Virus record (IMG/VR): IMGVR_UViG_3300046820_002270 | Span: 1 to 33,704 of that record | Length of the DNA: 33,704 nucleotides | From: a virus | Strand: one strand, 5' to 3' | In this document: one piece after another, positions 1-33,704 of the stretch | How positions within the stretch are numbered: position 1 is the first letter of the stretch | How the letters are laid out: each line of letters opens with the position of its first letter | Notes under the pieces: generated by a model | Told to the model about the DNA's origin: nothing | Seen by the model: the letters and a program-made list of their open reading frames with translations, nothing else | The model's database searches: none | Translations under genes and position numbers: made by a program

Positions 1-28
1 ATATCTAGGGTTTTTGCTATAGGGTCAT

Positions 29-829
29 TCATGGTTCTGTAATTGTAACAACATATCCAAAGTTATCATCCGCATCGATTGATTCAACGCTAATACTCGT
101 ATTGGCATTAGTAGTCGGTTGTCCGTTTGCTGTAAGTCCTGGCTGCACTTCGACCGTTTGTAATTGCGTGTTCGCAGCCAATGCATTGAAGAAGTTTGTT
201 TCCGCAAACTTAACGACACTGCCACGACGGACAGGTCCAAACAAGTAGCCCTTCATGGTAAACGTCAAAGTCCAAATAATCGCACGACGATTTTCAAAAC
301 CACCCTCATAATCATCACTGACACTTACATCATTCAGAACAACAGGAATATCCATTACAATGCCCATCTCCGGTACAAGATGTACTGTTGTTGTCCACTC
401 CGGTGTAAAATAAGGGAGAATCTGTTCAACAATTCGCGTACCATCATCAGCGTTCTTCACCATGATTGAAAGTGTAAAGCTGAAATCATATGGCACAGGG
501 TTGTACTGGTATTTCAACTCATCAGGCGAACCGCTGTCAACTTTGTAGCGTTTACCAAGTGTGTTTAATTTACGTGCCGATGCATATGTGAGATCAAGCA
601 TCTCAAAAGACATTCGTGGAAGCTGAATAGCTGGCATCCGGTTCAAATCCGGATCACTGGTTACACGGGCGAGTGTTTTTTCTCGAGGTCCGTAAGAGAT
701 TGGTACTTTAACAGACCGCGTTATGTTCTTGTCCGTATCGGGTCTGTTAATGTAAATGTCATTGAACAACGTACCGAACAATGCAACGTATTTTCGTATC
801 AGTCCGTGATAGAATGTATGTCCTAGCAT
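29..829 (-). CDS. 15: gp15-like tail sheath stabilizer and completion protein
   Basis: This is a 266-aa protein, close to the 272 aa of T4 gp15. It matches gp15 along its length: an N-terminal FYHGLIRKYVALFGTLFNDI segment (T4 has a Phe/Tyr-rich RRYATLMGDLFSNI version), the signature IVEQILPYF near residue 135, and an ENRRAIIWTLTFTMKGYLFGP segment that corresponds to the T4 RRRIEWSLTFEVNGWMYPP stretch. In T4, gp15 forms a hexameric ring that caps the sheath and tube at the head-proximal end, and it contacts the neck proteins gp13/gp14. The start is an ATG whose first bases overlap the stop of the upstream gp14 gene (TGATG), so translational coupling is likely. The last 40 or so residues are Asn/Thr-rich and diverge from T4. 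Bases 1-28, downstream of the stop, contain no gene I can call. Confidence 0.9.
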   Translation of the reverse strand: MLGHTFYHGLIRKYVALFGTLFNDIYINRPDTDKNITRSVKVPISYGPREKTLARVTSDPDLNRMPAIQLPRMSFEMLDLTYASARKLNTLGKRYKVDSGSPDELKYQYNPVPYDFSFTLSIMVKNADDGTRIVEQILPYFTPEWTTTVHLVPEMGIVMDIPVVLNDVSVSDDYEGGFENRRAIIWTLTFTMKGYLFGPVRRGSVVKFAETNFFNALAANTQLQTVEVQPGLTANGQPTTNANTSISVESIDADDNFGYVVTITEP

Positions 830-1599
830 CAGTATGCTCCTTCGCTGAATGGATCGAGCTCAGTAAAGTCAACAATACCGTCTGCTACAGTTTCTATTTC
901 ATCATTGTCTGCTGTTGGATCATTTTCATTTATGTCATATGATTCTAGCAGCAATGGGTAACCTTCTTCATCAGTAATGAAGAGCCCAGATTCTGTTTGA
1001 ATACCAAATATATCCAGAGCAAGAGAGTAGTTGTCCGCTATTGCGTCCACCTCAGGAATGCCTGTGTCGAAGTACTCATTGTTGTATTCAAATAGCTCAC
1101 AGCGCAAGTCGTACGTCTGCAAAGCGCCCATTTGATAAAAAATTGATTCGTGTTCTACAAACTTTATCTCGAATAGCTTTTTGTTCAAAGGGAAATAAAT
1201 TAAATCACCTTCAAGTGGTCTATCACGTTCGATCGTCGCAAGCTGTTCTGAAGAAAGCTCAGCAGAAGGTGGAGCTGTTGCAACTGTACCAATTTCATTT
1301 GCAAACGTGCGACGTGCAATAGAGAACGTAATTTGGTCGCGGATCTGAAGATTGAACTTTGATAAGAAGTCACCATCACCACCAAACCCATCGACGTTCT
1401 TTATATACATCTCGACCATTACACCTTCGATAAACTCATGTAGAGGATCCTCATTGTAAATGCGGTCAATGTCACGTGTTCTGCGACGTATAAAGTATAC
1501 ATCATGACCATATATCTGGATAGATTCTATGATCAAATTCTCAATCAGCAGCTGTTCGCCGCTGCTTTGAAAGTTGTTGAAGAAGAAGTTTGTAGCCAT
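829..1599 (-). CDS. 14: gp14-like neck (head completion) protein
   Basis: This is a 256-aa protein, the same length as T4 gp14. The most diagnostic stretch is GDLIYFPLNKKLFEIKFVE at about residues 130-148, followed by FYQMGALQTYDLRCELFEY; T4 gp14 has the near-identical GDLIYFPMDNSLFEINWVE and FYQLGQ. Upstream, IESIQIYGHDVYFIRR corresponds to the T4 AESIQMRGVECYYVPR. In T4, gp13 and gp14 form the neck that closes the filled head and binds the finished tail. The C-terminal 60 residues are acidic (Asp/Glu-rich). The gene sits 2 bp after the nuclease gene and overlaps gp15 by one base. The start is the only reasonable ATG, because it leaves the usual MATN-type N terminus. Confidence 0.9.
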   Translation of the reverse strand: MATNFFFNNFQSSGEQLLIENLIIESIQIYGHDVYFIRRRTRDIDRIYNEDPLHEFIEGVMVEMYIKNVDGFGGDGDFLSKFNLQIRDQITFSIARRTFANEIGTVATAPPSAELSSEQLATIERDRPLEGDLIYFPLNKKLFEIKFVEHESIFYQMGALQTYDLRCELFEYNNEYFDTGIPEVDAIADNYSLALDIFGIQTESGLFITDEEGYPLLLESYDINENDPTADNDEIETVADGIVDFTELDPFSEGAY

Positions 1600-1601
1600 C
1601 C

Positions 1602-2024
1602 TTAACCCTTCAACTCACCTCTGGAGATCAGGATTGCTTTATTCTTTTGATGCTGCTCTTGTACTAACTCTTTGTTTTCACCCTGATATGCGACAGCGTA
1701 ATTGTTCTCTATTAACCACTTGTTAACGTTTGTTCCATCTTCTAGAATGAACTCACCCAAGATACGGCCAAACTTATCATCGTTGTTATCTGGTTTGAAT
1801 GTTCTGATCTTACACTTTACACCGGTGAGTTTATCCGTCAGCCTTCTCTTTGAGAGTAAACCTCTTGGTTTTTCTTCAGTATTGGTTGTGCGAGATTCAG
1901 GCGTATCTACTCCAGCCATTCTGACACGTTGGCCAGCTAGCACGACATTGAATCCTAGATCGAGATCAATATCGACCGTATCACCATCTAATACTTTGTT
2001 GATTTTGCATGCGTATTCGTACAT
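1602..2024 (-). CDS. Staphylococcal nuclease-like (TNase/SNase) protein
   Basis: This is a 140-aa single-domain SNase-fold protein. The calcium and catalytic signature is complete: DGDTVDIDLDLGF at residues 13-25, R35 followed by GVDTPES (D40, T41, E43), and KFGR with R87. These correspond to Asp21, Arg35, Asp40, Thr41, Glu43 and Arg87 of the secreted S. aureus enzyme. A C-terminal helix (NKWLIENNYAVAYQGENKEL) also fits the fold. Members cleave DNA or RNA to 3'-phosphates with Ca2+. No signal peptide is visible, so it should act in the infected cell or inside the virion. It lies between gp13 and gp14 with gaps of only 2-3 bp, so it is co-expressed with late neck genes rather than with early host-takeover genes. 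Its role in the phage is unknown; DNA trimming, host DNA breakdown or a virion-carried nuclease are all possible. Confidence 0.85.
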   Translation of the reverse strand: MYEYACKINKVLDGDTVDIDLDLGFNVVLAGQRVRMAGVDTPESRTTNTEEKPRGLLSKRRLTDKLTGVKCKIRTFKPDNNDDKFGRILGEFILEDGTNVNKWLIENNYAVAYQGENKELVQEQHQKNKAILISRGELKG

Positions 2025-2027
2025 TGT

Positions 2028-2771
2028 TTACCCGATCATGTCCGTTACAGGCAATGAGTAGCTGGAAATCATTTCCTTCTCCATTGCTTCCAATTCTGCC
2101 TTTGCATCATCGAGAATCTTATCACCGTTGAATTGAACACCACCAGGAAGTTGCATACCTGAAAACTTAGTCAAGTTTGATCCCCATTGGTATTTAATTT
2201 TTGCTGTTGCGTAGTTTTGCAACCAGCGATCGGACCACATATCGGAAAACACTTCCGGATCCAACACCTCATAAGCTTCAATTAGTAGAAACTCTCCGGC
2301 GTTATAATTCTCCCACTTCGTATCGATGTACAAACGGTCACGGTGACGACTAAATCTTATTGGTTGTTGGCCAACGAGAAATTCCGAGATCAAGGCGAGA
2401 TGTTGCATCGCCATGTAATACGGAATCATGGAATATGCCGTTAGTGTGTACAGATCGTTAAGAGCAATCTGATAACGGATGTTGAACATATCATCAGAAC
2501 GAATTGACGGATCGCCAATAGGAAATACACGAACAGCTCCGATGATATTCTCAGGTAACGTAATATATTTGTTCGTTATGTCGTTACTCGTAATCTGATG
2601 TTTATAATAAACCTTCTCGGTCCCATCGAAGTGGTAGTCCCAGTAATAACGAATAGATTCATCAATGCGATCTTCTACCTGATCGTCATCAACGTTAATT
2701 TCAATGACAGGCTTACCCAGTTTGCGTAGGCAGTATTCTTTAAAATCTGATCTTGTTATTGGAACGGCCAT
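2028..2771 (-). CDS. 13: gp13-like neck (head completion) protein
   Basis: This is a 247-aa protein assigned to the T4 gp13 neck family. It starts MAVPITRSDFKEYCLRKLG, then has a D-rich segment (INVDDDQVEDRIDESIRYYWDYHFDG) typical of marine T4-like gp13, a central ALNDLYTLTAYSMIPYYMAMQ helix, and a C-terminal WLQNYATAKIKYQWGSNLTKF stretch followed by an acidic helix. Its position directly ahead of gp14 and gp15 (with only the nuclease gene between) agrees with T4 order. The start is firmly set: a strong Shine-Dalgarno AAGGAG lies 6 bases upstream of the ATG, in a short leader after a late-promoter-like box. The protein should act with gp14 in sealing the packaged head and joining the tail. 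Confidence 0.87.
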   Translation of the reverse strand: MAVPITRSDFKEYCLRKLGKPVIEINVDDDQVEDRIDESIRYYWDYHFDGTEKVYYKHQITSNDITNKYITLPENIIGAVRVFPIGDPSIRSDDMFNIRYQIALNDLYTLTAYSMIPYYMAMQHLALISEFLVGQQPIRFSRHRDRLYIDTKWENYNAGEFLLIEAYEVLDPEVFSDMWSDRWLQNYATAKIKYQWGSNLTKFSGMQLPGGVQFNGDKILDDAKAELEAMEKEMISSYSLPVTDMIG

Positions 2772-2788
2772 GGTGTCTCCTTTTTAAC

Positions 2789-2796
2789 TATTTATC
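2789..2796 (-). promoter_or_regulatory. Candidate T4-type late promoter ahead of gp13
   Basis: The minus strand reads GATAAATA here, one mismatch from the T4 late consensus TATAAATA. It overlaps the TGA stop of the upstream C1q-like gene and lies 18 bases before the gp13 ATG. A start site 5-6 bases downstream would leave a short leader that still contains the AAGGAG ribosome site. This is inferred from sequence and placement only. Confidence 0.4.
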
Positions 2797-3436
2797 AGAC
2801 ACCTCTGACAAAGGATCCATTGAACTGTGGTCCAAAAACAAGGCCTTGTTCCGTCACGAGCGTTACGTGGTTGTGAATTGCGTATATTTCAAAATAATCA
2901 CTGTTTGCAGTGTTTGCAAAAACTAGATGATTAACGCTGATACCAATTGTATTACCCGATGCACGGTCGCCTCTTTTGTGTTCAGCACCATTCTTATATA
3001 GAGTTATGATGAGGGCGTTTGCACCCAGATTTGCTTCCGTCGATATCGTTGCATTAAGTTGATAATAACCTGATATAGTTGGAGTAAACCTACTGTTTGC
3101 AAAGCAATTATTTGTATCAAAGTCTTCTGTATTAAAATTTATCTTGGTAGCTGTATTAGTTGGGATACTCGTGTTGGCAGCTCCGTAAGCGCTGAATGCT
3201 GGTCCATTTGTAATTTGCGTGACATATGTTGTTGTGACAAGTGTTCCGTTTGCATCATACACGGGCGTACCGGTACCAAATTCAATAATTGCGGAACCGT
3301 TCGAACTAAACAACTTACCATCTGTAAGGTTCAATGCAAGTTCACCAGCATCGATATAGGTTGTATTGCCTGAACTCGTCGTGTTAGGCGTACGTCCGGA
3401 AATCGATGTTCTTTTTATTTGAAATTTATTTGGCAT
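2795..3436 (-). CDS. Short fibre protein with C1q/TNF-like C-terminal domain
   Basis: This is a 213-aa protein in two parts. Residues 1-55 (MPNKFQIKRTSISGRTPN... AGELALNLTDGKLFSSNG) form the short N-terminal module seen on many phage fibres, in which a Q(I/L)KR start leads to a GELA(L/Y) strand pair. Residues of about 75-213 resemble a C1q/TNF-type jelly roll: FSAYGA start, TATKINFNTEDFDTNNCF, a FTPTISGYYQLNATIS core, LYKNGAEHKRG, and a terminal GPQFNGSFV strand. Such domains are usually trimeric and bind proteins or glycans. It is the last fibre gene before the neck genes, near the position of T4 gene 12/wac. A ribosome site AGGAG lies 7 bases before the ATG. I infer a receptor-binding or whisker role; the target is unknown. 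Confidence 0.65.
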   Translation of the reverse strand: MPNKFQIKRTSISGRTPNTTSSGNTTYIDAGELALNLTDGKLFSSNGSAIIEFGTGTPVYDANGTLVTTTYVTQITNGPAFSAYGAANTSIPTNTATKINFNTEDFDTNNCFANSRFTPTISGYYQLNATISTEANLGANALIITLYKNGAEHKRGDRASGNTIGISVNHLVFANTANSDYFEIYAIHNHVTLVTEQGLVFGPQFNGSFVRGV

Positions 3437-3466
3437 GAGAGCTCCTATCTAGGTACTTGGTCTTAT

Positions 3467-3973
3467 TTAAGACTTAGCTTGTCTTCTCTTTGTTTGAGGT
3501 TTGGCTGGTGACGTTTTAACCTCGGGCACCGGTTGAGACGCTGTGAGGAATTCTTGCTTCATCGATGCTGAACTTATTACTTTCATCTGCAACACGCTGT
3601 TCTTTACTTCGAGATCTTTATACAACTTTTGCAACCTGTCTCGTTCCTCCTCGAGGATACGTACTCTTTCTTGTGACTGTTCAAGCTCGATCTTTGAGGG
3701 AAGCTGCGCATCGATACGCGCACGTAACTCCGTTTGAAGGTGTTCGTGTTGTTGGATCCGCGTCTCTAGCTCACGTATTGTCTCTCTATTTTGACCCAAT
3801 GCTTGGTGCATCCTACCCATCTCTTCCTGAAGCTGTATGCTTGTTTCAGTAGTATCTTTGAGCTTAGCCTCAGCAATTGTCGCGCGTGTATCTAACATTA
3901 CAGCACGCGACAATAGATCATTCATTGTGTCTTTCTGCTTTTGCACAAAGACGTTAACAAATTCAGCTTCCAT
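3467..3973 (-). CDS. Coiled-coil protein of unknown function
   Basis: This is a 168-aa protein that I cannot assign to a named family. Residues of about 1-125 are almost entirely predicted helix with a heptad-like pattern (for example LQEEMGRMHQALGQNRETI and ERVRILEEERDRLQKLYKDL), interrupted near a single proline at about residue 91. The last 40 residues are Pro/Lys-rich and basic, ending QTKRRQAKS. There is no signal peptide or membrane segment. A clear AAGGA ribosome site precedes the ATG, and the gene sits 18 bp after the large repeat fibre. T4 has the coiled-coil fibritin (wac) in roughly this place, next to gene 13, so an analogous whisker or an assembly chaperone is conceivable, but I see no fibritin foldon sequence. 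Confidence 0.6.
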   Translation of the reverse strand: MEAEFVNVFVQKQKDTMNDLLSRAVMLDTRATIAEAKLKDTTETSIQLQEEMGRMHQALGQNRETIRELETRIQQHEHLQTELRARIDAQLPSKIELEQSQERVRILEEERDRLQKLYKDLEVKNSVLQMKVISSASMKQEFLTASQPVPEVKTSPAKPQTKRRQAKS

Positions 3974-3991
3974 TATAAATCCTTCACTTTT

Positions 3992-6900
3992 TTAATATGT
4001 TCCGCCGTCAAGAGTGTTATACGCAACAACACCGCCGGATATTTGTAAGACTGTGCCTTCGCTACCTACACTTAGCTTTCTAAAACCGTTCGTGCTATTT
4101 GCAACGAGCATATCCTCAGCAGTATACGTATTCAAACCTGTACCACCAGAGTTACCTGCGAGAGGTGTTGACAACGTCAGCGTATTAGCAACGATAGCAA
4201 CGTTCAACGTGCTGTTTGCTGTTAAAGCAACGGTTGTTGAATTGGCAATAAAGCCTGTCAGACCTGCACCACCGGTTCTAATGAACGCTTGTAACGTTGC
4301 AAAGGCAAACGATGTGTTACCTGTATCAACGGTACCAGCTGGTGATGGATCTAATCCTTGGAACAGCTTGTAGATACCACCATCGCTTGCATCACGGAAC
4401 ATACCTGTGTGCTCGTGAGGAGAACCATCGCCTACTTCATAACTTCCGAAGAAACCAATATCAACGACATCACCGGTAGTGTTGTCAGACGCCAACTGAA
4501 TCATCGAGTCAGTAATGCTCAGGTTGTTGGCGCTAATAGTCGTCAATGTGCCGGTAACGTTTAGGTTACCCGATACAACAATGTCATTAACAGCAATTGT
4601 GTTAGCTGTTAGCTTATTGGTAATAGAAACGTTAGCACCAAACGAAGCGTTTGCTGCAACTTGCAGCGTTGTTGCAACGTTTGCAAAACCGTTTATTGTC
4701 GTGTTACCAAACGTTGCCGTAGCGTTGGTTGTTGTGAACCCCGACTGTGTAATCTGTACGTTGATTGTACTGTTACCGACAGAAATTACCGATGTATTAA
4801 CAACAACGTTTGCACCAACGGCAATATGTGTTGTGTTAACAACGGAGTTGCCTGCTGTTAATCCTGTCTGTGTAATGACTGTATTAACAGTTGAGTTACC
4901 AATATACAGAGCCGTCGCGTTCGCAATAACGTTTGCGCCAACAGAGATAACGGAGTTGTTAACAACGACGGTCCGTGTTGCTGTTGCGTATGAAGTACCG
5001 ACTTGTGTAGTGACGGCGTTAACAGTTGAGTTACCAATATACAGAGCCGTCACGTTCGCAATAACGTTTGCACCAGCTGCCAATACTGTTGTGTTAACAA
5101 CAGATGAGCCAACAAGAACAGCAATGGGGCTAACGTTTACTGAAGCTGTGCTGTTAGCAACGCGAATCTGTGTTGAGGTAACGGAAGCGTTAACAGTACT
5201 GTTACCAACAAATAACTGTGTCGTATTTGCAGCAACGTTTGCACCAACATACACACCTGTGGTGTTTGATACGACAGTAACGGTACCGTCGGTTATAACG
5301 ATATCGTTAAAGTCAAGGTTGGTGTATTGTGTGGTGTTACCAACACGAAGAGTAGACGTATTAGCGACGACGTTTGCGCCAACAAACACACCTGTTGTAT
5401 TTGACGTAACCGTAACCGTGCTGTCGGTTATAATGACATCGTTAAAGTCGATAGTTGTAGACTGAGTCGTATTGCCAATACGCAGTGCTGATACGTTAGC
5501 AACGACGTTTGCGCCAACAGATATTTGTGATGTGTTAACGACAGTGGTTACTGTGCCGTTTTGTGCGACGACGCCATTTTGAGACGTGACGCTGTTTACT
5601 GTTGAGTTACCAACAAACACAGTAGTTGTATTTGCAATAACGTTTGCACCAGCTGCTACGACTGTCGTATTGACTCTACTTGTTCCAACATCAATAGACG
5701 TAGGTGTAACGTTCGATGAGCTCGATGCATTTCTAACTGTAATAAACGAGCTGTTTGTGTATGCATTAACAGTCGAATTGCCAACCAGTATAGCATCACC
5801 ATCAATGGTGACATTGCTAACTGTCAGCATTGAACCCTTGAGTTGTAGGTTACCAGCTGTCAACGTCGTGTTGACAGTACTGTTGCCCATGAACAGGGTT
5901 GTTGCATTAAGAGTGACGTTTGCACCAACAGATACTGTTGTTGAATTAACAGTTGAAATACCAACTGTAAATGCAATCGGTGTAACGTTTGCTGTACCAG
6001 TACTATTGGCTGCTTGTATCAGTGTCGATACAACAGTTGCATTGACAGTGCTGTTACCAACGAGCAAGCCGGTCGCTGTTGTAATAACGTTTGCACCAAC
6101 AGATACAGCTGTCGAGTTGACTGTTGAAATGCCAACGGCAAATGCTGTTGGAGTAACGTTTGCCGTACCTGTGCTGTTTGCTACCTGTATCAACGTTGAC
6201 GTAGCAGTTGAATTAACGGTACTATTACCCATGAACAACGCTGTTGCGTTGAGAATAGCGTTTGCACCAACAGATACAGCTGTCGAGTTGACGGTAGAGA
6301 TACCAACAGCAAATGCTGTTGGAGTGACGTTTGCCGTACCGGTACTGTTCGCTGCTTGTATTAGTGTTGAAACGACAGTTGCATTAACGGTGCTGTTACC
6401 AACAAGTAATCCAGTTGTGGTTGCAACGACGTTCGAGCCAACGGAAACCTGTGTTGTGTTGACAGTGGTCGTGACAGAAGGACTAAAAGCAACAATACCG
6501 ACAGGACTGTGAACCGCGTTGACAGTACTGTTACCAGTGTACACAGATGTCAGGTTTGCAACAACGTTAGCACCGATAGAAATTTGCGCAGTGTTAACTG
6601 TTGTAGTGACGGTAGGACTTGCAACAACGACGCCTGTCTGCGTCGACACAACGTTAACTGTGCTGTTACCAACATACAAGGCTGTGGTATTACCAACAAC
6701 GTTAGCGCCAATGTTGATGCTACCGTTTACAGTTAGCGCATCAGTTGCTGCAACAAACGTGAGACCAGCGTCACTCGTTAAACCACCAGTAGAGTTACCA
6801 AACGCAACCTGCGTTGCAGTGACAACACCCGTACGCGTGTCGATGTAGTTCTTAACAGCCCACGATGTGACAAGTTCGTTATTCGAACCAGCCGCAGTAG

Positions 6901-7216
6901 CGCCAAGCTGCGATGTATTTGCTGCTGTGGAGATCGATGTGACGTTGACTGTTGATCCAGCAGCACCGATAATCAGCTTTGCCGTTTGAACAGAATCAAT
7001 CCAACTCGATGCGTTTGCAATCAGTGCTTGATTTGCGGTAAGTATACCTGGATAGCGAGCACCACTAATGGCAACAACGTTTGCTGAGTTGGCAACTCCG
7101 TTCACGCTACCAATGTATAGTATCTCACCGTTTCCAGAGTATGCAAGTTCACCAACGGCAACGCTTGTTGGCACTGCCGAGGTGTTACTTCTCTTTATTT
7201 GAATTTGGTTTGCCAT
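3992..7216 (-). CDS. Large repeat-built tail fibre protein (GNSTVN repeats)
   Basis: This is a 1,074-aa fibre. The N terminus (MANQIQIKRSNTSAVPTS then VGELAYSGNGEILYIG) is the same attachment-type module as in the C1q-like gene nearby. Residues of about 165-820 are a degenerate array in which SVGANV...LxVGNSTVN recurs; within it is a run of about three 57-aa units. The rest is a C-terminal fibre module containing SITDSMIQLASDNTTGDVVD, IGFFGSYEVGDGSPHEHTG and MFRDASDGGIYKLF, a motif set I know from phage fibres, and it ends LDGGTY. The composition is Asn/Thr/Val/Ser with almost no Cys, as expected for a beta-rich trimeric shaft. Its ATG directly abuts the stop of the 73-aa gene (TAAATG). It is probably a long or side tail fibre; its receptor is unknown. 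Confidence 0.78.
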   Translation of the reverse strand: MANQIQIKRSNTSAVPTSVAVGELAYSGNGEILYIGSVNGVANSANVVAISGARYPGILTANQALIANASSWIDSVQTAKLIIGAAGSTVNVTSISTAANTSQLGATAAGSNNELVTSWAVKNYIDTRTGVVTATQVAFGNSTGGLTSDAGLTFVAATDALTVNGSINIGANVVGNTTALYVGNSTVNVVSTQTGVVVASPTVTTTVNTAQISIGANVVANLTSVYTGNSTVNAVHSPVGIVAFSPSVTTTVNTTQVSVGSNVVATTTGLLVGNSTVNATVVSTLIQAANSTGTANVTPTAFAVGISTVNSTAVSVGANAILNATALFMGNSTVNSTATSTLIQVANSTGTANVTPTAFAVGISTVNSTAVSVGANVITTATGLLVGNSTVNATVVSTLIQAANSTGTANVTPIAFTVGISTVNSTTVSVGANVTLNATTLFMGNSTVNTTLTAGNLQLKGSMLTVSNVTIDGDAILVGNSTVNAYTNSSFITVRNASSSSNVTPTSIDVGTSRVNTTVVAAGANVIANTTTVFVGNSTVNSVTSQNGVVAQNGTVTTVVNTSQISVGANVVANVSALRIGNTTQSTTIDFNDVIITDSTVTVTSNTTGVFVGANVVANTSTLRVGNTTQYTNLDFNDIVITDGTVTVVSNTTGVYVGANVAANTTQLFVGNSTVNASVTSTQIRVANSTASVNVSPIAVLVGSSVVNTTVLAAGANVIANVTALYIGNSTVNAVTTQVGTSYATATRTVVVNNSVISVGANVIANATALYIGNSTVNTVITQTGLTAGNSVVNTTHIAVGANVVVNTSVISVGNSTINVQITQSGFTTTNATATFGNTTINGFANVATTLQVAANASFGANVSITNKLTANTIAVNDIVVSGNLNVTGTLTTISANNLSITDSMIQLASDNTTGDVVDIGFFGSYEVGDGSPHEHTGMFRDASDGGIYKLFQGLDPSPAGTVDTGNTSFAFATLQAFIRTGGAGLTGFIANSTTVALTANSTLNVAIVANTLTLSTPLAGNSGGTGLNTYTAEDMLVANSTNGFRKLSVGSEGTVLQISGGVVAYNTLDGGTY
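4757..6709 (-). repeat. Degenerate in-frame repeat array (core GNSTVN; 57-aa units)
   Basis: The coding repeat inside the 1,074-aa fibre. The clearest section (about 5930-6445) has units of 171 bp (57 aa): a segment starting gagttga at 6113 recurs starting gagttga/gagttgac at 6284. Each unit carries TLIQxANSTGTANVTP, AFAVGISTVNST and VSVGANV, then GNSTVN. Units flanking this core are shorter and more diverged, with 22-45 residues between GNSTVN motifs. Confidence 0.75.
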
Positions 7217-7438
7217 TTAAAATGTTCCCCCGTCTAGGTCTAGTAATTTTACAACATATTTGTCTGTCGACGGATCATAAACGAGGGTGCTGTTCACCGG
7301 CGTATTAGCCGTATCAGCTGTCACATCCAAAAGACCATCTAACCGTCTGTTGGCATCCGCTTGTATTGTGTTCTTTAGCGTAACTGGTGAGCTGGCCTGA
7401 AGCTGTCCATTTGTCACCTTTACAACAATTGCCGTCAT
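7217..7438 (-). CDS. Small virion-associated protein ending in DGGTF
   Basis: This is a 73-aa protein of a type I recognise only as a small hypothetical from marine T4-like phages. It begins MTAIVVKVTNGQLQASSPVT, has a Leu/Asp-rich middle (RRLDGLLDV), and ends with VNSTLVYDPSTDKYVVKLLD followed by LDGGTF. The ending closely resembles the last residues of the neighbouring 1,074-aa fibre (LDGGTY), which hints at a shared terminal structural motif. The ATG overlaps the TGA of the preceding gene (ATGA) and the stop abuts the fibre start, so it is tightly coupled to both. It is probably a small structural or fibre-associated subunit; no enzymatic motif is visible. Confidence 0.65.
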   Translation of the reverse strand: MTAIVVKVTNGQLQASSPVTLKNTIQADANRRLDGLLDVTADTANTPVNSTLVYDPSTDKYVVKLLDLDGGTF

Positions 7439-7761
7439 CTCGTCACTCCTGGCGTTACAGTTACGATGCCTTCGAGAATTCGAGACGTCAAGGAGCCACT
7501 TGTAATCAAAACATCATACACATATCGACCGGGAACTAAATTCGCAGTCTGAGTATCGGTTAGAGAAAGAATAATCAACCCCTGAGTACCGGATACTGTG
7601 GTGGTGAAACTAACCGACGATGATGAGGTATGTGTCTTTCTAATCTGAGAATTTGCTGTGTAACCAGTCAAATCAACGACATTTCCATCATCATCCGTTA
7701 AGTTTATAGATGTGGAATAATCTGTTCTCTGATCGATGACAAGATTTGCTTTAATTGCCAT
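7435..7761 (-). CDS. Small Ig-like/BppU-like tail structural protein
   Basis: This is a 108-aa protein that looks like a single beta-sandwich: MAIKANLVIDQRTDYSTSIN, then LTDDDGNVVDLTGYTANSQI, RKTHTSSSSVSFTTTV, LIILSLTDTQTANLVPGRYV and YDVLITSG ending in GIVTVTPGVT. The order 'input field, D-x-x-G, L-T-G-Y, R-K, PGRYVYDV' is shared with small baseplate/fibre accessory proteins of many phages and with the N-terminal domain of BppU-type proteins. It is the first gene behind the only perfect late-promoter box found, so it probably heads a late unit of this protein, the 73-aa protein, the 1,074-aa fibre and onward. It overlaps the next gene by 4 bases. I infer a role as a fibre or baseplate adaptor. 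Confidence 0.65.
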   Translation of the reverse strand: MAIKANLVIDQRTDYSTSINLTDDDGNVVDLTGYTANSQIRKTHTSSSSVSFTTTVSGTQGLIILSLTDTQTANLVPGRYVYDVLITSGSLTSRILEGIVTVTPGVTR

Positions 7762-7791
7762 GTACCAATCCGCTTATTATTGTTATCGCGG

Positions 7792-7799
7792 TATTTATA
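7792..7799 (-). promoter_or_regulatory. Perfect T4-type late promoter (TATAAATA)
   Basis: The minus strand reads TATAAATA, the exact T4 late-promoter -10 consensus recognised by gp55-type sigma. It lies in the largest intergenic gap of the window (7762-7800), just past the methyltransferase stop, and 31 bases upstream of the ATG at 7761. It is the only exact match I found on the minus strand. It should drive the second fibre block and possibly the neck genes. Confidence 0.65.
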
Positions 7800-7800
7800 T

Positions 7801-8418
7801 TTACGGAATCTGATGCTTCTTACCGATTACCATGAAGCGGTTTTTATGTCCCAGATCCATTCTCCCTTTGAAAACAACTTGATCAAACTCACATTGCTCA
7901 ATTAGTTGATCAGTTGTTTCGACAATATTTACGTGACCGGGGTCGTTCTTCTCATCGCATGCTTGGAATACATACAGAGCTTCGGGATTCGCCACGTAGA
8001 TATTGCGTAGGTTTGTCATGTGTTCGCATGATGTGTTTATCACAACGTCGAAACGTTGGTCGTGTATTCGTTCAATGTTTGTCTCCACATCAACAACACC
8101 CATCCTTATTTTTGTCACGCCCTGATATCTTGCTTGATGGAGGTATTCAGCAACTGACAACGGCTCACTTTCCTTATCAGTTAAAAGAATCGAACAGTCG
8201 GGATATTGCTGCTGTAACATGGGAATGAGAAAACTCCCATACCATCCACCGAGAATTAGTATCGATGGCGAGCCTGGGAGCTTTTGTAAGGCTAGTGTTT
8301 CAACTAACCATTTTTTCGATGTGTATTGTGTTTTGCTAAACGAATCAGCAAAGTCATCTATCCGATGCTGAGGTATTGATCTTAGGACATCAGAAACATT
8401 ACAAAGATAGTTTAGCAT
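7801..8418 (-). CDS. Class I SAM-dependent methyltransferase-like protein
   Basis: This is a 205-aa protein with a Rossmann-type SAM-binding pattern: ILILGGWYGSFLIPML at residues 53-68 (glycine loop G57-G58-W-Y-G61), an acidic strand end LLTDKE (D81), and a post-strand motif VVINTSCEHM at 125-134 in the place of methyltransferase motif IV. The GGWYG variant is familiar from small methyltransferases of marine T4-like phages. The substrate cannot be told from sequence; the lack of an N-terminal target-recognition domain argues against a sequence-specific DNA methylase. Its ATG overlaps the stop of the sulfotransferase-like gene (TAATG), so the two are probably made together and may act on the same substrate, such as a glycan. 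Confidence 0.72.
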   Translation of the reverse strand: MLNYLCNVSDVLRSIPQHRIDDFADSFSKTQYTSKKWLVETLALQKLPGSPSILILGGWYGSFLIPMLQQQYPDCSILLTDKESEPLSVAEYLHQARYQGVTKIRMGVVDVETNIERIHDQRFDVVINTSCEHMTNLRNIYVANPEALYVFQACDEKNDPGHVNIVETTDQLIEQCEFDQVVFKGRMDLGHKNRFMVIGKKHQIP

Positions 8419-9026
8419 TACACGACGATGTTTTGATTCAATAGTTCTGGTCTGAATTCTGTAATCAACCCATCAATGAACGCCTCGAGCTCGACCTTGT
8501 GTGGCCATTCGTTGTAGGCCGTGTAGGTTGTTTCTTTTTCAAACACATCCTCGTACCACGTAATAGTTTTATTGTTATCTGCACAGAACTTCAACAACAA
8601 ACAGGTCGAGATCAAGTTTCTCTCGATCAACGGACGTACGAAATGGAAGGGACGGACCGTTGGCGTACTACCGTAGTAATTCTTTATAACATGGTTTGCA
8701 TGTGATCGCAATGAATTGCGAATGTTTTTGCGTGTGATATAAGCTGTAGCGCCACCCCATGCCCCAACATCACAGTTGAGTGCATTGACGAGATACATAG
8801 AATTAGGATCGGACAAGTTTGCCCAAGCTGCGAGAAATTCCGCCATAGTATACGTTGGCTGAATTCCAGTCTCGTGGAAGTCACGTTTCCAATTTGGACG
8901 TGTTGTATTGGTTCCTACGACTGCGGGGCTGTAATTAATCTCACCTTTGAAAGGTATACCAGCCTCTAGCGCTTTGTGGATAGTGAAAGCTGTAGAGCCT
9001 GAGCGAGCTGTTCCTACAATATACAT
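8418..9026 (-). CDS. Sulfotransferase-like P-loop protein
   Basis: This is a 202-aa protein that begins MYIVGTARSGSTAFTIHKAL. The GTARSGST stretch (residues 5-12), at the end of the first beta strand and the start of a helix, fits the 5'-phosphosulfate-binding loop of PAPS-dependent sulfotransferases. Further on are WKRDFHETG, a SNSMYLVN-type strand and FHFVRPLIERNLISTCLLLK at about 126-145, where an R...S pair could bind the 3'-phosphate of PAPS (RPLIERN in place of the usual RdP..r.vS). The C-terminal part (ITWYEDVF) resembles the WYEDL segment of the family. It would transfer sulfate to a hydroxyl of a sugar or tyrosine. It is divergently oriented to the plus-strand glycosyltransferase and coupled to the methyltransferase. 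An alternative is another P-loop kinase-like enzyme. Confidence 0.65.
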   Translation of the reverse strand: MYIVGTARSGSTAFTIHKALEAGIPFKGEINYSPAVVGTNTTRPNWKRDFHETGIQPTYTMAEFLAAWANLSDPNSMYLVNALNCDVGAWGGATAYITRKNIRNSLRSHANHVIKNYYGSTPTVRPFHFVRPLIERNLISTCLLLKFCADNNKTITWYEDVFEKETTYTAYNEWPHKVELEAFIDGLITEFRPELLNQNIVV

Positions 9027-9050
9027 ATATGCACCTCTGAAAGTTATTTT

Positions 9051-9899
9051 ATGATGATAAACATCGTTTGTGTTAAAATTGGGACGAAGTATGGAAGTAT
9101 TTATGCAAACAAGTTGTACGAGACATGCGTGCGTAACATTTCACAACAATTCCGCTTTTTTTGTTACACAGATGATGTAGCTGGTCTTGATCCAAGCATT
9201 ATACCTATACAGTTTGTCGACCACGGCCTAGATATCATTGTTTTCAATAAACTATTTCTCCTAAGTGATCAATTTGCTGCACACATTGGTGAACATCCAA
9301 CATTCTTCTTCGATCTTGATATTGTAATTAAAAACAACATCGACTCTCTGATTGATAGATCAAAACACTCTCCCGACTTCAAAGTAATCAATGCTGTTTG
9401 GAAATCTTTGAAGAAGGAAGATACATTTCCCCCCTATCTCGATCACACAGTCAATTCCAGTTGCATGTTCTGGACTCCATATACGACAAATCATATATGG
9501 GACAGCTTCCTTGCTAAAAAACAACAATTCCAACAAACATACTGGCGCGGCATGGATGGGTTTCTCTTTTACGAGCATAACATCCGTGGTGGATTACCGG
9601 AAGACGGTTTTTATTCCTATCTATACGACATCGACAGGAAGGTTAAACGTATTATCACCAACCCTGAGGAATATAAGAAAGTTAAGGCGTCAATTCCCAT
9701 TGTCCTCTTCAACGGCCCCACAACACAAGAAGACATTGACTGTTTCATTAACAACAACTACGAGAGCGACTACTTGCGCTTTGAAGAAACCTTTTCAAGC
9801 TCCCCAGAACGCAGAAAAGAAATTCAAAAAGAGATCAACGACGACATGCAGAAGCGTCAGCTCTCAATGTCATCACACATATCTTCCCACATTCCCTGA
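9051..9899 (+). CDS. Glycosyltransferase-like protein (GT-A, plus strand)
   Basis: This is a 282-aa protein and the only convincing plus-strand gene. Its N-terminal half reads as a GT-A nucleotide-sugar fold: strand INIVCVKIGTKYGSIYANKL, YETCVRNI helix, FRFFCYTDD at 35-42, and FFFDLDIVI with a D88-L-D90 metal-binding DxD. A later WRGMDGFLFYEHN segment could form part of the acceptor site. The last 30 residues are hydrophilic and Ser/His-rich. Two ATGs are adjacent (9051, 9054); no strong ribosome site or late box precedes them. It faces away from the sulfotransferase gene (24-bp gap) and its last 43 bases overlap the 3' end of the oxygenase gene tail to tail. The opposite strand suggests a later insertion (moron-like). 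Donor and acceptor are unknown. Confidence 0.75.
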   Translation: MMINIVCVKIGTKYGSIYANKLYETCVRNISQQFRFFCYTDDVAGLDPSIIPIQFVDHGLDIIVFNKLFLLSDQFAAHIGEHPTFFFDLDIVIKNNIDSLIDRSKHSPDFKVINAVWKSLKKEDTFPPYLDHTVNSSCMFWTPYTTNHIWDSFLAKKQQFQQTYWRGMDGFLFYEHNIRGGLPEDGFYSYLYDIDRKVKRIITNPEEYKKVKASIPIVLFNGPTTQEDIDCFINNNYESDYLRFEETFSSSPERRKEIQKEINDDMQKRQLSMSSHISSHIP

Positions 9900-10465
9900 T
9901 GAGGAATAATATACCCAAGTGTTAGCCTCTCTTCGTGCTCTGCACTTGCGCAGTGCCAGTAGATTTTATCCTTCTCATGCCAAGGACCATAATAACCAAC
10001 TTTGCACGTCCATCCCGGTGTATCCTGCATCGTGACAATCTCTTTTGTCGCTGGATCCTGATAACGGAAAAACCCTTTTCCTTCTGCCGACCAAGAAAGA
10101 AGAATATTATAGCCAGGTGCGTTTGCGTTATGGTGCCATCCCATAAAACCACCTTTAGGATACAACATTTTTACAGCGTTGTTTCTTGAGCCGGACCAGG
10201 CAAGTAGTTCTTCATCTAGCGTTTTCAGTGCACCTTTGAGATTGGGGGGGAGGTGACGTGCCAGATCAACGCCGAGGGTCTTTTCCGGAAACCCATCAAC
10301 GGGCTTGTTCTGCATGTGATTGAGATATTCTTTACCACAGGCATACTCAGATGTAATGTCCGTGCGACCGTATGGGTACTGTGATCTATCCTGTACTAAA
10401 AGCTGATCGAGAAACTTGTTAAGGATAGTGCGCAAGTCTTTGTTGTTTATTTCGATACTCTTCAT
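9857..10465 (-). CDS. 2-oxoglutarate/Fe(II)-dependent oxygenase-like protein
   Basis: This is a 202-aa protein with a double-stranded beta-helix oxygenase pattern in its C-terminal half: GGFMGWHHNANAPGYNILLS (H111, H112, N113, N115), FFRYQDPATKEIVTMQD, GWTCKVGYYGPW, and IYWHCASAEHEERLTLGYI with distal H171 and R180, the usual 2OG-binding arginine. I see no classical HxD; the place is taken by HHNAN, so either an H-x-N variant or a different acidic ligand must be used. Similar short oxygenases with a GWH-N motif occur in marine T4-like phages, where substrates are mostly unknown (protein hydroxylation is often proposed). It overlaps the upstream glycosyltransferase by 4 bases (ATGA) and is antisense-overlapped by the plus-strand gene at its 3' end. 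Confidence 0.72.
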   Translation of the reverse strand: MKSIEINNKDLRTILNKFLDQLLVQDRSQYPYGRTDITSEYACGKEYLNHMQNKPVDGFPEKTLGVDLARHLPPNLKGALKTLDEELLAWSGSRNNAVKMLYPKGGFMGWHHNANAPGYNILLSWSAEGKGFFRYQDPATKEIVTMQDTPGWTCKVGYYGPWHEKDKIYWHCASAEHEERLTLGYIIPHQGMWEDMCDDIES

Positions 10466-11181
10466 TTTCCAACTCTGTGTGGTAGTGTGTGATGATAAAA
10501 AACAATGGGGTTACTTGTCTCACTTAAGTAATACCCATTAACAAAATTCCACCGCGCATCGTCTTTAAACACTTGGACGTTGACGGGGAGCTTGTCTTCA
10601 TTCATTAATTTCCAAAACGTAAACTGATCCCATTGACCAAAAGATTTTGGTATCTCGTTTTCATCATATGGCCATGGCTCTGCACGTTGCTTCACGTAAT
10701 CTTGCCACCATCTCTCCATAAACTGTTTTGTGTGTTCGTTTGTCCGGTAGAGAAAAAAACCACCGTGGTATGTCATTCTTCCAGCTGGGATCGTGAGACC
10801 GCCGGGCCACTTGTCTTCTTTTCCATTATATGGTCTGATTTTTGTAATTAGTATATCACAATCGTCAGGCATCTCATTCCAGATGTTCTGCACGTCCTCG
10901 TGCATACATTCCATATCTGCATCGACATAACAAGTCATCTCCGTGTACGGTGTACGTGACAAGGCGTAAAGCTTTGTCCGTATGTGAGAGGGAACATTCT
11001 CACTAATGATTGAATCATAGACGTCATCATCAACACGATCACGCAAATTGGGCGTGACAAACAGTGTGATGTGCGAGTCGGGGTAGTAATCTTTTATACT
11101 TGCAGCAAGAAAATTTGCGCCGACAACGTAGCCTGGATCCTGCGAGGCTACAATCAAAAAACCATTACGAATATCTGCCAT
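10462..11181 (-). CDS. Glycosyltransferase-like protein (DxD type)
   Basis: This is a 239-aa protein with a GT-A-like layout: N-terminal strand GFLIVASQDPGYVVGANFLA, a YYPDSHITLFVTP strand, RTKLYALSRTPYTEMTCYVD leading to the D87-A-D89 metal motif (YVDADMECM), then GRMTYHGGFFLYRTNEHTKQ at about 143-162 and a late SFGQWDQFTFWKLM with YHHTLPHR at the C terminus. The H-G-G and terminal H-H segments are consistent with sugar-nucleotide enzymes of the GT8-like type. There is no membrane segment. It begins within the TAA of the small upstream gene (TAATG) and overlaps the oxygenase by 4 bases, placing it in a four-gene coupled chain that starts with the 1,297-aa fibre. The fibre is therefore a reasonable candidate acceptor, but host or phage glycans remain possible. 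Confidence 0.72.
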   Translation of the reverse strand: MADIRNGFLIVASQDPGYVVGANFLAASIKDYYPDSHITLFVTPNLRDRVDDDVYDSIISENVPSHIRTKLYALSRTPYTEMTCYVDADMECMHEDVQNIWNEMPDDCDILITKIRPYNGKEDKWPGGLTIPAGRMTYHGGFFLYRTNEHTKQFMERWWQDYVKQRAEPWPYDENEIPKSFGQWDQFTFWKLMNEDKLPVNVQVFKDDARWNFVNGYYLSETSNPIVFYHHTLPHRVGK

Positions 11182-11639
11182 TACTGTTCCTGTGTGCCTT
11201 CATCCTGTTCAGGCGCGGCTTGTTGATTCTGCATTGTGTCCAGAATAATAGCAGCTGCCATTGCATACACTTCAAAGTCGCTCTTTGCACGACGAAGTGC
11301 TGACTTTAGATTCTTGTTTGTTGTATTTTTTATAGCATCTACCTCAAATGCTCCCAGCTTGACTTGGAATAAACGTTCCTGACGCTCACGTTCCTTTTGA
11401 GCTTCTTCTTGTGCTTTTTGTCGATCGCGCTCGCCTTGAATTTTTCGAATATTGTTAGCAGTATTTTGTTCAAGCTCCGCGTCCGTGAACTTAGTGCGGA
11501 TTTCCTGATAGTCGGGGTTGTTCGATTCGTTAGAGTTAATGACCGCAGTCATTACACGACCATCGTCATAGTGAAACTCGGCTGACAAGACCGTTCTTGC
11601 GTTATTGGTCCAATGTGGATTCTTTATGGTTCTTTTCAT
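11181..11639 (-). CDS. Small coiled-coil helper of the fibre operon
   Basis: This is a 152-aa protein of a hypothetical family that I associate with the gene just after a fibre in marine T4-like phages. It begins MKRTIKNPHWTNNARTVLSA, has a short beta-like part (FHYDDGRVMTAVINSN), then a charged helix rich in Gln/Lys/Arg/Glu (EAQKERERQERLFQVKLGAF), a second helix (LKSALRRAKSDFEVYAMAAA) and an acidic Gln-rich tail. I chose the ATG at 11639 rather than the TTG at 11654 because it makes a classical ATGA overlap with the stop of the 1,297-aa gene. The location and coiled coil suggest a fibre assembly chaperone or trimerisation aid; this is inference, and there are no enzymatic motifs. Confidence 0.65.
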   Translation of the reverse strand: MKRTIKNPHWTNNARTVLSAEFHYDDGRVMTAVINSNESNNPDYQEIRTKFTDAELEQNTANNIRKIQGERDRQKAQEEAQKERERQERLFQVKLGAFEVDAIKNTTNKNLKSALRRAKSDFEVYAMAAAIILDTMQNQQAAPEQDEGTQEQ

Positions 11640-14600
11640 GCTATTCTTACCCAAAGTTTAAACGTTGATATTGTCTCTGGAGTTGATATAATTGTCAACC
11701 CTGTGTACGCACCAGTGAACGATCCCACATATGCGCCTGAGTATGCTGTAGAGTATACGCCAGTATATAGTCCAGTGTAAATTCCAGTGAACGCGCTAGT
11801 GTATACACCAGAGAAAGCACCTGTCCAGGCATTGCCGTAAGTTCCTGAGTACTGACCAGTAAACGATCCAGTATAGTTGCCAACGTAGACGGTGGTAAAT
11901 GTATTGGTGTATATACCGGTGAATGTGTTCTGGTAATTGCCAACGAACGCTCCGGTGAAACTGCCCGTGTAGTTACCGACATATGCACCGCTGTAATTGC
12001 CCGTCCACGATTGTAAATATGTTCCTGAGTAGTTCCCCGTGAAGAAACCTAAGTAAATGCCAACAAATTGACCGGTAAACGTACTTTGGTAACCGCCTGC
12101 AAATATACCAGTAAAGTTACCAGTGTAGTTACCAACGTACGCACCTGACCACTGACCTGTGAACGCACCGATATACCCACCAGTATAATTACCCGTGAAC
12201 GTACCAACGTATCCTCCGGAATAATTACCCGTGAATGTGCCGACATATCCTCCGGAATAATTTCCCGTAAACGCACCAACAAAACCACCACTGTACTGAC
12301 CAGTAAACGCACTTGCATACGCACCTGCAAAAATACCCGTAAAGCTACCAGTATAGTCTCCTATGTACGCGCCACTATACAGGCCAGAAAACGCACTCGC
12401 ATATCCACCAGTGTACTGACCGGTGAATGTACTTTGATAACCACCGGCAAATATACCAGTGAAGCTACCCGTATAATTTCCCACATAGGCGCCCGACCAT
12501 TGACCAGTAAACGCACCAACATAACCACCACTATATTGACCAGTGAATGTGCTTTGGTAACCACCGGCAAAAATGCCAGTGAAGCTACCAGTATAGTTTC
12601 CAACGTACGCGCCACTATACAGGCCAGTAAACGAACCGACGTAGCCGCCACTATACTGACCAGTGAATGTGTTTTGGTAACCACCTGCAAATATACCCGT
12701 AAAGCTACCTGTGTAGTTTCCTACATAAGCACCACTATACAGGCCAGTAAACGTTTGTTGATAGTTACCAACATACGCACCAGCAAAGTTCTGAGCATAA
12801 GTTCCGGCAAAGATACCCGTAAAGCTACCTGTGTAGTTTCCTACATAATCACCGGCAAAGTTTGACGCATAAGCACCTGCGTATGCACCCGTCCACGGAG
12901 CGTTATAAGTGCCCGCATATACGCCGGTCCAGTACTGTGAATACGTACCAGCAAAGAAACCTGTGTAGAAAGCTGTGTAGTCTCCTGCATAGGCACCAGC
13001 ATATGCTCCAGCATACGAACCGGAAAAAGCTTGTGTGTAGGCGCCTGTGAAGAAGCTTGTGTAGTACCCCGCAAAAGTTTTAGCAACGTTTCCGTAAGCC
13101 ATGATGTAACTACCAGCGTAGAAGTTCTCCTGACGGCCACCAAAGGTGCGTCGGTAACTACCAACGTAATATCCAACGTATGCCGCTATACCAGCGCCAT
13201 AACCCATGATGTAACTACCAGCGTAGAAGTTCTCCTGACGGCCACCAAAGGTGCGTCGGTAACTACCAACGTAATATCCAATATACACCGCTACACCGGC
13301 ACCGTATCCCATGATGTAACTACCAGCGTAGAAGTTCTCCTGACGGCCACCAAAGGTGCGTCGGTAACTACCGACATAATATCCAACATAAACGGCACGT
13401 GAATAGTATCCGGTGTAATAACCTAGGTATGATGTACTATAGCTGCCTGCAAAAGACGAGGAGTATGATCCAGCATAAAATCCAGTATAATATCCGGTGT
13501 ATACGCCGGAGAACACACGAGCAAAAGCGGTAGCATATGTGCCTGTCCATGATTGAACATATGTGCCAGAATAGGTGCCCGTCCATGCACGTGTATACGT
13601 ACCTGCGTAGAAGCCAACAAAGTAACCTACGTAAATGCCTGTGTAACTACCTGTAAAGATACGCGAGTATGCACCGGAATAGTTTCCTGTAAAGAAACCA
13701 GTATATAAGCCAGTGTACGAGCCAGTAAACGTACCCACGTAACCGCCCGTGTAAGTGCCCGTATAACTGCCACTGAAGACACGCGAGTATGTTCCTGCAT
13801 ATGCTCCGGTAAACGTACCTACGTAGCCGCCCGTGTATAGACCAGTGAACGTCTGGTTATACACACCCGTATAAGCACCGGTGTACGTACCACTGAACAC
13901 ACGTGAATATGTTCCTGCATATGCTCCGGTAAACGTACCTACGTAGCCGCCCGTGTAGAGGCCAGTAAACGTCTGGTTATACACACCCGTATAAACACCA
14001 GTGTAACTACCACTGAATACCCGTGAATACACTCCAACGTAGTTGCCTGTAAACGTGCCTACGTAGCCGCCCGTGTAGACGCCCGTGAAGAAGCTCCCAT
14101 AAGCTCCTCCGTAAGCACCAGTGTAGCTACCGCTGAATACACGCGAGTATGTTCCTGAGTAGTTGCCTGTAAAGAAACCTGTGTAGAATCCAGTGTAGAG
14201 GCCAGTGAAAACCTGTGAGTACGTTCCCGCAAATACACCGGTAAATGTACTCTGATAGCTACCGACGTAAACGCCAGTGAAAGTGCTCTGATAGTTACCA
14301 ACATACACACCGGTAAATGTCTGGTTATACACGCCCGTGTAAGTGCCCGTATAACTGCCACTGAATACACGCGAGTATGTTCCTGAGTAGTTGCCTGTAA
14401 ACGTGCCTACGTAGCCGCCCGTATAGACACCACTCCATGTACTCTGATAGTTGCCAGTATACGTGCCTGTCCACGCCTGTGTGTATATGCCAGTGTATAT
14501 GCCAGTATATAAGCCGCTGAAGACGCGCGAGTAAATGCCTGTGTATAAACCAGAGAACGTTCCTATGTACGCACCGGTAAACGCGCCTGTAAAGGTATTG

Positions 14601-15529
14601 GTGTACGCACCTGTAAATACTTGATTGTATATACCAGTATACACACCGGTGTATGCAGCACTGAAGGCTTGTTGATATGTACCTGTGAATCCCTGGGCAT
14701 ACACACCAGTAAAATTACCACCGTAAGTGCCACTGAACGCACGCGTGTAAGCACCTGTAAATGATTGGTTGTATGTGCCAGCATATGGTTGCTCTTGTGT
14801 TTGATAACGCGTATCATCAAAACCACTTCCAGCCTGCACCCACGTACCTGGGCTGACAGGAGTGGTGGTTGAAAGCTGATACTGACCAATCCCACTGGTA
14901 ACAATGTAGTTACGAACTTTTTGAGTCAGCGTTTTTATATCGTCATCAGTCATCTCACGCATGCCAGCGGAGAATTTGATTGGCCGTTTAACCGTTGTGT
15001 AGGAACCATCGGTACGTTGCCACAACGTTGTCGTGTTGGTTGTGCCGGTCGTCAGTGTATTCGTTAATGTGCCACGTGAAGCCCATGTACCGGTCACAGG
15101 TGCTGTCGGCTGCAACACGTATGCGCCAGGACCTGAAAGAAGCATACCCTGAACAATGTTGTTGCAGAGATTATCAGCTATATCCGTGTCGTTGAATACT
15201 TTGAAGTAATTGTTGCTACTCCAACCAACAGGTCGAACCAATGGTTCGTTTATTGCAGAGTTTGAGAGATTTTGGTAAACAGTTGTACTGTTTGTGCCTA
15301 TTGAGCTTGGACTGACTGGGTGACTTCCTAGTGAGTCGGTGCGATACGTATCGACCCATGTACCGATCGACGTTCCATTTGCCATTGAACCAACAGCCAA
15401 CGAACCAACGCTGGTGTTCGAAGCAAAGTGTGACCCAATCACTGGAACGATGTAGTCCGTCATGTCCGTATAGGACATGGACTGAAGCCCATCTAGTGTG
15501 GTATTGTATCTGAGAGCAGTTATGGCCAT
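11636..15529 (-). CDS. Giant x-aromatic-x-Gly repeat fibre (1,297 aa)
   Basis: This protein has three parts. Residues 1-248 hold three diverged copies of a domain ending in G-T-W (MSYTDMTDYIVPVIGS...GTW at 58; a DTDIADNLCNNIVQ...GTW at 149; EMTDDDIKTLTQKV...GTW at 230), with a LWQRTDGSYTTVKRPIKF linker. Residues of about 249-1276 are an almost uninterrupted tetrapeptide array, x-(Tyr/Phe/Trp)-(Thr/Ser/Ala/Val)-Gly, with periodic breaks such as YSRVFSG and YNQTFTG, and one insertion of three 35-aa cassettes. The last 21 residues end KLWVRIA. The composition is extreme: Gly and aromatic residues make up about half of the array. There is a shorter paralogue just upstream. The ATG lacks an obvious ribosome site. 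I infer a virion fibre or adhesin; no function is known to me for this repeat. Confidence 0.75.
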   Translation of the reverse strand: MAITALRYNTTLDGLQSMSYTDMTDYIVPVIGSHFASNTSVGSLAVGSMANGTSIGTWVDTYRTDSLGSHPVSPSSIGTNSTTVYQNLSNSAINEPLVRPVGWSSNNYFKVFNDTDIADNLCNNIVQGMLLSGPGAYVLQPTAPVTGTWASRGTLTNTLTTGTTNTTTLWQRTDGSYTTVKRPIKFSAGMREMTDDDIKTLTQKVRNYIVTSGIGQYQLSTTTPVSPGTWVQAGSGFDDTRYQTQEQPYAGTYNQSFTGAYTRAFSGTYGGNFTGVYAQGFTGTYQQAFSAAYTGVYTGIYNQVFTGAYTNTFTGAFTGAYIGTFSGLYTGIYSRVFSGLYTGIYTGIYTQAWTGTYTGNYQSTWSGVYTGGYVGTFTGNYSGTYSRVFSGSYTGTYTGVYNQTFTGVYVGNYQSTFTGVYVGSYQSTFTGVFAGTYSQVFTGLYTGFYTGFFTGNYSGTYSRVFSGSYTGAYGGAYGSFFTGVYTGGYVGTFTGNYVGVYSRVFSGSYTGVYTGVYNQTFTGLYTGGYVGTFTGAYAGTYSRVFSGTYTGAYTGVYNQTFTGLYTGGYVGTFTGAYAGTYSRVFSGSYTGTYTGGYVGTFTGSYTGLYTGFFTGNYSGAYSRIFTGSYTGIYVGYFVGFYAGTYTRAWTGTYSGTYVQSWTGTYATAFARVFSGVYTGYYTGFYAGSYSSSFAGSYSTSYLGYYTGYYSRAVYVGYYVGSYRRTFGGRQENFYAGSYIMGYGAGVAVYIGYYVGSYRRTFGGRQENFYAGSYIMGYGAGIAAYVGYYVGSYRRTFGGRQENFYAGSYIMAYGNVAKTFAGYYTSFFTGAYTQAFSGSYAGAYAGAYAGDYTAFYTGFFAGTYSQYWTGVYAGTYNAPWTGAYAGAYASNFAGDYVGNYTGSFTGIFAGTYAQNFAGAYVGNYQQTFTGLYSGAYVGNYTGSFTGIFAGGYQNTFTGQYSGGYVGSFTGLYSGAYVGNYTGSFTGIFAGGYQSTFTGQYSGGYVGAFTGQWSGAYVGNYTGSFTGIFAGGYQSTFTGQYTGGYASAFSGLYSGAYIGDYTGSFTGIFAGAYASAFTGQYSGGFVGAFTGNYSGGYVGTFTGNYSGGYVGTFTGNYTGGYIGAFTGQWSGAYVGNYTGNFTGIFAGGYQSTFTGQFVGIYLGFFTGNYSGTYLQSWTGNYSGAYVGNYTGSFTGAFVGNYQNTFTGIYTNTFTTVYVGNYTGSFTGQYSGTYGNAWTGAFSGVYTSAFTGIYTGLYTGVYSTAYSGAYVGSFTGAYTGLTIISTPETISTFKLWVRIA
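13101..13415 (-). repeat. Three tandem 105-bp cassettes (RRTFGGRQENF)
   Basis: Copies start at 13101, 13206 and 13311, exactly 105 bp (35 aa) apart. The first 62 bp are identical in all three, without even synonymous change; the remainder differs at a few sites. Each encodes a block with SYRRTFGGRQENFYAGSYIM. This is the only strongly basic and charged part of an otherwise Gly/aromatic array. Confidence 0.9.
13791..14150 (-). repeat. 120-bp higher-order repeats within the tetrapeptide array
   Basis: Blocks beginning at 13791 and 13911 are nearly identical over 120 bp (40 aa, ten tetrapeptide units, containing TYSRVFSG and VYNQTFTGLYTG). A third, more diverged copy follows at 14031. This points to local duplication in multiples of the 12-bp unit. 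Confidence 0.75.
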
Positions 15530-15538
15530 ATTGACAAA

Positions 15539-15546
15539 TATTTATT
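15539..15546 (-). promoter_or_regulatory. Weak late-promoter-like box ahead of the 1,297-aa fibre
   Basis: The minus strand reads AATAAATA, one mismatch from TATAAATA, beginning within the stop of the 633-aa gene. The ATG follows only 9 bases later, so a transcript from it would have almost no leader. It may be a chance match in an AT-rich junction. Confidence 0.22.
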
Positions 15547-17447
15547 TAAGCTGTACGTACGTACAAGCTCTTAGTCGTTGTCTGCAGCGTGTTCTGCGCA
15601 GTAAGGCCTGTGTAAACTCCTGTATACGTTCCGGTCCACGCCCGCGTATATACGCCCGTGTATGCTCCCGAGTATGCACTTGTATAAGCGCCTGTAAACC
15701 CGCCACTGTAAACTCTATTATAAGCTCCTGTGTATGGTACTAATGAAGAATATGCTCCTGTATATATCCCACTGAAAGCACCGGTGAATGACTGAGCATA
15801 TGCTCCAGTAAATATTCGACTATACGTGCCTGAGTATGTTGAAGTAAACGAGGCATTTACGACTCGTGAATATACACCAGACCATGCACGTGTAAATGCT
15901 TGACTGTAGGCGCCTGAGTAGAAACCAGTAGTATACTCGCCTACAAATGCACCAGTCCATGTTTTTGCAATATCTTGATATGTACCGAGGTAGCTACCGG
16001 CGTAGAAGTTTTCCTGACGGCTACCAAACGTGCGCCGGTAACCACCGGTCCAATAACCGACATACGCTGTGCCAGTTACAGGCCCATATGCTCCAAGGTA
16101 GCTACCAGAGTAGAAGTTCTCCTCACGGCCACCAAAGGTGCGACGGTAACCACCAGTATACGCACCAATGTAAATAAGCGACTCAACGTTATACGCGCCA
16201 ATATAACCGCCCGTGTAGTTATTTTCCTGACGGCTACCAAACGTACGCAAGAATGCTCTTGTGTATGTGCCAATGTACGATGGACGGGTAAATAAACCGG
16301 TGTAGCTTCCCGCATATACACCAGTAAAGTAAATTATGTAACTGCCGGTGAATGCTCCTGTGTAACTTGTATTGTATGCGCCGGTGTACGAGCCGGGATA
16401 GGCTGCGGAGAAGGTTGAATTATACAATCCACTGAACGCGCCGGTGTATCCACCAGAGAAGGCACCGGTAAAGACATTGTTGTACGTACCGACGTATGGA
16501 CCACTAAACGGCGTAAGTAGGTTGTAGATGCCGGTCCACACTCGTGTAAAGTCATTACCATACTGACCGGTAAATGTACTTTGATAAGTTCCCGCGTATA
16601 TACCTGTGTAACTACCAACATATGTTCCAGCATAGTACCCGGTGTAAGAGTCGTCAAATGTAATGTTGAGGCGTTCGGTAGCAGCTCCAAGTGCCGTCCA
16701 CGAGCCGGTACCTGGGTAATTATTACCAAAAAAATATTGGCCAATTCCTTTTGTACGGATAGATTCACCAATAAAAACATACAGAGACTCTATTTCCGTG
16801 TCAGTCATTTCAACAAGACGTTGCTCGCCATTCACGAGCGTGTACTTGAGGGGTCTATATGTCGAACCTATCGATAAGGTATCCGTACGTTGCCATAAAA
16901 TGTAAGTGATCTGTGTAAGAGTTGTATTATTCCAATACGTATCATAAAAATTCGATACTTGGGTCCATGTACCTGAAGCTCCTAAAACGTTTGGATTTTG
17001 CGAACTAGAAGTAATGTAATAACTACCGTTACCGAGTACCGTTAATTTTTCAATGGTCGTTGGGAGAAGGTAGTCATAGATGTCTGAGTTAGACATCTCC
17101 AAAATTTGCTGCTCGTTACCGTTTGCAACATAATGAACAGGACGAGCACTGACGGAGGGCGTGATTGCTCTCTCATTTTGAGTAAACGTATAGGTTGCAA
17201 TTGTATTAACTGTGACCGGATGTGCGCCCGCGCCATCAGAAGTATGGTAGTCAATAAACGCACCACGGCTGACATCGTATGTGCCAGTGCCGTTAATTCT
17301 TAATTTTGATCCGTATACCGAATCAGGGTTTGCTAGTGCATAGTTGACAAGCTTAGGAACAATGATATCGGCAATCTCTGCGTTCGACATCTCCTGAACC
17401 CCAATAGCGACACCGTTGTCGTACTTCGCTCTAAGAGGTCTTCCCAT
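15546..17447 (-). CDS. x-aromatic-x-Gly repeat fibre (633 aa, paralogue)
   Basis: A shorter paralogue of the neighbouring 1,297-aa protein with the same architecture. Residues 1-266 carry three copies of the N-terminal domain: VQEMSNAEIADIIVPKLV at 17-34, ILEMSNSDIYDYLLPTTIEK at 115-134 with GTW at 159, and LVEMTDTEIESLYVFIGESI at 211-230 with GSW at 248, joined by RPVHY/RPLKY and LWQRTD linkers. Residues 267-614 are the Tyr/Phe-x-Gly array, including three RTFG-R-EN cassettes. The C terminus (KSLYVRTA) matches the KLWVRIA end of the paralogue. This suggests tandem gene duplication followed by array expansion in one copy. It lies 1 bp after the 402-aa fibre. An attached, possibly trimeric fibre is likely; the array's fold is unknown. 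Confidence 0.75.
   Translation of the reverse strand: MGRPLRAKYDNGVAIGVQEMSNAEIADIIVPKLVNYALANPDSVYGSKLRINGTGTYDVSRGAFIDYHTSDGAGAHPVTVNTIATYTFTQNERAITPSVSARPVHYVANGNEQQILEMSNSDIYDYLLPTTIEKLTVLGNGSYYITSSSQNPNVLGASGTWTQVSNFYDTYWNNTTLTQITYILWQRTDTLSIGSTYRPLKYTLVNGEQRLVEMTDTEIESLYVFIGESIRTKGIGQYFFGNNYPGTGSWTALGAATERLNITFDDSYTGYYAGTYVGSYTGIYAGTYQSTFTGQYGNDFTRVWTGIYNLLTPFSGPYVGTYNNVFTGAFSGGYTGAFSGLYNSTFSAAYPGSYTGAYNTSYTGAFTGSYIIYFTGVYAGSYTGLFTRPSYIGTYTRAFLRTFGSRQENNYTGGYIGAYNVESLIYIGAYTGGYRRTFGGREENFYSGSYLGAYGPVTGTAYVGYWTGGYRRTFGSRQENFYAGSYLGTYQDIAKTWTGAFVGEYTTGFYSGAYSQAFTRAWSGVYSRVVNASFTSTYSGTYSRIFTGAYAQSFTGAFSGIYTGAYSSLVPYTGAYNRVYSGGFTGAYTSAYSGAYTGVYTRAWTGTYTGVYTGLTAQNTLQTTTKSLYVRTA
15606..16649 (-). 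repeat. Tetrapeptide x-aromatic-x-Gly array, about 87 units
   Basis: The array of the 633-aa paralogue, about 348 residues in 12-bp coding units such as YYAG TYVG SYTG IYAG. It is more irregular than in the larger protein, with more Asn, Arg and Ser breaks. Confidence 0.8.
15970..16284 (-). repeat. Three diverged 35/36-aa cassettes (RRTFG-R-EN)
   Basis: Copies of the basic cassette occur around 16013, 16121 and 16226 (spacing 108 and 105 bp). They encode YRRTFGSRQENFYAGSYLG, YRRTFGGREENFYSGSYLG and LRTFGSRQENNYTGGYIG. They are homologous to the cassettes at 13101-13415 but differ from one another, unlike those. Confidence 0.8.
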
Positions 17448-17448
17448 T

Positions 17449-18657
17449 TCATGGTCCTACTCGTGTGCCGCTGACATTGTAAATGCCAAAGTTTCCTGCA
17501 TGCACGACATTACCACTCTTGTATTGAATGTTTGACATATCAATTGTCAATCCTGCCGTTGTCGATGTTGCATTCTGTTGTAAGTTGAATACAAAACCAC
17601 CGTCTTTAACAGAAGAGTTTGAATTGTCGTATGTCGTAAACGTTAGACGACTATTTGACGTGTTACTCGTCATAAAAGCAATCGTTGCGTTCTGTGACGC
17701 ATTCGATGTGCTCTTTAATTTTAAGCCCGTGTTTGATGTTGTGAATAACGTGTTGCCATTGATTGTGATGGCATCTGTCGTTGATGGTGCATTGTTTTTA
17801 ACACCAACAACTTTGTTAACTGCGTCAATAAAGAGAGCATCAGTTGAAACTGCAACGTTACCGCTTAGTGTTGTTACGCCAGCAACAGTAAATGCTCCGT
17901 TAACAATACCACTACCAAGAACACGAAGAGTACCTACGTTTGCTACGCCAACAGGAGCAAATAAAGATCCATTGCTCGAAAGAACAATCTTTACCGGTGT
18001 TAAAGTGTGTCCAGTTTCGCTTGTACCGCTTGCTGTTAAGTTAATGTTCGCGCCACCAAACGACGTTGCAAGTTGGAACGCCGTTGCGTTTGCGCTTATA
18101 ACGTGGTAAAAGGTAGCGTTGGTCAAACCAGTAACGGCTGTATTGCCAGCTGCAACAAGATACTGAACAAGCTCACCGTTACTAAAACCATGGACAGCTG
18201 CTGTAGTAATAAAGTCCGTTGCCGTTGCAACCCCACTAGCAGCATTAAACGAAGCTGAGCTACCGATAAAACTGTGTGTGTTTGATTGTGTCGATGTAAC
18301 AGCAGTGACTGTGTTTGCTGTAATTTGCCATAGACGGACGGCTGAACCAAACTGCGCTGATGTGTTTGATGTTGGAATAATAACATCAGCCGACGCGTTT
18401 GTTAACTGTGCAACACCTGTTGAGGTGACATTGCCAGCAAACAACTTGGATGTGTGTATTATCCAACGCTGTGTGGTGTTACCAAGAGCGTATGTATCGT
18501 CAGATGTAGGTTTGTAATCAGCCGAGCTCGTACCACTAAAAGCGAGGTTACCCCCGACAGCAAAGTCGCCTTCAACCCTGAAGTTACCGCTAACGTTGGC
18601 TGTTCCAACAACCTCTAATCCGTTATCGACTTTGAATTTTGTATTACTAGCAGCCAT
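17449..18657 (-). CDS. Tail fibre-like protein with ALGNTTQRW and HGF/ETGH modules
   Basis: This is a 402-aa fibre-type protein. Residues of about 1-45 (KFKVDNGLEVVGTANVSGNF, RVEGDFAVGGNLAFSG) are short beta repeats. SDDTYALGNTTQRWI at about 53-67 is the common phage-fibre motif (T-D-x-x-Y-x-L-G-x-x-x-x-R-W), and a second LW motif follows (AQFGSAVRLWQI). Residues of about 143-220 form a compact module from ATDFITTAAVHGF to SGTSETGHTL that also occurs in the gp7-like protein of this window. The C-terminal part has an INGN...FTTSNTG..LKS pattern and ends GIYNVSGTRVGP. It is one of four fibre genes in tandem; a clear AAGGTAAG ribosome site precedes the ATG. It is probably a fibre segment or adaptor. 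Confidence 0.68.
   Translation of the reverse strand: MAASNTKFKVDNGLEVVGTANVSGNFRVEGDFAVGGNLAFSGTSSADYKPTSDDTYALGNTTQRWIIHTSKLFAGNVTSTGVAQLTNASADVIIPTSNTSAQFGSAVRLWQITANTVTAVTSTQSNTHSFIGSSASFNAASGVATATDFITTAAVHGFSNGELVQYLVAAGNTAVTGLTNATFYHVISANATAFQLATSFGGANINLTASGTSETGHTLTPVKIVLSSNGSLFAPVGVANVGTLRVLGSGIVNGAFTVAGVTTLSGNVAVSTDALFIDAVNKVVGVKNNAPSTTDAITINGNTLFTTSNTGLKLKSTSNASQNATIAFMTSNTSNSRLTFTTYDNSNSSVKDGGFVFNLQQNATSTTAGLTIDMSNIQYKSGNVVHAGNFGIYNVSGTRVGP
17996..18230 (-). repeat. Dispersed HGF...ETGH module, copy in the fibre gene
   Basis: This encodes a module of about 75 aa: HGFSNGELVQYLVAAGNTAV, GLTNATFYHVISANATAFQL, INLTASGTSETGHT. A clear homologue lies at about 31553-31785 in the gp7-like gene. 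Confidence 0.7.
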
Positions 18658-18668
18658 TACTTACCTTA

Positions 18669-20579
18669 TTATTTTATGTACTGCACAAACAACTTTGCAC
18701 TTGTATTGGCACTTGTTTGTTGGAATTTAACTGAAACAGCTGAGCTATTTATTGTTGCTGAATACACACCAACGTTGGCTCCCTCCGGGGCTGCAACAAC
18801 GGCATACGATGTAAGAATAACGTCCGTTTCGTTCTGCGCAATAACTAATTCTTGTACTTGTGTATTGGCACCTGTTCTCGTCGTAGTACGAGAGAGTATC
18901 TTTGCGCCATGGTACGTACCAATTGGGAAACTGAAAATTTCAACTGGTGTAAAGCTACCTGATCCATTTGCGTTACCAATGTTTGTGTTTGCTATAACGG
19001 CTTGAACAATCTCCGTCTGAATTGTTACATTACCACCAAACGTTGTGGTGGTAGAAACATTGAGGAAACCTGTTACAGTCGTATTACCAACACTAGCTGT
19101 ATTGTTAACTGTGAAACCACCATTAACAGTTGCTGCGCCATTTACGTTCAATGTCGAGCTAACATTAGCAAAACCGGTTATTGTTGTATTACCAACGCCG
19201 GCTGTATTGTTAACCGTCAAAGCACCGTTAACAGTTGTAGCACCTGTAACATTCAGAGTCGTGCTGACGTTTGCAAAACCGGTAATAGTTGTGTTACCGC
19301 TTGAAACTGTGTTGTTAATTGTGACGGCACCGTTAACAGTTACACCGCCACCAACACCCAAGGTCGACGCTAAGCTAACAGTGTTTGAAAAATTCGTAGC
19401 GTTTGTAACTGCTAAGTTACCAACAAGGGAGAGACTATTTGCACTCAGAGCAACGTTTGTAACTGTTGAGTTACCTGTTAGGACAACAGAAGAAACAGAG
19501 GAGTTACCCTTCAGCGTAGTGTTGCCTGTAAAGACTGAAACAGCGCCAACGGTCAATTGCGATGCCGTTACATCAAGGTTTGTCGATGTTGTGTTACCAG
19601 TTAATACAACGGCGTTAACGGTTGTATTACTCTTTAACGTTGTATTGCCTGTAACAATCGACACGGCGCCTATTGTTAGTTGTGATGCCGTTACATCTAG
19701 GTTTGTTGATGTTGCATTACCAGTCAAAACAATTGCATTAACTGAGGAGTTACCCTTCAACGTTGTATTACCTGTTGCAATTGTTACAGCATTGATATTC
19801 AAGCCGGTCGTTGTGACAGCAACGTTAGTAGCGGTTGCATTACCAGTCAGTGTAGCGATAGTGACGGAACTATTTGCCTTGATCGTAGTGTTACCCGTGA
19901 AGACCGAAACAGCATCAACTGTCAACTGCGATGCTGTTACATCAAGGTTTGTTGACGTGGCGTTACCCGTCAACACAATACCATTGACGGTTGTGTTGCT
20001 CTTGAGAGTGGTATTAGCCAGTACGGTAACAGTAGTTGCATTCACATAAACGTTAGCTGCTTGAACGTATGTGTTAGAAGTAATAGAAGCCTGTCCACCA
20101 CGTATTGTAGTGTTTGCGTTATTAATATCAGCGTTTGACGTAACGGTTGCCTGGCCGCCCTGTATGACTGTAGCTGCTGCGTTTACAAAAACGTTAGCGG
20201 CGTTTAAGTACACGTTCGATGTTGATATAACAAAACCACCACGGAGTGTTGTTAGCGCAGTATTAACGTTGACGTTTGCTGCATTGAGAAAGACGTTGGC
20301 TGAGCTGTAAAGGTTAGCACCGCTGAAATTTGCATTAGATGTAATGTTCAGATTTGCTGCTGTTGCAACGTTTCCGCCACGTAACGCCGTACCAACACCG
20401 ATTGTGTTAGCAGCAAAAATACCAATTAGTTGCGAGTTACCAGTGACAGATGCACCTGCGGCCGCTGTGTTTGCAGTAAGGGCTTGATTTGTAAAAGTAT
20501 CAGCCATCTGGTTGGTGATACCAATCCATGTTGCAAAAGAGTCTGATGCGATAACAACGTTCGCTATTGCTTTAGCCAT
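18669..20579 (-). CDS. Repeat-built tail fibre protein (636 aa)
   Basis: The N terminus (MAKAIANVVIASDSFATWIG ... DTFTNQALTANT) and the following GNSQLIGIFAANTIGVG / LRGGNV segments are a recognisable marine T4-like fibre start. Residues of about 75-190 have NVYLNAANVFVNAA-type repeats. Residues of about 190-370 have 41-aa repeats built on TTLKxNxxVNxxVLTGNxT and STNLDVTASQLT. Then come TTITGFANVSxTLNVxGA units (about 440-520) and a C-terminal beta-domain (GSFTPVEIFSFPIGTYHGAK, VQELVIAQNETDVILTSYAV, ending LFVQYIK) of a type that ends many phage fibres and may bear receptor binding. The first bases overlap the 74-aa gene by 8 bp. Confidence 0.75.
   Translation of the reverse strand: MAKAIANVVIASDSFATWIGITNQMADTFTNQALTANTAAAGASVTGNSQLIGIFAANTIGVGTALRGGNVATAANLNITSNANFSGANLYSSANVFLNAANVNVNTALTTLRGGFVISTSNVYLNAANVFVNAAATVIQGGQATVTSNADINNANTTIRGGQASITSNTYVQAANVYVNATTVTVLANTTLKSNTTVNGIVLTGNATSTNLDVTASQLTVDAVSVFTGNTTIKANSSVTIATLTGNATATNVAVTTTGLNINAVTIATGNTTLKGNSSVNAIVLTGNATSTNLDVTASQLTIGAVSIVTGNTTLKSNTTVNAVVLTGNTTSTNLDVTASQLTVGAVSVFTGNTTLKGNSSVSSVVLTGNSTVTNVALSANSLSLVGNLAVTNATNFSNTVSLASTLGVGGGVTVNGAVTINNTVSSGNTTITGFANVSTTLNVTGATTVNGALTVNNTAGVGNTTITGFANVSSTLNVNGAATVNGGFTVNNTASVGNTTVTGFLNVSTTTTFGGNVTIQTEIVQAVIANTNIGNANGSGSFTPVEIFSFPIGTYHGAKILSRTTTRTGANTQVQELVIAQNETDVILTSYAVVAAPEGANVGVYSATINSSAVSVKFQQTSANTSAKLFVQYIK
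19510..19995 (-). repeat. 123-bp (41-aa) tandem repeats in the 636-aa fibre
   Basis: Segments starting gatgccgtta at 19561 and 19684 and gatgctgtta at 19930 are separated by 123 and 246 bp, so about four units with one more diverged. They encode TNLDVTASQLTV...GNTTLKxN. Several synonymous differences show that the repeats are not brand new. Confidence 0.75.
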
Positions 20580-20796
20580 TTGTCTTTCCGTTCAATAATT
20601 GTTGGAGCATCTGCTTAATATCACTCATTTCCCGTTGCAGGCCTTGCACCTGGTCTACGGCTTTATAAAGTTGCAAATGCTTCTCTCGTTCTTTGAGATA
20701 TTGTGCATATCCTTGCTTGTCTATATTTAGAATAGCCGTTGATCGACTATCTCGAACGTATCTGTAATCATCCGTTTTAAGTAGGTTGTTTTTCAT
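20572..20796 (-). CDS. Small conserved coiled-coil protein (74 aa)
   Basis: A 74-aa protein of a family I recognise as a small hypothetical placed ahead of fibre genes in T4-like marine phages: MKNNLLKTDDYRYVRDSRST, then AILNIDKQGYAQYLKEREKH, then a helix VQGLQREMSDIKQMLQQLLN with heptad spacing. It has no enzymatic motif. The ATG overlaps the TGA of the preceding baseplate gene (ATGA), and its own stop lies inside the start of the 636-aa fibre, so it is translationally locked between them. An assembly factor or a small baseplate component is possible; the function is unknown. Confidence 0.7.
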   Translation of the reverse strand: MKNNLLKTDDYRYVRDSRSTAILNIDKQGYAQYLKEREKHLQLYKAVDQVQGLQREMSDIKQMLQQLLNGKTNG

Positions 20797-22823
20797 GCTG
20801 AAACTGCAATTGCTCGTATATCATCGACATAAGGAATACGTATACCGTCACTCGAAAGAAGAACTAGCTTAACAGTAAACTTATCATACCCTCTAAACAC
20901 GGCACCAGCCTTATTAAAATATGTCAACACACTTCTAGATTGCACGTCAAGGAATGCGCTCTGTGGTCGTGACAGGACATCCACCTTGAAGCCGCTTCCC
21001 AATATACTTGCGTTTGATCCGGGACCAGTAGCAACCGTTATAGTTGTCGCGTTTGCTGCAACGACTGTATCAACAAAGTAGTTATTTGGGAAGGTCGTAG
21101 AGTATACGCGTACTGAAGAACCAACAGGCACGTTTGTACCTACTGTTCCACTTGTTCCTATTATAACGGTACAAGCAGATCCCACTGTAAAGGTACCCGT
21201 TGCAGCTGTTCCTTTACCATAGTAAGGAACCTCAAAAGGCAATTCCTTGAAGTCGTAAATATTTGAAGGGCTGCTGAAAGGAACATCTGTACCCACAAAA
21301 GAAAGCTGGGTCCAATCTTTCAGATCGATACTCTCAGGATCTTCACTGTTATGAAAACGTGCATATGCTTCGATTGTTGTTCCGGACGGTCTGTAACCGC
21401 GAAGATACAGTTTCATATCCTCGGAAACTTGATCTGCAAGATCCACCGTCTTTGTTATATAACGTGCCTGCGCAGATCCAGCGCCCTTATATTCATTCGT
21501 TGACGTATTGTTTATATCATAACGCTCAACGAATAAGTCCAGGTTTTCTTCACGAACATATGGCGACACGTAAGGATTGTTTGTTGTAAACGTCAACGTG
21601 CCGGCAAATGGATTTGCCTCGCCAGCTAAAATACGATTCGTTTGCGAGCTCATCACAGCATCGTAACTATTAACAAACATGCGCTGACCGAGGGTTGCGT
21701 CGACCTGTCTTGAAGCCAGCACGGTGCCACCGTTGTTGGCAAAGTTTAGAGTAGCTGTTGCTGTAGTACCACCAGGTGTCCGTATTGCATAGTTCGGCAC
21801 AACGCTATTTAATTGATAGTCTGTTATTGCAGAGATTGTTGCAGATGCTAACGAATCTACACCTTTGATGTTGTCGCCAACAGCAAAGTAGGTTGTAGTG
21901 TTAGCTGTCGAATCGTTTAGAACTATGCTATCGGAAATACCATCAGCATAGAACATTTTTGCGGTTGGTGTCTTATAGTATTTTCCGACTGCGTTTGTAA
22001 AAGAAGGAGGTTCCGTGAGTGTCAACAATGTTGTGTTTGATCGCGAAGCAACAATGCGCACTTCTGTATTTTCCGCTGTTCCATCTGTAATTACAAAAGC
22101 GTCGCCTTCGTTAAGTGTGGAGAAGTTTGTACCCGTCCCAACAAGAGACGTGGAAGAAGCATTGATACTTACGGTGCCCGTTGCATTCGCAGACACCTTG
22201 TAGACATCTTCCCCGCCTTTAAATGTACCGGTTTTATCACTAAACGAAATCAATTCGTACGGACGACTGCTAACCTGGAACGTCATGGAGGTTGCAGTGT
22301 GCTTTGCAACCTTGAGACGGAACGCAAGATCTGCATCGACAACCGGTGTTAGAGTCTTACCGTTCGTCATTGTGAACAACGAGCCGTCTACCTTTCCGGA
22401 AGACACTGATGTTTTTGTGGTTGTGCCAAGAATATTTTCGCCAGCTTTGTTATACCAAATTTTAAAGTCCGGGTCACTACCGTCAAACTTAATCAAAATT
22501 GCATACTTGCGATCTGATGGTGCTGGCAATGGCTGATTAAAGACAAACGATGTTGTATCTGTTCCGTCTGTATCCGCGACAATATTATCATACTCAACAC
22601 GTGCTGAAAATGTATGGTGGTAGAGAGTCAGATCCGGTGATCCGTCTTCTTTACACCCACAGAGAAAAATAGAGATACCAGGTTTGTTAATGCCTGATTT
22701 TGTTTTGCCTGCTGTTGGCTTTCTGTATATGTAAAGATCAATTCCAGTAATGCTTGCTACATCAGCACCCTGGATGGCATCTTTATCAAGAAAGAATGTT
22801 TGAGCTAAATCGAATCCTGCCAT
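20793..22823 (-). CDS. Baseplate/tail structural protein (AQTF family, 676 aa)
   Basis: The N terminus MAGFDLAQTFFLDKDAIQGA and ITGIDLYIYRKP...GISIFLCGCKEDGSPDL belongs to a beta-sandwich type (P-x-AQTF, then I-D-L-Y-F, then G-x-P) common in large myovirus baseplate proteins, where it often forms the C-terminal part of a DUF4815 protein. Here it is a separate gene. A later region, ARYITKTVDLADQVSEDMKL / YLRGYRPSGTTIEAYARFHN and LKDWTQL, is also typical, as is the end VKLVLLSSDGIRIPYVDDIR. Insertions with GTGTNFSTLNEGDAFVITDG-like short beta modules lie between. It probably forms part of the baseplate rim or the fibre attachment. It occupies the zone of T4 genes 9-11, without clear similarity to those proteins. 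Confidence 0.7.
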   Translation of the reverse strand: MAGFDLAQTFFLDKDAIQGADVASITGIDLYIYRKPTAGKTKSGINKPGISIFLCGCKEDGSPDLTLYHHTFSARVEYDNIVADTDGTDTTSFVFNQPLPAPSDRKYAILIKFDGSDPDFKIWYNKAGENILGTTTKTSVSSGKVDGSLFTMTNGKTLTPVVDADLAFRLKVAKHTATSMTFQVSSRPYELISFSDKTGTFKGGEDVYKVSANATGTVSINASSTSLVGTGTNFSTLNEGDAFVITDGTAENTEVRIVASRSNTTLLTLTEPPSFTNAVGKYYKTPTAKMFYADGISDSIVLNDSTANTTTYFAVGDNIKGVDSLASATISAITDYQLNSVVPNYAIRTPGGTTATATLNFANNGGTVLASRQVDATLGQRMFVNSYDAVMSSQTNRILAGEANPFAGTLTFTTNNPYVSPYVREENLDLFVERYDINNTSTNEYKGAGSAQARYITKTVDLADQVSEDMKLYLRGYRPSGTTIEAYARFHNSEDPESIDLKDWTQLSFVGTDVPFSSPSNIYDFKELPFEVPYYGKGTAATGTFTVGSACTVIIGTSGTVGTNVPVGSSVRVYSTTFPNNYFVDTVVAANATTITVATGPGSNASILGSGFKVDVLSRPQSAFLDVQSRSVLTYFNKAGAVFRGYDKFTVKLVLLSSDGIRIPYVDDIRAIAVSA

Positions 22824-22837
22824 TTGTTTTTCCTATT

Positions 22838-23260
22838 TTAAGCCGCGACGTCTTCAAATTCACTTACAGGCGGTATGTAGATTTGAACGCGAATATGACT
22901 TCTGAAGTACGAGAGTGCGAGCGTATCGTAATTATCAGGTAAGCTTGCAACATTCAATGTTGTTAGTATCACTTCTTTAACACCTGCTACAGCATTTGCT
23001 GCCGCTTGCGCTTGTGCAAGAGGCGTCTCGCCACCAGCTAATCCCGAGTCATAGTAATAATCAAATTCAACATATCCATCCGCGTCCGTTTTCAACGTGT
23101 CACCGAGCTTACCGCCAACTGGTTTCAATTTTGATCCATCGACTAACTGACGCTCAAAATAAAACTTATGAATAGTCATTGGTTGCAGACCATTAACTGC
23201 AAATCTAAAGACTTGTTCACGTGAAATAAACTGTACTCGGGGGTCTTTTCTTTCTGGCAT
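22838..23260 (-). CDS. Small beta-rich tail protein (140 aa)
   Basis: A 140-aa protein with VFRFAVNGLQPMTIHKFYFE then RQLVDGSKLKPVGGKLGDTL and KTDADGYVEFDYYYDSG. The pattern F-x-V-x-G-L-x-P-x-T-x-H-x-F-x-F followed by TD-x-x-G-x-x-x-F is familiar from myovirus baseplate and fibre proteins, where it forms an Ig-like domain. The C terminus (YFRSHIRVQIYIPPVSEF) is a beta strand followed by acidic residues. It lies between the papain-like enzyme and the AQTF protein, with 14-16 bp gaps and AG-rich ribosome sites (AAAGAGAA). No catalytic residues are evident. It is probably a structural adaptor for the AQTF protein. Confidence 0.62.
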   Translation of the reverse strand: MPERKDPRVQFISREQVFRFAVNGLQPMTIHKFYFERQLVDGSKLKPVGGKLGDTLKTDADGYVEFDYYYDSGLAGGETPLAQAQAAANAVAGVKEVILTTLNVASLPDNYDTLALSYFRSHIRVQIYIPPVSEFEDVAA

Positions 23261-23276
23261 TTTGTTTTCTCTTTAA

Positions 23277-23768
23277 TTAAACAGGTGCAAGTTGCATACT
23301 TTGCGTTTCAATTATACGTGCTTTCGGATGCTTGATCAATTGGCGAAATAAATCACCGGGAGATATTTTCTTCTTTGTATCGTCGAATAGTTTGATATCA
23401 ACCTTTTCAAGTCCATATGCACAAAACTCCGAACACATCCATAAAGAAGAATCTTTCCAGTTTTTCTTCTTGCGAGGTATAAGCACGTTAAATGGTGCTA
23501 ACGCTGTGTAGTCGTAAGGAATACCTATTTGTGTCTTTGCCCAGTGATAAACTCTTCGCTCTTCTTCTGGCGTTATATCAACCTCAACAAATGTCTGTAC
23601 AGGATATTTTTTCTTTGTCGAAACAACAACACCCATTTCCATTGCTGGAAAAACAGACACTCCATTAGAAAAAACAAACTCGCAATGAGAATAGCGAGAC
23701 CACGTCCACAACCTTACCAAAGGGGATAGAGGAAGATAGATGTGGTTCGCACTAAATTTAACTATCAT
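23277..23768 (-). CDS. Permuted papain-like (YiiX/NlpC-P60-type) enzyme
   Basis: A 163-aa protein with the circularly permuted papain layout: a catalytic-type His first (SRYSHCEFVFSNG, H28), then VSVFPAMEMGVVV, an IGIPYDYTALAPFNVL segment at about 81-96, and the candidate nucleophile in WMCSEFCAYGLE (C112). YiiX, LRAT and related NlpC/P60-superfamily proteins have the same order and act on peptide, lipid or amide bonds. No signal peptide or transmembrane helix is seen. I chose the ATG at 23768, which overlaps the stop of the upstream gene by 11 bases, over the TTG at 23819. Placement in the baseplate region suggests a tail-associated cell-wall amidase or a processing protease; the neighbour upstream carries a Hint domain. 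The function is not certain. Confidence 0.68.
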   Translation of the reverse strand: MIVKFSANHIYLPLSPLVRLWTWSRYSHCEFVFSNGVSVFPAMEMGVVVSTKKKYPVQTFVEVDITPEEERRVYHWAKTQIGIPYDYTALAPFNVLIPRKKKNWKDSSLWMCSEFCAYGLEKVDIKLFDDTKKKISPGDLFRQLIKHPKARIIETQSMQLAPV

Positions 23769-24228
23769 TTGATTTTCCAAAAATTGCTTTACGGAGACGT
23801 GACTGGAACCACAAAGCAAAAACAGGATAAAGTTTGTCTCTGTTACGAACGCCCCAAGCTACACTCTTTCCGACAGCATTGCCAATCATGTTATCGTTGT
23901 TCAGAACAAACGTATTTATCGCTGTTGTAATATTATACATGCGAGCCTTAGCAGATGCTGGCCATGCATTCAGTCCAACAGTGTTCTCCAACATATAAAC
24001 ATATCCCTTGTATTCTTCTTCCGTCAACCAGCCACGCTTATTCAGTACAAACATATTACCGTTTCCGATAATGTTGTGTACCTTTTGACCGTTTGCGTAA
24101 TGGGTGAACCCAGTCTTGAACATTAAGTTGTACACAACAATTGGAGTCTCGTTAACGATTATTCTTGGAACCTCAACAACCTTTACAGGTGCAAGCCAAG
24201 GTGCAAGATACTCACATTCCCCCGACAT
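23758..24228 (-). CDS. C-terminal half of a split Hint domain plus unknown domain
   Basis: A 156-aa frame (from ATG 24228) that begins inside the 3' end of the DUF4815/Hint gene in the -1 frame. Its first about 50 residues contain the C-terminal Hint motifs: NETPIVVYNLMFKTGFTHY followed by ANGQKVHN, matching block F and the HN of block G. The residue after HN is Ile, not Cys/Ser/Thr. About 105 further residues follow (VLNKRGWLTEEEYKGYVYML ... FALWFQSRLRKAIFGKSNDS), which I do not recognise. It is either expressed as an extension of the upstream protein (frameshift, or one missing base), or from its own ATG, which has an AGGTGAG ribosome-site-like stretch 8 bases upstream. On its own the frame would hold half a domain. 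Confidence 0.65.
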   Translation of the reverse strand: MSGECEYLAPWLAPVKVVEVPRIIVNETPIVVYNLMFKTGFTHYANGQKVHNIIGNGNMFVLNKRGWLTEEEYKGYVYMLENTVGLNAWPASAKARMYNITTAINTFVLNNDNMIGNAVGKSVAWGVRNRDKLYPVFALWFQSRLRKAIFGKSNDS

Positions 24229-27200
24229 GCACAAAGCTCACCTGCCTCATTGAAGAAGGCGTGTTGTTCTGTAATATATGGGTCATGTTCAATGTTTGTT
24301 GTGAACAGTCGACGACCAACCTCATAATCGGTAAGCTTGATACCAAGTACTTCGTTTGCTTCACCAGTGAACGCATCAAGTACAAGATCGCCAGCAACGA
24401 TATCTGCAATACGTTTTTCTGTTCCGTCAAACATTTTTACCAGGGTATCTGCAGTGAAGCATTCACCGCCAGAACCGCCATCACCGTAACCACCGACGTC
24501 GGCGCTGTAGCCGATGTCTGTGTACCCGCCATCACTGTAAGAGGGAGGAGGAGGATCAGGAACAAGTGTGACTTCACCACGAGCAAGTATTGAGAAAGAT
24601 GACGGTGTTATTGTACCATCACCAGCAAATTGCATCCGCTGACCATCAGAACCAAGGACGCTACTCTTGATACTTTGATCTATCAGAACTACCGATGCAA
24701 ACGGTAGCATCAACGTATCGCCGTTTATGATTGACGCAGCTGTGTTTGCGTGCGTACGATCAAATTGCGATTCAAAATTAACCTGACGTGTTGGCGGCTT
24801 CAAGAAACCACGCTGCTGATCAATAGTAGCTGCATATTCCTTGTGACCCGTATCTACCTTTGTGTAATCATTAAATGTATCAACAAAGAATCCGTTCTTG
24901 AATCTATTTGTTGTTGGTACGACGCCGCTAGGAATAGTAAGTTCCTTTACAGCAGCCTCAACCTGATTTAAAGAGGTTTGATATTCAACCGCTTGCAAAC
25001 GGCGCTCAAGTGCACCAATATCCTTCATGGTAAAGCGACGTGGTTGCGCCCCTCTCGCATCACGGGAGCGAACCTGGGATATCTTGAAGTTGTTTAGTCG
25101 CTTATTAACACTACCACCCGAACTTGCCGTACGCTTCTCCGACAATTCTGTTGTAAACGGACTCAATCCCGCAGGAATAGAAGGATACGGAGGCACCTTT
25201 AAAATAGACAGAGTCATTGAGTCTTTTTGCTCCGGAGGAGCCATTGGTGTCGTTGGTGCTGGAGCACCCTCCAATACCTCAAATGTTCCATCCTTTCGCG
25301 CAATTACGCGATCAACGCGGCTGTTATAAAACTCCACATCAAAAGAAACAATTGAATCAGGAACAGGGAAGAATTGATTGTCACCGCTAAGCGCAAATGT
25401 ATTTGCTGGGTTTACCGTAGCACCACCAGCGGTGTTTGAAAGCACTGCTGTGTTTGATGCAAAAGGACGGAAATCAATTACGTCGCGTAAATCGTAATTG
25501 ACGCCCTTTGTTGTGCTTACTTCCGGCATCTCATAGATGCTGATAACGGTACCGTTTGCTGTCAGCTGTGTCAAGTTGGCAGTAGCGTTAACCGTATAGG
25601 AGTTGAAGGTAAAGAAACCTTCATTACCGTTTGTGGACAACGCATCAATCTGAACAAGGAAGTAGTCACCTGAAGTGATGGTGACTGGTGCGCCTACGTT
25701 CAGTAAGAGCTTTGCGTTTCTTGTTGCATTCTCATCTTCACTAACATCAACAGAGAAGTATTTTGTAACATCTGTGCTTGATGTACTTACAGAAGAGTTA
25801 GCCGCTTTGTATACTTTTCTCAAACGGAACGCACCGGGAATGCCAAGCGCCCACGGGCCGTCTACTCCACCAGGGTTTGCGGCCGTGTTAATTTTAGTAA
25901 ACAAGCCTCGTCTGACACTCTTTGATATGGGCGTTGCGTTTGCCTGACGTACATTGTGAATTGCAATTGCGTTAACAGTACTTGCAAGAGACGCACTAAT
26001 GTTAATCGTCAACGTTTTACCATCAACGGAGTTTGATATAGTGCGTGCCGACCGTGTAGATGTTGGGATTGGATAAAAAGCGGGGAAGAAAAGAACAGCA
26101 TTACCCGTAACAGAGTTAGAAGGCGCCGTCACAAGCGACACTGCTGTGCTGTTGATAATAGCGTTAACCTGGCCAACAACGCGAGCTGATGCTGTGTCGT
26201 TTGCTGTGGATGTGTTACCAAAACGAATAAAATCGCCTGGTTCAAAACTACTTGTCCATCCAGCTGTCGTACCAGTGACGTTTGTTTGACCTGCGGTTAC
26301 AGTAAACGTACCAGTTAGGTTTGCTGCAACCTGTGTATTAGACTGCGGCATAACAATGACGTCACGTTCCTCTACAGACGATAGTGTAGCACCAGTTGTG
26401 TATGGATGCTCAGCTGTACCACCCAATGGACCTATACTAATGAGACCCGTCGATGCGAGGGAGGTATTTGAAGCTGTTCTGTAAGTGTAGGTAATATTAT
26501 CAATTGACGCTACCCCCTGGATACCGATTGGGAACAGCATTTGATCTTTTACTGTGTCTTGAAGCACAGCTACACTCAATCCTGTTGTTGTATCTACTGT
26601 TGTAACTGCATCACAGATACCGTCTTCCGGAGATCCATCATAGTAAACAGATCGTACGTTACGGAAAGTATATCCAGCACTGATGTTGACATCAAACAAA
26701 TAAAGTCTGTAGACACAAGACGCTGTACCAACTACACCACTATCGTACATTATGCTTCGAACACGTGCAGTACCAATTTGTGTACCAGCCGGAGTAATAC
26801 TTCCAGTCGTACTAATGGTACCAGCCGTAACATAACCTTTTGCGGTGTTGTACAGATTAACCGTATCACCAGCAGTAAATTTAAAGAATCCAGCAAGCTC
26901 TTTTACGTACAAGAAGTTTCCGTAGTTTACGGAAATACTGTGGTTAGAAGAGTTCGAAGTTGTAGACGAGCGCTTGATATCCAAATAGTTGTTGTATGAT
27001 GTAGAAACGCGGTGGCCGCTGATGTATGCGAGACCTGGGTCAATCAACACATTGACGTAGTCGTTGTTTGCAACACTCTTATCACGAGTCGTCACCTGGA
27101 ACAAATCACCAACAAAGTCACCAGCCGATTCGCGAGTGCGACGTGCAAACTCTTCCGCAAGACCCGAATAAACAGTTGATCTGTTTTCCTTGTATGGGAA

Positions 27201-28532
27201 TCCCTCTTTCCATTCAGCAAGAACAAAGAAGTCAGCATTGGCAGCTGCTTCGTCAATTGTTTTCTTAATCAACGTAGGCGTCAACTTCAGACGGTCGGCG
27301 CCTGGTGCTGAGAAATTAGTTGTATTAGATGCATTATCATACAACGTATCATCACCCGCTGCTGTGATTACCGTCTCCGTTGTACTAAAACCAACAGTTA
27401 CGTCGTTGGGGGACGTTGTATATTTGTCAACTACAATAACTTGCGAATCAACACGGAGGAAGTGACCCTTTTGGTAAATCACACCCTCAGATACACCAAA
27501 GGCGTAGCCCGTACCCACGGAGTTGATCGCTGTATTACCAACAGTAATAGTAGTTTTGTAGTTTTGAGGTACGATGTTCAGCGATGGATTTGAATACGAT
27601 GCTACCGCGTTAGCAGTCTTAATCGTGACATGAGGCAAAACTGTATAATCGCTTCCACCATCGGCTACTGAGATTGATTGAACAATGCCTAACGAGTCCG
27701 TTGTCAGGTAGGCTTGTGCCCCTGATCCATAAATCGAAACAACGTTAGCTGTTGCTGATGTGTTTGCATCGACAATGTTTGCGCCTGTCTGCAGAGTCCA
27801 AGCGGCCGATGTTACAGCTGTGTTTGTTAGATCCGCCAGTACCGGTCTCACACCAAGAACAACTGTGTTTGAAATAGCTGTGGTATTAACAGATGTAATC
27901 AAAGCACGAGCGCCACCAGCTTGTGTAATAGTGTCACCGACATTCAATGCACCGGTGTTTCCAGATACACCAATTGCACTCATTACAACGAGTGAGTCGG
28001 AGTTAGCAAAGCCCAGACCGCCACTATCCACAATGAACTTAAACAATTCATTGTCTTTACTAAAGACGGTTAACGTCTCACCTGGTTTAAACTCAGTGTA
28101 TGAAATGTTTCCGTTTGACGTATCAGGATCAGAACTGTTTATGTACTGTACGTACAGCGTTTTAAGCTCAGGCGTACGCGACTCGAGACCATCTTCATAA
28201 TTGACAATACGTCCCGTTAGGTTAAGGTTACTCTTAATGAAATAATTAACATACCCCTGTGGAATAGAGGGTTGGCCATCACCCTGTGTATCAAGAATCT
28301 TGATATAATTGTAAACGGGAATATACGAGAAGTTAACACCACTTACAATAGTGCCTGCCTTAAAGACGTGATCACCAAATCTTTCGATTTGATTTTGCAA
28401 CATTGTTTGGAGCTGGTTGAGTTCACGTGTTTGTACAGCAACGCCAGGCTTAAAAAGAACTTTGTAAAACTCTTTTGCCTGATCGTAGTCGTCAAAGTAC
28501 GGACTTATATTGTAAGATTTTTCTAATGGCAT
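24183..28532 (-). CDS. DUF4815-type baseplate protein with N-terminal Hint half
   Basis: A 1,449-aa protein. Residues of about 1-75 (YNISPYFDDYDQAKEFYKVL, FKPGVAVQTRELNQLQTMLQ, NQIERFGDHVFKAGTIVSG) are the hallmark start of DUF4815-type large structural proteins of marine myoviruses. A long beta-rich middle with many short modules follows, then a conserved helical segment (RRFTMKDIGALERRLQAVEY at about 1170-1190, and RFKNGFFVDTFNDY). After a Gly/Tyr-rich hinge (DIGYSADVGGYGDGGSGGE) comes a Hint start: CFTADTLVKMFDGTEKRIAD from Cys1358, VAGDLVLD, and ITEQHAFF (the T-x-x-H of block B). The frame then ends 25 residues later in a non-conserved tail, while the rest of the domain is in the next frame. 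It is probably a major baseplate component, in the place of T4 gp9/gp10. ATG after AGAGAAGAAG. Confidence 0.78.
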   Translation of the reverse strand: MPLEKSYNISPYFDDYDQAKEFYKVLFKPGVAVQTRELNQLQTMLQNQIERFGDHVFKAGTIVSGVNFSYIPVYNYIKILDTQGDGQPSIPQGYVNYFIKSNLNLTGRIVNYEDGLESRTPELKTLYVQYINSSDPDTSNGNISYTEFKPGETLTVFSKDNELFKFIVDSGGLGFANSDSLVVMSAIGVSGNTGALNVGDTITQAGGARALITSVNTTAISNTVVLGVRPVLADLTNTAVTSAAWTLQTGANIVDANTSATANVVSIYGSGAQAYLTTDSLGIVQSISVADGGSDYTVLPHVTIKTANAVASYSNPSLNIVPQNYKTTITVGNTAINSVGTGYAFGVSEGVIYQKGHFLRVDSQVIVVDKYTTSPNDVTVGFSTTETVITAAGDDTLYDNASNTTNFSAPGADRLKLTPTLIKKTIDEAAANADFFVLAEWKEGFPYKENRSTVYSGLAEEFARRTRESAGDFVGDLFQVTTRDKSVANNDYVNVLIDPGLAYISGHRVSTSYNNYLDIKRSSTTSNSSNHSISVNYGNFLYVKELAGFFKFTAGDTVNLYNTAKGYVTAGTISTTGSITPAGTQIGTARVRSIMYDSGVVGTASCVYRLYLFDVNISAGYTFRNVRSVYYDGSPEDGICDAVTTVDTTTGLSVAVLQDTVKDQMLFPIGIQGVASIDNITYTYRTASNTSLASTGLISIGPLGGTAEHPYTTGATLSSVEERDVIVMPQSNTQVAANLTGTFTVTAGQTNVTGTTAGWTSSFEPGDFIRFGNTSTANDTASARVVGQVNAIINSTAVSLVTAPSNSVTGNAVLFFPAFYPIPTSTRSARTISNSVDGKTLTINISASLASTVNAIAIHNVRQANATPISKSVRRGLFTKINTAANPGGVDGPWALGIPGAFRLRKVYKAANSSVSTSSTDVTKYFSVDVSEDENATRNAKLLLNVGAPVTITSGDYFLVQIDALSTNGNEGFFTFNSYTVNATANLTQLTANGTVISIYEMPEVSTTKGVNYDLRDVIDFRPFASNTAVLSNTAGGATVNPANTFALSGDNQFFPVPDSIVSFDVEFYNSRVDRVIARKDGTFEVLEGAPAPTTPMAPPEQKDSMTLSILKVPPYPSIPAGLSPFTTELSEKRTASSGGSVNKRLNNFKISQVRSRDARGAQPRRFTMKDIGALERRLQAVEYQTSLNQVEAAVKELTIPSGVVPTTNRFKNGFFVDTFNDYTKVDTGHKEYAATIDQQRGFLKPPTRQVNFESQFDRTHANTAASIINGDTLMLPFASVVLIDQSIKSSVLGSDGQRMQFAGDGTITPSSFSILARGEVTLVPDPPPPSYSDGGYTDIGYSADVGGYGDGGSGGECFTADTLVKMFDGTEKRIADIVAGDLVLDAFTGEANEVLGIKLTDYEVGRRLFTTNIEHDPYITEQHAFFNEAGELCACRGNVSILHLGLHL
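24219..24223 (-). other. Candidate frameshift point (run of five G)
   Basis: On the minus strand the codons CGG GGG AAT contain a five-G run. A -1 slip here, or one additional G in the true sequence, joins the 1,449-aa frame (to residue 1438) to the downstream frame, giving about 1,591 aa with an uninterrupted Hint domain of about 130 aa. It is not a classical X-XXY-YYZ heptamer. Confidence 0.45.
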
Positions 28533-28541
28533 CTTCTTCTC

Positions 28542-30299
28542 TTAAAAGCTCAAAATTATTTTGATTGTTTCTGACTGGTTGTTTGAACGTGTAATTGGAT
28601 TCAAGTTCTCCAAATAAATCACTTCTCCCGATCCAACAACAATATCCGGTGGATAGGCCGTAGTGACGTTTGCCGAGGCTCCACTCGTCACACCAACAAT
28701 ATTATTGCCTGTATTTATTGTGCCCTTCAGGTGCGTCAAATAAAGATTACTTGCTGTGCTACCATGAAAAATAGCGTTTGCAAGCCGGATGTCCGTCTGA
28801 TATATTGGTTCGTTTGCTATAAACTGGGTAGCGGACAACAATGTATAGGAATAGCGTCGACGTTGATCAAACGTAGTAAACGACTTAGCCTGACCGTTTA
28901 TTTGATAGGAGATAGCGTTGCATGTTGCAGATGAGTCGGCGCCTGTCACTACCTCGCCTCCAAGAAACGTGCCATACACGTTTGTAAGACCGAGTGTGTT
29001 CAGGCCATCGAACGATGTAACAATACCTGTTGCAAGACTATTAGCTTGTTGTACATTCTCACCAATTGTAAATGCACCTGTCAGGCTATCAAACGTGATC
29101 TCCACGTTAGCAAACAAAGGATCCTTAATAACACCAATTGATCTATATCCGTTGTATGTTGGGATTGTTGCACCTTCACTTGTGTTAAACTTCACACTTA
29201 ACATTAACGAACTTGCACCCAGTTCATACTCCGGATCAGATCCATGACCACCTTTGGGTCCCATTACAACACTGAGTATGGCTGCGTTTTGTACGCCGCC
29301 AGTATTACCAGTAACAATAGCAGAGGCGTAAGTATATCCGCTTCCTCTACTAATGATTTCAATTTGCGATATTGTATTTGCTGCTGATGTATTTACAATA
29401 GCGCGCGCAATTGCGTTTGATCCATCACCGGTAATGATTACGTACGGTGTAATCTCATATACAGACGTCGTATCAGGATTCGTAGTAAAGGCACTGTCTA
29501 TTTCGACTGTTTTTGAACCACCTAAAACTGTATAGTTTACAATTCGACGTCCTTGACCTTGACCTGTACCCGACGTAATGTAGAGATAACTACCGTTATA
29601 GAAATTACTCGACGATGAGGCCGTATCAGCTATGTTGTAATACAAAGGGTTACCACCGACACGTAAGTCAGGCGATGTAAACGTACCCGTCAGATATGTG
29701 TTGTAATGCGATCCACGATAGCTTACAGTGACAACGTCAATCGCACCAGAGACAGCATTACCAGCAACGTTAGCATTAACCGCGACGGGTATGTAATCTT
29801 GTGTGGCAAACTTATTAAACGTTGTGCTATCGAACGAATACATATACTTCCATACGTATCCATCCTGTGTGCTATAGTACTCATCATCAGGATCAGTCTG
29901 CGAGCGAGTTGGCTGTGCTGTTGAGTTCGCGCCGCCATTATTATCCAAACACTTGAATACGTGATACTCCGAAGTTGCGTTAACGCAGACATAGAACGGT
30001 TGACTGACAAGATTTGAGCTGCTTCTATATGGAGTATATACCTCACCCGAAGTCCAGTTGTGTCGCGGAACGACTGTCATTACGTCATTGATAGTTACGC
30101 GCTTTCCAAACACCATCTCGTCATAAGGTGTGTATAGTGTGTTATCGACGCTGTTTGGAATAATCGGTACAACCCCACCCACATAGGGAGTATGGCGACC
30201 GGTAAATACGTAATACGTACTGTTAGCAGTTTCGTTTATTGACTCGCGAAACTGTTTAACATTGTGTAGGCGAAAATAGTTTGTTATTAGTTGTGTCAT
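28542..30299 (-). CDS. 8: gp8-like baseplate wedge protein (enlarged)
   Basis: A 585-aa protein whose ends match T4 gp8 (334 aa). The N-terminal part has STYYVFTGRHTPY, VVPRHNWTSGEVYTPY (T4: VIPRRDWGDTRYPDPY), FYVCVNATSEYHVFKCLDNN and DGYVWKYMYSF (T4: DGYVWEYLFEI). The C-terminal strand ENLNPITRSNNQSETIKIIL matches the T4 ENRPPIIMAMDQTEEINILF. About 250 residues between these ends are an expansion of short beta modules (for example TSGTGQGQGRRIVNYTVLGG, IEIISRGSGYTYASAIVTGN, FLGGEVVTGADSSAT) not found in T4. In T4, gp8 is a dimer in each baseplate wedge, next to gp7. It lies 6 bp after the gp7-like gene. Confidence 0.87.
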   Translation of the reverse strand: MTQLITNYFRLHNVKQFRESINETANSTYYVFTGRHTPYVGGVVPIIPNSVDNTLYTPYDEMVFGKRVTINDVMTVVPRHNWTSGEVYTPYRSSSNLVSQPFYVCVNATSEYHVFKCLDNNGGANSTAQPTRSQTDPDDEYYSTQDGYVWKYMYSFDSTTFNKFATQDYIPVAVNANVAGNAVSGAIDVVTVSYRGSHYNTYLTGTFTSPDLRVGGNPLYYNIADTASSSSNFYNGSYLYITSGTGQGQGRRIVNYTVLGGSKTVEIDSAFTTNPDTTSVYEITPYVIITGDGSNAIARAIVNTSAANTISQIEIISRGSGYTYASAIVTGNTGGVQNAAILSVVMGPKGGHGSDPEYELGASSLMLSVKFNTSEGATIPTYNGYRSIGVIKDPLFANVEITFDSLTGAFTIGENVQQANSLATGIVTSFDGLNTLGLTNVYGTFLGGEVVTGADSSATCNAISYQINGQAKSFTTFDQRRRYSYTLLSATQFIANEPIYQTDIRLANAIFHGSTASNLYLTHLKGTINTGNNIVGVTSGASANVTTAYPPDIVVGSGEVIYLENLNPITRSNNQSETIKIILSF

Positions 30300-30305
30300 C
30301 TTGGA

Positions 30306-33251
30306 TTAACTTATCTCTATTTTATTTAGTGAGTCACCAACAGTCACTGTCATGGGTGTACTTGCTACAGACACGGTCTCAACAGCACCAAATATTTTTG
30401 TACCAGCGACGTGTGTAATCGTTTTCAACACATCAACATACTTATCAAATGGTACCTTTGTATCTACCTCATAACTATACTCTTGATAGTAGTCGTTGTC
30501 GTGTAATTTCTTATCTGAATCAAGGAAACCACCAGTCGACGCATAGTACCCTGAACCCACACCTTGTTTCTCTAGTGAAACGATAGCAGTTACCTGATAG
30601 ATACTGTCTTCACTTGTCAACGTCACAACCTCCTGGTCAATATAACCAAAACCTGAATCCGCTACACTTAAGTCCGTAACAACACCAAGGGCGGTTTGCA
30701 CGTTTGCAGCTACATTAGCGTTCAGACCAATTACCGTCGTGTCTCTATTTTCATCCACTACATCAACGTTGGCACTTGCGCCTGATGTACGGCCAAGAAT
30801 TCTTTTACCAGCAACAAACGTATTCTCTAAAGTGATCCGCTTAATTTGAAGTACTGTACTATTTGAGGTATCCTTAACAATGCCACGAGCGTTTGATGTA
30901 ATCGTAACACTGTCAACAGCAGTTACGTTTGATGTTGCGTTTGATGTTTGTGAGTACAGAAGCGAACTTGCGTTTGCTGTAACAACAAACGTGCCGGAGA
31001 AGGTTCTTAACTTGAACGATCCCGCTCCTCCAGTGAGTATACCCTCACTTACAATTCCGCTTGCTCGTATGACGTTATTGGGAAATTTTTGATATACAAG
31101 CTCACCAATATAAGGTGTGTTTGTTACGGTACCGTTAGCTGTTGTGCCGGAAAAGGACGTAACTGTGAGTTGTCGGCCAATGGCGTCTTGAGCCTGCTGT
31201 ATTTGCTCTCTTGGTATGAAGCGGCCTGAGATTGAAGATAAATCAAGTATGATATCGTGATGACTATACGCTGCGACCTGAGGCTCTAGTACCGCAACAA
31301 ACGGATCTATGTTGTACTCAGCACCTGGATCGATACCGACCAACGAAGCAATTGATCCAATTGTTTTTGATTCAAAACGTAAGACGTCGAAAAGAATACT
31401 ATCCAAATTGCTAGATGGGTACTTTAGAAAACCAAAACCACCATATGATGTGTCACCTGTACTTAGCGTTTCAGGCGTTACGTACTGAAGAGCCGCACCA
31501 GAATTGTTACCATTGAGATTGATGGCAGAGTTGTTTGACGATTTATACAGGCTCAGGAAGGTGTGGCCCGTCTCGGTGTTTCCTGATGTAATGTTAATTG
31601 TCGTTGTGCCTGCGCGTGTAGTCGATAGTTTGAATGTTGTAGTGTTAGCTTGCGCAACATAATAACCAATACCATCCGTCAACCCACCAATAGCGTTATT
31701 TCCTACAGTAACCTGATACACAACATACTCACCATTAGCAAATCCATGTCCGCTCCTAGTTATGCGTCTTGTTGTATTGGAAACGGATGTGTTTGCATTG
31801 ACTGTTATAAATTTTGGCTGGTATCCCGCATAACGAACTTGTTGCGTATTGTTACTTGTGATGTAGTCTGGCGTCAGGAATACAGTTTCTACATCTGTCA
31901 GATTACCAATCGAGAATGTAGCACCAAAACCCGTACTAACGTTTGCTATTCTCGCTGTTGTACTACTTTCCTGACCGGTAATTCTTGCGTACTCCGTAGG
32001 AACGAATGATCCACCAACTATGTTACTTACACCAACGTGAGTTGAATTTGAACCAACAACGTTTGCTGTTACCGAACGATCATAGTATGCTGTAGCAACA
32101 GCTGTGGTACCATTACCGCTTGTGGCAAATGTTGTATCAAACGAAACAATGTTACCCGTTCTTGGAGCGACAACGAGATAACCTGCCGTCGTGTTACTAA
32201 CACCGACACTGACAATCACAGCATTAGCTGTAACAGCGCCTGTGCCGTCATAGTTCTGAATAACCGTACCGACTGTGAAACCATTGTTGTTTGGTGTTGC
32301 TGTGGTATATGCAATATTAGCGAGCACTTGTTCAACCAACTCAAATCGCTGGAACCTGTCAATGAGAGTATTTGAGTTTTGTATGTTTGCAACCTCTAAT
32401 ACCTTTGTCGATACGATTACCTCCGCCGTGTTTGAGTATCCCCAACCGCCCGTACCGTAAGCATCTTCAAAAATAAACGTAACCTTGCCCGTTTGATCGG
32501 ATACTCCTGTCACTCGTGCAACGCCTTGCTTACCGTTTGTGGAGGTCACCTTAAACATATCACCAACCGCAAACAAAGCACCGCCCGTCCGAACAGTTAG
32601 ATTTGTCATTGATCCAATAATTGAAGGTGCATTTTCAACCACTCGATTCATCGTGGTTGTGATAAACTCGCCTGTTGCAAAATCACCTCTTAAGTTACTA
32701 AGGTACGCTACGTCAACGTATTTGGTACCGATTCGACGTCGAACAACACCCTCACAAAAAGCCTTTGCTCCTGAGGTATCACCAACAATTTCTTTACCGA
32801 CGTAATCTTTCACTCTTTCTGTCGTGGTGAGCTCAAGGTAACGAGGCACAACCCATTTACCATCTGACAGCTTGAAAACATCATTACCAGGATAACGAAC
32901 TTTAGCTTCCTCGTTGAAGAGACCTTGCAAAACAAACTGTACACCGAGCTCTGTACCCTTTGTGTGATACAACCCAACAGCATTCTTAACAAACTTTCTA
33001 GAGTCAATTTCCGTTGTTAACGGAAGTCCCTTGATATACTTTTCCTTGAAATATTTTACAAACTCTGGAGATGTTTTGTCAATATCGCGCGTATCACCAA
33101 GCGAACGTGAAGCACCAATGGCGTTGTTTTGTTGCTCCATCCACACATAATACTGCTTGACGAAATCCACAAAGCGTGGACCGTCGGAGCGATAGAACTC
33201 AGGAAACTGAGATTCAATAAACGGCGATATCAGCGTCTCAATATCTCTCAT
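30306..33251 (-). CDS. 7: gp7-like baseplate wedge protein, rearranged (981 aa)
   Basis: Residues of about 10-190 match the C-terminal domain of T4 gp7, not its start: FVDFVKQYYVWMEQQ, then FVKNAVGLYH and TKGTELGVQFVLQGLFNEE (T4: TKGIEASYKFLFKVLYNEE), KDYVGKEIVGDTSGAKAFCE (T4: EDLVGQTIYTATGRCNV). The extreme C terminus, DNDYYQEYSYEVDTKVPFDK to HVAGTKIFGAV, matches the T4 SYYVMKIKSNLPSSRWKSD...HPVG stretch. Between them is an insertion of about 650 residues of beta modules, including the HGF...ETGH module. The large N-terminal half of T4 gp7 has no counterpart. It lies between gp6 and gp8 as in T4, and its ATG overlaps the gp6 stop (ATGA). Confidence 0.8.
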   Translation of the reverse strand: MRDIETLISPFIESQFPEFYRSDGPRFVDFVKQYYVWMEQQNNAIGASRSLGDTRDIDKTSPEFVKYFKEKYIKGLPLTTEIDSRKFVKNAVGLYHTKGTELGVQFVLQGLFNEEAKVRYPGNDVFKLSDGKWVVPRYLELTTTERVKDYVGKEIVGDTSGAKAFCEGVVRRRIGTKYVDVAYLSNLRGDFATGEFITTTMNRVVENAPSIIGSMTNLTVRTGGALFAVGDMFKVTSTNGKQGVARVTGVSDQTGKVTFIFEDAYGTGGWGYSNTAEVIVSTKVLEVANIQNSNTLIDRFQRFELVEQVLANIAYTTATPNNNGFTVGTVIQNYDGTGAVTANAVIVSVGVSNTTAGYLVVAPRTGNIVSFDTTFATSGNGTTAVATAYYDRSVTANVVGSNSTHVGVSNIVGGSFVPTEYARITGQESSTTARIANVSTGFGATFSIGNLTDVETVFLTPDYITSNNTQQVRYAGYQPKFITVNANTSVSNTTRRITRSGHGFANGEYVVYQVTVGNNAIGGLTDGIGYYVAQANTTTFKLSTTRAGTTTINITSGNTETGHTFLSLYKSSNNSAINLNGNNSGAALQYVTPETLSTGDTSYGGFGFLKYPSSNLDSILFDVLRFESKTIGSIASLVGIDPGAEYNIDPFVAVLEPQVAAYSHHDIILDLSSISGRFIPREQIQQAQDAIGRQLTVTSFSGTTANGTVTNTPYIGELVYQKFPNNVIRASGIVSEGILTGGAGSFKLRTFSGTFVVTANASSLLYSQTSNATSNVTAVDSVTITSNARGIVKDTSNSTVLQIKRITLENTFVAGKRILGRTSGASANVDVVDENRDTTVIGLNANVAANVQTALGVVTDLSVADSGFGYIDQEVVTLTSEDSIYQVTAIVSLEKQGVGSGYYASTGGFLDSDKKLHDNDYYQEYSYEVDTKVPFDKYVDVLKTITHVAGTKIFGAVETVSVASTPMTVTVGDSLNKIEIS
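31553..31785 (-). repeat. Dispersed HGF...ETGH module, copy in the gp7-like gene
   Basis: This encodes SGHGFANGEYVVYQVTVGNN, IGGLTDGIGYYVAQANTTTF and INITSGNTETGHTF, homologous to the module at about 17996-18230. It sits in the long insertion of the gp7-like protein. Confidence 0.7.
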
Positions 33252-33704
33252 CTCTTAATACCTACAACATTAATGTCTACATCGATATCATCTATTAAAA
33301 GAATCACATTCTTTTTACTTGACACGTTTTGTGTATATGGCGTAGCGCGCAGCTCAATATAATTACCCACGTAACTATCAACTGTAAGAGAGTTAATTGA
33401 CACTTTACCAGTCTCGTAATTAACGGTGCCAACTTCCCTCAAAATGTCTACAGCGTTGGCATCCTCTGTTGCAACATAGAGCTTACCTAGCGAGTCATCT
33501 ACAAGTATACATGGTGTGTTACCCACGGTAAACGTTGTACTTGTTATTGTATGTCCATAGTGAATTTCATCTTGTTTTAGTTTCACACCAGTCTCAGTCT
33601 GTAACTGATTATCAAACGTCGTCACTATGTTCGTGGGCGTACCGGTAGGAACCGTAAGTCGACGAACGAGTGTTATCCTTGTATCGTTTGATACAATACT
33701 GTTA
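33248..33704 (-). CDS. 6: 3' end of a gp6-like baseplate wedge gene (partial)
   Basis: The frame is open to the right edge of the window, so only the last 151 codons are present; the GTG at 33625 is internal, not a start. The fragment has GVKLKQDEIHYGHTITS, VGNTPCILVDDSLGKLYVAT and GTVNYETGKVSINSLTVDSY, then IELRATPYTQNVSSKKNVIL and DDIDVDINVVGIKR. The order 'G-x-x-x-Y-x-x-G-x-V-x-x-N, then a P...N-x-I-L-x-I-D, then V-x-V' fits the C-terminal part of gp6-type wedge proteins of marine T4-like phages as I remember them. Position directly ahead of the gp7-like gene (4-base overlap) agrees with T4 order 6-7-8. T4 gp6 forms the inner baseplate ring. The assignment leans on synteny. Confidence 0.62.
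   Translation of the reverse strand, partial: NSIVSNDTRITLVRRLTVPTGTPTNIVTTFDNQLQTETGVKLKQDEIHYGHTITSTTFTVGNTPCILVDDSLGKLYVATEDANAVDILREVGTVNYETGKVSINSLTVDSYVGNYIELRATPYTQNVSSKKNVILLIDDIDVDINVVGIKR

Follow-up and report, generated by a model that had tools for sequence, protein, structure and literature searches.

A candidate fibre-modification operon coupled to a tetrapeptide-array fibre in a T4-like phage

The segment described here, from a T4-like phage related to the Kyanoviridae, is probably an operon dedicated to fibre modification, judging from its gene order, motifs and distribution. The window, by which we mean the whole analysed stretch of 33,704 nucleotides, comes from a marine-type phage of this kind that infects bacteria. 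Gene orders indicate that a fibre gene and the three genes behind it (FIB, HELP, GT and OXY) are obligately linked in a fixed order in the loci examined: 249 of 269 locus views show this order complete, and the other 20 views end at a contig or locus border within the module. The features used in the text are listed below; ORF lists were made mechanically.

7435..7761, minus strand: LTFA, L-shaped tail-fibre assembly homologue (phrog_3304)
7792..7799, minus strand: T4-late-promoter-like TATAAATA, between MT and LTFA, sole exact match in the window
7801..8418, minus strand: MT, SAM-methyltransferase-like ORF, accessory
8418..9026, minus strand: SULF, P-loop sulfotransferase-like ORF, variable accessory
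9051..9899, plus strand: GTp, accessory glycosyltransferase, DLD motif
9857..10465, minus strand: OXY, predicted Fe(II)/2OG oxygenase double-stranded beta-helix fold, H111-x-N113...H171...R180
10462..11181, minus strand: GT, GT-A-like glycosyltransferase, DAD/DCD motif
11181..11639, minus strand: HELP, conserved gene of 152 aa between fibre and GT
11636..15529, minus strand: FIB, 1,297-aa fibre with three tandem N-terminal domains of ~85 aa, array and conserved C-terminal ...KLWVRIA strand
11711..14806, minus strand: tetrapeptide array in FIB, [Y/F]-[T/S/A/V]-G-x, ~residues 242-1273
15546..17447, minus strand: 633-aa FIB paralog, shorter array, same C-terminus

The earlier note had described a fibre, a helper, a DxD glycosyltransferase and an oxygenase in an overlap chain, followed by GTp, SULF and MT, and all of these genes were found in their places. 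FIB, HELP, GT and OXY are chained on the minus strand via ATGA/TAATG overlaps, and GTp on the plus strand, SULF and MT follow. Read on the minus strand, the junctions are ...AGCATGAAAAG for FIB/HELP (ATGA overlap), CAGTAATGGCA for HELP/GT (TAATG), AAAATGAAGAG for GT/OXY (ATGA) and GTGTAATGCTA for SULF/MT (TAATG). Among 124 distinct modules, GT and OXY most often meet in a 4-bp overlap (47 modules). In the window, the convergent GTp and OXY overlap by 43 bp (9857-9899), and 24 bp lie between the divergent GTp and SULF. An alternative HELP start (TTG at 11654) would lengthen the product from 152 to 157 aa. Matches to the T4-late-promoter motif are not above chance in the window (33 against 42.5 expected), and we therefore make no promoter claim.

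In order to assess the linkage from several sides, loci were entered from OXY, from the fibre and from HELP, using the best 80 of 513, 312 and 253 relatives, respectively, with profiles built from linked members; the intact order was found in 74, 72 and 75 of the 80 loci. It was also found in 24 of 25 loci from single-protein searches, in both of two cellular-genome contigs, in phage record C48C1 and in the window. Some loci were reached by more than one search, and the 269 views do not equal 269 phages; the safer count is that of distinct OXY proteins, 124, which fall into 33 clusters at 70% identity and 7 at 50%. Wide occurrence of the enzymes away from this fibre type had been named in advance as evidence against a fibre substrate; from all three entry sides, no complete view lacked the fibre, which supports a fibre-dedicated role of HELP, GT and OXY. 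Among 50,697 phage records only C48C1 has all four genes, in the same order at ~30% identity; taken singly, HELP, GT and the N-domain of the fibre match no other record, and OXY matches C48C1 and one weak record. Two OXY paralogs in C48C1 lie away from the fibre and weaken strict exclusivity of OXY, and LR756511 has a lone OXY relative away from the fibre. Searches of mainly open-access literature found no description of the module and no mention of C48C1.

The linkage could stem from a common host-recognition function instead of a fibre substrate. GT, OXY and the accessory enzymes would then alter the host O-antigen or envelope, blocking superinfection, and adjoin the fibre within a shared host-recognition island, which we consider unlikely. 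The accessory genes of one relative include a DegT aminotransferase and a carbamoyltransferase, which are typical of surface-glycan clusters. Host-surface modification is also the published reading for pelagimyophages, whose hypervariable host-recognition cluster is reported to lie between VrlC and gp14 and to carry GT8-type glycosyltransferases and radical-SAM cassettes (PMC7029224). As in that pelagimyophage/cyanomyophage cluster, which as far as described there combines fibres with glycosyltransferases between baseplate/VrlC and neck genes (PMC7029224), the cassette of the window stands between baseplate genes (28542-33625) and head-closure and neck genes (829-2771). However, that cluster is described as variable, whereas HELP-GT-OXY is invariant and stands directly behind one fibre family, to which it is locked, in every view that does not end inside the module, and this fibre has a tetrapeptide array (PMC7029224). 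None of the seven profiles matches the cultured pelagimyophage HTVC008M, which also lacks an array, and GTp, SULF and MT are absent at the module locus of C48C1 and beside the core in the relative L092. GC content of the window is 40-48% per kb against roughly 31-35% in part of a table of the pelagimyophage paper (PMC7029224).

The array, whose boundaries are a convention (last GTW + 14 up to the C-terminal 24 residues), is an insertion within a beta-hairpin of the last domain of the fibre. It has 249 aromatic tetrads by a loose pattern, 65% of them with Tyr. FIB has 188 strict [YFW]xGx[YFW] tetrads, while 1,000 shuffles gave 12.9 on average and 24 at most. Aromatic residues have an autocorrelation of 0.91 at lag 4, with 0.27 expected; the period of four is not due to chance. 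The 1,297 residues include 182 Tyr, 199 Thr, 116 Ser and 245 Gly, in agreement with the hundreds of Tyr and Thr/Ser hydroxyls mentioned in the earlier note, and Lys and Pro make up ~1% each of the arrays. Array size among relatives ranges from 4 to over 360 tetrads. A predicted structure of the fibre of one relative (L067, a 325-aa type with a short array) has a pLDDT of 85.7, with array block means of 53-74, and gave no trustworthy fold match in PDB and BFVD. The 633-aa paralog is a possible second substrate of the enzymes.

Tyr as the general acceptor had to be given up because of Phe-rich arrays: in 8 of 115 distinct fibres, Tyr occupies no more than 10% of the aromatic positions, and HELP-GT-OXY is still there. 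A narrower tetrad pattern gives slightly different counts of arrays devoid of Tyr. For this reason Thr/Ser would be the likelier acceptor. Tyr- and Phe-type arrays alike keep Gly at +2 and Thr/Ser at +1; in the lowest arrays, just 20-35% of tetrads have Thr/Ser at +1, which counts against a Thr/Ser acceptor.

Regarding the enzymes, the DxD metal-binding motif of GT is present in 94 of 95 alignment rows, the remaining row having a gap. DxD is invariant or near-invariant in both GT and GTp, and glycosyltransferase matches are weak for both: the GT of one relative (L019) matches PF01501 (GT8) with E 0.0022, under cut-off like all Pfam scores of GT, and GT matches glycogenin chains with E 0.17-0.77. 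Single-protein search confirmed no GTp relatives, which were found via synteny instead. Profiles of HELP, GTp, OXY and SULF gave nothing usable against PDB sequences, and that of MT weak matches only.

The AlphaFold2 model of OXY (pLDDT 91.5) predicts an Fe(II)/2-oxoglutarate oxygenase fold. Its best Foldseek match is AlkB (E 6.2e-5), and its best match by VIA is PHD2 (Z 10.9, rmsd 3.7, 146 residues), the top of the list being mostly protein hydroxylases. The predicted fold is common to OXY and the prolyl-hydroxylase-type Fe(II)/2OG oxygenases PHD2 and P. putida P4H, whereas the third metal ligand of OXY is Asn, not Asp, and a sequence relation to them is undetectable. Fe(II)/2OG oxygenases typically have a 2OG-binding Arg some nine residues beyond the second His; PHD2 has the same nine-residue spacing as OXY, where H171 and R180 are invariant in the alignment. 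The facial triad HxD/E...H is absent from OXY in 97 of 97 rows, all of them reading HxN...H, although some contigs are represented by more than one overlapping view; OXY is therefore assigned by fold only, not as a canonical superfamily member, and its activity is uncertain.

This substitution leads to a second alternative, which we regard as quite improbable, that GT and OXY are kept as non-catalytic folding or assembly factors of the fibre, OXY being a pseudo-oxygenase. The tight coupling to the fibre would fit such a role, as would the finding that 15 of 16 large viral records have one match each, with one additional weak match in the remaining record. However, the Trp (W), both His and the Arg of OXY and the DxD of GT are all retained, and such active-site retention is unusual for dead enzymes.

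Under the favoured reading of a dedicated fibre-modification operon, HELP, a putative dedicated chaperone or adaptor, would hold the newly made fibre or recruit the enzymes onto it. OXY may oxidise fibre side chains or the first sugar, and GT may add the first sugar to the fibre, most likely at Thr/Ser, which would alternate with aromatic residues along one face of an extended beta-hairpin array. GTp, MT and, in the clade of the window, SULF would elaborate the fibre glycan. The outcome would be a long, decorated, solvent-exposed hairpin at the fibre end, with altered adhesion or a hidden fibre. The earlier proposal that the cassette decorates the array is supported in part, namely for a fibre-dedicated role of HELP, GT and OXY; Tyr as the general acceptor, and sulfation and methylation as core steps, are not supported.

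Phage-encoded glycosyltransferases are reportedly thought to decorate virion proteins in mycobacteriophages, for which no oxygenase partner, tetrapeptide fibre or invariant helper is known. Another virus-encoded system is the collagen modification of mimivirus, to which L230 belongs. This system is reported to use a lysyl hydroxylase and collagen glycosyltransferases, e.g. R699 (PMC9546862). The likeness would be that a structural protein made of repeats is modified by a 2OG hydroxylase and glycosyltransferases, all encoded by the virus. Differences from the mimivirus system are the low content of Lys and Pro in the arrays (~1% each), the HxN motif of the oxygenase and a bacterial host. The best explanation would be that the operon works like the mimivirus collagen hydroxylase and glycosyltransferase. 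A more specific version is tentative: uncultured T4-like phages may hydroxylate and then glycosylate the hairpin array, via a 2-His-1-Asn oxygenase-fold enzyme with non-ordinary hydroxylase chemistry, as a bacterial-virus counterpart of collagen modification; array expansion, from 4 to over 360 tetrads, would determine how many sites are decorated. Oxygenases and glycosyltransferases of marine T4-like phages have been read as metabolic or lipopolysaccharide genes; as they are strictly paired here with a single fibre family, they may instead act on the fibre of the virion itself. The fibre type is widespread, its reach and number of decoration sites being extendable through simple repeat expansion, and the analysis brings to light an oxygenase fold with Asn in the metal triad.

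Between FIB, HELP, GT and OXY, pairwise distances are more closely correlated than the neighbouring structural gene accounts for (partial r 0.33-0.62) in 42 genomes, these being the 42 of 84 representatives with all six genes, and for GT-OXY, FIB-GT, FIB-OXY and FIB-HELP none of 500 permutations was as high. That the genes merely travel by common descent with a conserved structural block and have no functional tie to the fibre is very improbable: a correlation is seen for the neighbouring structural gene as well (r 0.68-0.77 for its distances), but the partial correlations remain above permutations, HELP and GT are also absent from T4-like phages without the fibre, the module is kept in C48C1 at ~30% identity, and fibre loss with GT/OXY kept, or the reverse, is absent from all 269 views.

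SULF and MT are variable extras, and sulfation and methylation are not supported as core steps: SULF is present in only 6 of 115 complete distinct fibre loci, and C48C1 has only HELP-GT-OXY at this locus. MT scores E 8e-4 and 19.6 bits against PF13847 (cut-off 27). Profile-profile comparison of SULF with Sulfotransfer_3-derived sequences, a set taken as the ORF at each locus centre and including at least one wrong gene (L263), reached a probability of 43.7% over only 15 columns (P-loop), and five other alignments 0.1-0.7%. A full-domain match was lacking, with no PF13469 match in the window and no Pfam match for the window protein, and none of the 50,697 phage records matched SULF. The six loci with SULF have large arrays only, with 62-69% Tyr; five arrays of 262-366 tetrads (58-85% Tyr) lack it, and with no clear association SULF was rejected as a Tyr-sulfating partner. 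Downstream of the core, accessory sugar-active and SAM genes form a variable set reaching to the L-shaped tail-fibre assembly gene, and LTFA is the end of the cassette in most relatives with sufficient downstream sequence.

The window is the 33,704-base record of an uncultured virus. PHROG matches place its fibres and the putative modification cassette in a minus-strand tail module of T4-like type, between the baseplate wedge genes and the adaptor and neck genes.

Genes bounding the fibres and the cassette (PHROG)
28542-33625, minus strand, baseplate wedge genes
29-2771, minus strand, head-tail adaptor, head-closure and sheath-stabiliser genes

All genes listed in the earlier note were found, with the overlaps as read by eye. 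Late-promoter-like sequences stand upstream of the L-shaped tail-fibre assembly homologue (TATAAATA, 7792-7799) and just ahead of the start codon of GTp, the plus-strand glycosyltransferase (TATACATA, 9020-9027); the count of such matches in the window is not above chance. A low-complexity 1,074-aa protein of GNSTVN / VGANV repeat units (3992-7216) had no family match with a usable E-value, and an ORF amid the baseplate genes (23277-23819) matches phrog_1128 (E 4e-24), the enoyl-CoA hydratase-like label of which seems doubtful here.

The order of the array fibre (FIB), the 152-aa gene behind it (HELP), the DxD glycosyltransferase (GT) and the oxygenase-fold protein (OXY) was scored with profile HMMs at each locus. 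It was intact at 74/80 loci entered from OXY (best 80 of 513 confirmed relatives), 72/80 entered from the fibre (best 80 of 312) and 75/80 entered from HELP (best 80 of 253), as well as at 24 of 25 loci from single-protein searches, both loci from bacterial or archaeal genomes, the phage C48C1 and the window. The total is 249 of 269 views, and the remaining 20 all end within the module at a contig or locus boundary. Neither a complete fibre without HELP, GT and OXY nor this trio without the fibre was seen among the 269 views (best 80 per profile entry), which hold 124 distinct OXY proteins, forming 33 clusters at 70% identity and 7 at 50%. The spread of locus GC, 0.30-0.47 in the fibre-first and HELP-first sets, suggests that several phage lineages are probably involved. 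We judge a modification operon dedicated to the fibre to be the most likely explanation, and a fairly probable one; its enzymes would modify the fibre encoded beside them. The data establish the linkage, the fold, the motifs and how the array is built into the fibre, and from these we infer the substrate, the chemistry and an effect on adhesion. In function, collagen modification in mimivirus comes closest as a model (PMC9546862).

The four-residue period of FIB far exceeds chance (188 strict tetrads vs a maximum of 24 in 1,000 shuffles), with an aromatic autocorrelation of 0.91 at lag 4. Sequences and alignment of relatives give a fibre of three tandem ~85-residue domains, each with a terminal beta-hairpin GTW...DT...LWxRT. 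The tetrapeptide array begins past the GTW...DTR strand of domain three and stops ahead of ...STxKLWVRTA; it is thus inserted into the last hairpin and held at both ends, and is not a free tail. When a short relative (L067) was modelled with AlphaFold2, the domains were mostly at pLDDT ~90 or higher, and the array, modelled as long strands, was less certain (block means 53-74); a fold search with this model gave no reliable match. If such a strand is extended, the aromatic and Gly would lie on one side and the Thr/Ser-rich +1 and +3 positions, counted from the aromatic, on the opposite side. A second array fibre (15546-17447) shares its C-terminal strand with FIB, and several relatives likewise have array fibres in tandem. 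A 430-440-aa gene separates the fibre from HELP at three loci (L050 6466-7785, L055 6466-7785, L068 6472-7764); it had no match in one Pfam scan and presumably resembles a CapK/PaaK-type AMP ligase.

Acceptor composition was measured over 115 distinct complete fibres. Tyr makes up 8% to 100% of the residues at the aromatic position (at most 10% in 8 fibres, at least 95% in 20), and Lys and Pro each average ~1%; therefore neither Tyr nor collagen-type Lys/Pro is the general target. At +1, the median share of Thr/Ser is 67% (range 20-94%); at +2, that of Gly is 76% (range 30-100%). On composition, Thr/Ser, which no array lacks, is the candidate target. The proposal that the cassette decorates a Tyr/Thr-rich fibre is supported in part, by the locked module, and loses Tyr as a general acceptor, and the predicted mass-spectrometry signal shifts to Thr/Ser glycans in place of Tyr +80.

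Modification of the host surface by these enzymes, the published reading for pelagimyophage islands (PMC7029224), ranks second; beside a trio that keeps to its fibre, we consider it rather unlikely. Accessory genes of relatives encode radical SAM, carbamoyltransferase, DegT aminotransferase, nitroreductase-like and QueC-like proteins, another methyltransferase and a second 2OG oxygenase above the Pfam cut-off. One cassette (L091 9001-16533), with carbamoyltransferase, DegT aminotransferase, radical SAM and nitroreductase-like genes, resembles a sugar-synthesis island. In the cultured pelagimyophage HTVC008M, four consecutive annotated 2OG/phytanoyl dioxygenase genes (7442-9681) stand immediately ahead of the neck genes; having oxygenases close to tail genes is thus a broader trait of its group.

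The earlier note had asked whether the enzymes are widespread without this fibre; the 269 views hold no such case, yet C48C1 and LR756511 carry OXY relatives elsewhere. C48C1 (Kyanoviridae, host not stated) is alone among 50,697 annotated phage records in having the fibre domain, HELP and GT. Its module genes are in the same order, its array fibre has 3,347 aa, and a GTp-like gene lies away from the module. Of its two further OXY-like WHxN genes (18252-18917 and 40130-40801), one adjoins tail-tube and major-head genes and the other a NifU-like gene; these paralogs are possibly another virion-protein modifier. In LR756511, a distant relative of OXY carries WHxN, and the fibre profile has no match nearby. 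The OXY superfamily is thus not confined to the fibre. Of 16 large module-bearing viral records, 15 have just one OXY match each, and the sixteenth has an additional weak one.

The OXY protein of the window matched no sequence family in Pfam, PHROG or PDB; its structure model is confident and has the 2OG-oxygenase fold. His111, His171 and Arg180 are invariant, and Asn stands at the expected Asp position in 97/97 rows. GT, which weakly resembles GT2/GT8/glycogenin, keeps its DxD in 94/95 rows, one row being gapped. GTp has DLD and a PHROG glycosyltransferase match (E 1.7e-5 in the window, 1.2e-10 in one relative). The methyltransferase-like ORF had methyltransferase matches that were all sub-threshold, and the resemblance of the sulfotransferase-like ORF is limited to the P-loop. 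Pseudo-enzymes acting in assembly, a reading to be set beside both the Asn of OXY and the kept DxD of GT, rank third and appear improbable. Mere neighbourhood of the genes ranks last and is very improbable: the pairwise distances of FIB, HELP, GT and OXY correlate in 42 genomes beyond what a neighbouring structural gene accounts for. Both module contigs from bacterial or archaeal genomes sit in bacterial bins labelled Muricauda sp. TMED12 and Bifidobacterium breve (L261, L262) and are probably phage contamination of these bins.

Follow-up and report, generated by a model that had tools for sequence, protein, structure and literature searches.

Predicted giant antiparallel beta-hairpin fibres in the host-recognition region of a T4-like phage

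Introduction

Most phage fibres known so far are built as trimeric coiled coils, as beta-helices or as strings of small domains. In the adhesin gp38, Gly-rich motifs flank hypervariable loops at the tip of the gp37 trimer, with no tetrad aromatic column and no mirrored arms, and its likeness to the two proteins described here, gA and gB, is that of a Gly-rich host-recognition part of a T4-like phage. For gp38 of the T2/S16 type, a passage of PMC12892980 cites glycine-rich motifs and a polyglycine-rich domain. Four-residue repeats with glycine in a fixed phase (TGN[VL]) are also present in a 'structural protein' of cyanophage S-RIM2 that gave weak tblastn matches, but these repeats are aliphatic rather than aromatic, with no long period-4 aromatic run and neither terminus shared, and the S-RIM2 and other cyanophage matches were set aside as compositional.

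At the level of residue pairs, the closest described arrangement is the cross-strand Tyr-Gly pair, or 'mortise-tenon', which stabilises the sheet in outer-membrane beta-barrels and autotransporters (Michalik et al. 2017, PMC5542473). There it is an isolated pair within a membrane barrel, whereas in gA it is repeated over two arms of more than 100 units each, and the two are not homologous. The gA/gB family also follows a second rule beyond mortise-tenon, in which Phe or Trp lies over a residue other than Gly. The pair itself is known, and the novelty lies in a phage protein using it as a long repeated rule alongside the Phe/Trp counterpart.

The closest described protein is WJE88074.1 of phage C48C1 (OQ984149, Kyanoviridae), which is 3347 aa long, is annotated as 'hypothetical protein' and was the single true relative found among 50,697 phage records. 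It shares the N-terminal domain, the C-terminus and the Tyr/Gly tetrad arrays of gA and gB, and is adjoined by homologues of the first and third genes downstream of gA (+1 and +3). It differs in being a mosaic with TRTRxS-type arrays and several inserted domains, and the simple two-arm mirror rule does not extend over its full length. Taken together, gA and gB point to very long, thin phage fibres of a type not described before, and a limited search of open-licence texts yielded no account of one.

Genomic context and a conserved gene cassette

The window, i.e. the whole stretch of DNA analysed, is a 33.7-kb virus record. The end of gp6, then gp7, gp8, two VrlC-like proteins, a small virion protein, fibre-like proteins, gB and gA follow one another on the minus strand, continuing with a protein of roughly 150 residues (+1), glycosyltransferase-like genes, an L-shaped-tail-fibre-assembly-like protein, and neck and sheath-stabiliser genes. 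The virus is a T4-like virus of bacteria, and its gp8 is closest to those of Caulobacter phage Cr30 and Sinorhizobium phages phiM12 and phiM19 (34-37% identity). In marine T4-like phages the stretch from VrlC to the neck has been termed the 'host recognition cluster' (PMC7029224). The place of gA and gB between the VrlC-like/baseplate genes and the neck genes corresponds to this tail-fibre/host-recognition region, and is conserved in relatives.

Relatives were sought in IMG/VR with two DNA-pattern scans, one for the array and one for the array end with the C-terminus, each of which returned at least 119 stretches. Part of the array-scan matches were unrelated low-complexity runs, and matches of the DNA patterns in bacterial genomes were likewise short low-complexity runs (GGYGGGYGG, KYYGKYYG and similar) in which no shared ends were seen. 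Family members were identified in at least 107 loci. Upstream of the fibre gene, these loci carry a VrlC-like gene at -3, a 73-aa gene at -2 and a fibre-like gene at -1; downstream, homologues of the +1, +2 and +3 genes occupy exactly those positions in at least 102, 93 and 85 occurrences, respectively.

The features of the locus are collected in Table 1. Judged by position only, the +1 gene is a candidate dedicated assembly chaperone. The +3 protein appears oxygenase-like by eye only and had no library match; an assignment as a 2-oxoglutarate oxygenase was not confirmed by Pfam and PDB profile searches. The fibre-like protein directly upstream of gB had no family or phage match.

Table 1. Features of the fibre locus and its neighbours; positions are those of the window and residues those of the encoded protein.
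Feature	Residues	Position	Strand	Basis or comment
VrlC-like baseplate protein		20793..22823	-	upstream end of the host-recognition cluster
Fibre-like protein, 402 aa		17449..18657	-	directly upstream of gB; relatives carry a fibre-like gene at -1
gB, putative paralogous hairpin-fibre protein, 633 aa		15546..17447	-	ORF; AF2 base strands
gB N-terminal three-copy domain	1-262	16662..17447	-	HMM; AF2 pLDDT mostly 70-94
gB arm 1	about 264-388	16284..16658	-	
gB tip, three 4|3 mini-hairpins (RRTFGGREEN type)	axis residue 441	15969..16283	-	
gB arm 2	about 494-613	15609..15968	-	
gB C-terminal strand TTKSLYVRTA		15549..15608	-	
gA, putative hairpin-fibre protein, 1297 aa		11636..15529	-	ORF; period-4 aromatic runs; mirror register
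gA domain copy 1	1-98	15236..15529	-	profile-profile, copy 1 vs copy 2, E 1.7e-11
gA domain copy 2, ordinary short hairpin GTW...LWQR	99-182	14984..15235	-	HMM domain E 1.4e-28
gA domain copy 3, N-terminal part	183-248	14786..14983	-	HMM E 9.1e-12
gA arm 1, 116 x-aromatic-x-Gly units	249-711	13397..14785	-	
gA tip, three 4|3-aromatic mini-hairpins around GGRQEN turns	712-818	13076..13396	-	
gA arm 2, returning, 115 units	819-1277	11699..13075	-	
gA C-terminal strand ISTFKLWVRIA, predicted to complete copy 3	within 1278-1297	11639..11698	-	copy-2 end aligned with C-terminus
+1 gene, about 152 aa		11181..11639	-	ATG at 11639 overlaps the gA stop as ATGA
+2 gene, GT-A-like glycosyltransferase, invariant Y-x-D-x-D		10462..11181	-	sub-threshold Pfam; at +2 in most relatives
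+3 gene, 202 aa, invariant W-H-x-N...H...R		9857..10465	-	at +3 in most relatives

Tetrapeptide arrays and family searches

A sequence-only reading of the window had reported two adjacent genes encoding paralogous fibre-like proteins built of x-aromatic-x-Gly tetrapeptides, with a common C-terminus, and both genes, their paralogy and the shared LWVRxA-type end were borne out by the present analysis. Its estimates of about 257 units in gA and about 87 in gB were close to those counted here, namely 231 in the two arms of gA plus 21 in its tip, and 86 aromatics in the array region of gB. gA contains 192 aromatic-x-Gly units and gB 52, whereas composition shuffles gave 56 and 15, respectively. In the two arms of gA, 116 and 115 consecutive aromatics keep an exact spacing of four residues; the longest such run in shuffles was at most 8.

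Across the 231 arm units of gA, the aromatic column comprises 144 Tyr, 77 Phe and 10 Trp, and the Gly column comprises 180 Gly, 15 Gln, 13 Ser, 11 Arg and 12 others (51 non-Gly in all). The Gly rule, which had been described as strict, therefore holds for 78% of gA units, and the rest are systematic exceptions that turn out to be the key to the architecture of the array. Identical tetrapeptides of gA are nearly always encoded by different DNA (463 of 494 pairs), indicating that the pattern is kept on the protein, and the earlier view of selection on the protein, like that of an aromatic/Gly beta pattern, was correct.

The Gly-zipper_YMGG family describes Gly-zipper helices. Pfam profile PF13441 of this family was the only library match to the repeat, scoring 47.5 bits against a cut-off of 28.9 over six array stretches of gA, with no match to gB. 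Membership was rejected as compositional, given that the array has period 4 with alternating faces, that AF2 predicts strands and no helix in the inner array, and that the register fits antiparallel strands, and the statement that the repeat matches no known family stands. PHROGs gave no significant match for gA, gB or 28 relatives, including none to a gp34-gp37-type fibre family, and NCBIfam and PDB sequences gave none for the gA/gB family. The proteins were placed in a C48C1-type family defined here by the three-copy domain, the x-aromatic-x-Gly array, the L[WYF]x[RK]xA end and the +1/+2/+3 genes.

The array lies within the hairpin of a repeated domain

In simple-class proteins the N-terminal region consists of three copies of a domain of about 85 residues, each made of a helix (MTDxEI), a strand and a hairpin (GTW...DTR / TTxxLWxRT). 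The three-copy region had been noticed earlier and was upheld by profile comparison (E 1.6e-22 for copies 2 and 3, 1.7e-11 for copies 1 and 2), with copy 1 of gA weak when gA was taken alone (6.9 bits), and with HMM matches in gB to copy 2 (E 4.6e-19) and copy 3 (E 3.4e-5). A hairpin of the copy-2 type is predicted in the model of the relative L034, where its strands span residues 146-156 and 164-174.

In copy 3, the entire array intervenes between the two strands of the hairpin, and the outgoing strand of gA starts at W230. The C-terminal TVSTxxLWxRTA is the counterpart of the copy-2 TTxxLWQRT, and joining the C-terminus to copy 3 raised the profile score from 102.1 to 113.6. As the C-terminus is homologous to the return strand of copy 2, the array and tip lie within the copy-3 hairpin, starting and ending at the same place. 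The array is thus an enlarged hairpin loop of domain copy 3.

Mirror symmetry of the two arms

In simple members of the family the two arms comprise n and n-1 units, as in gA (116|115), L119 (20|19), L057 (17|16), L114 (14|13), L034 (12|11), L064 (9|8) and others down to 5|4. Insertions that break the four-residue phase are palindromic about the tip, such as 7,5,6|5,5,7 in L046 and L098, and 10,5,5,5|4,5,5,10 in L012. Among members with phase changes, 202 of 246 changes had a mirror partner within 6 residues, compared to 99.8 expected at random. There are no inverted repeats of 16 or more bases in the gA DNA, so that the mirror is not a trivial product of them.

The pairing register was fixed from the base alone. 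In the copy-2 hairpin of the L034 model, paired residues sum to 320, as taken from the strand limits, and carrying this pairing over to copy 3 gives a sum of S = a + b + 3, where a and b are the Trp residues of GTW and of the C-terminal LW, respectively, with Tyr predicted to lie opposite Gly. The midpoint S/2, for which only the two ends were used, coincides with a conserved turn ([YF][YF]xGxxxG) in most members. In gA and gB it coincides with the middle one of the three GGRQEN/GGREEN mini-hairpins; that of gA is centred on the mirror axis at residue 763.

Covariation between opposite arms

At this base-fixed register (register 0), across 60 proteins picked by their Tyr/Gly mirror score, which fixes the phase, and not by the Phe/non-Gly rule, residues replacing Gly faced Phe or Trp in 79% of cases (n=273) and Gly did so in 18% (n=1549). 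With the register displaced by 4 to 24 residues, the corresponding values were 12-42% and 22-34%. In a non-redundant set the odds ratio reached 13 at register 0 and did not exceed 2.3 at any other register within +-40, and it was 10.7 at register 0 with gA, gB and L124 removed.

The same signal was seen within single proteins. In gA alone 45 of 50 non-Gly residues (90%) faced Phe or Trp, compared to a mean of 39% and a maximum of 66% in 6000 shuffles of the unit order of arm 2 (in blocks of 1, 2 or 6), and in L124 the value was 87% against a shuffle mean of 34-35% and a maximum of 67%. Register 0 was the best of the offsets tested within +-120 in gA (p 5.8e-18; next best 2.6e-5) and likewise the best in L124 (p 4.1e-15). 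The Fisher p-values overstate significance, as homologous sequences are not independent. Backing from gB taken alone appears modest (p 0.004 at register 0, with offset -36 slightly better at 0.003). The outer face (positions 1 and 3) had a covariation peak at -4 and none at register 0. We infer from register and covariation together that Tyr would lie opposite Gly on neighbouring antiparallel strands.

Structure prediction

The AF2 model of L034 (367 aa, 28 sequences) had a mean pLDDT of 81.7, with most of the base above 90 and the tip (roughly residues 273-325) below 50. Its strands 241-289 and 315-365 extend the copy-3 hairpin in the way expected from S=600. For gB (17 sequences), the base was confident, with base strands 250-272 and 608-631 matching S=882, and the remaining array was below pLDDT 50. 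The models thus support a predicted hairpin close to the base and give no information about the far arms. Foldseek searches against PDB and BFVD returned nothing at E <= 0.001, including no match of S16-type gp38 in PDB, for a query model whose far arms are of low confidence.

Proposed architecture and alternative explanations

The explanation that we consider quite probable is that gA and gB are giant antiparallel beta-hairpin host-recognition fibres of a T4-like phage. Three related domains would form the base that anchors the protein, and the beta-hairpin of the third domain would be hugely prolonged into an outgoing x-aromatic-x-Gly strand, a tip turn and a returning strand, whose last residues (LWVRxA) would complete the base domain. 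On one face, Tyr of one arm would lie over Gly of the other, and where Gly is replaced (by Gln, Arg, Ser or Asn), Phe or Trp would stand opposite, with the pairing holding the arms in register. At 0.33 nm per residue, by our own estimate, the gA arms of about 464 residues would reach roughly 150 nm if straight and end in three small hairpins, and the gB fibre would reach roughly 40 nm. The stiff antiparallel ribbon would probably be stabilised by oligomerisation, since a two-stranded ribbon as long as this is not expected to be stable on its own and some oligomer would be needed. The fibres probably reach the host surface, where contact may be made by the tip or by the outer Thr/Ser face, and the three genes that follow gA probably assist in their folding and modification, with +1 as a folding helper and +2 and +3 as possible modifiers of the Thr/Ser-rich fibre. 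We also lean, with less assurance, towards the more specific view that one chain forms a hairpin of more than 100 nm, in which the arms find their register by a two-letter rule (Tyr-Gly and Phe/Trp-non-Gly) in a nucleic-acid-like manner and arm lengths evolve in step.

Solenoids commonly carry short Gly-containing repeats, and AF2 confidence is low in the outer arms, both of which would be compatible with the array being a one-way shaft, e.g. a continuous thin beta-solenoid with the C-terminus at its far end, as the sequence-only reading had first proposed. Such a shaft leaves unexplained the n|n-1 arms, the mirrored interruptions, the covariation at a single register and the homology of the C-terminus to the return strand of the base hairpin, and is accordingly very improbable. 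Much the same low probability attaches to a sticky, disordered or amyloid/condensate-forming tail; the composition is rich in Tyr, Gly, Ser and Thr and the far arms are again of low AF2 confidence, but disordered stickers are not expected to show exact four-residue spacing over 116 units, a mirror register and position-specific pairing. Pure disorder, which the same reading had named as a possible contrary outcome, is made unlikely by the long-range register covariation, even with the low AlphaFold confidence in the far arms. None of the architectures then offered (solenoid, Gly-rich sandwich, amyloid or condensate) would lead one to expect exact mirror symmetry, an insertion into the copy-3 hairpin or the opposite-arm Tyr:Gly and Phe-Trp:non-Gly rule, all of which point to an antiparallel hairpin. 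That account had also not recognised that the array consists of two mirror-symmetric arms placed inside domain copy 3.

Phage fibres are usually trimers, and the alternative with the most weight, a real possibility that we still regard as the lesser one, is that the antiparallel arms pair between chains, in a (homo)trimer or domain-swapped fibre with a six-stranded shaft, where each chain's outgoing arm would be matched with the returning arm of its neighbour. A bare two-stranded ribbon is probably unstable, and the covariation, being blind to the difference in a homo-oligomer, is equally compatible with intra- and inter-chain pairing. However, in the AF2 model, for which only a single chain was supplied, the base hairpin is closed within that chain, and three domain copies per chain can give pseudo-threefold symmetry without a trimer. 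It is also conceivable, but rather unlikely, that the hairpin is formed by something other than an adsorption fibre, e.g. a head or collar decoration or a protein secreted during infection. The glycosyltransferases of the cluster could in that case act on the host surface instead, as has been proposed for pelagimyophages (PMC7029224), but the fixed place of the genes after the VrlC-like baseplate and fibre-like genes, with neck genes downstream, argues against such a role.

If the giant-hairpin explanation is true, it would represent a novel means of constructing long, thin fibres that can be recognised from the sequence alone, and possibly a design principle for protein materials. Host-recognition-cluster proteins of many T4-like phages in IMG/VR, which are annotated as hypothetical if at all, would also gain an identity that can be tested.

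Variation within the family

Approximately 40% of full-length members are C48C1-like, with mosaic arrays and inserted domains, and have no clean single register. L311 is one of few in this group that is strongly mirrored, with 81 at the mirror phase compared to 13 in any other phase.

Genes accompanying the gene for the proposed hairpin

The second and third genes downstream of the gene for the proposed giant beta-hairpin fibre, encoding a glycosyltransferase-like protein and a W-H-x-N...H...R protein, keep fixed positions in most of the at least 107 IMG/VR loci carrying the cassette, which suggests a linked modification of the fibre. Elsewhere in the window, another glycosyltransferase-like gene is encoded opposite to the surrounding structural genes, an enoyl-CoA hydratase-like match lies inside the baseplate/fibre region, and a 1074-aa protein, encoded close to a tail-fibre-assembly-like gene, returned no matches in PHROGs, NCBIfam or PADLOC.

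Genes of the window
Gene	Coordinates	Strand	Position or match
GT-A-like glycosyltransferase	10462-11181	-	+2
W-H-x-N...H...R protein	9857-10465	-	+3
Glycosyltransferase-like	9051-9899	+	phrog_1962, E 1.7e-5
Enoyl-CoA hydratase-like	23277-23819	-	phrog_1128, E 4e-24
1074-aa protein	3992-7216	-	

Repeat architecture in related and other phage proteins

Across the 60 proteins with two mirror-symmetric arms, mutual information between opposite arms on the outer (non-aromatic) face was maximal at offset -4 rather than at 0, the register set from the base, perhaps reflecting twist, packing between hairpins, or relatedness. In several relatives (L046, L098, L251, L254, L287, L303 and others), both arms are built of mirrored 22-residue blocks, each comprising five tetrads (four-residue units) plus two residues.

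A structural protein of cyanophage S-RIM2 (L008:3408-9146) carries an aliphatic four-residue repeat of TGN[VL] tetrads. The 3347-aa protein of phage C48C1 (L007:5572-15615) contains long Y-T-R-T-R-x-S arrays with a period of 8 residues, which constitute a second repeat rule, and near-identical duplicated stretches, with KTRHRSYLYYSTDTS... present twice in tandem.

Follow-up and report, generated by a model that had tools for sequence, protein, structure and literature searches.

The window, that is, the whole stretch of 33,704 nucleotides of viral DNA analysed here, encodes on its minus strand a DUF4815/VrlC baseplate-type protein of 1,449 residues as read (24183..28532). Its Pfam match to PF16075 scores 169 bits where the cut-off is 30 (E 1.8e-49), which places it in the DUF4815/VrlC family. 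VrlC is the annotation of this family in many T4-like phages, and the relevant part of one report describes VrlC as integral to baseplates built in two layers, where it stands in for T4 gp7 (PMC7029224). The protein ends in half a Hint domain. This N-half (24228..24461, minus strand) comprises blocks A and B; it starts at Cys1358 (Cys1 of the domain, codon 24461-24459), contains CFTADTLVKMFDG and reaches TEQH in block B. The end of the ORF reads GGSGGE-CFTADTLV...PYITEQH...LCA, followed by about a dozen off-pattern residues and a stop. The C-half (24073..24228), with CEYLAPW, block F (VYNLMFKTGFTHYANG) and the block G motif KVHN, lies in an overlapping -1 frame (24234-23758) that reads MSGECEYLAPWL...VYNLMFKTGFTHYANGQKVHN and continues after HN into a conserved C-terminal tail of about 104 residues (23761..24072). 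The start of a 163-aa partner gene (23277..23768) overlaps the end of the tail ORF, and the next baseplate-region gene lies at 22838..23260; these are all on the minus strand. By inspection of translations, look-alikes of this last gene directly follow a DUF4815+Hint gene at loci L139 and L143 and a Hint-less DUF4815 gene at L008.

A single profile built from 11 related Hint domains finds matches in both frames: its positions 4-92 fall in the first (E 5e-35), and its positions 90-239, tail included, in the second (E 3e-52). The two-frame match is therefore not a product of chance. A preliminary description of this DNA had assigned Cys1358 and a T-x-x-H block to the 1,449-aa frame, and block F with HN to the -1 frame, and had regarded both halves as real and belonging together. 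This anatomy is correct, and the Cys-to-Asn distance, which had been put at about 130 residues, is 133 with a switch at 24228. HN had also been called terminal; block F and HN are indeed in the second frame, but 104 conserved residues follow. Neither the conserved tail nor the partner gene had been named in that description.

When viral contigs were scanned with the protein of the second frame, one close relative emerged, L002, in which DUF4815, a Gly-rich linker, Hint and tail form one frame of 1,596 residues. L002 is 82-83% identical to the window over the DUF4815 part and 81% identical to the window protein where aligned. The large ORFs of the window are collinear with its contig over about 27 kb, as judged from 37,000 of the 75,655 bases of that contig, and among the collinear genes that of DUF4815+Hint alone is in two parts in different window frames. 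Wider viral scans supplied further Hint loci, from which we retained 26 distinct full-length relatives (matches covering at least 150 profile positions) for residue counts. In named phages, a tblastn search with the Hint+tail of L002 gave no match, while two other Hint+tail queries gave one weak match each, one of them in Providencia phage PSTNGR1, where the Hint-like domain is C-terminal. The listing for bacterial and archaeal genomes contains 23 loci with distant Hint matches, and several uncultured Caudovirales proteins bear the database name "Hint domain containing protein".

The 11-relative profile matches the solved structure 6tmm (E 2.4e-10), and also the BIL domain 2lwy and the gp41-1 and PI-SceI inteins. 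The AlphaFold2 model of the intact Hint+tail of L002 (pLDDT 82) resembles Tetrahymena BIL2 with a Foldseek E of 1.4e-9 and a Z-score of 16.2 over 129 residues. The same Z-scored comparison, which covers residues 10-144 of the model, returned the C. thermocellum BIL domain (Z 13.6), Vint (Z 12.0) and hedgehog 1at0 (Z 11.4). For both L002 and the window, Pfam scores of the single sequence for Hint fall under the curated cut-offs, so the assignment rests on the family profile (E 2e-10) and the fold. Together these data establish that the Hint domain on this baseplate-type protein is real.

The residues expected of the Hint superfamily are also present: the window has Cys at position 1 (C1358) and TEQH as its TxxH motif, and among the 26 relatives the Thr and His of block-B TxxH are found in all, and Cys1 in 25. 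The one relative that lacks Cys1, L149, may be misaligned. The position of the terminal Asn separates two subfamilies, with Asn in 8/8 members of subfamily 1, to which the window belongs, and Ser in 18/18 members of subfamily 2. The next residue is Ile in the window and Ile or Met in all eight subfamily-1 relatives, so intein-type splicing is not expected. Subfamily 1 (8/8) therefore has the residue pattern of BIL domains (Cys1, terminal Asn and no +1 nucleophile), which in the window is spread over two frames. The penultimate His is missing from 7/8 subfamily-1 relatives, and in the window and L088 Cys1 is preceded by Glu instead of Gly. We considered an intein and rejected it: there is no Cys, Ser or Thr after the terminal Asn and no C-extein, and Hint-less relatives end before the linker.

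The tail that follows the Hint domain is conserved across the alignments and mostly helical in the L002 model. It matched no toxin family, and comparison of the subfamily-1 and subfamily-2 tails with hhalign detected no relatedness (probability 0.5%).

The model of the partner protein (pLDDT 80) has the fold of YiiX-like permuted papain enzymes, with its closest matches in YiiX (2if6, Z 13.9) and a B. cereus cysteine peptidase (3kw0, Z 12.8) and a weaker one in human HRASLS3 (4dot, Z 6.7). It also has their order of His before Cys: His28 and Cys112 are invariant in 9/9 aligned proteins. By sequence, no permuted-papain family in Pfam matches the protein; PDB profile matches are weak (3kw0, E 0.0026; 2if6, E 0.29), and the match to phrog_1128 (E 3e-24) is to a family whose label is a different one. 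The gene is translationally coupled to the Hint+tail gene. According to the portions of two reports that concern this enzyme class, its members act on acyl groups, either of lipids or of lipoproteins (PMC12994826, PMC7387801).

Homologs of the partner gene lie directly 3' of Hint+tail at all eight subfamily-1 loci besides the window (L002, L088 and L127-L132). None was found behind Hint at the 18 distinct subfamily-2 loci, nor at any of 80 DUF4815 loci among the matches listed. A search from the enzyme side gave 69 loci, ten of them close (48% or more) and 59 distant. Nine of the close relatives could be assessed and all follow a Hint tail, including the new locus L177; the tenth, L179, starts at a contig end. 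None of the 59 distant relatives has a Hint match within the sequence examined around it. Including the window, the linkage thus holds at 10/10 assessable loci. The carrier is a DUF4815 protein in the window and L002, and a protein of the Gly_rich_2 or PA14 type in L088, L172 and L176. The carrier in L177, of 1,402 residues, combines Gly_rich_2 and Big_2 domains, and its start resembles, by eye, a serine peptidase. These comparisons of sequences and modelled folds show that Hint subfamily 1, its tail and the putative YiiX-like enzyme gene constitute a modular two-gene cassette on three kinds of carrier, including unrelated Gly-rich tail-type proteins.

A second Hint subfamily sits on other DUF4815 proteins, without the partner enzyme and without the terminal Asn. 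Twelve distinct loci match both Hint and the DUF4815 sequence of the window, ten of them among the 26 full-length relatives and two (L022 and L168) with partial Hint matches. Pfam confirms DUF4815 in L139, L143 and L147; L139 and L143, which carry subfamily 2, are 54-58% identical to the window over the full DUF4815 length. L002 is the only protein found, besides that of the window, with subfamily 1 on DUF4815. L007 and L008 (55% in the end region) have a Pro-rich stretch at their end and no Hint. Among the 80 DUF4815 loci in the matches listed, the profile finds Hint only in L022 and the other 79 lack it; in this biased sample, the presence of Hint on DUF4815 proteins is thus patchy.

We think it probable that the locus carries a Hint+tail gene with a coupled YiiX-like gene, continuous in all relatives found and interrupted here by a private frame lesion, and that Cys1 would process the tail protein through a thioester. 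The inferred chemistry resembles that of BIL domains and hedgehog proteins and would take place at the junction between linker and Cys, cleaving or conjugating the C-terminus of the tail protein. Cys1 and the His of TxxH would convert the linker-Cys peptide bond to a thioester, which water or another nucleophile would resolve. As a result, the tail protein would be freed from Hint+tail or its C-terminus attached to something. The helical tail and the YiiX-like enzyme may act in the same event and would probably decide the fate of this C-terminus; in subfamily 1, Asn cyclisation could also release the tail. In the window as read, there is no chain with a whole Hint domain, and processing would consequently fail unless the halves cooperate in trans or the break proves artefactual. 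The expectation in the preliminary description that any real version implies self-cleavage was too strong: the catalytic residues are kept, but Ser replaces the terminal Asn in all 18 members of the sister subfamily.

More specifically, the module could be a hedgehog-like conjugation cassette, in which Hint would cut after the Gly-rich linker and the thioester would pass to an acceptor, possibly a lipid, chosen by the tail and the YiiX/LRAT-like enzyme. The baseplate or fibre protein would then be lipidated or covalently anchored, the module would move between unrelated tail proteins, and the window might hold a newly fractured two-chain form. We regard this reading as speculative and rather unlikely. 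A catalytically dead Hint, retained at the C-terminus of the tail protein for structure or assembly, is to our minds equally unlikely: it would agree with the Ser of subfamily 2 and with the variable penultimate His, but a domain kept for its fold alone would hardly preserve the residues of the first acyl shift as seen here. Release of the tail of about 100 residues as a phage-delivered payload, as in polymorphic toxins, with the YiiX-like protein as second effector or regulator, seems improbable. The succession of carrier, HINT, C-terminal domain and coupled downstream gene does resemble an architecture described in part of one report (PMC3482391), and permuted NlpC/P60 proteins are found among the T6SS effectors that attack lipids, according to a passage in another (PMC12994826). 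However, the tail is conserved and helical within a subfamily, not polymorphic, and matches no toxin family; the YiiX-like gene is enzyme-like, not immunity-like; and subfamily 2 lacks both terminal Asn and partner gene.

The five-G run (five C on the plus strand) at 24219-24223 and the ATG at 24228, both singled out in the preliminary description, are present, and they lie in a switch zone (24219..24236) where L002 is continuous. Joining of the halves at the G-run, as had been proposed, is disfavoured by homology. Against eight relatives, the junction scores 25.9 when the first frame is read through LCA and the second from Met24228, and 18.4 when the switch is placed at the G-run. The junction near 24228 is preferred because the M-S of the second frame aligns with [I/M]-S in 8/8 relatives. 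The G-run, though real, is thus probably not the switch site, as judged from these alignments.

When 49 loci were scanned with the Hint profile, 48 matched, and matches in two ORFs were seen only in the window; relatives were scanned on the match strand only, and the loci include duplicates (L136-L138; L148 and L150). In L002 and the relatives the domain is one continuous chain, and the window has neither such a chain nor a known split pair. The preliminary description had offered a missing base as one of three explanations, and had suggested comparison with homologous loci; with L002 in one frame and the split unique among 48 loci, this option fits best. The frames differ by one base near 24228, most likely through a private mutation or an error of sequence or assembly, and the split is most likely private to this contig and ordinary. 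A trivial sequencing slip is less likely, because the switch point lies outside any long homopolymer. A pattern scan for near-identical DNA copies of the region found none; nor did it return the window's own record, which may be outside the scanned set. By their substitution patterns, both halves are under coding constraint. No early stop interrupts the second frame, and its substitutions are of the purifying type, which would be explained by a recent break and equally by continued expression; dN/dS gives no information on when the break arose, since synonymous sites are almost saturated (pS 0.66-0.74).

A naturally fractured domain, with DUF4815+Hint-N and, from a restart at ATG 24228, a separate Hint-C+tail reacting in trans, appears quite improbable to us. 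Its two halves together retain all catalytic residues, and the break falls just past block B, near the usual division point of natural split inteins. An SD-like AGGTGA nine bases before the ATG, which fits the restart already suggested, is less distinctive: such matches precede 31 of the 1,004 ATGs in the window and 6/22 of the gene starts checked. Moreover, the alignment shows this ATG as no more than the [I/M] codon of the continuous frame, ribosomes in the first frame pass the restart by about 45 bases, and none of the 47 other matching loci is split. A programmed -1 ribosomal frameshift at the G-run, making the long form in fixed proportion, is very improbable and we rejected it: ribosomes can slip on G runs and the second frame is a conserved protein, but the codons CGG GGG AAT contain no slippery heptamer of the X XXY YYZ kind, RNA folding over the next 100 bases does not exceed that of shuffled sequences (z -0.50), the switch suggested by homology lies upstream of the run, and neither the site nor the arrangement is conserved, L002 being continuous and without it. 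The window illustrates how, before its relatives are consulted, a frame break confined to one contig can pass for a split or programmed gene.

For specialists, the interest lies less in the split than in the mobile Hint+tail+YiiX-like cassette on phage tail proteins. The self-processing Hint domains usually reported from phages are inteins that sit in enzymes of replication or packaging. We did not find the Hint+tail+YiiX-like arrangement in our searches of the open-access literature on Hint domains of phage tail or baseplate proteins; most subscription papers lay outside this coverage. If the proposed reading is true, phages would have a new route to mature or modify the virion tail: a Hint domain, equipped with its own C-terminal tail and coupled to a YiiX-like enzyme, that is exchanged between baseplate and fibre-type proteins. 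This would testably link virion-tail processing to hedgehog-type chemistry.

Several known systems share parts of this organization. The DUF4815/VrlC proteins of T4-like phages share with the window protein the PF16075 domain, but most sampled members (79/80 among the matches listed) end without Hint. YaeF/YiiX-like permuted NlpC/P60 enzymes and LRAT/HRASLS proteins have the fold of the partner protein and its His before Cys, whereas the partner gene is tied to the Hint cassette and its product has no Pfam match by sequence. The Hog domain lacks a terminal Asn, as does subfamily 2; hedgehog Hog also resembles the phage domain in its Hint fold (1at0, Z 11.4), Cys1, TxxH and a C-terminal region after Hint. 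However, the phage carriers are virion proteins, and the likeness covers the Hint part, which in Hog precedes the sterol-binding region. Hog performs the first acyl shift only, for cholesterol modification, as described in part of one report (PMC7664689). Phage inteins in TerL, RNR and other enzymes share the Hint fold but, in the sections of two reports that describe them, interrupt conserved enzyme sites and splice out (PMC3556154, PMC5526547), whereas the Hint of the window lies C-terminally behind a Gly-rich linker and is followed by no extein. BIL domains without a +1 nucleophile are described in part of one source as mainly cleaving (PMC7664689). Tetrahymena BIL2 (6y75/6tmm) resembles the phage domain in fold (Z 16.2), Cys1, TxxH, the terminal Asn of subfamily 1 and the absence of a splicing nucleophile after it; the phage cassette differs in that it sits on tail proteins, has mostly lost the penultimate His, and adds a conserved helical tail and a coupled YiiX-like gene.

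Behind the Hint tail, the conserved helical segment that follows the Hint domain, the window carries a YiiX-like permuted papain gene (23277-23768) that is coupled to this tail. The gene was absent from the preliminary description and is central to the present account of the Hint cassette.

A comparison with the contig of the close relative L002 shows that the upstream part and the remainder of the stop-to-stop ORF 8421-9140 (minus strand) match that contig, near 33850, in different frames. The frame-discordant upstream part precedes the likely ATG.

The DUF4815 protein of another contig (L009, from 4001) terminates with GGGGGGGGGC and an extension of about 170 residues, which is unlike the Hint domain plus tail and contains hydrophobic stretches. 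A profile built on related Hint proteins gave no match in this extension. It is a putative alternative module, occupying the C-terminal site where other DUF4815 proteins carry Hint.

Subfamily-2 Hint domains, which have Ser at the terminal Asn position, occur in 379-aa short proteins (L134:5554-6690 and L133), immediately preceded by a hydrophobic stretch. Several domains can share one protein: a 613-aa tandem protein (L167:5104-6942) has three, at residues 33-163, 165-298 and 299-430, and the profile gave several Hint-like matches at intervals in each 1,344-1,371 aa ORF of L164, L165, L166 and L169. In L153, L154, L155, L159-L161 and L163 it placed a Hint domain close to the N-terminal end of a long protein. 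The remainder of the L159 protein is a GpJ-type tail tip (Pfam FNIII-A_GpJ); the length and Hint position of the other six resemble those of L159, suggesting that they too are GpJ-type tail tips.
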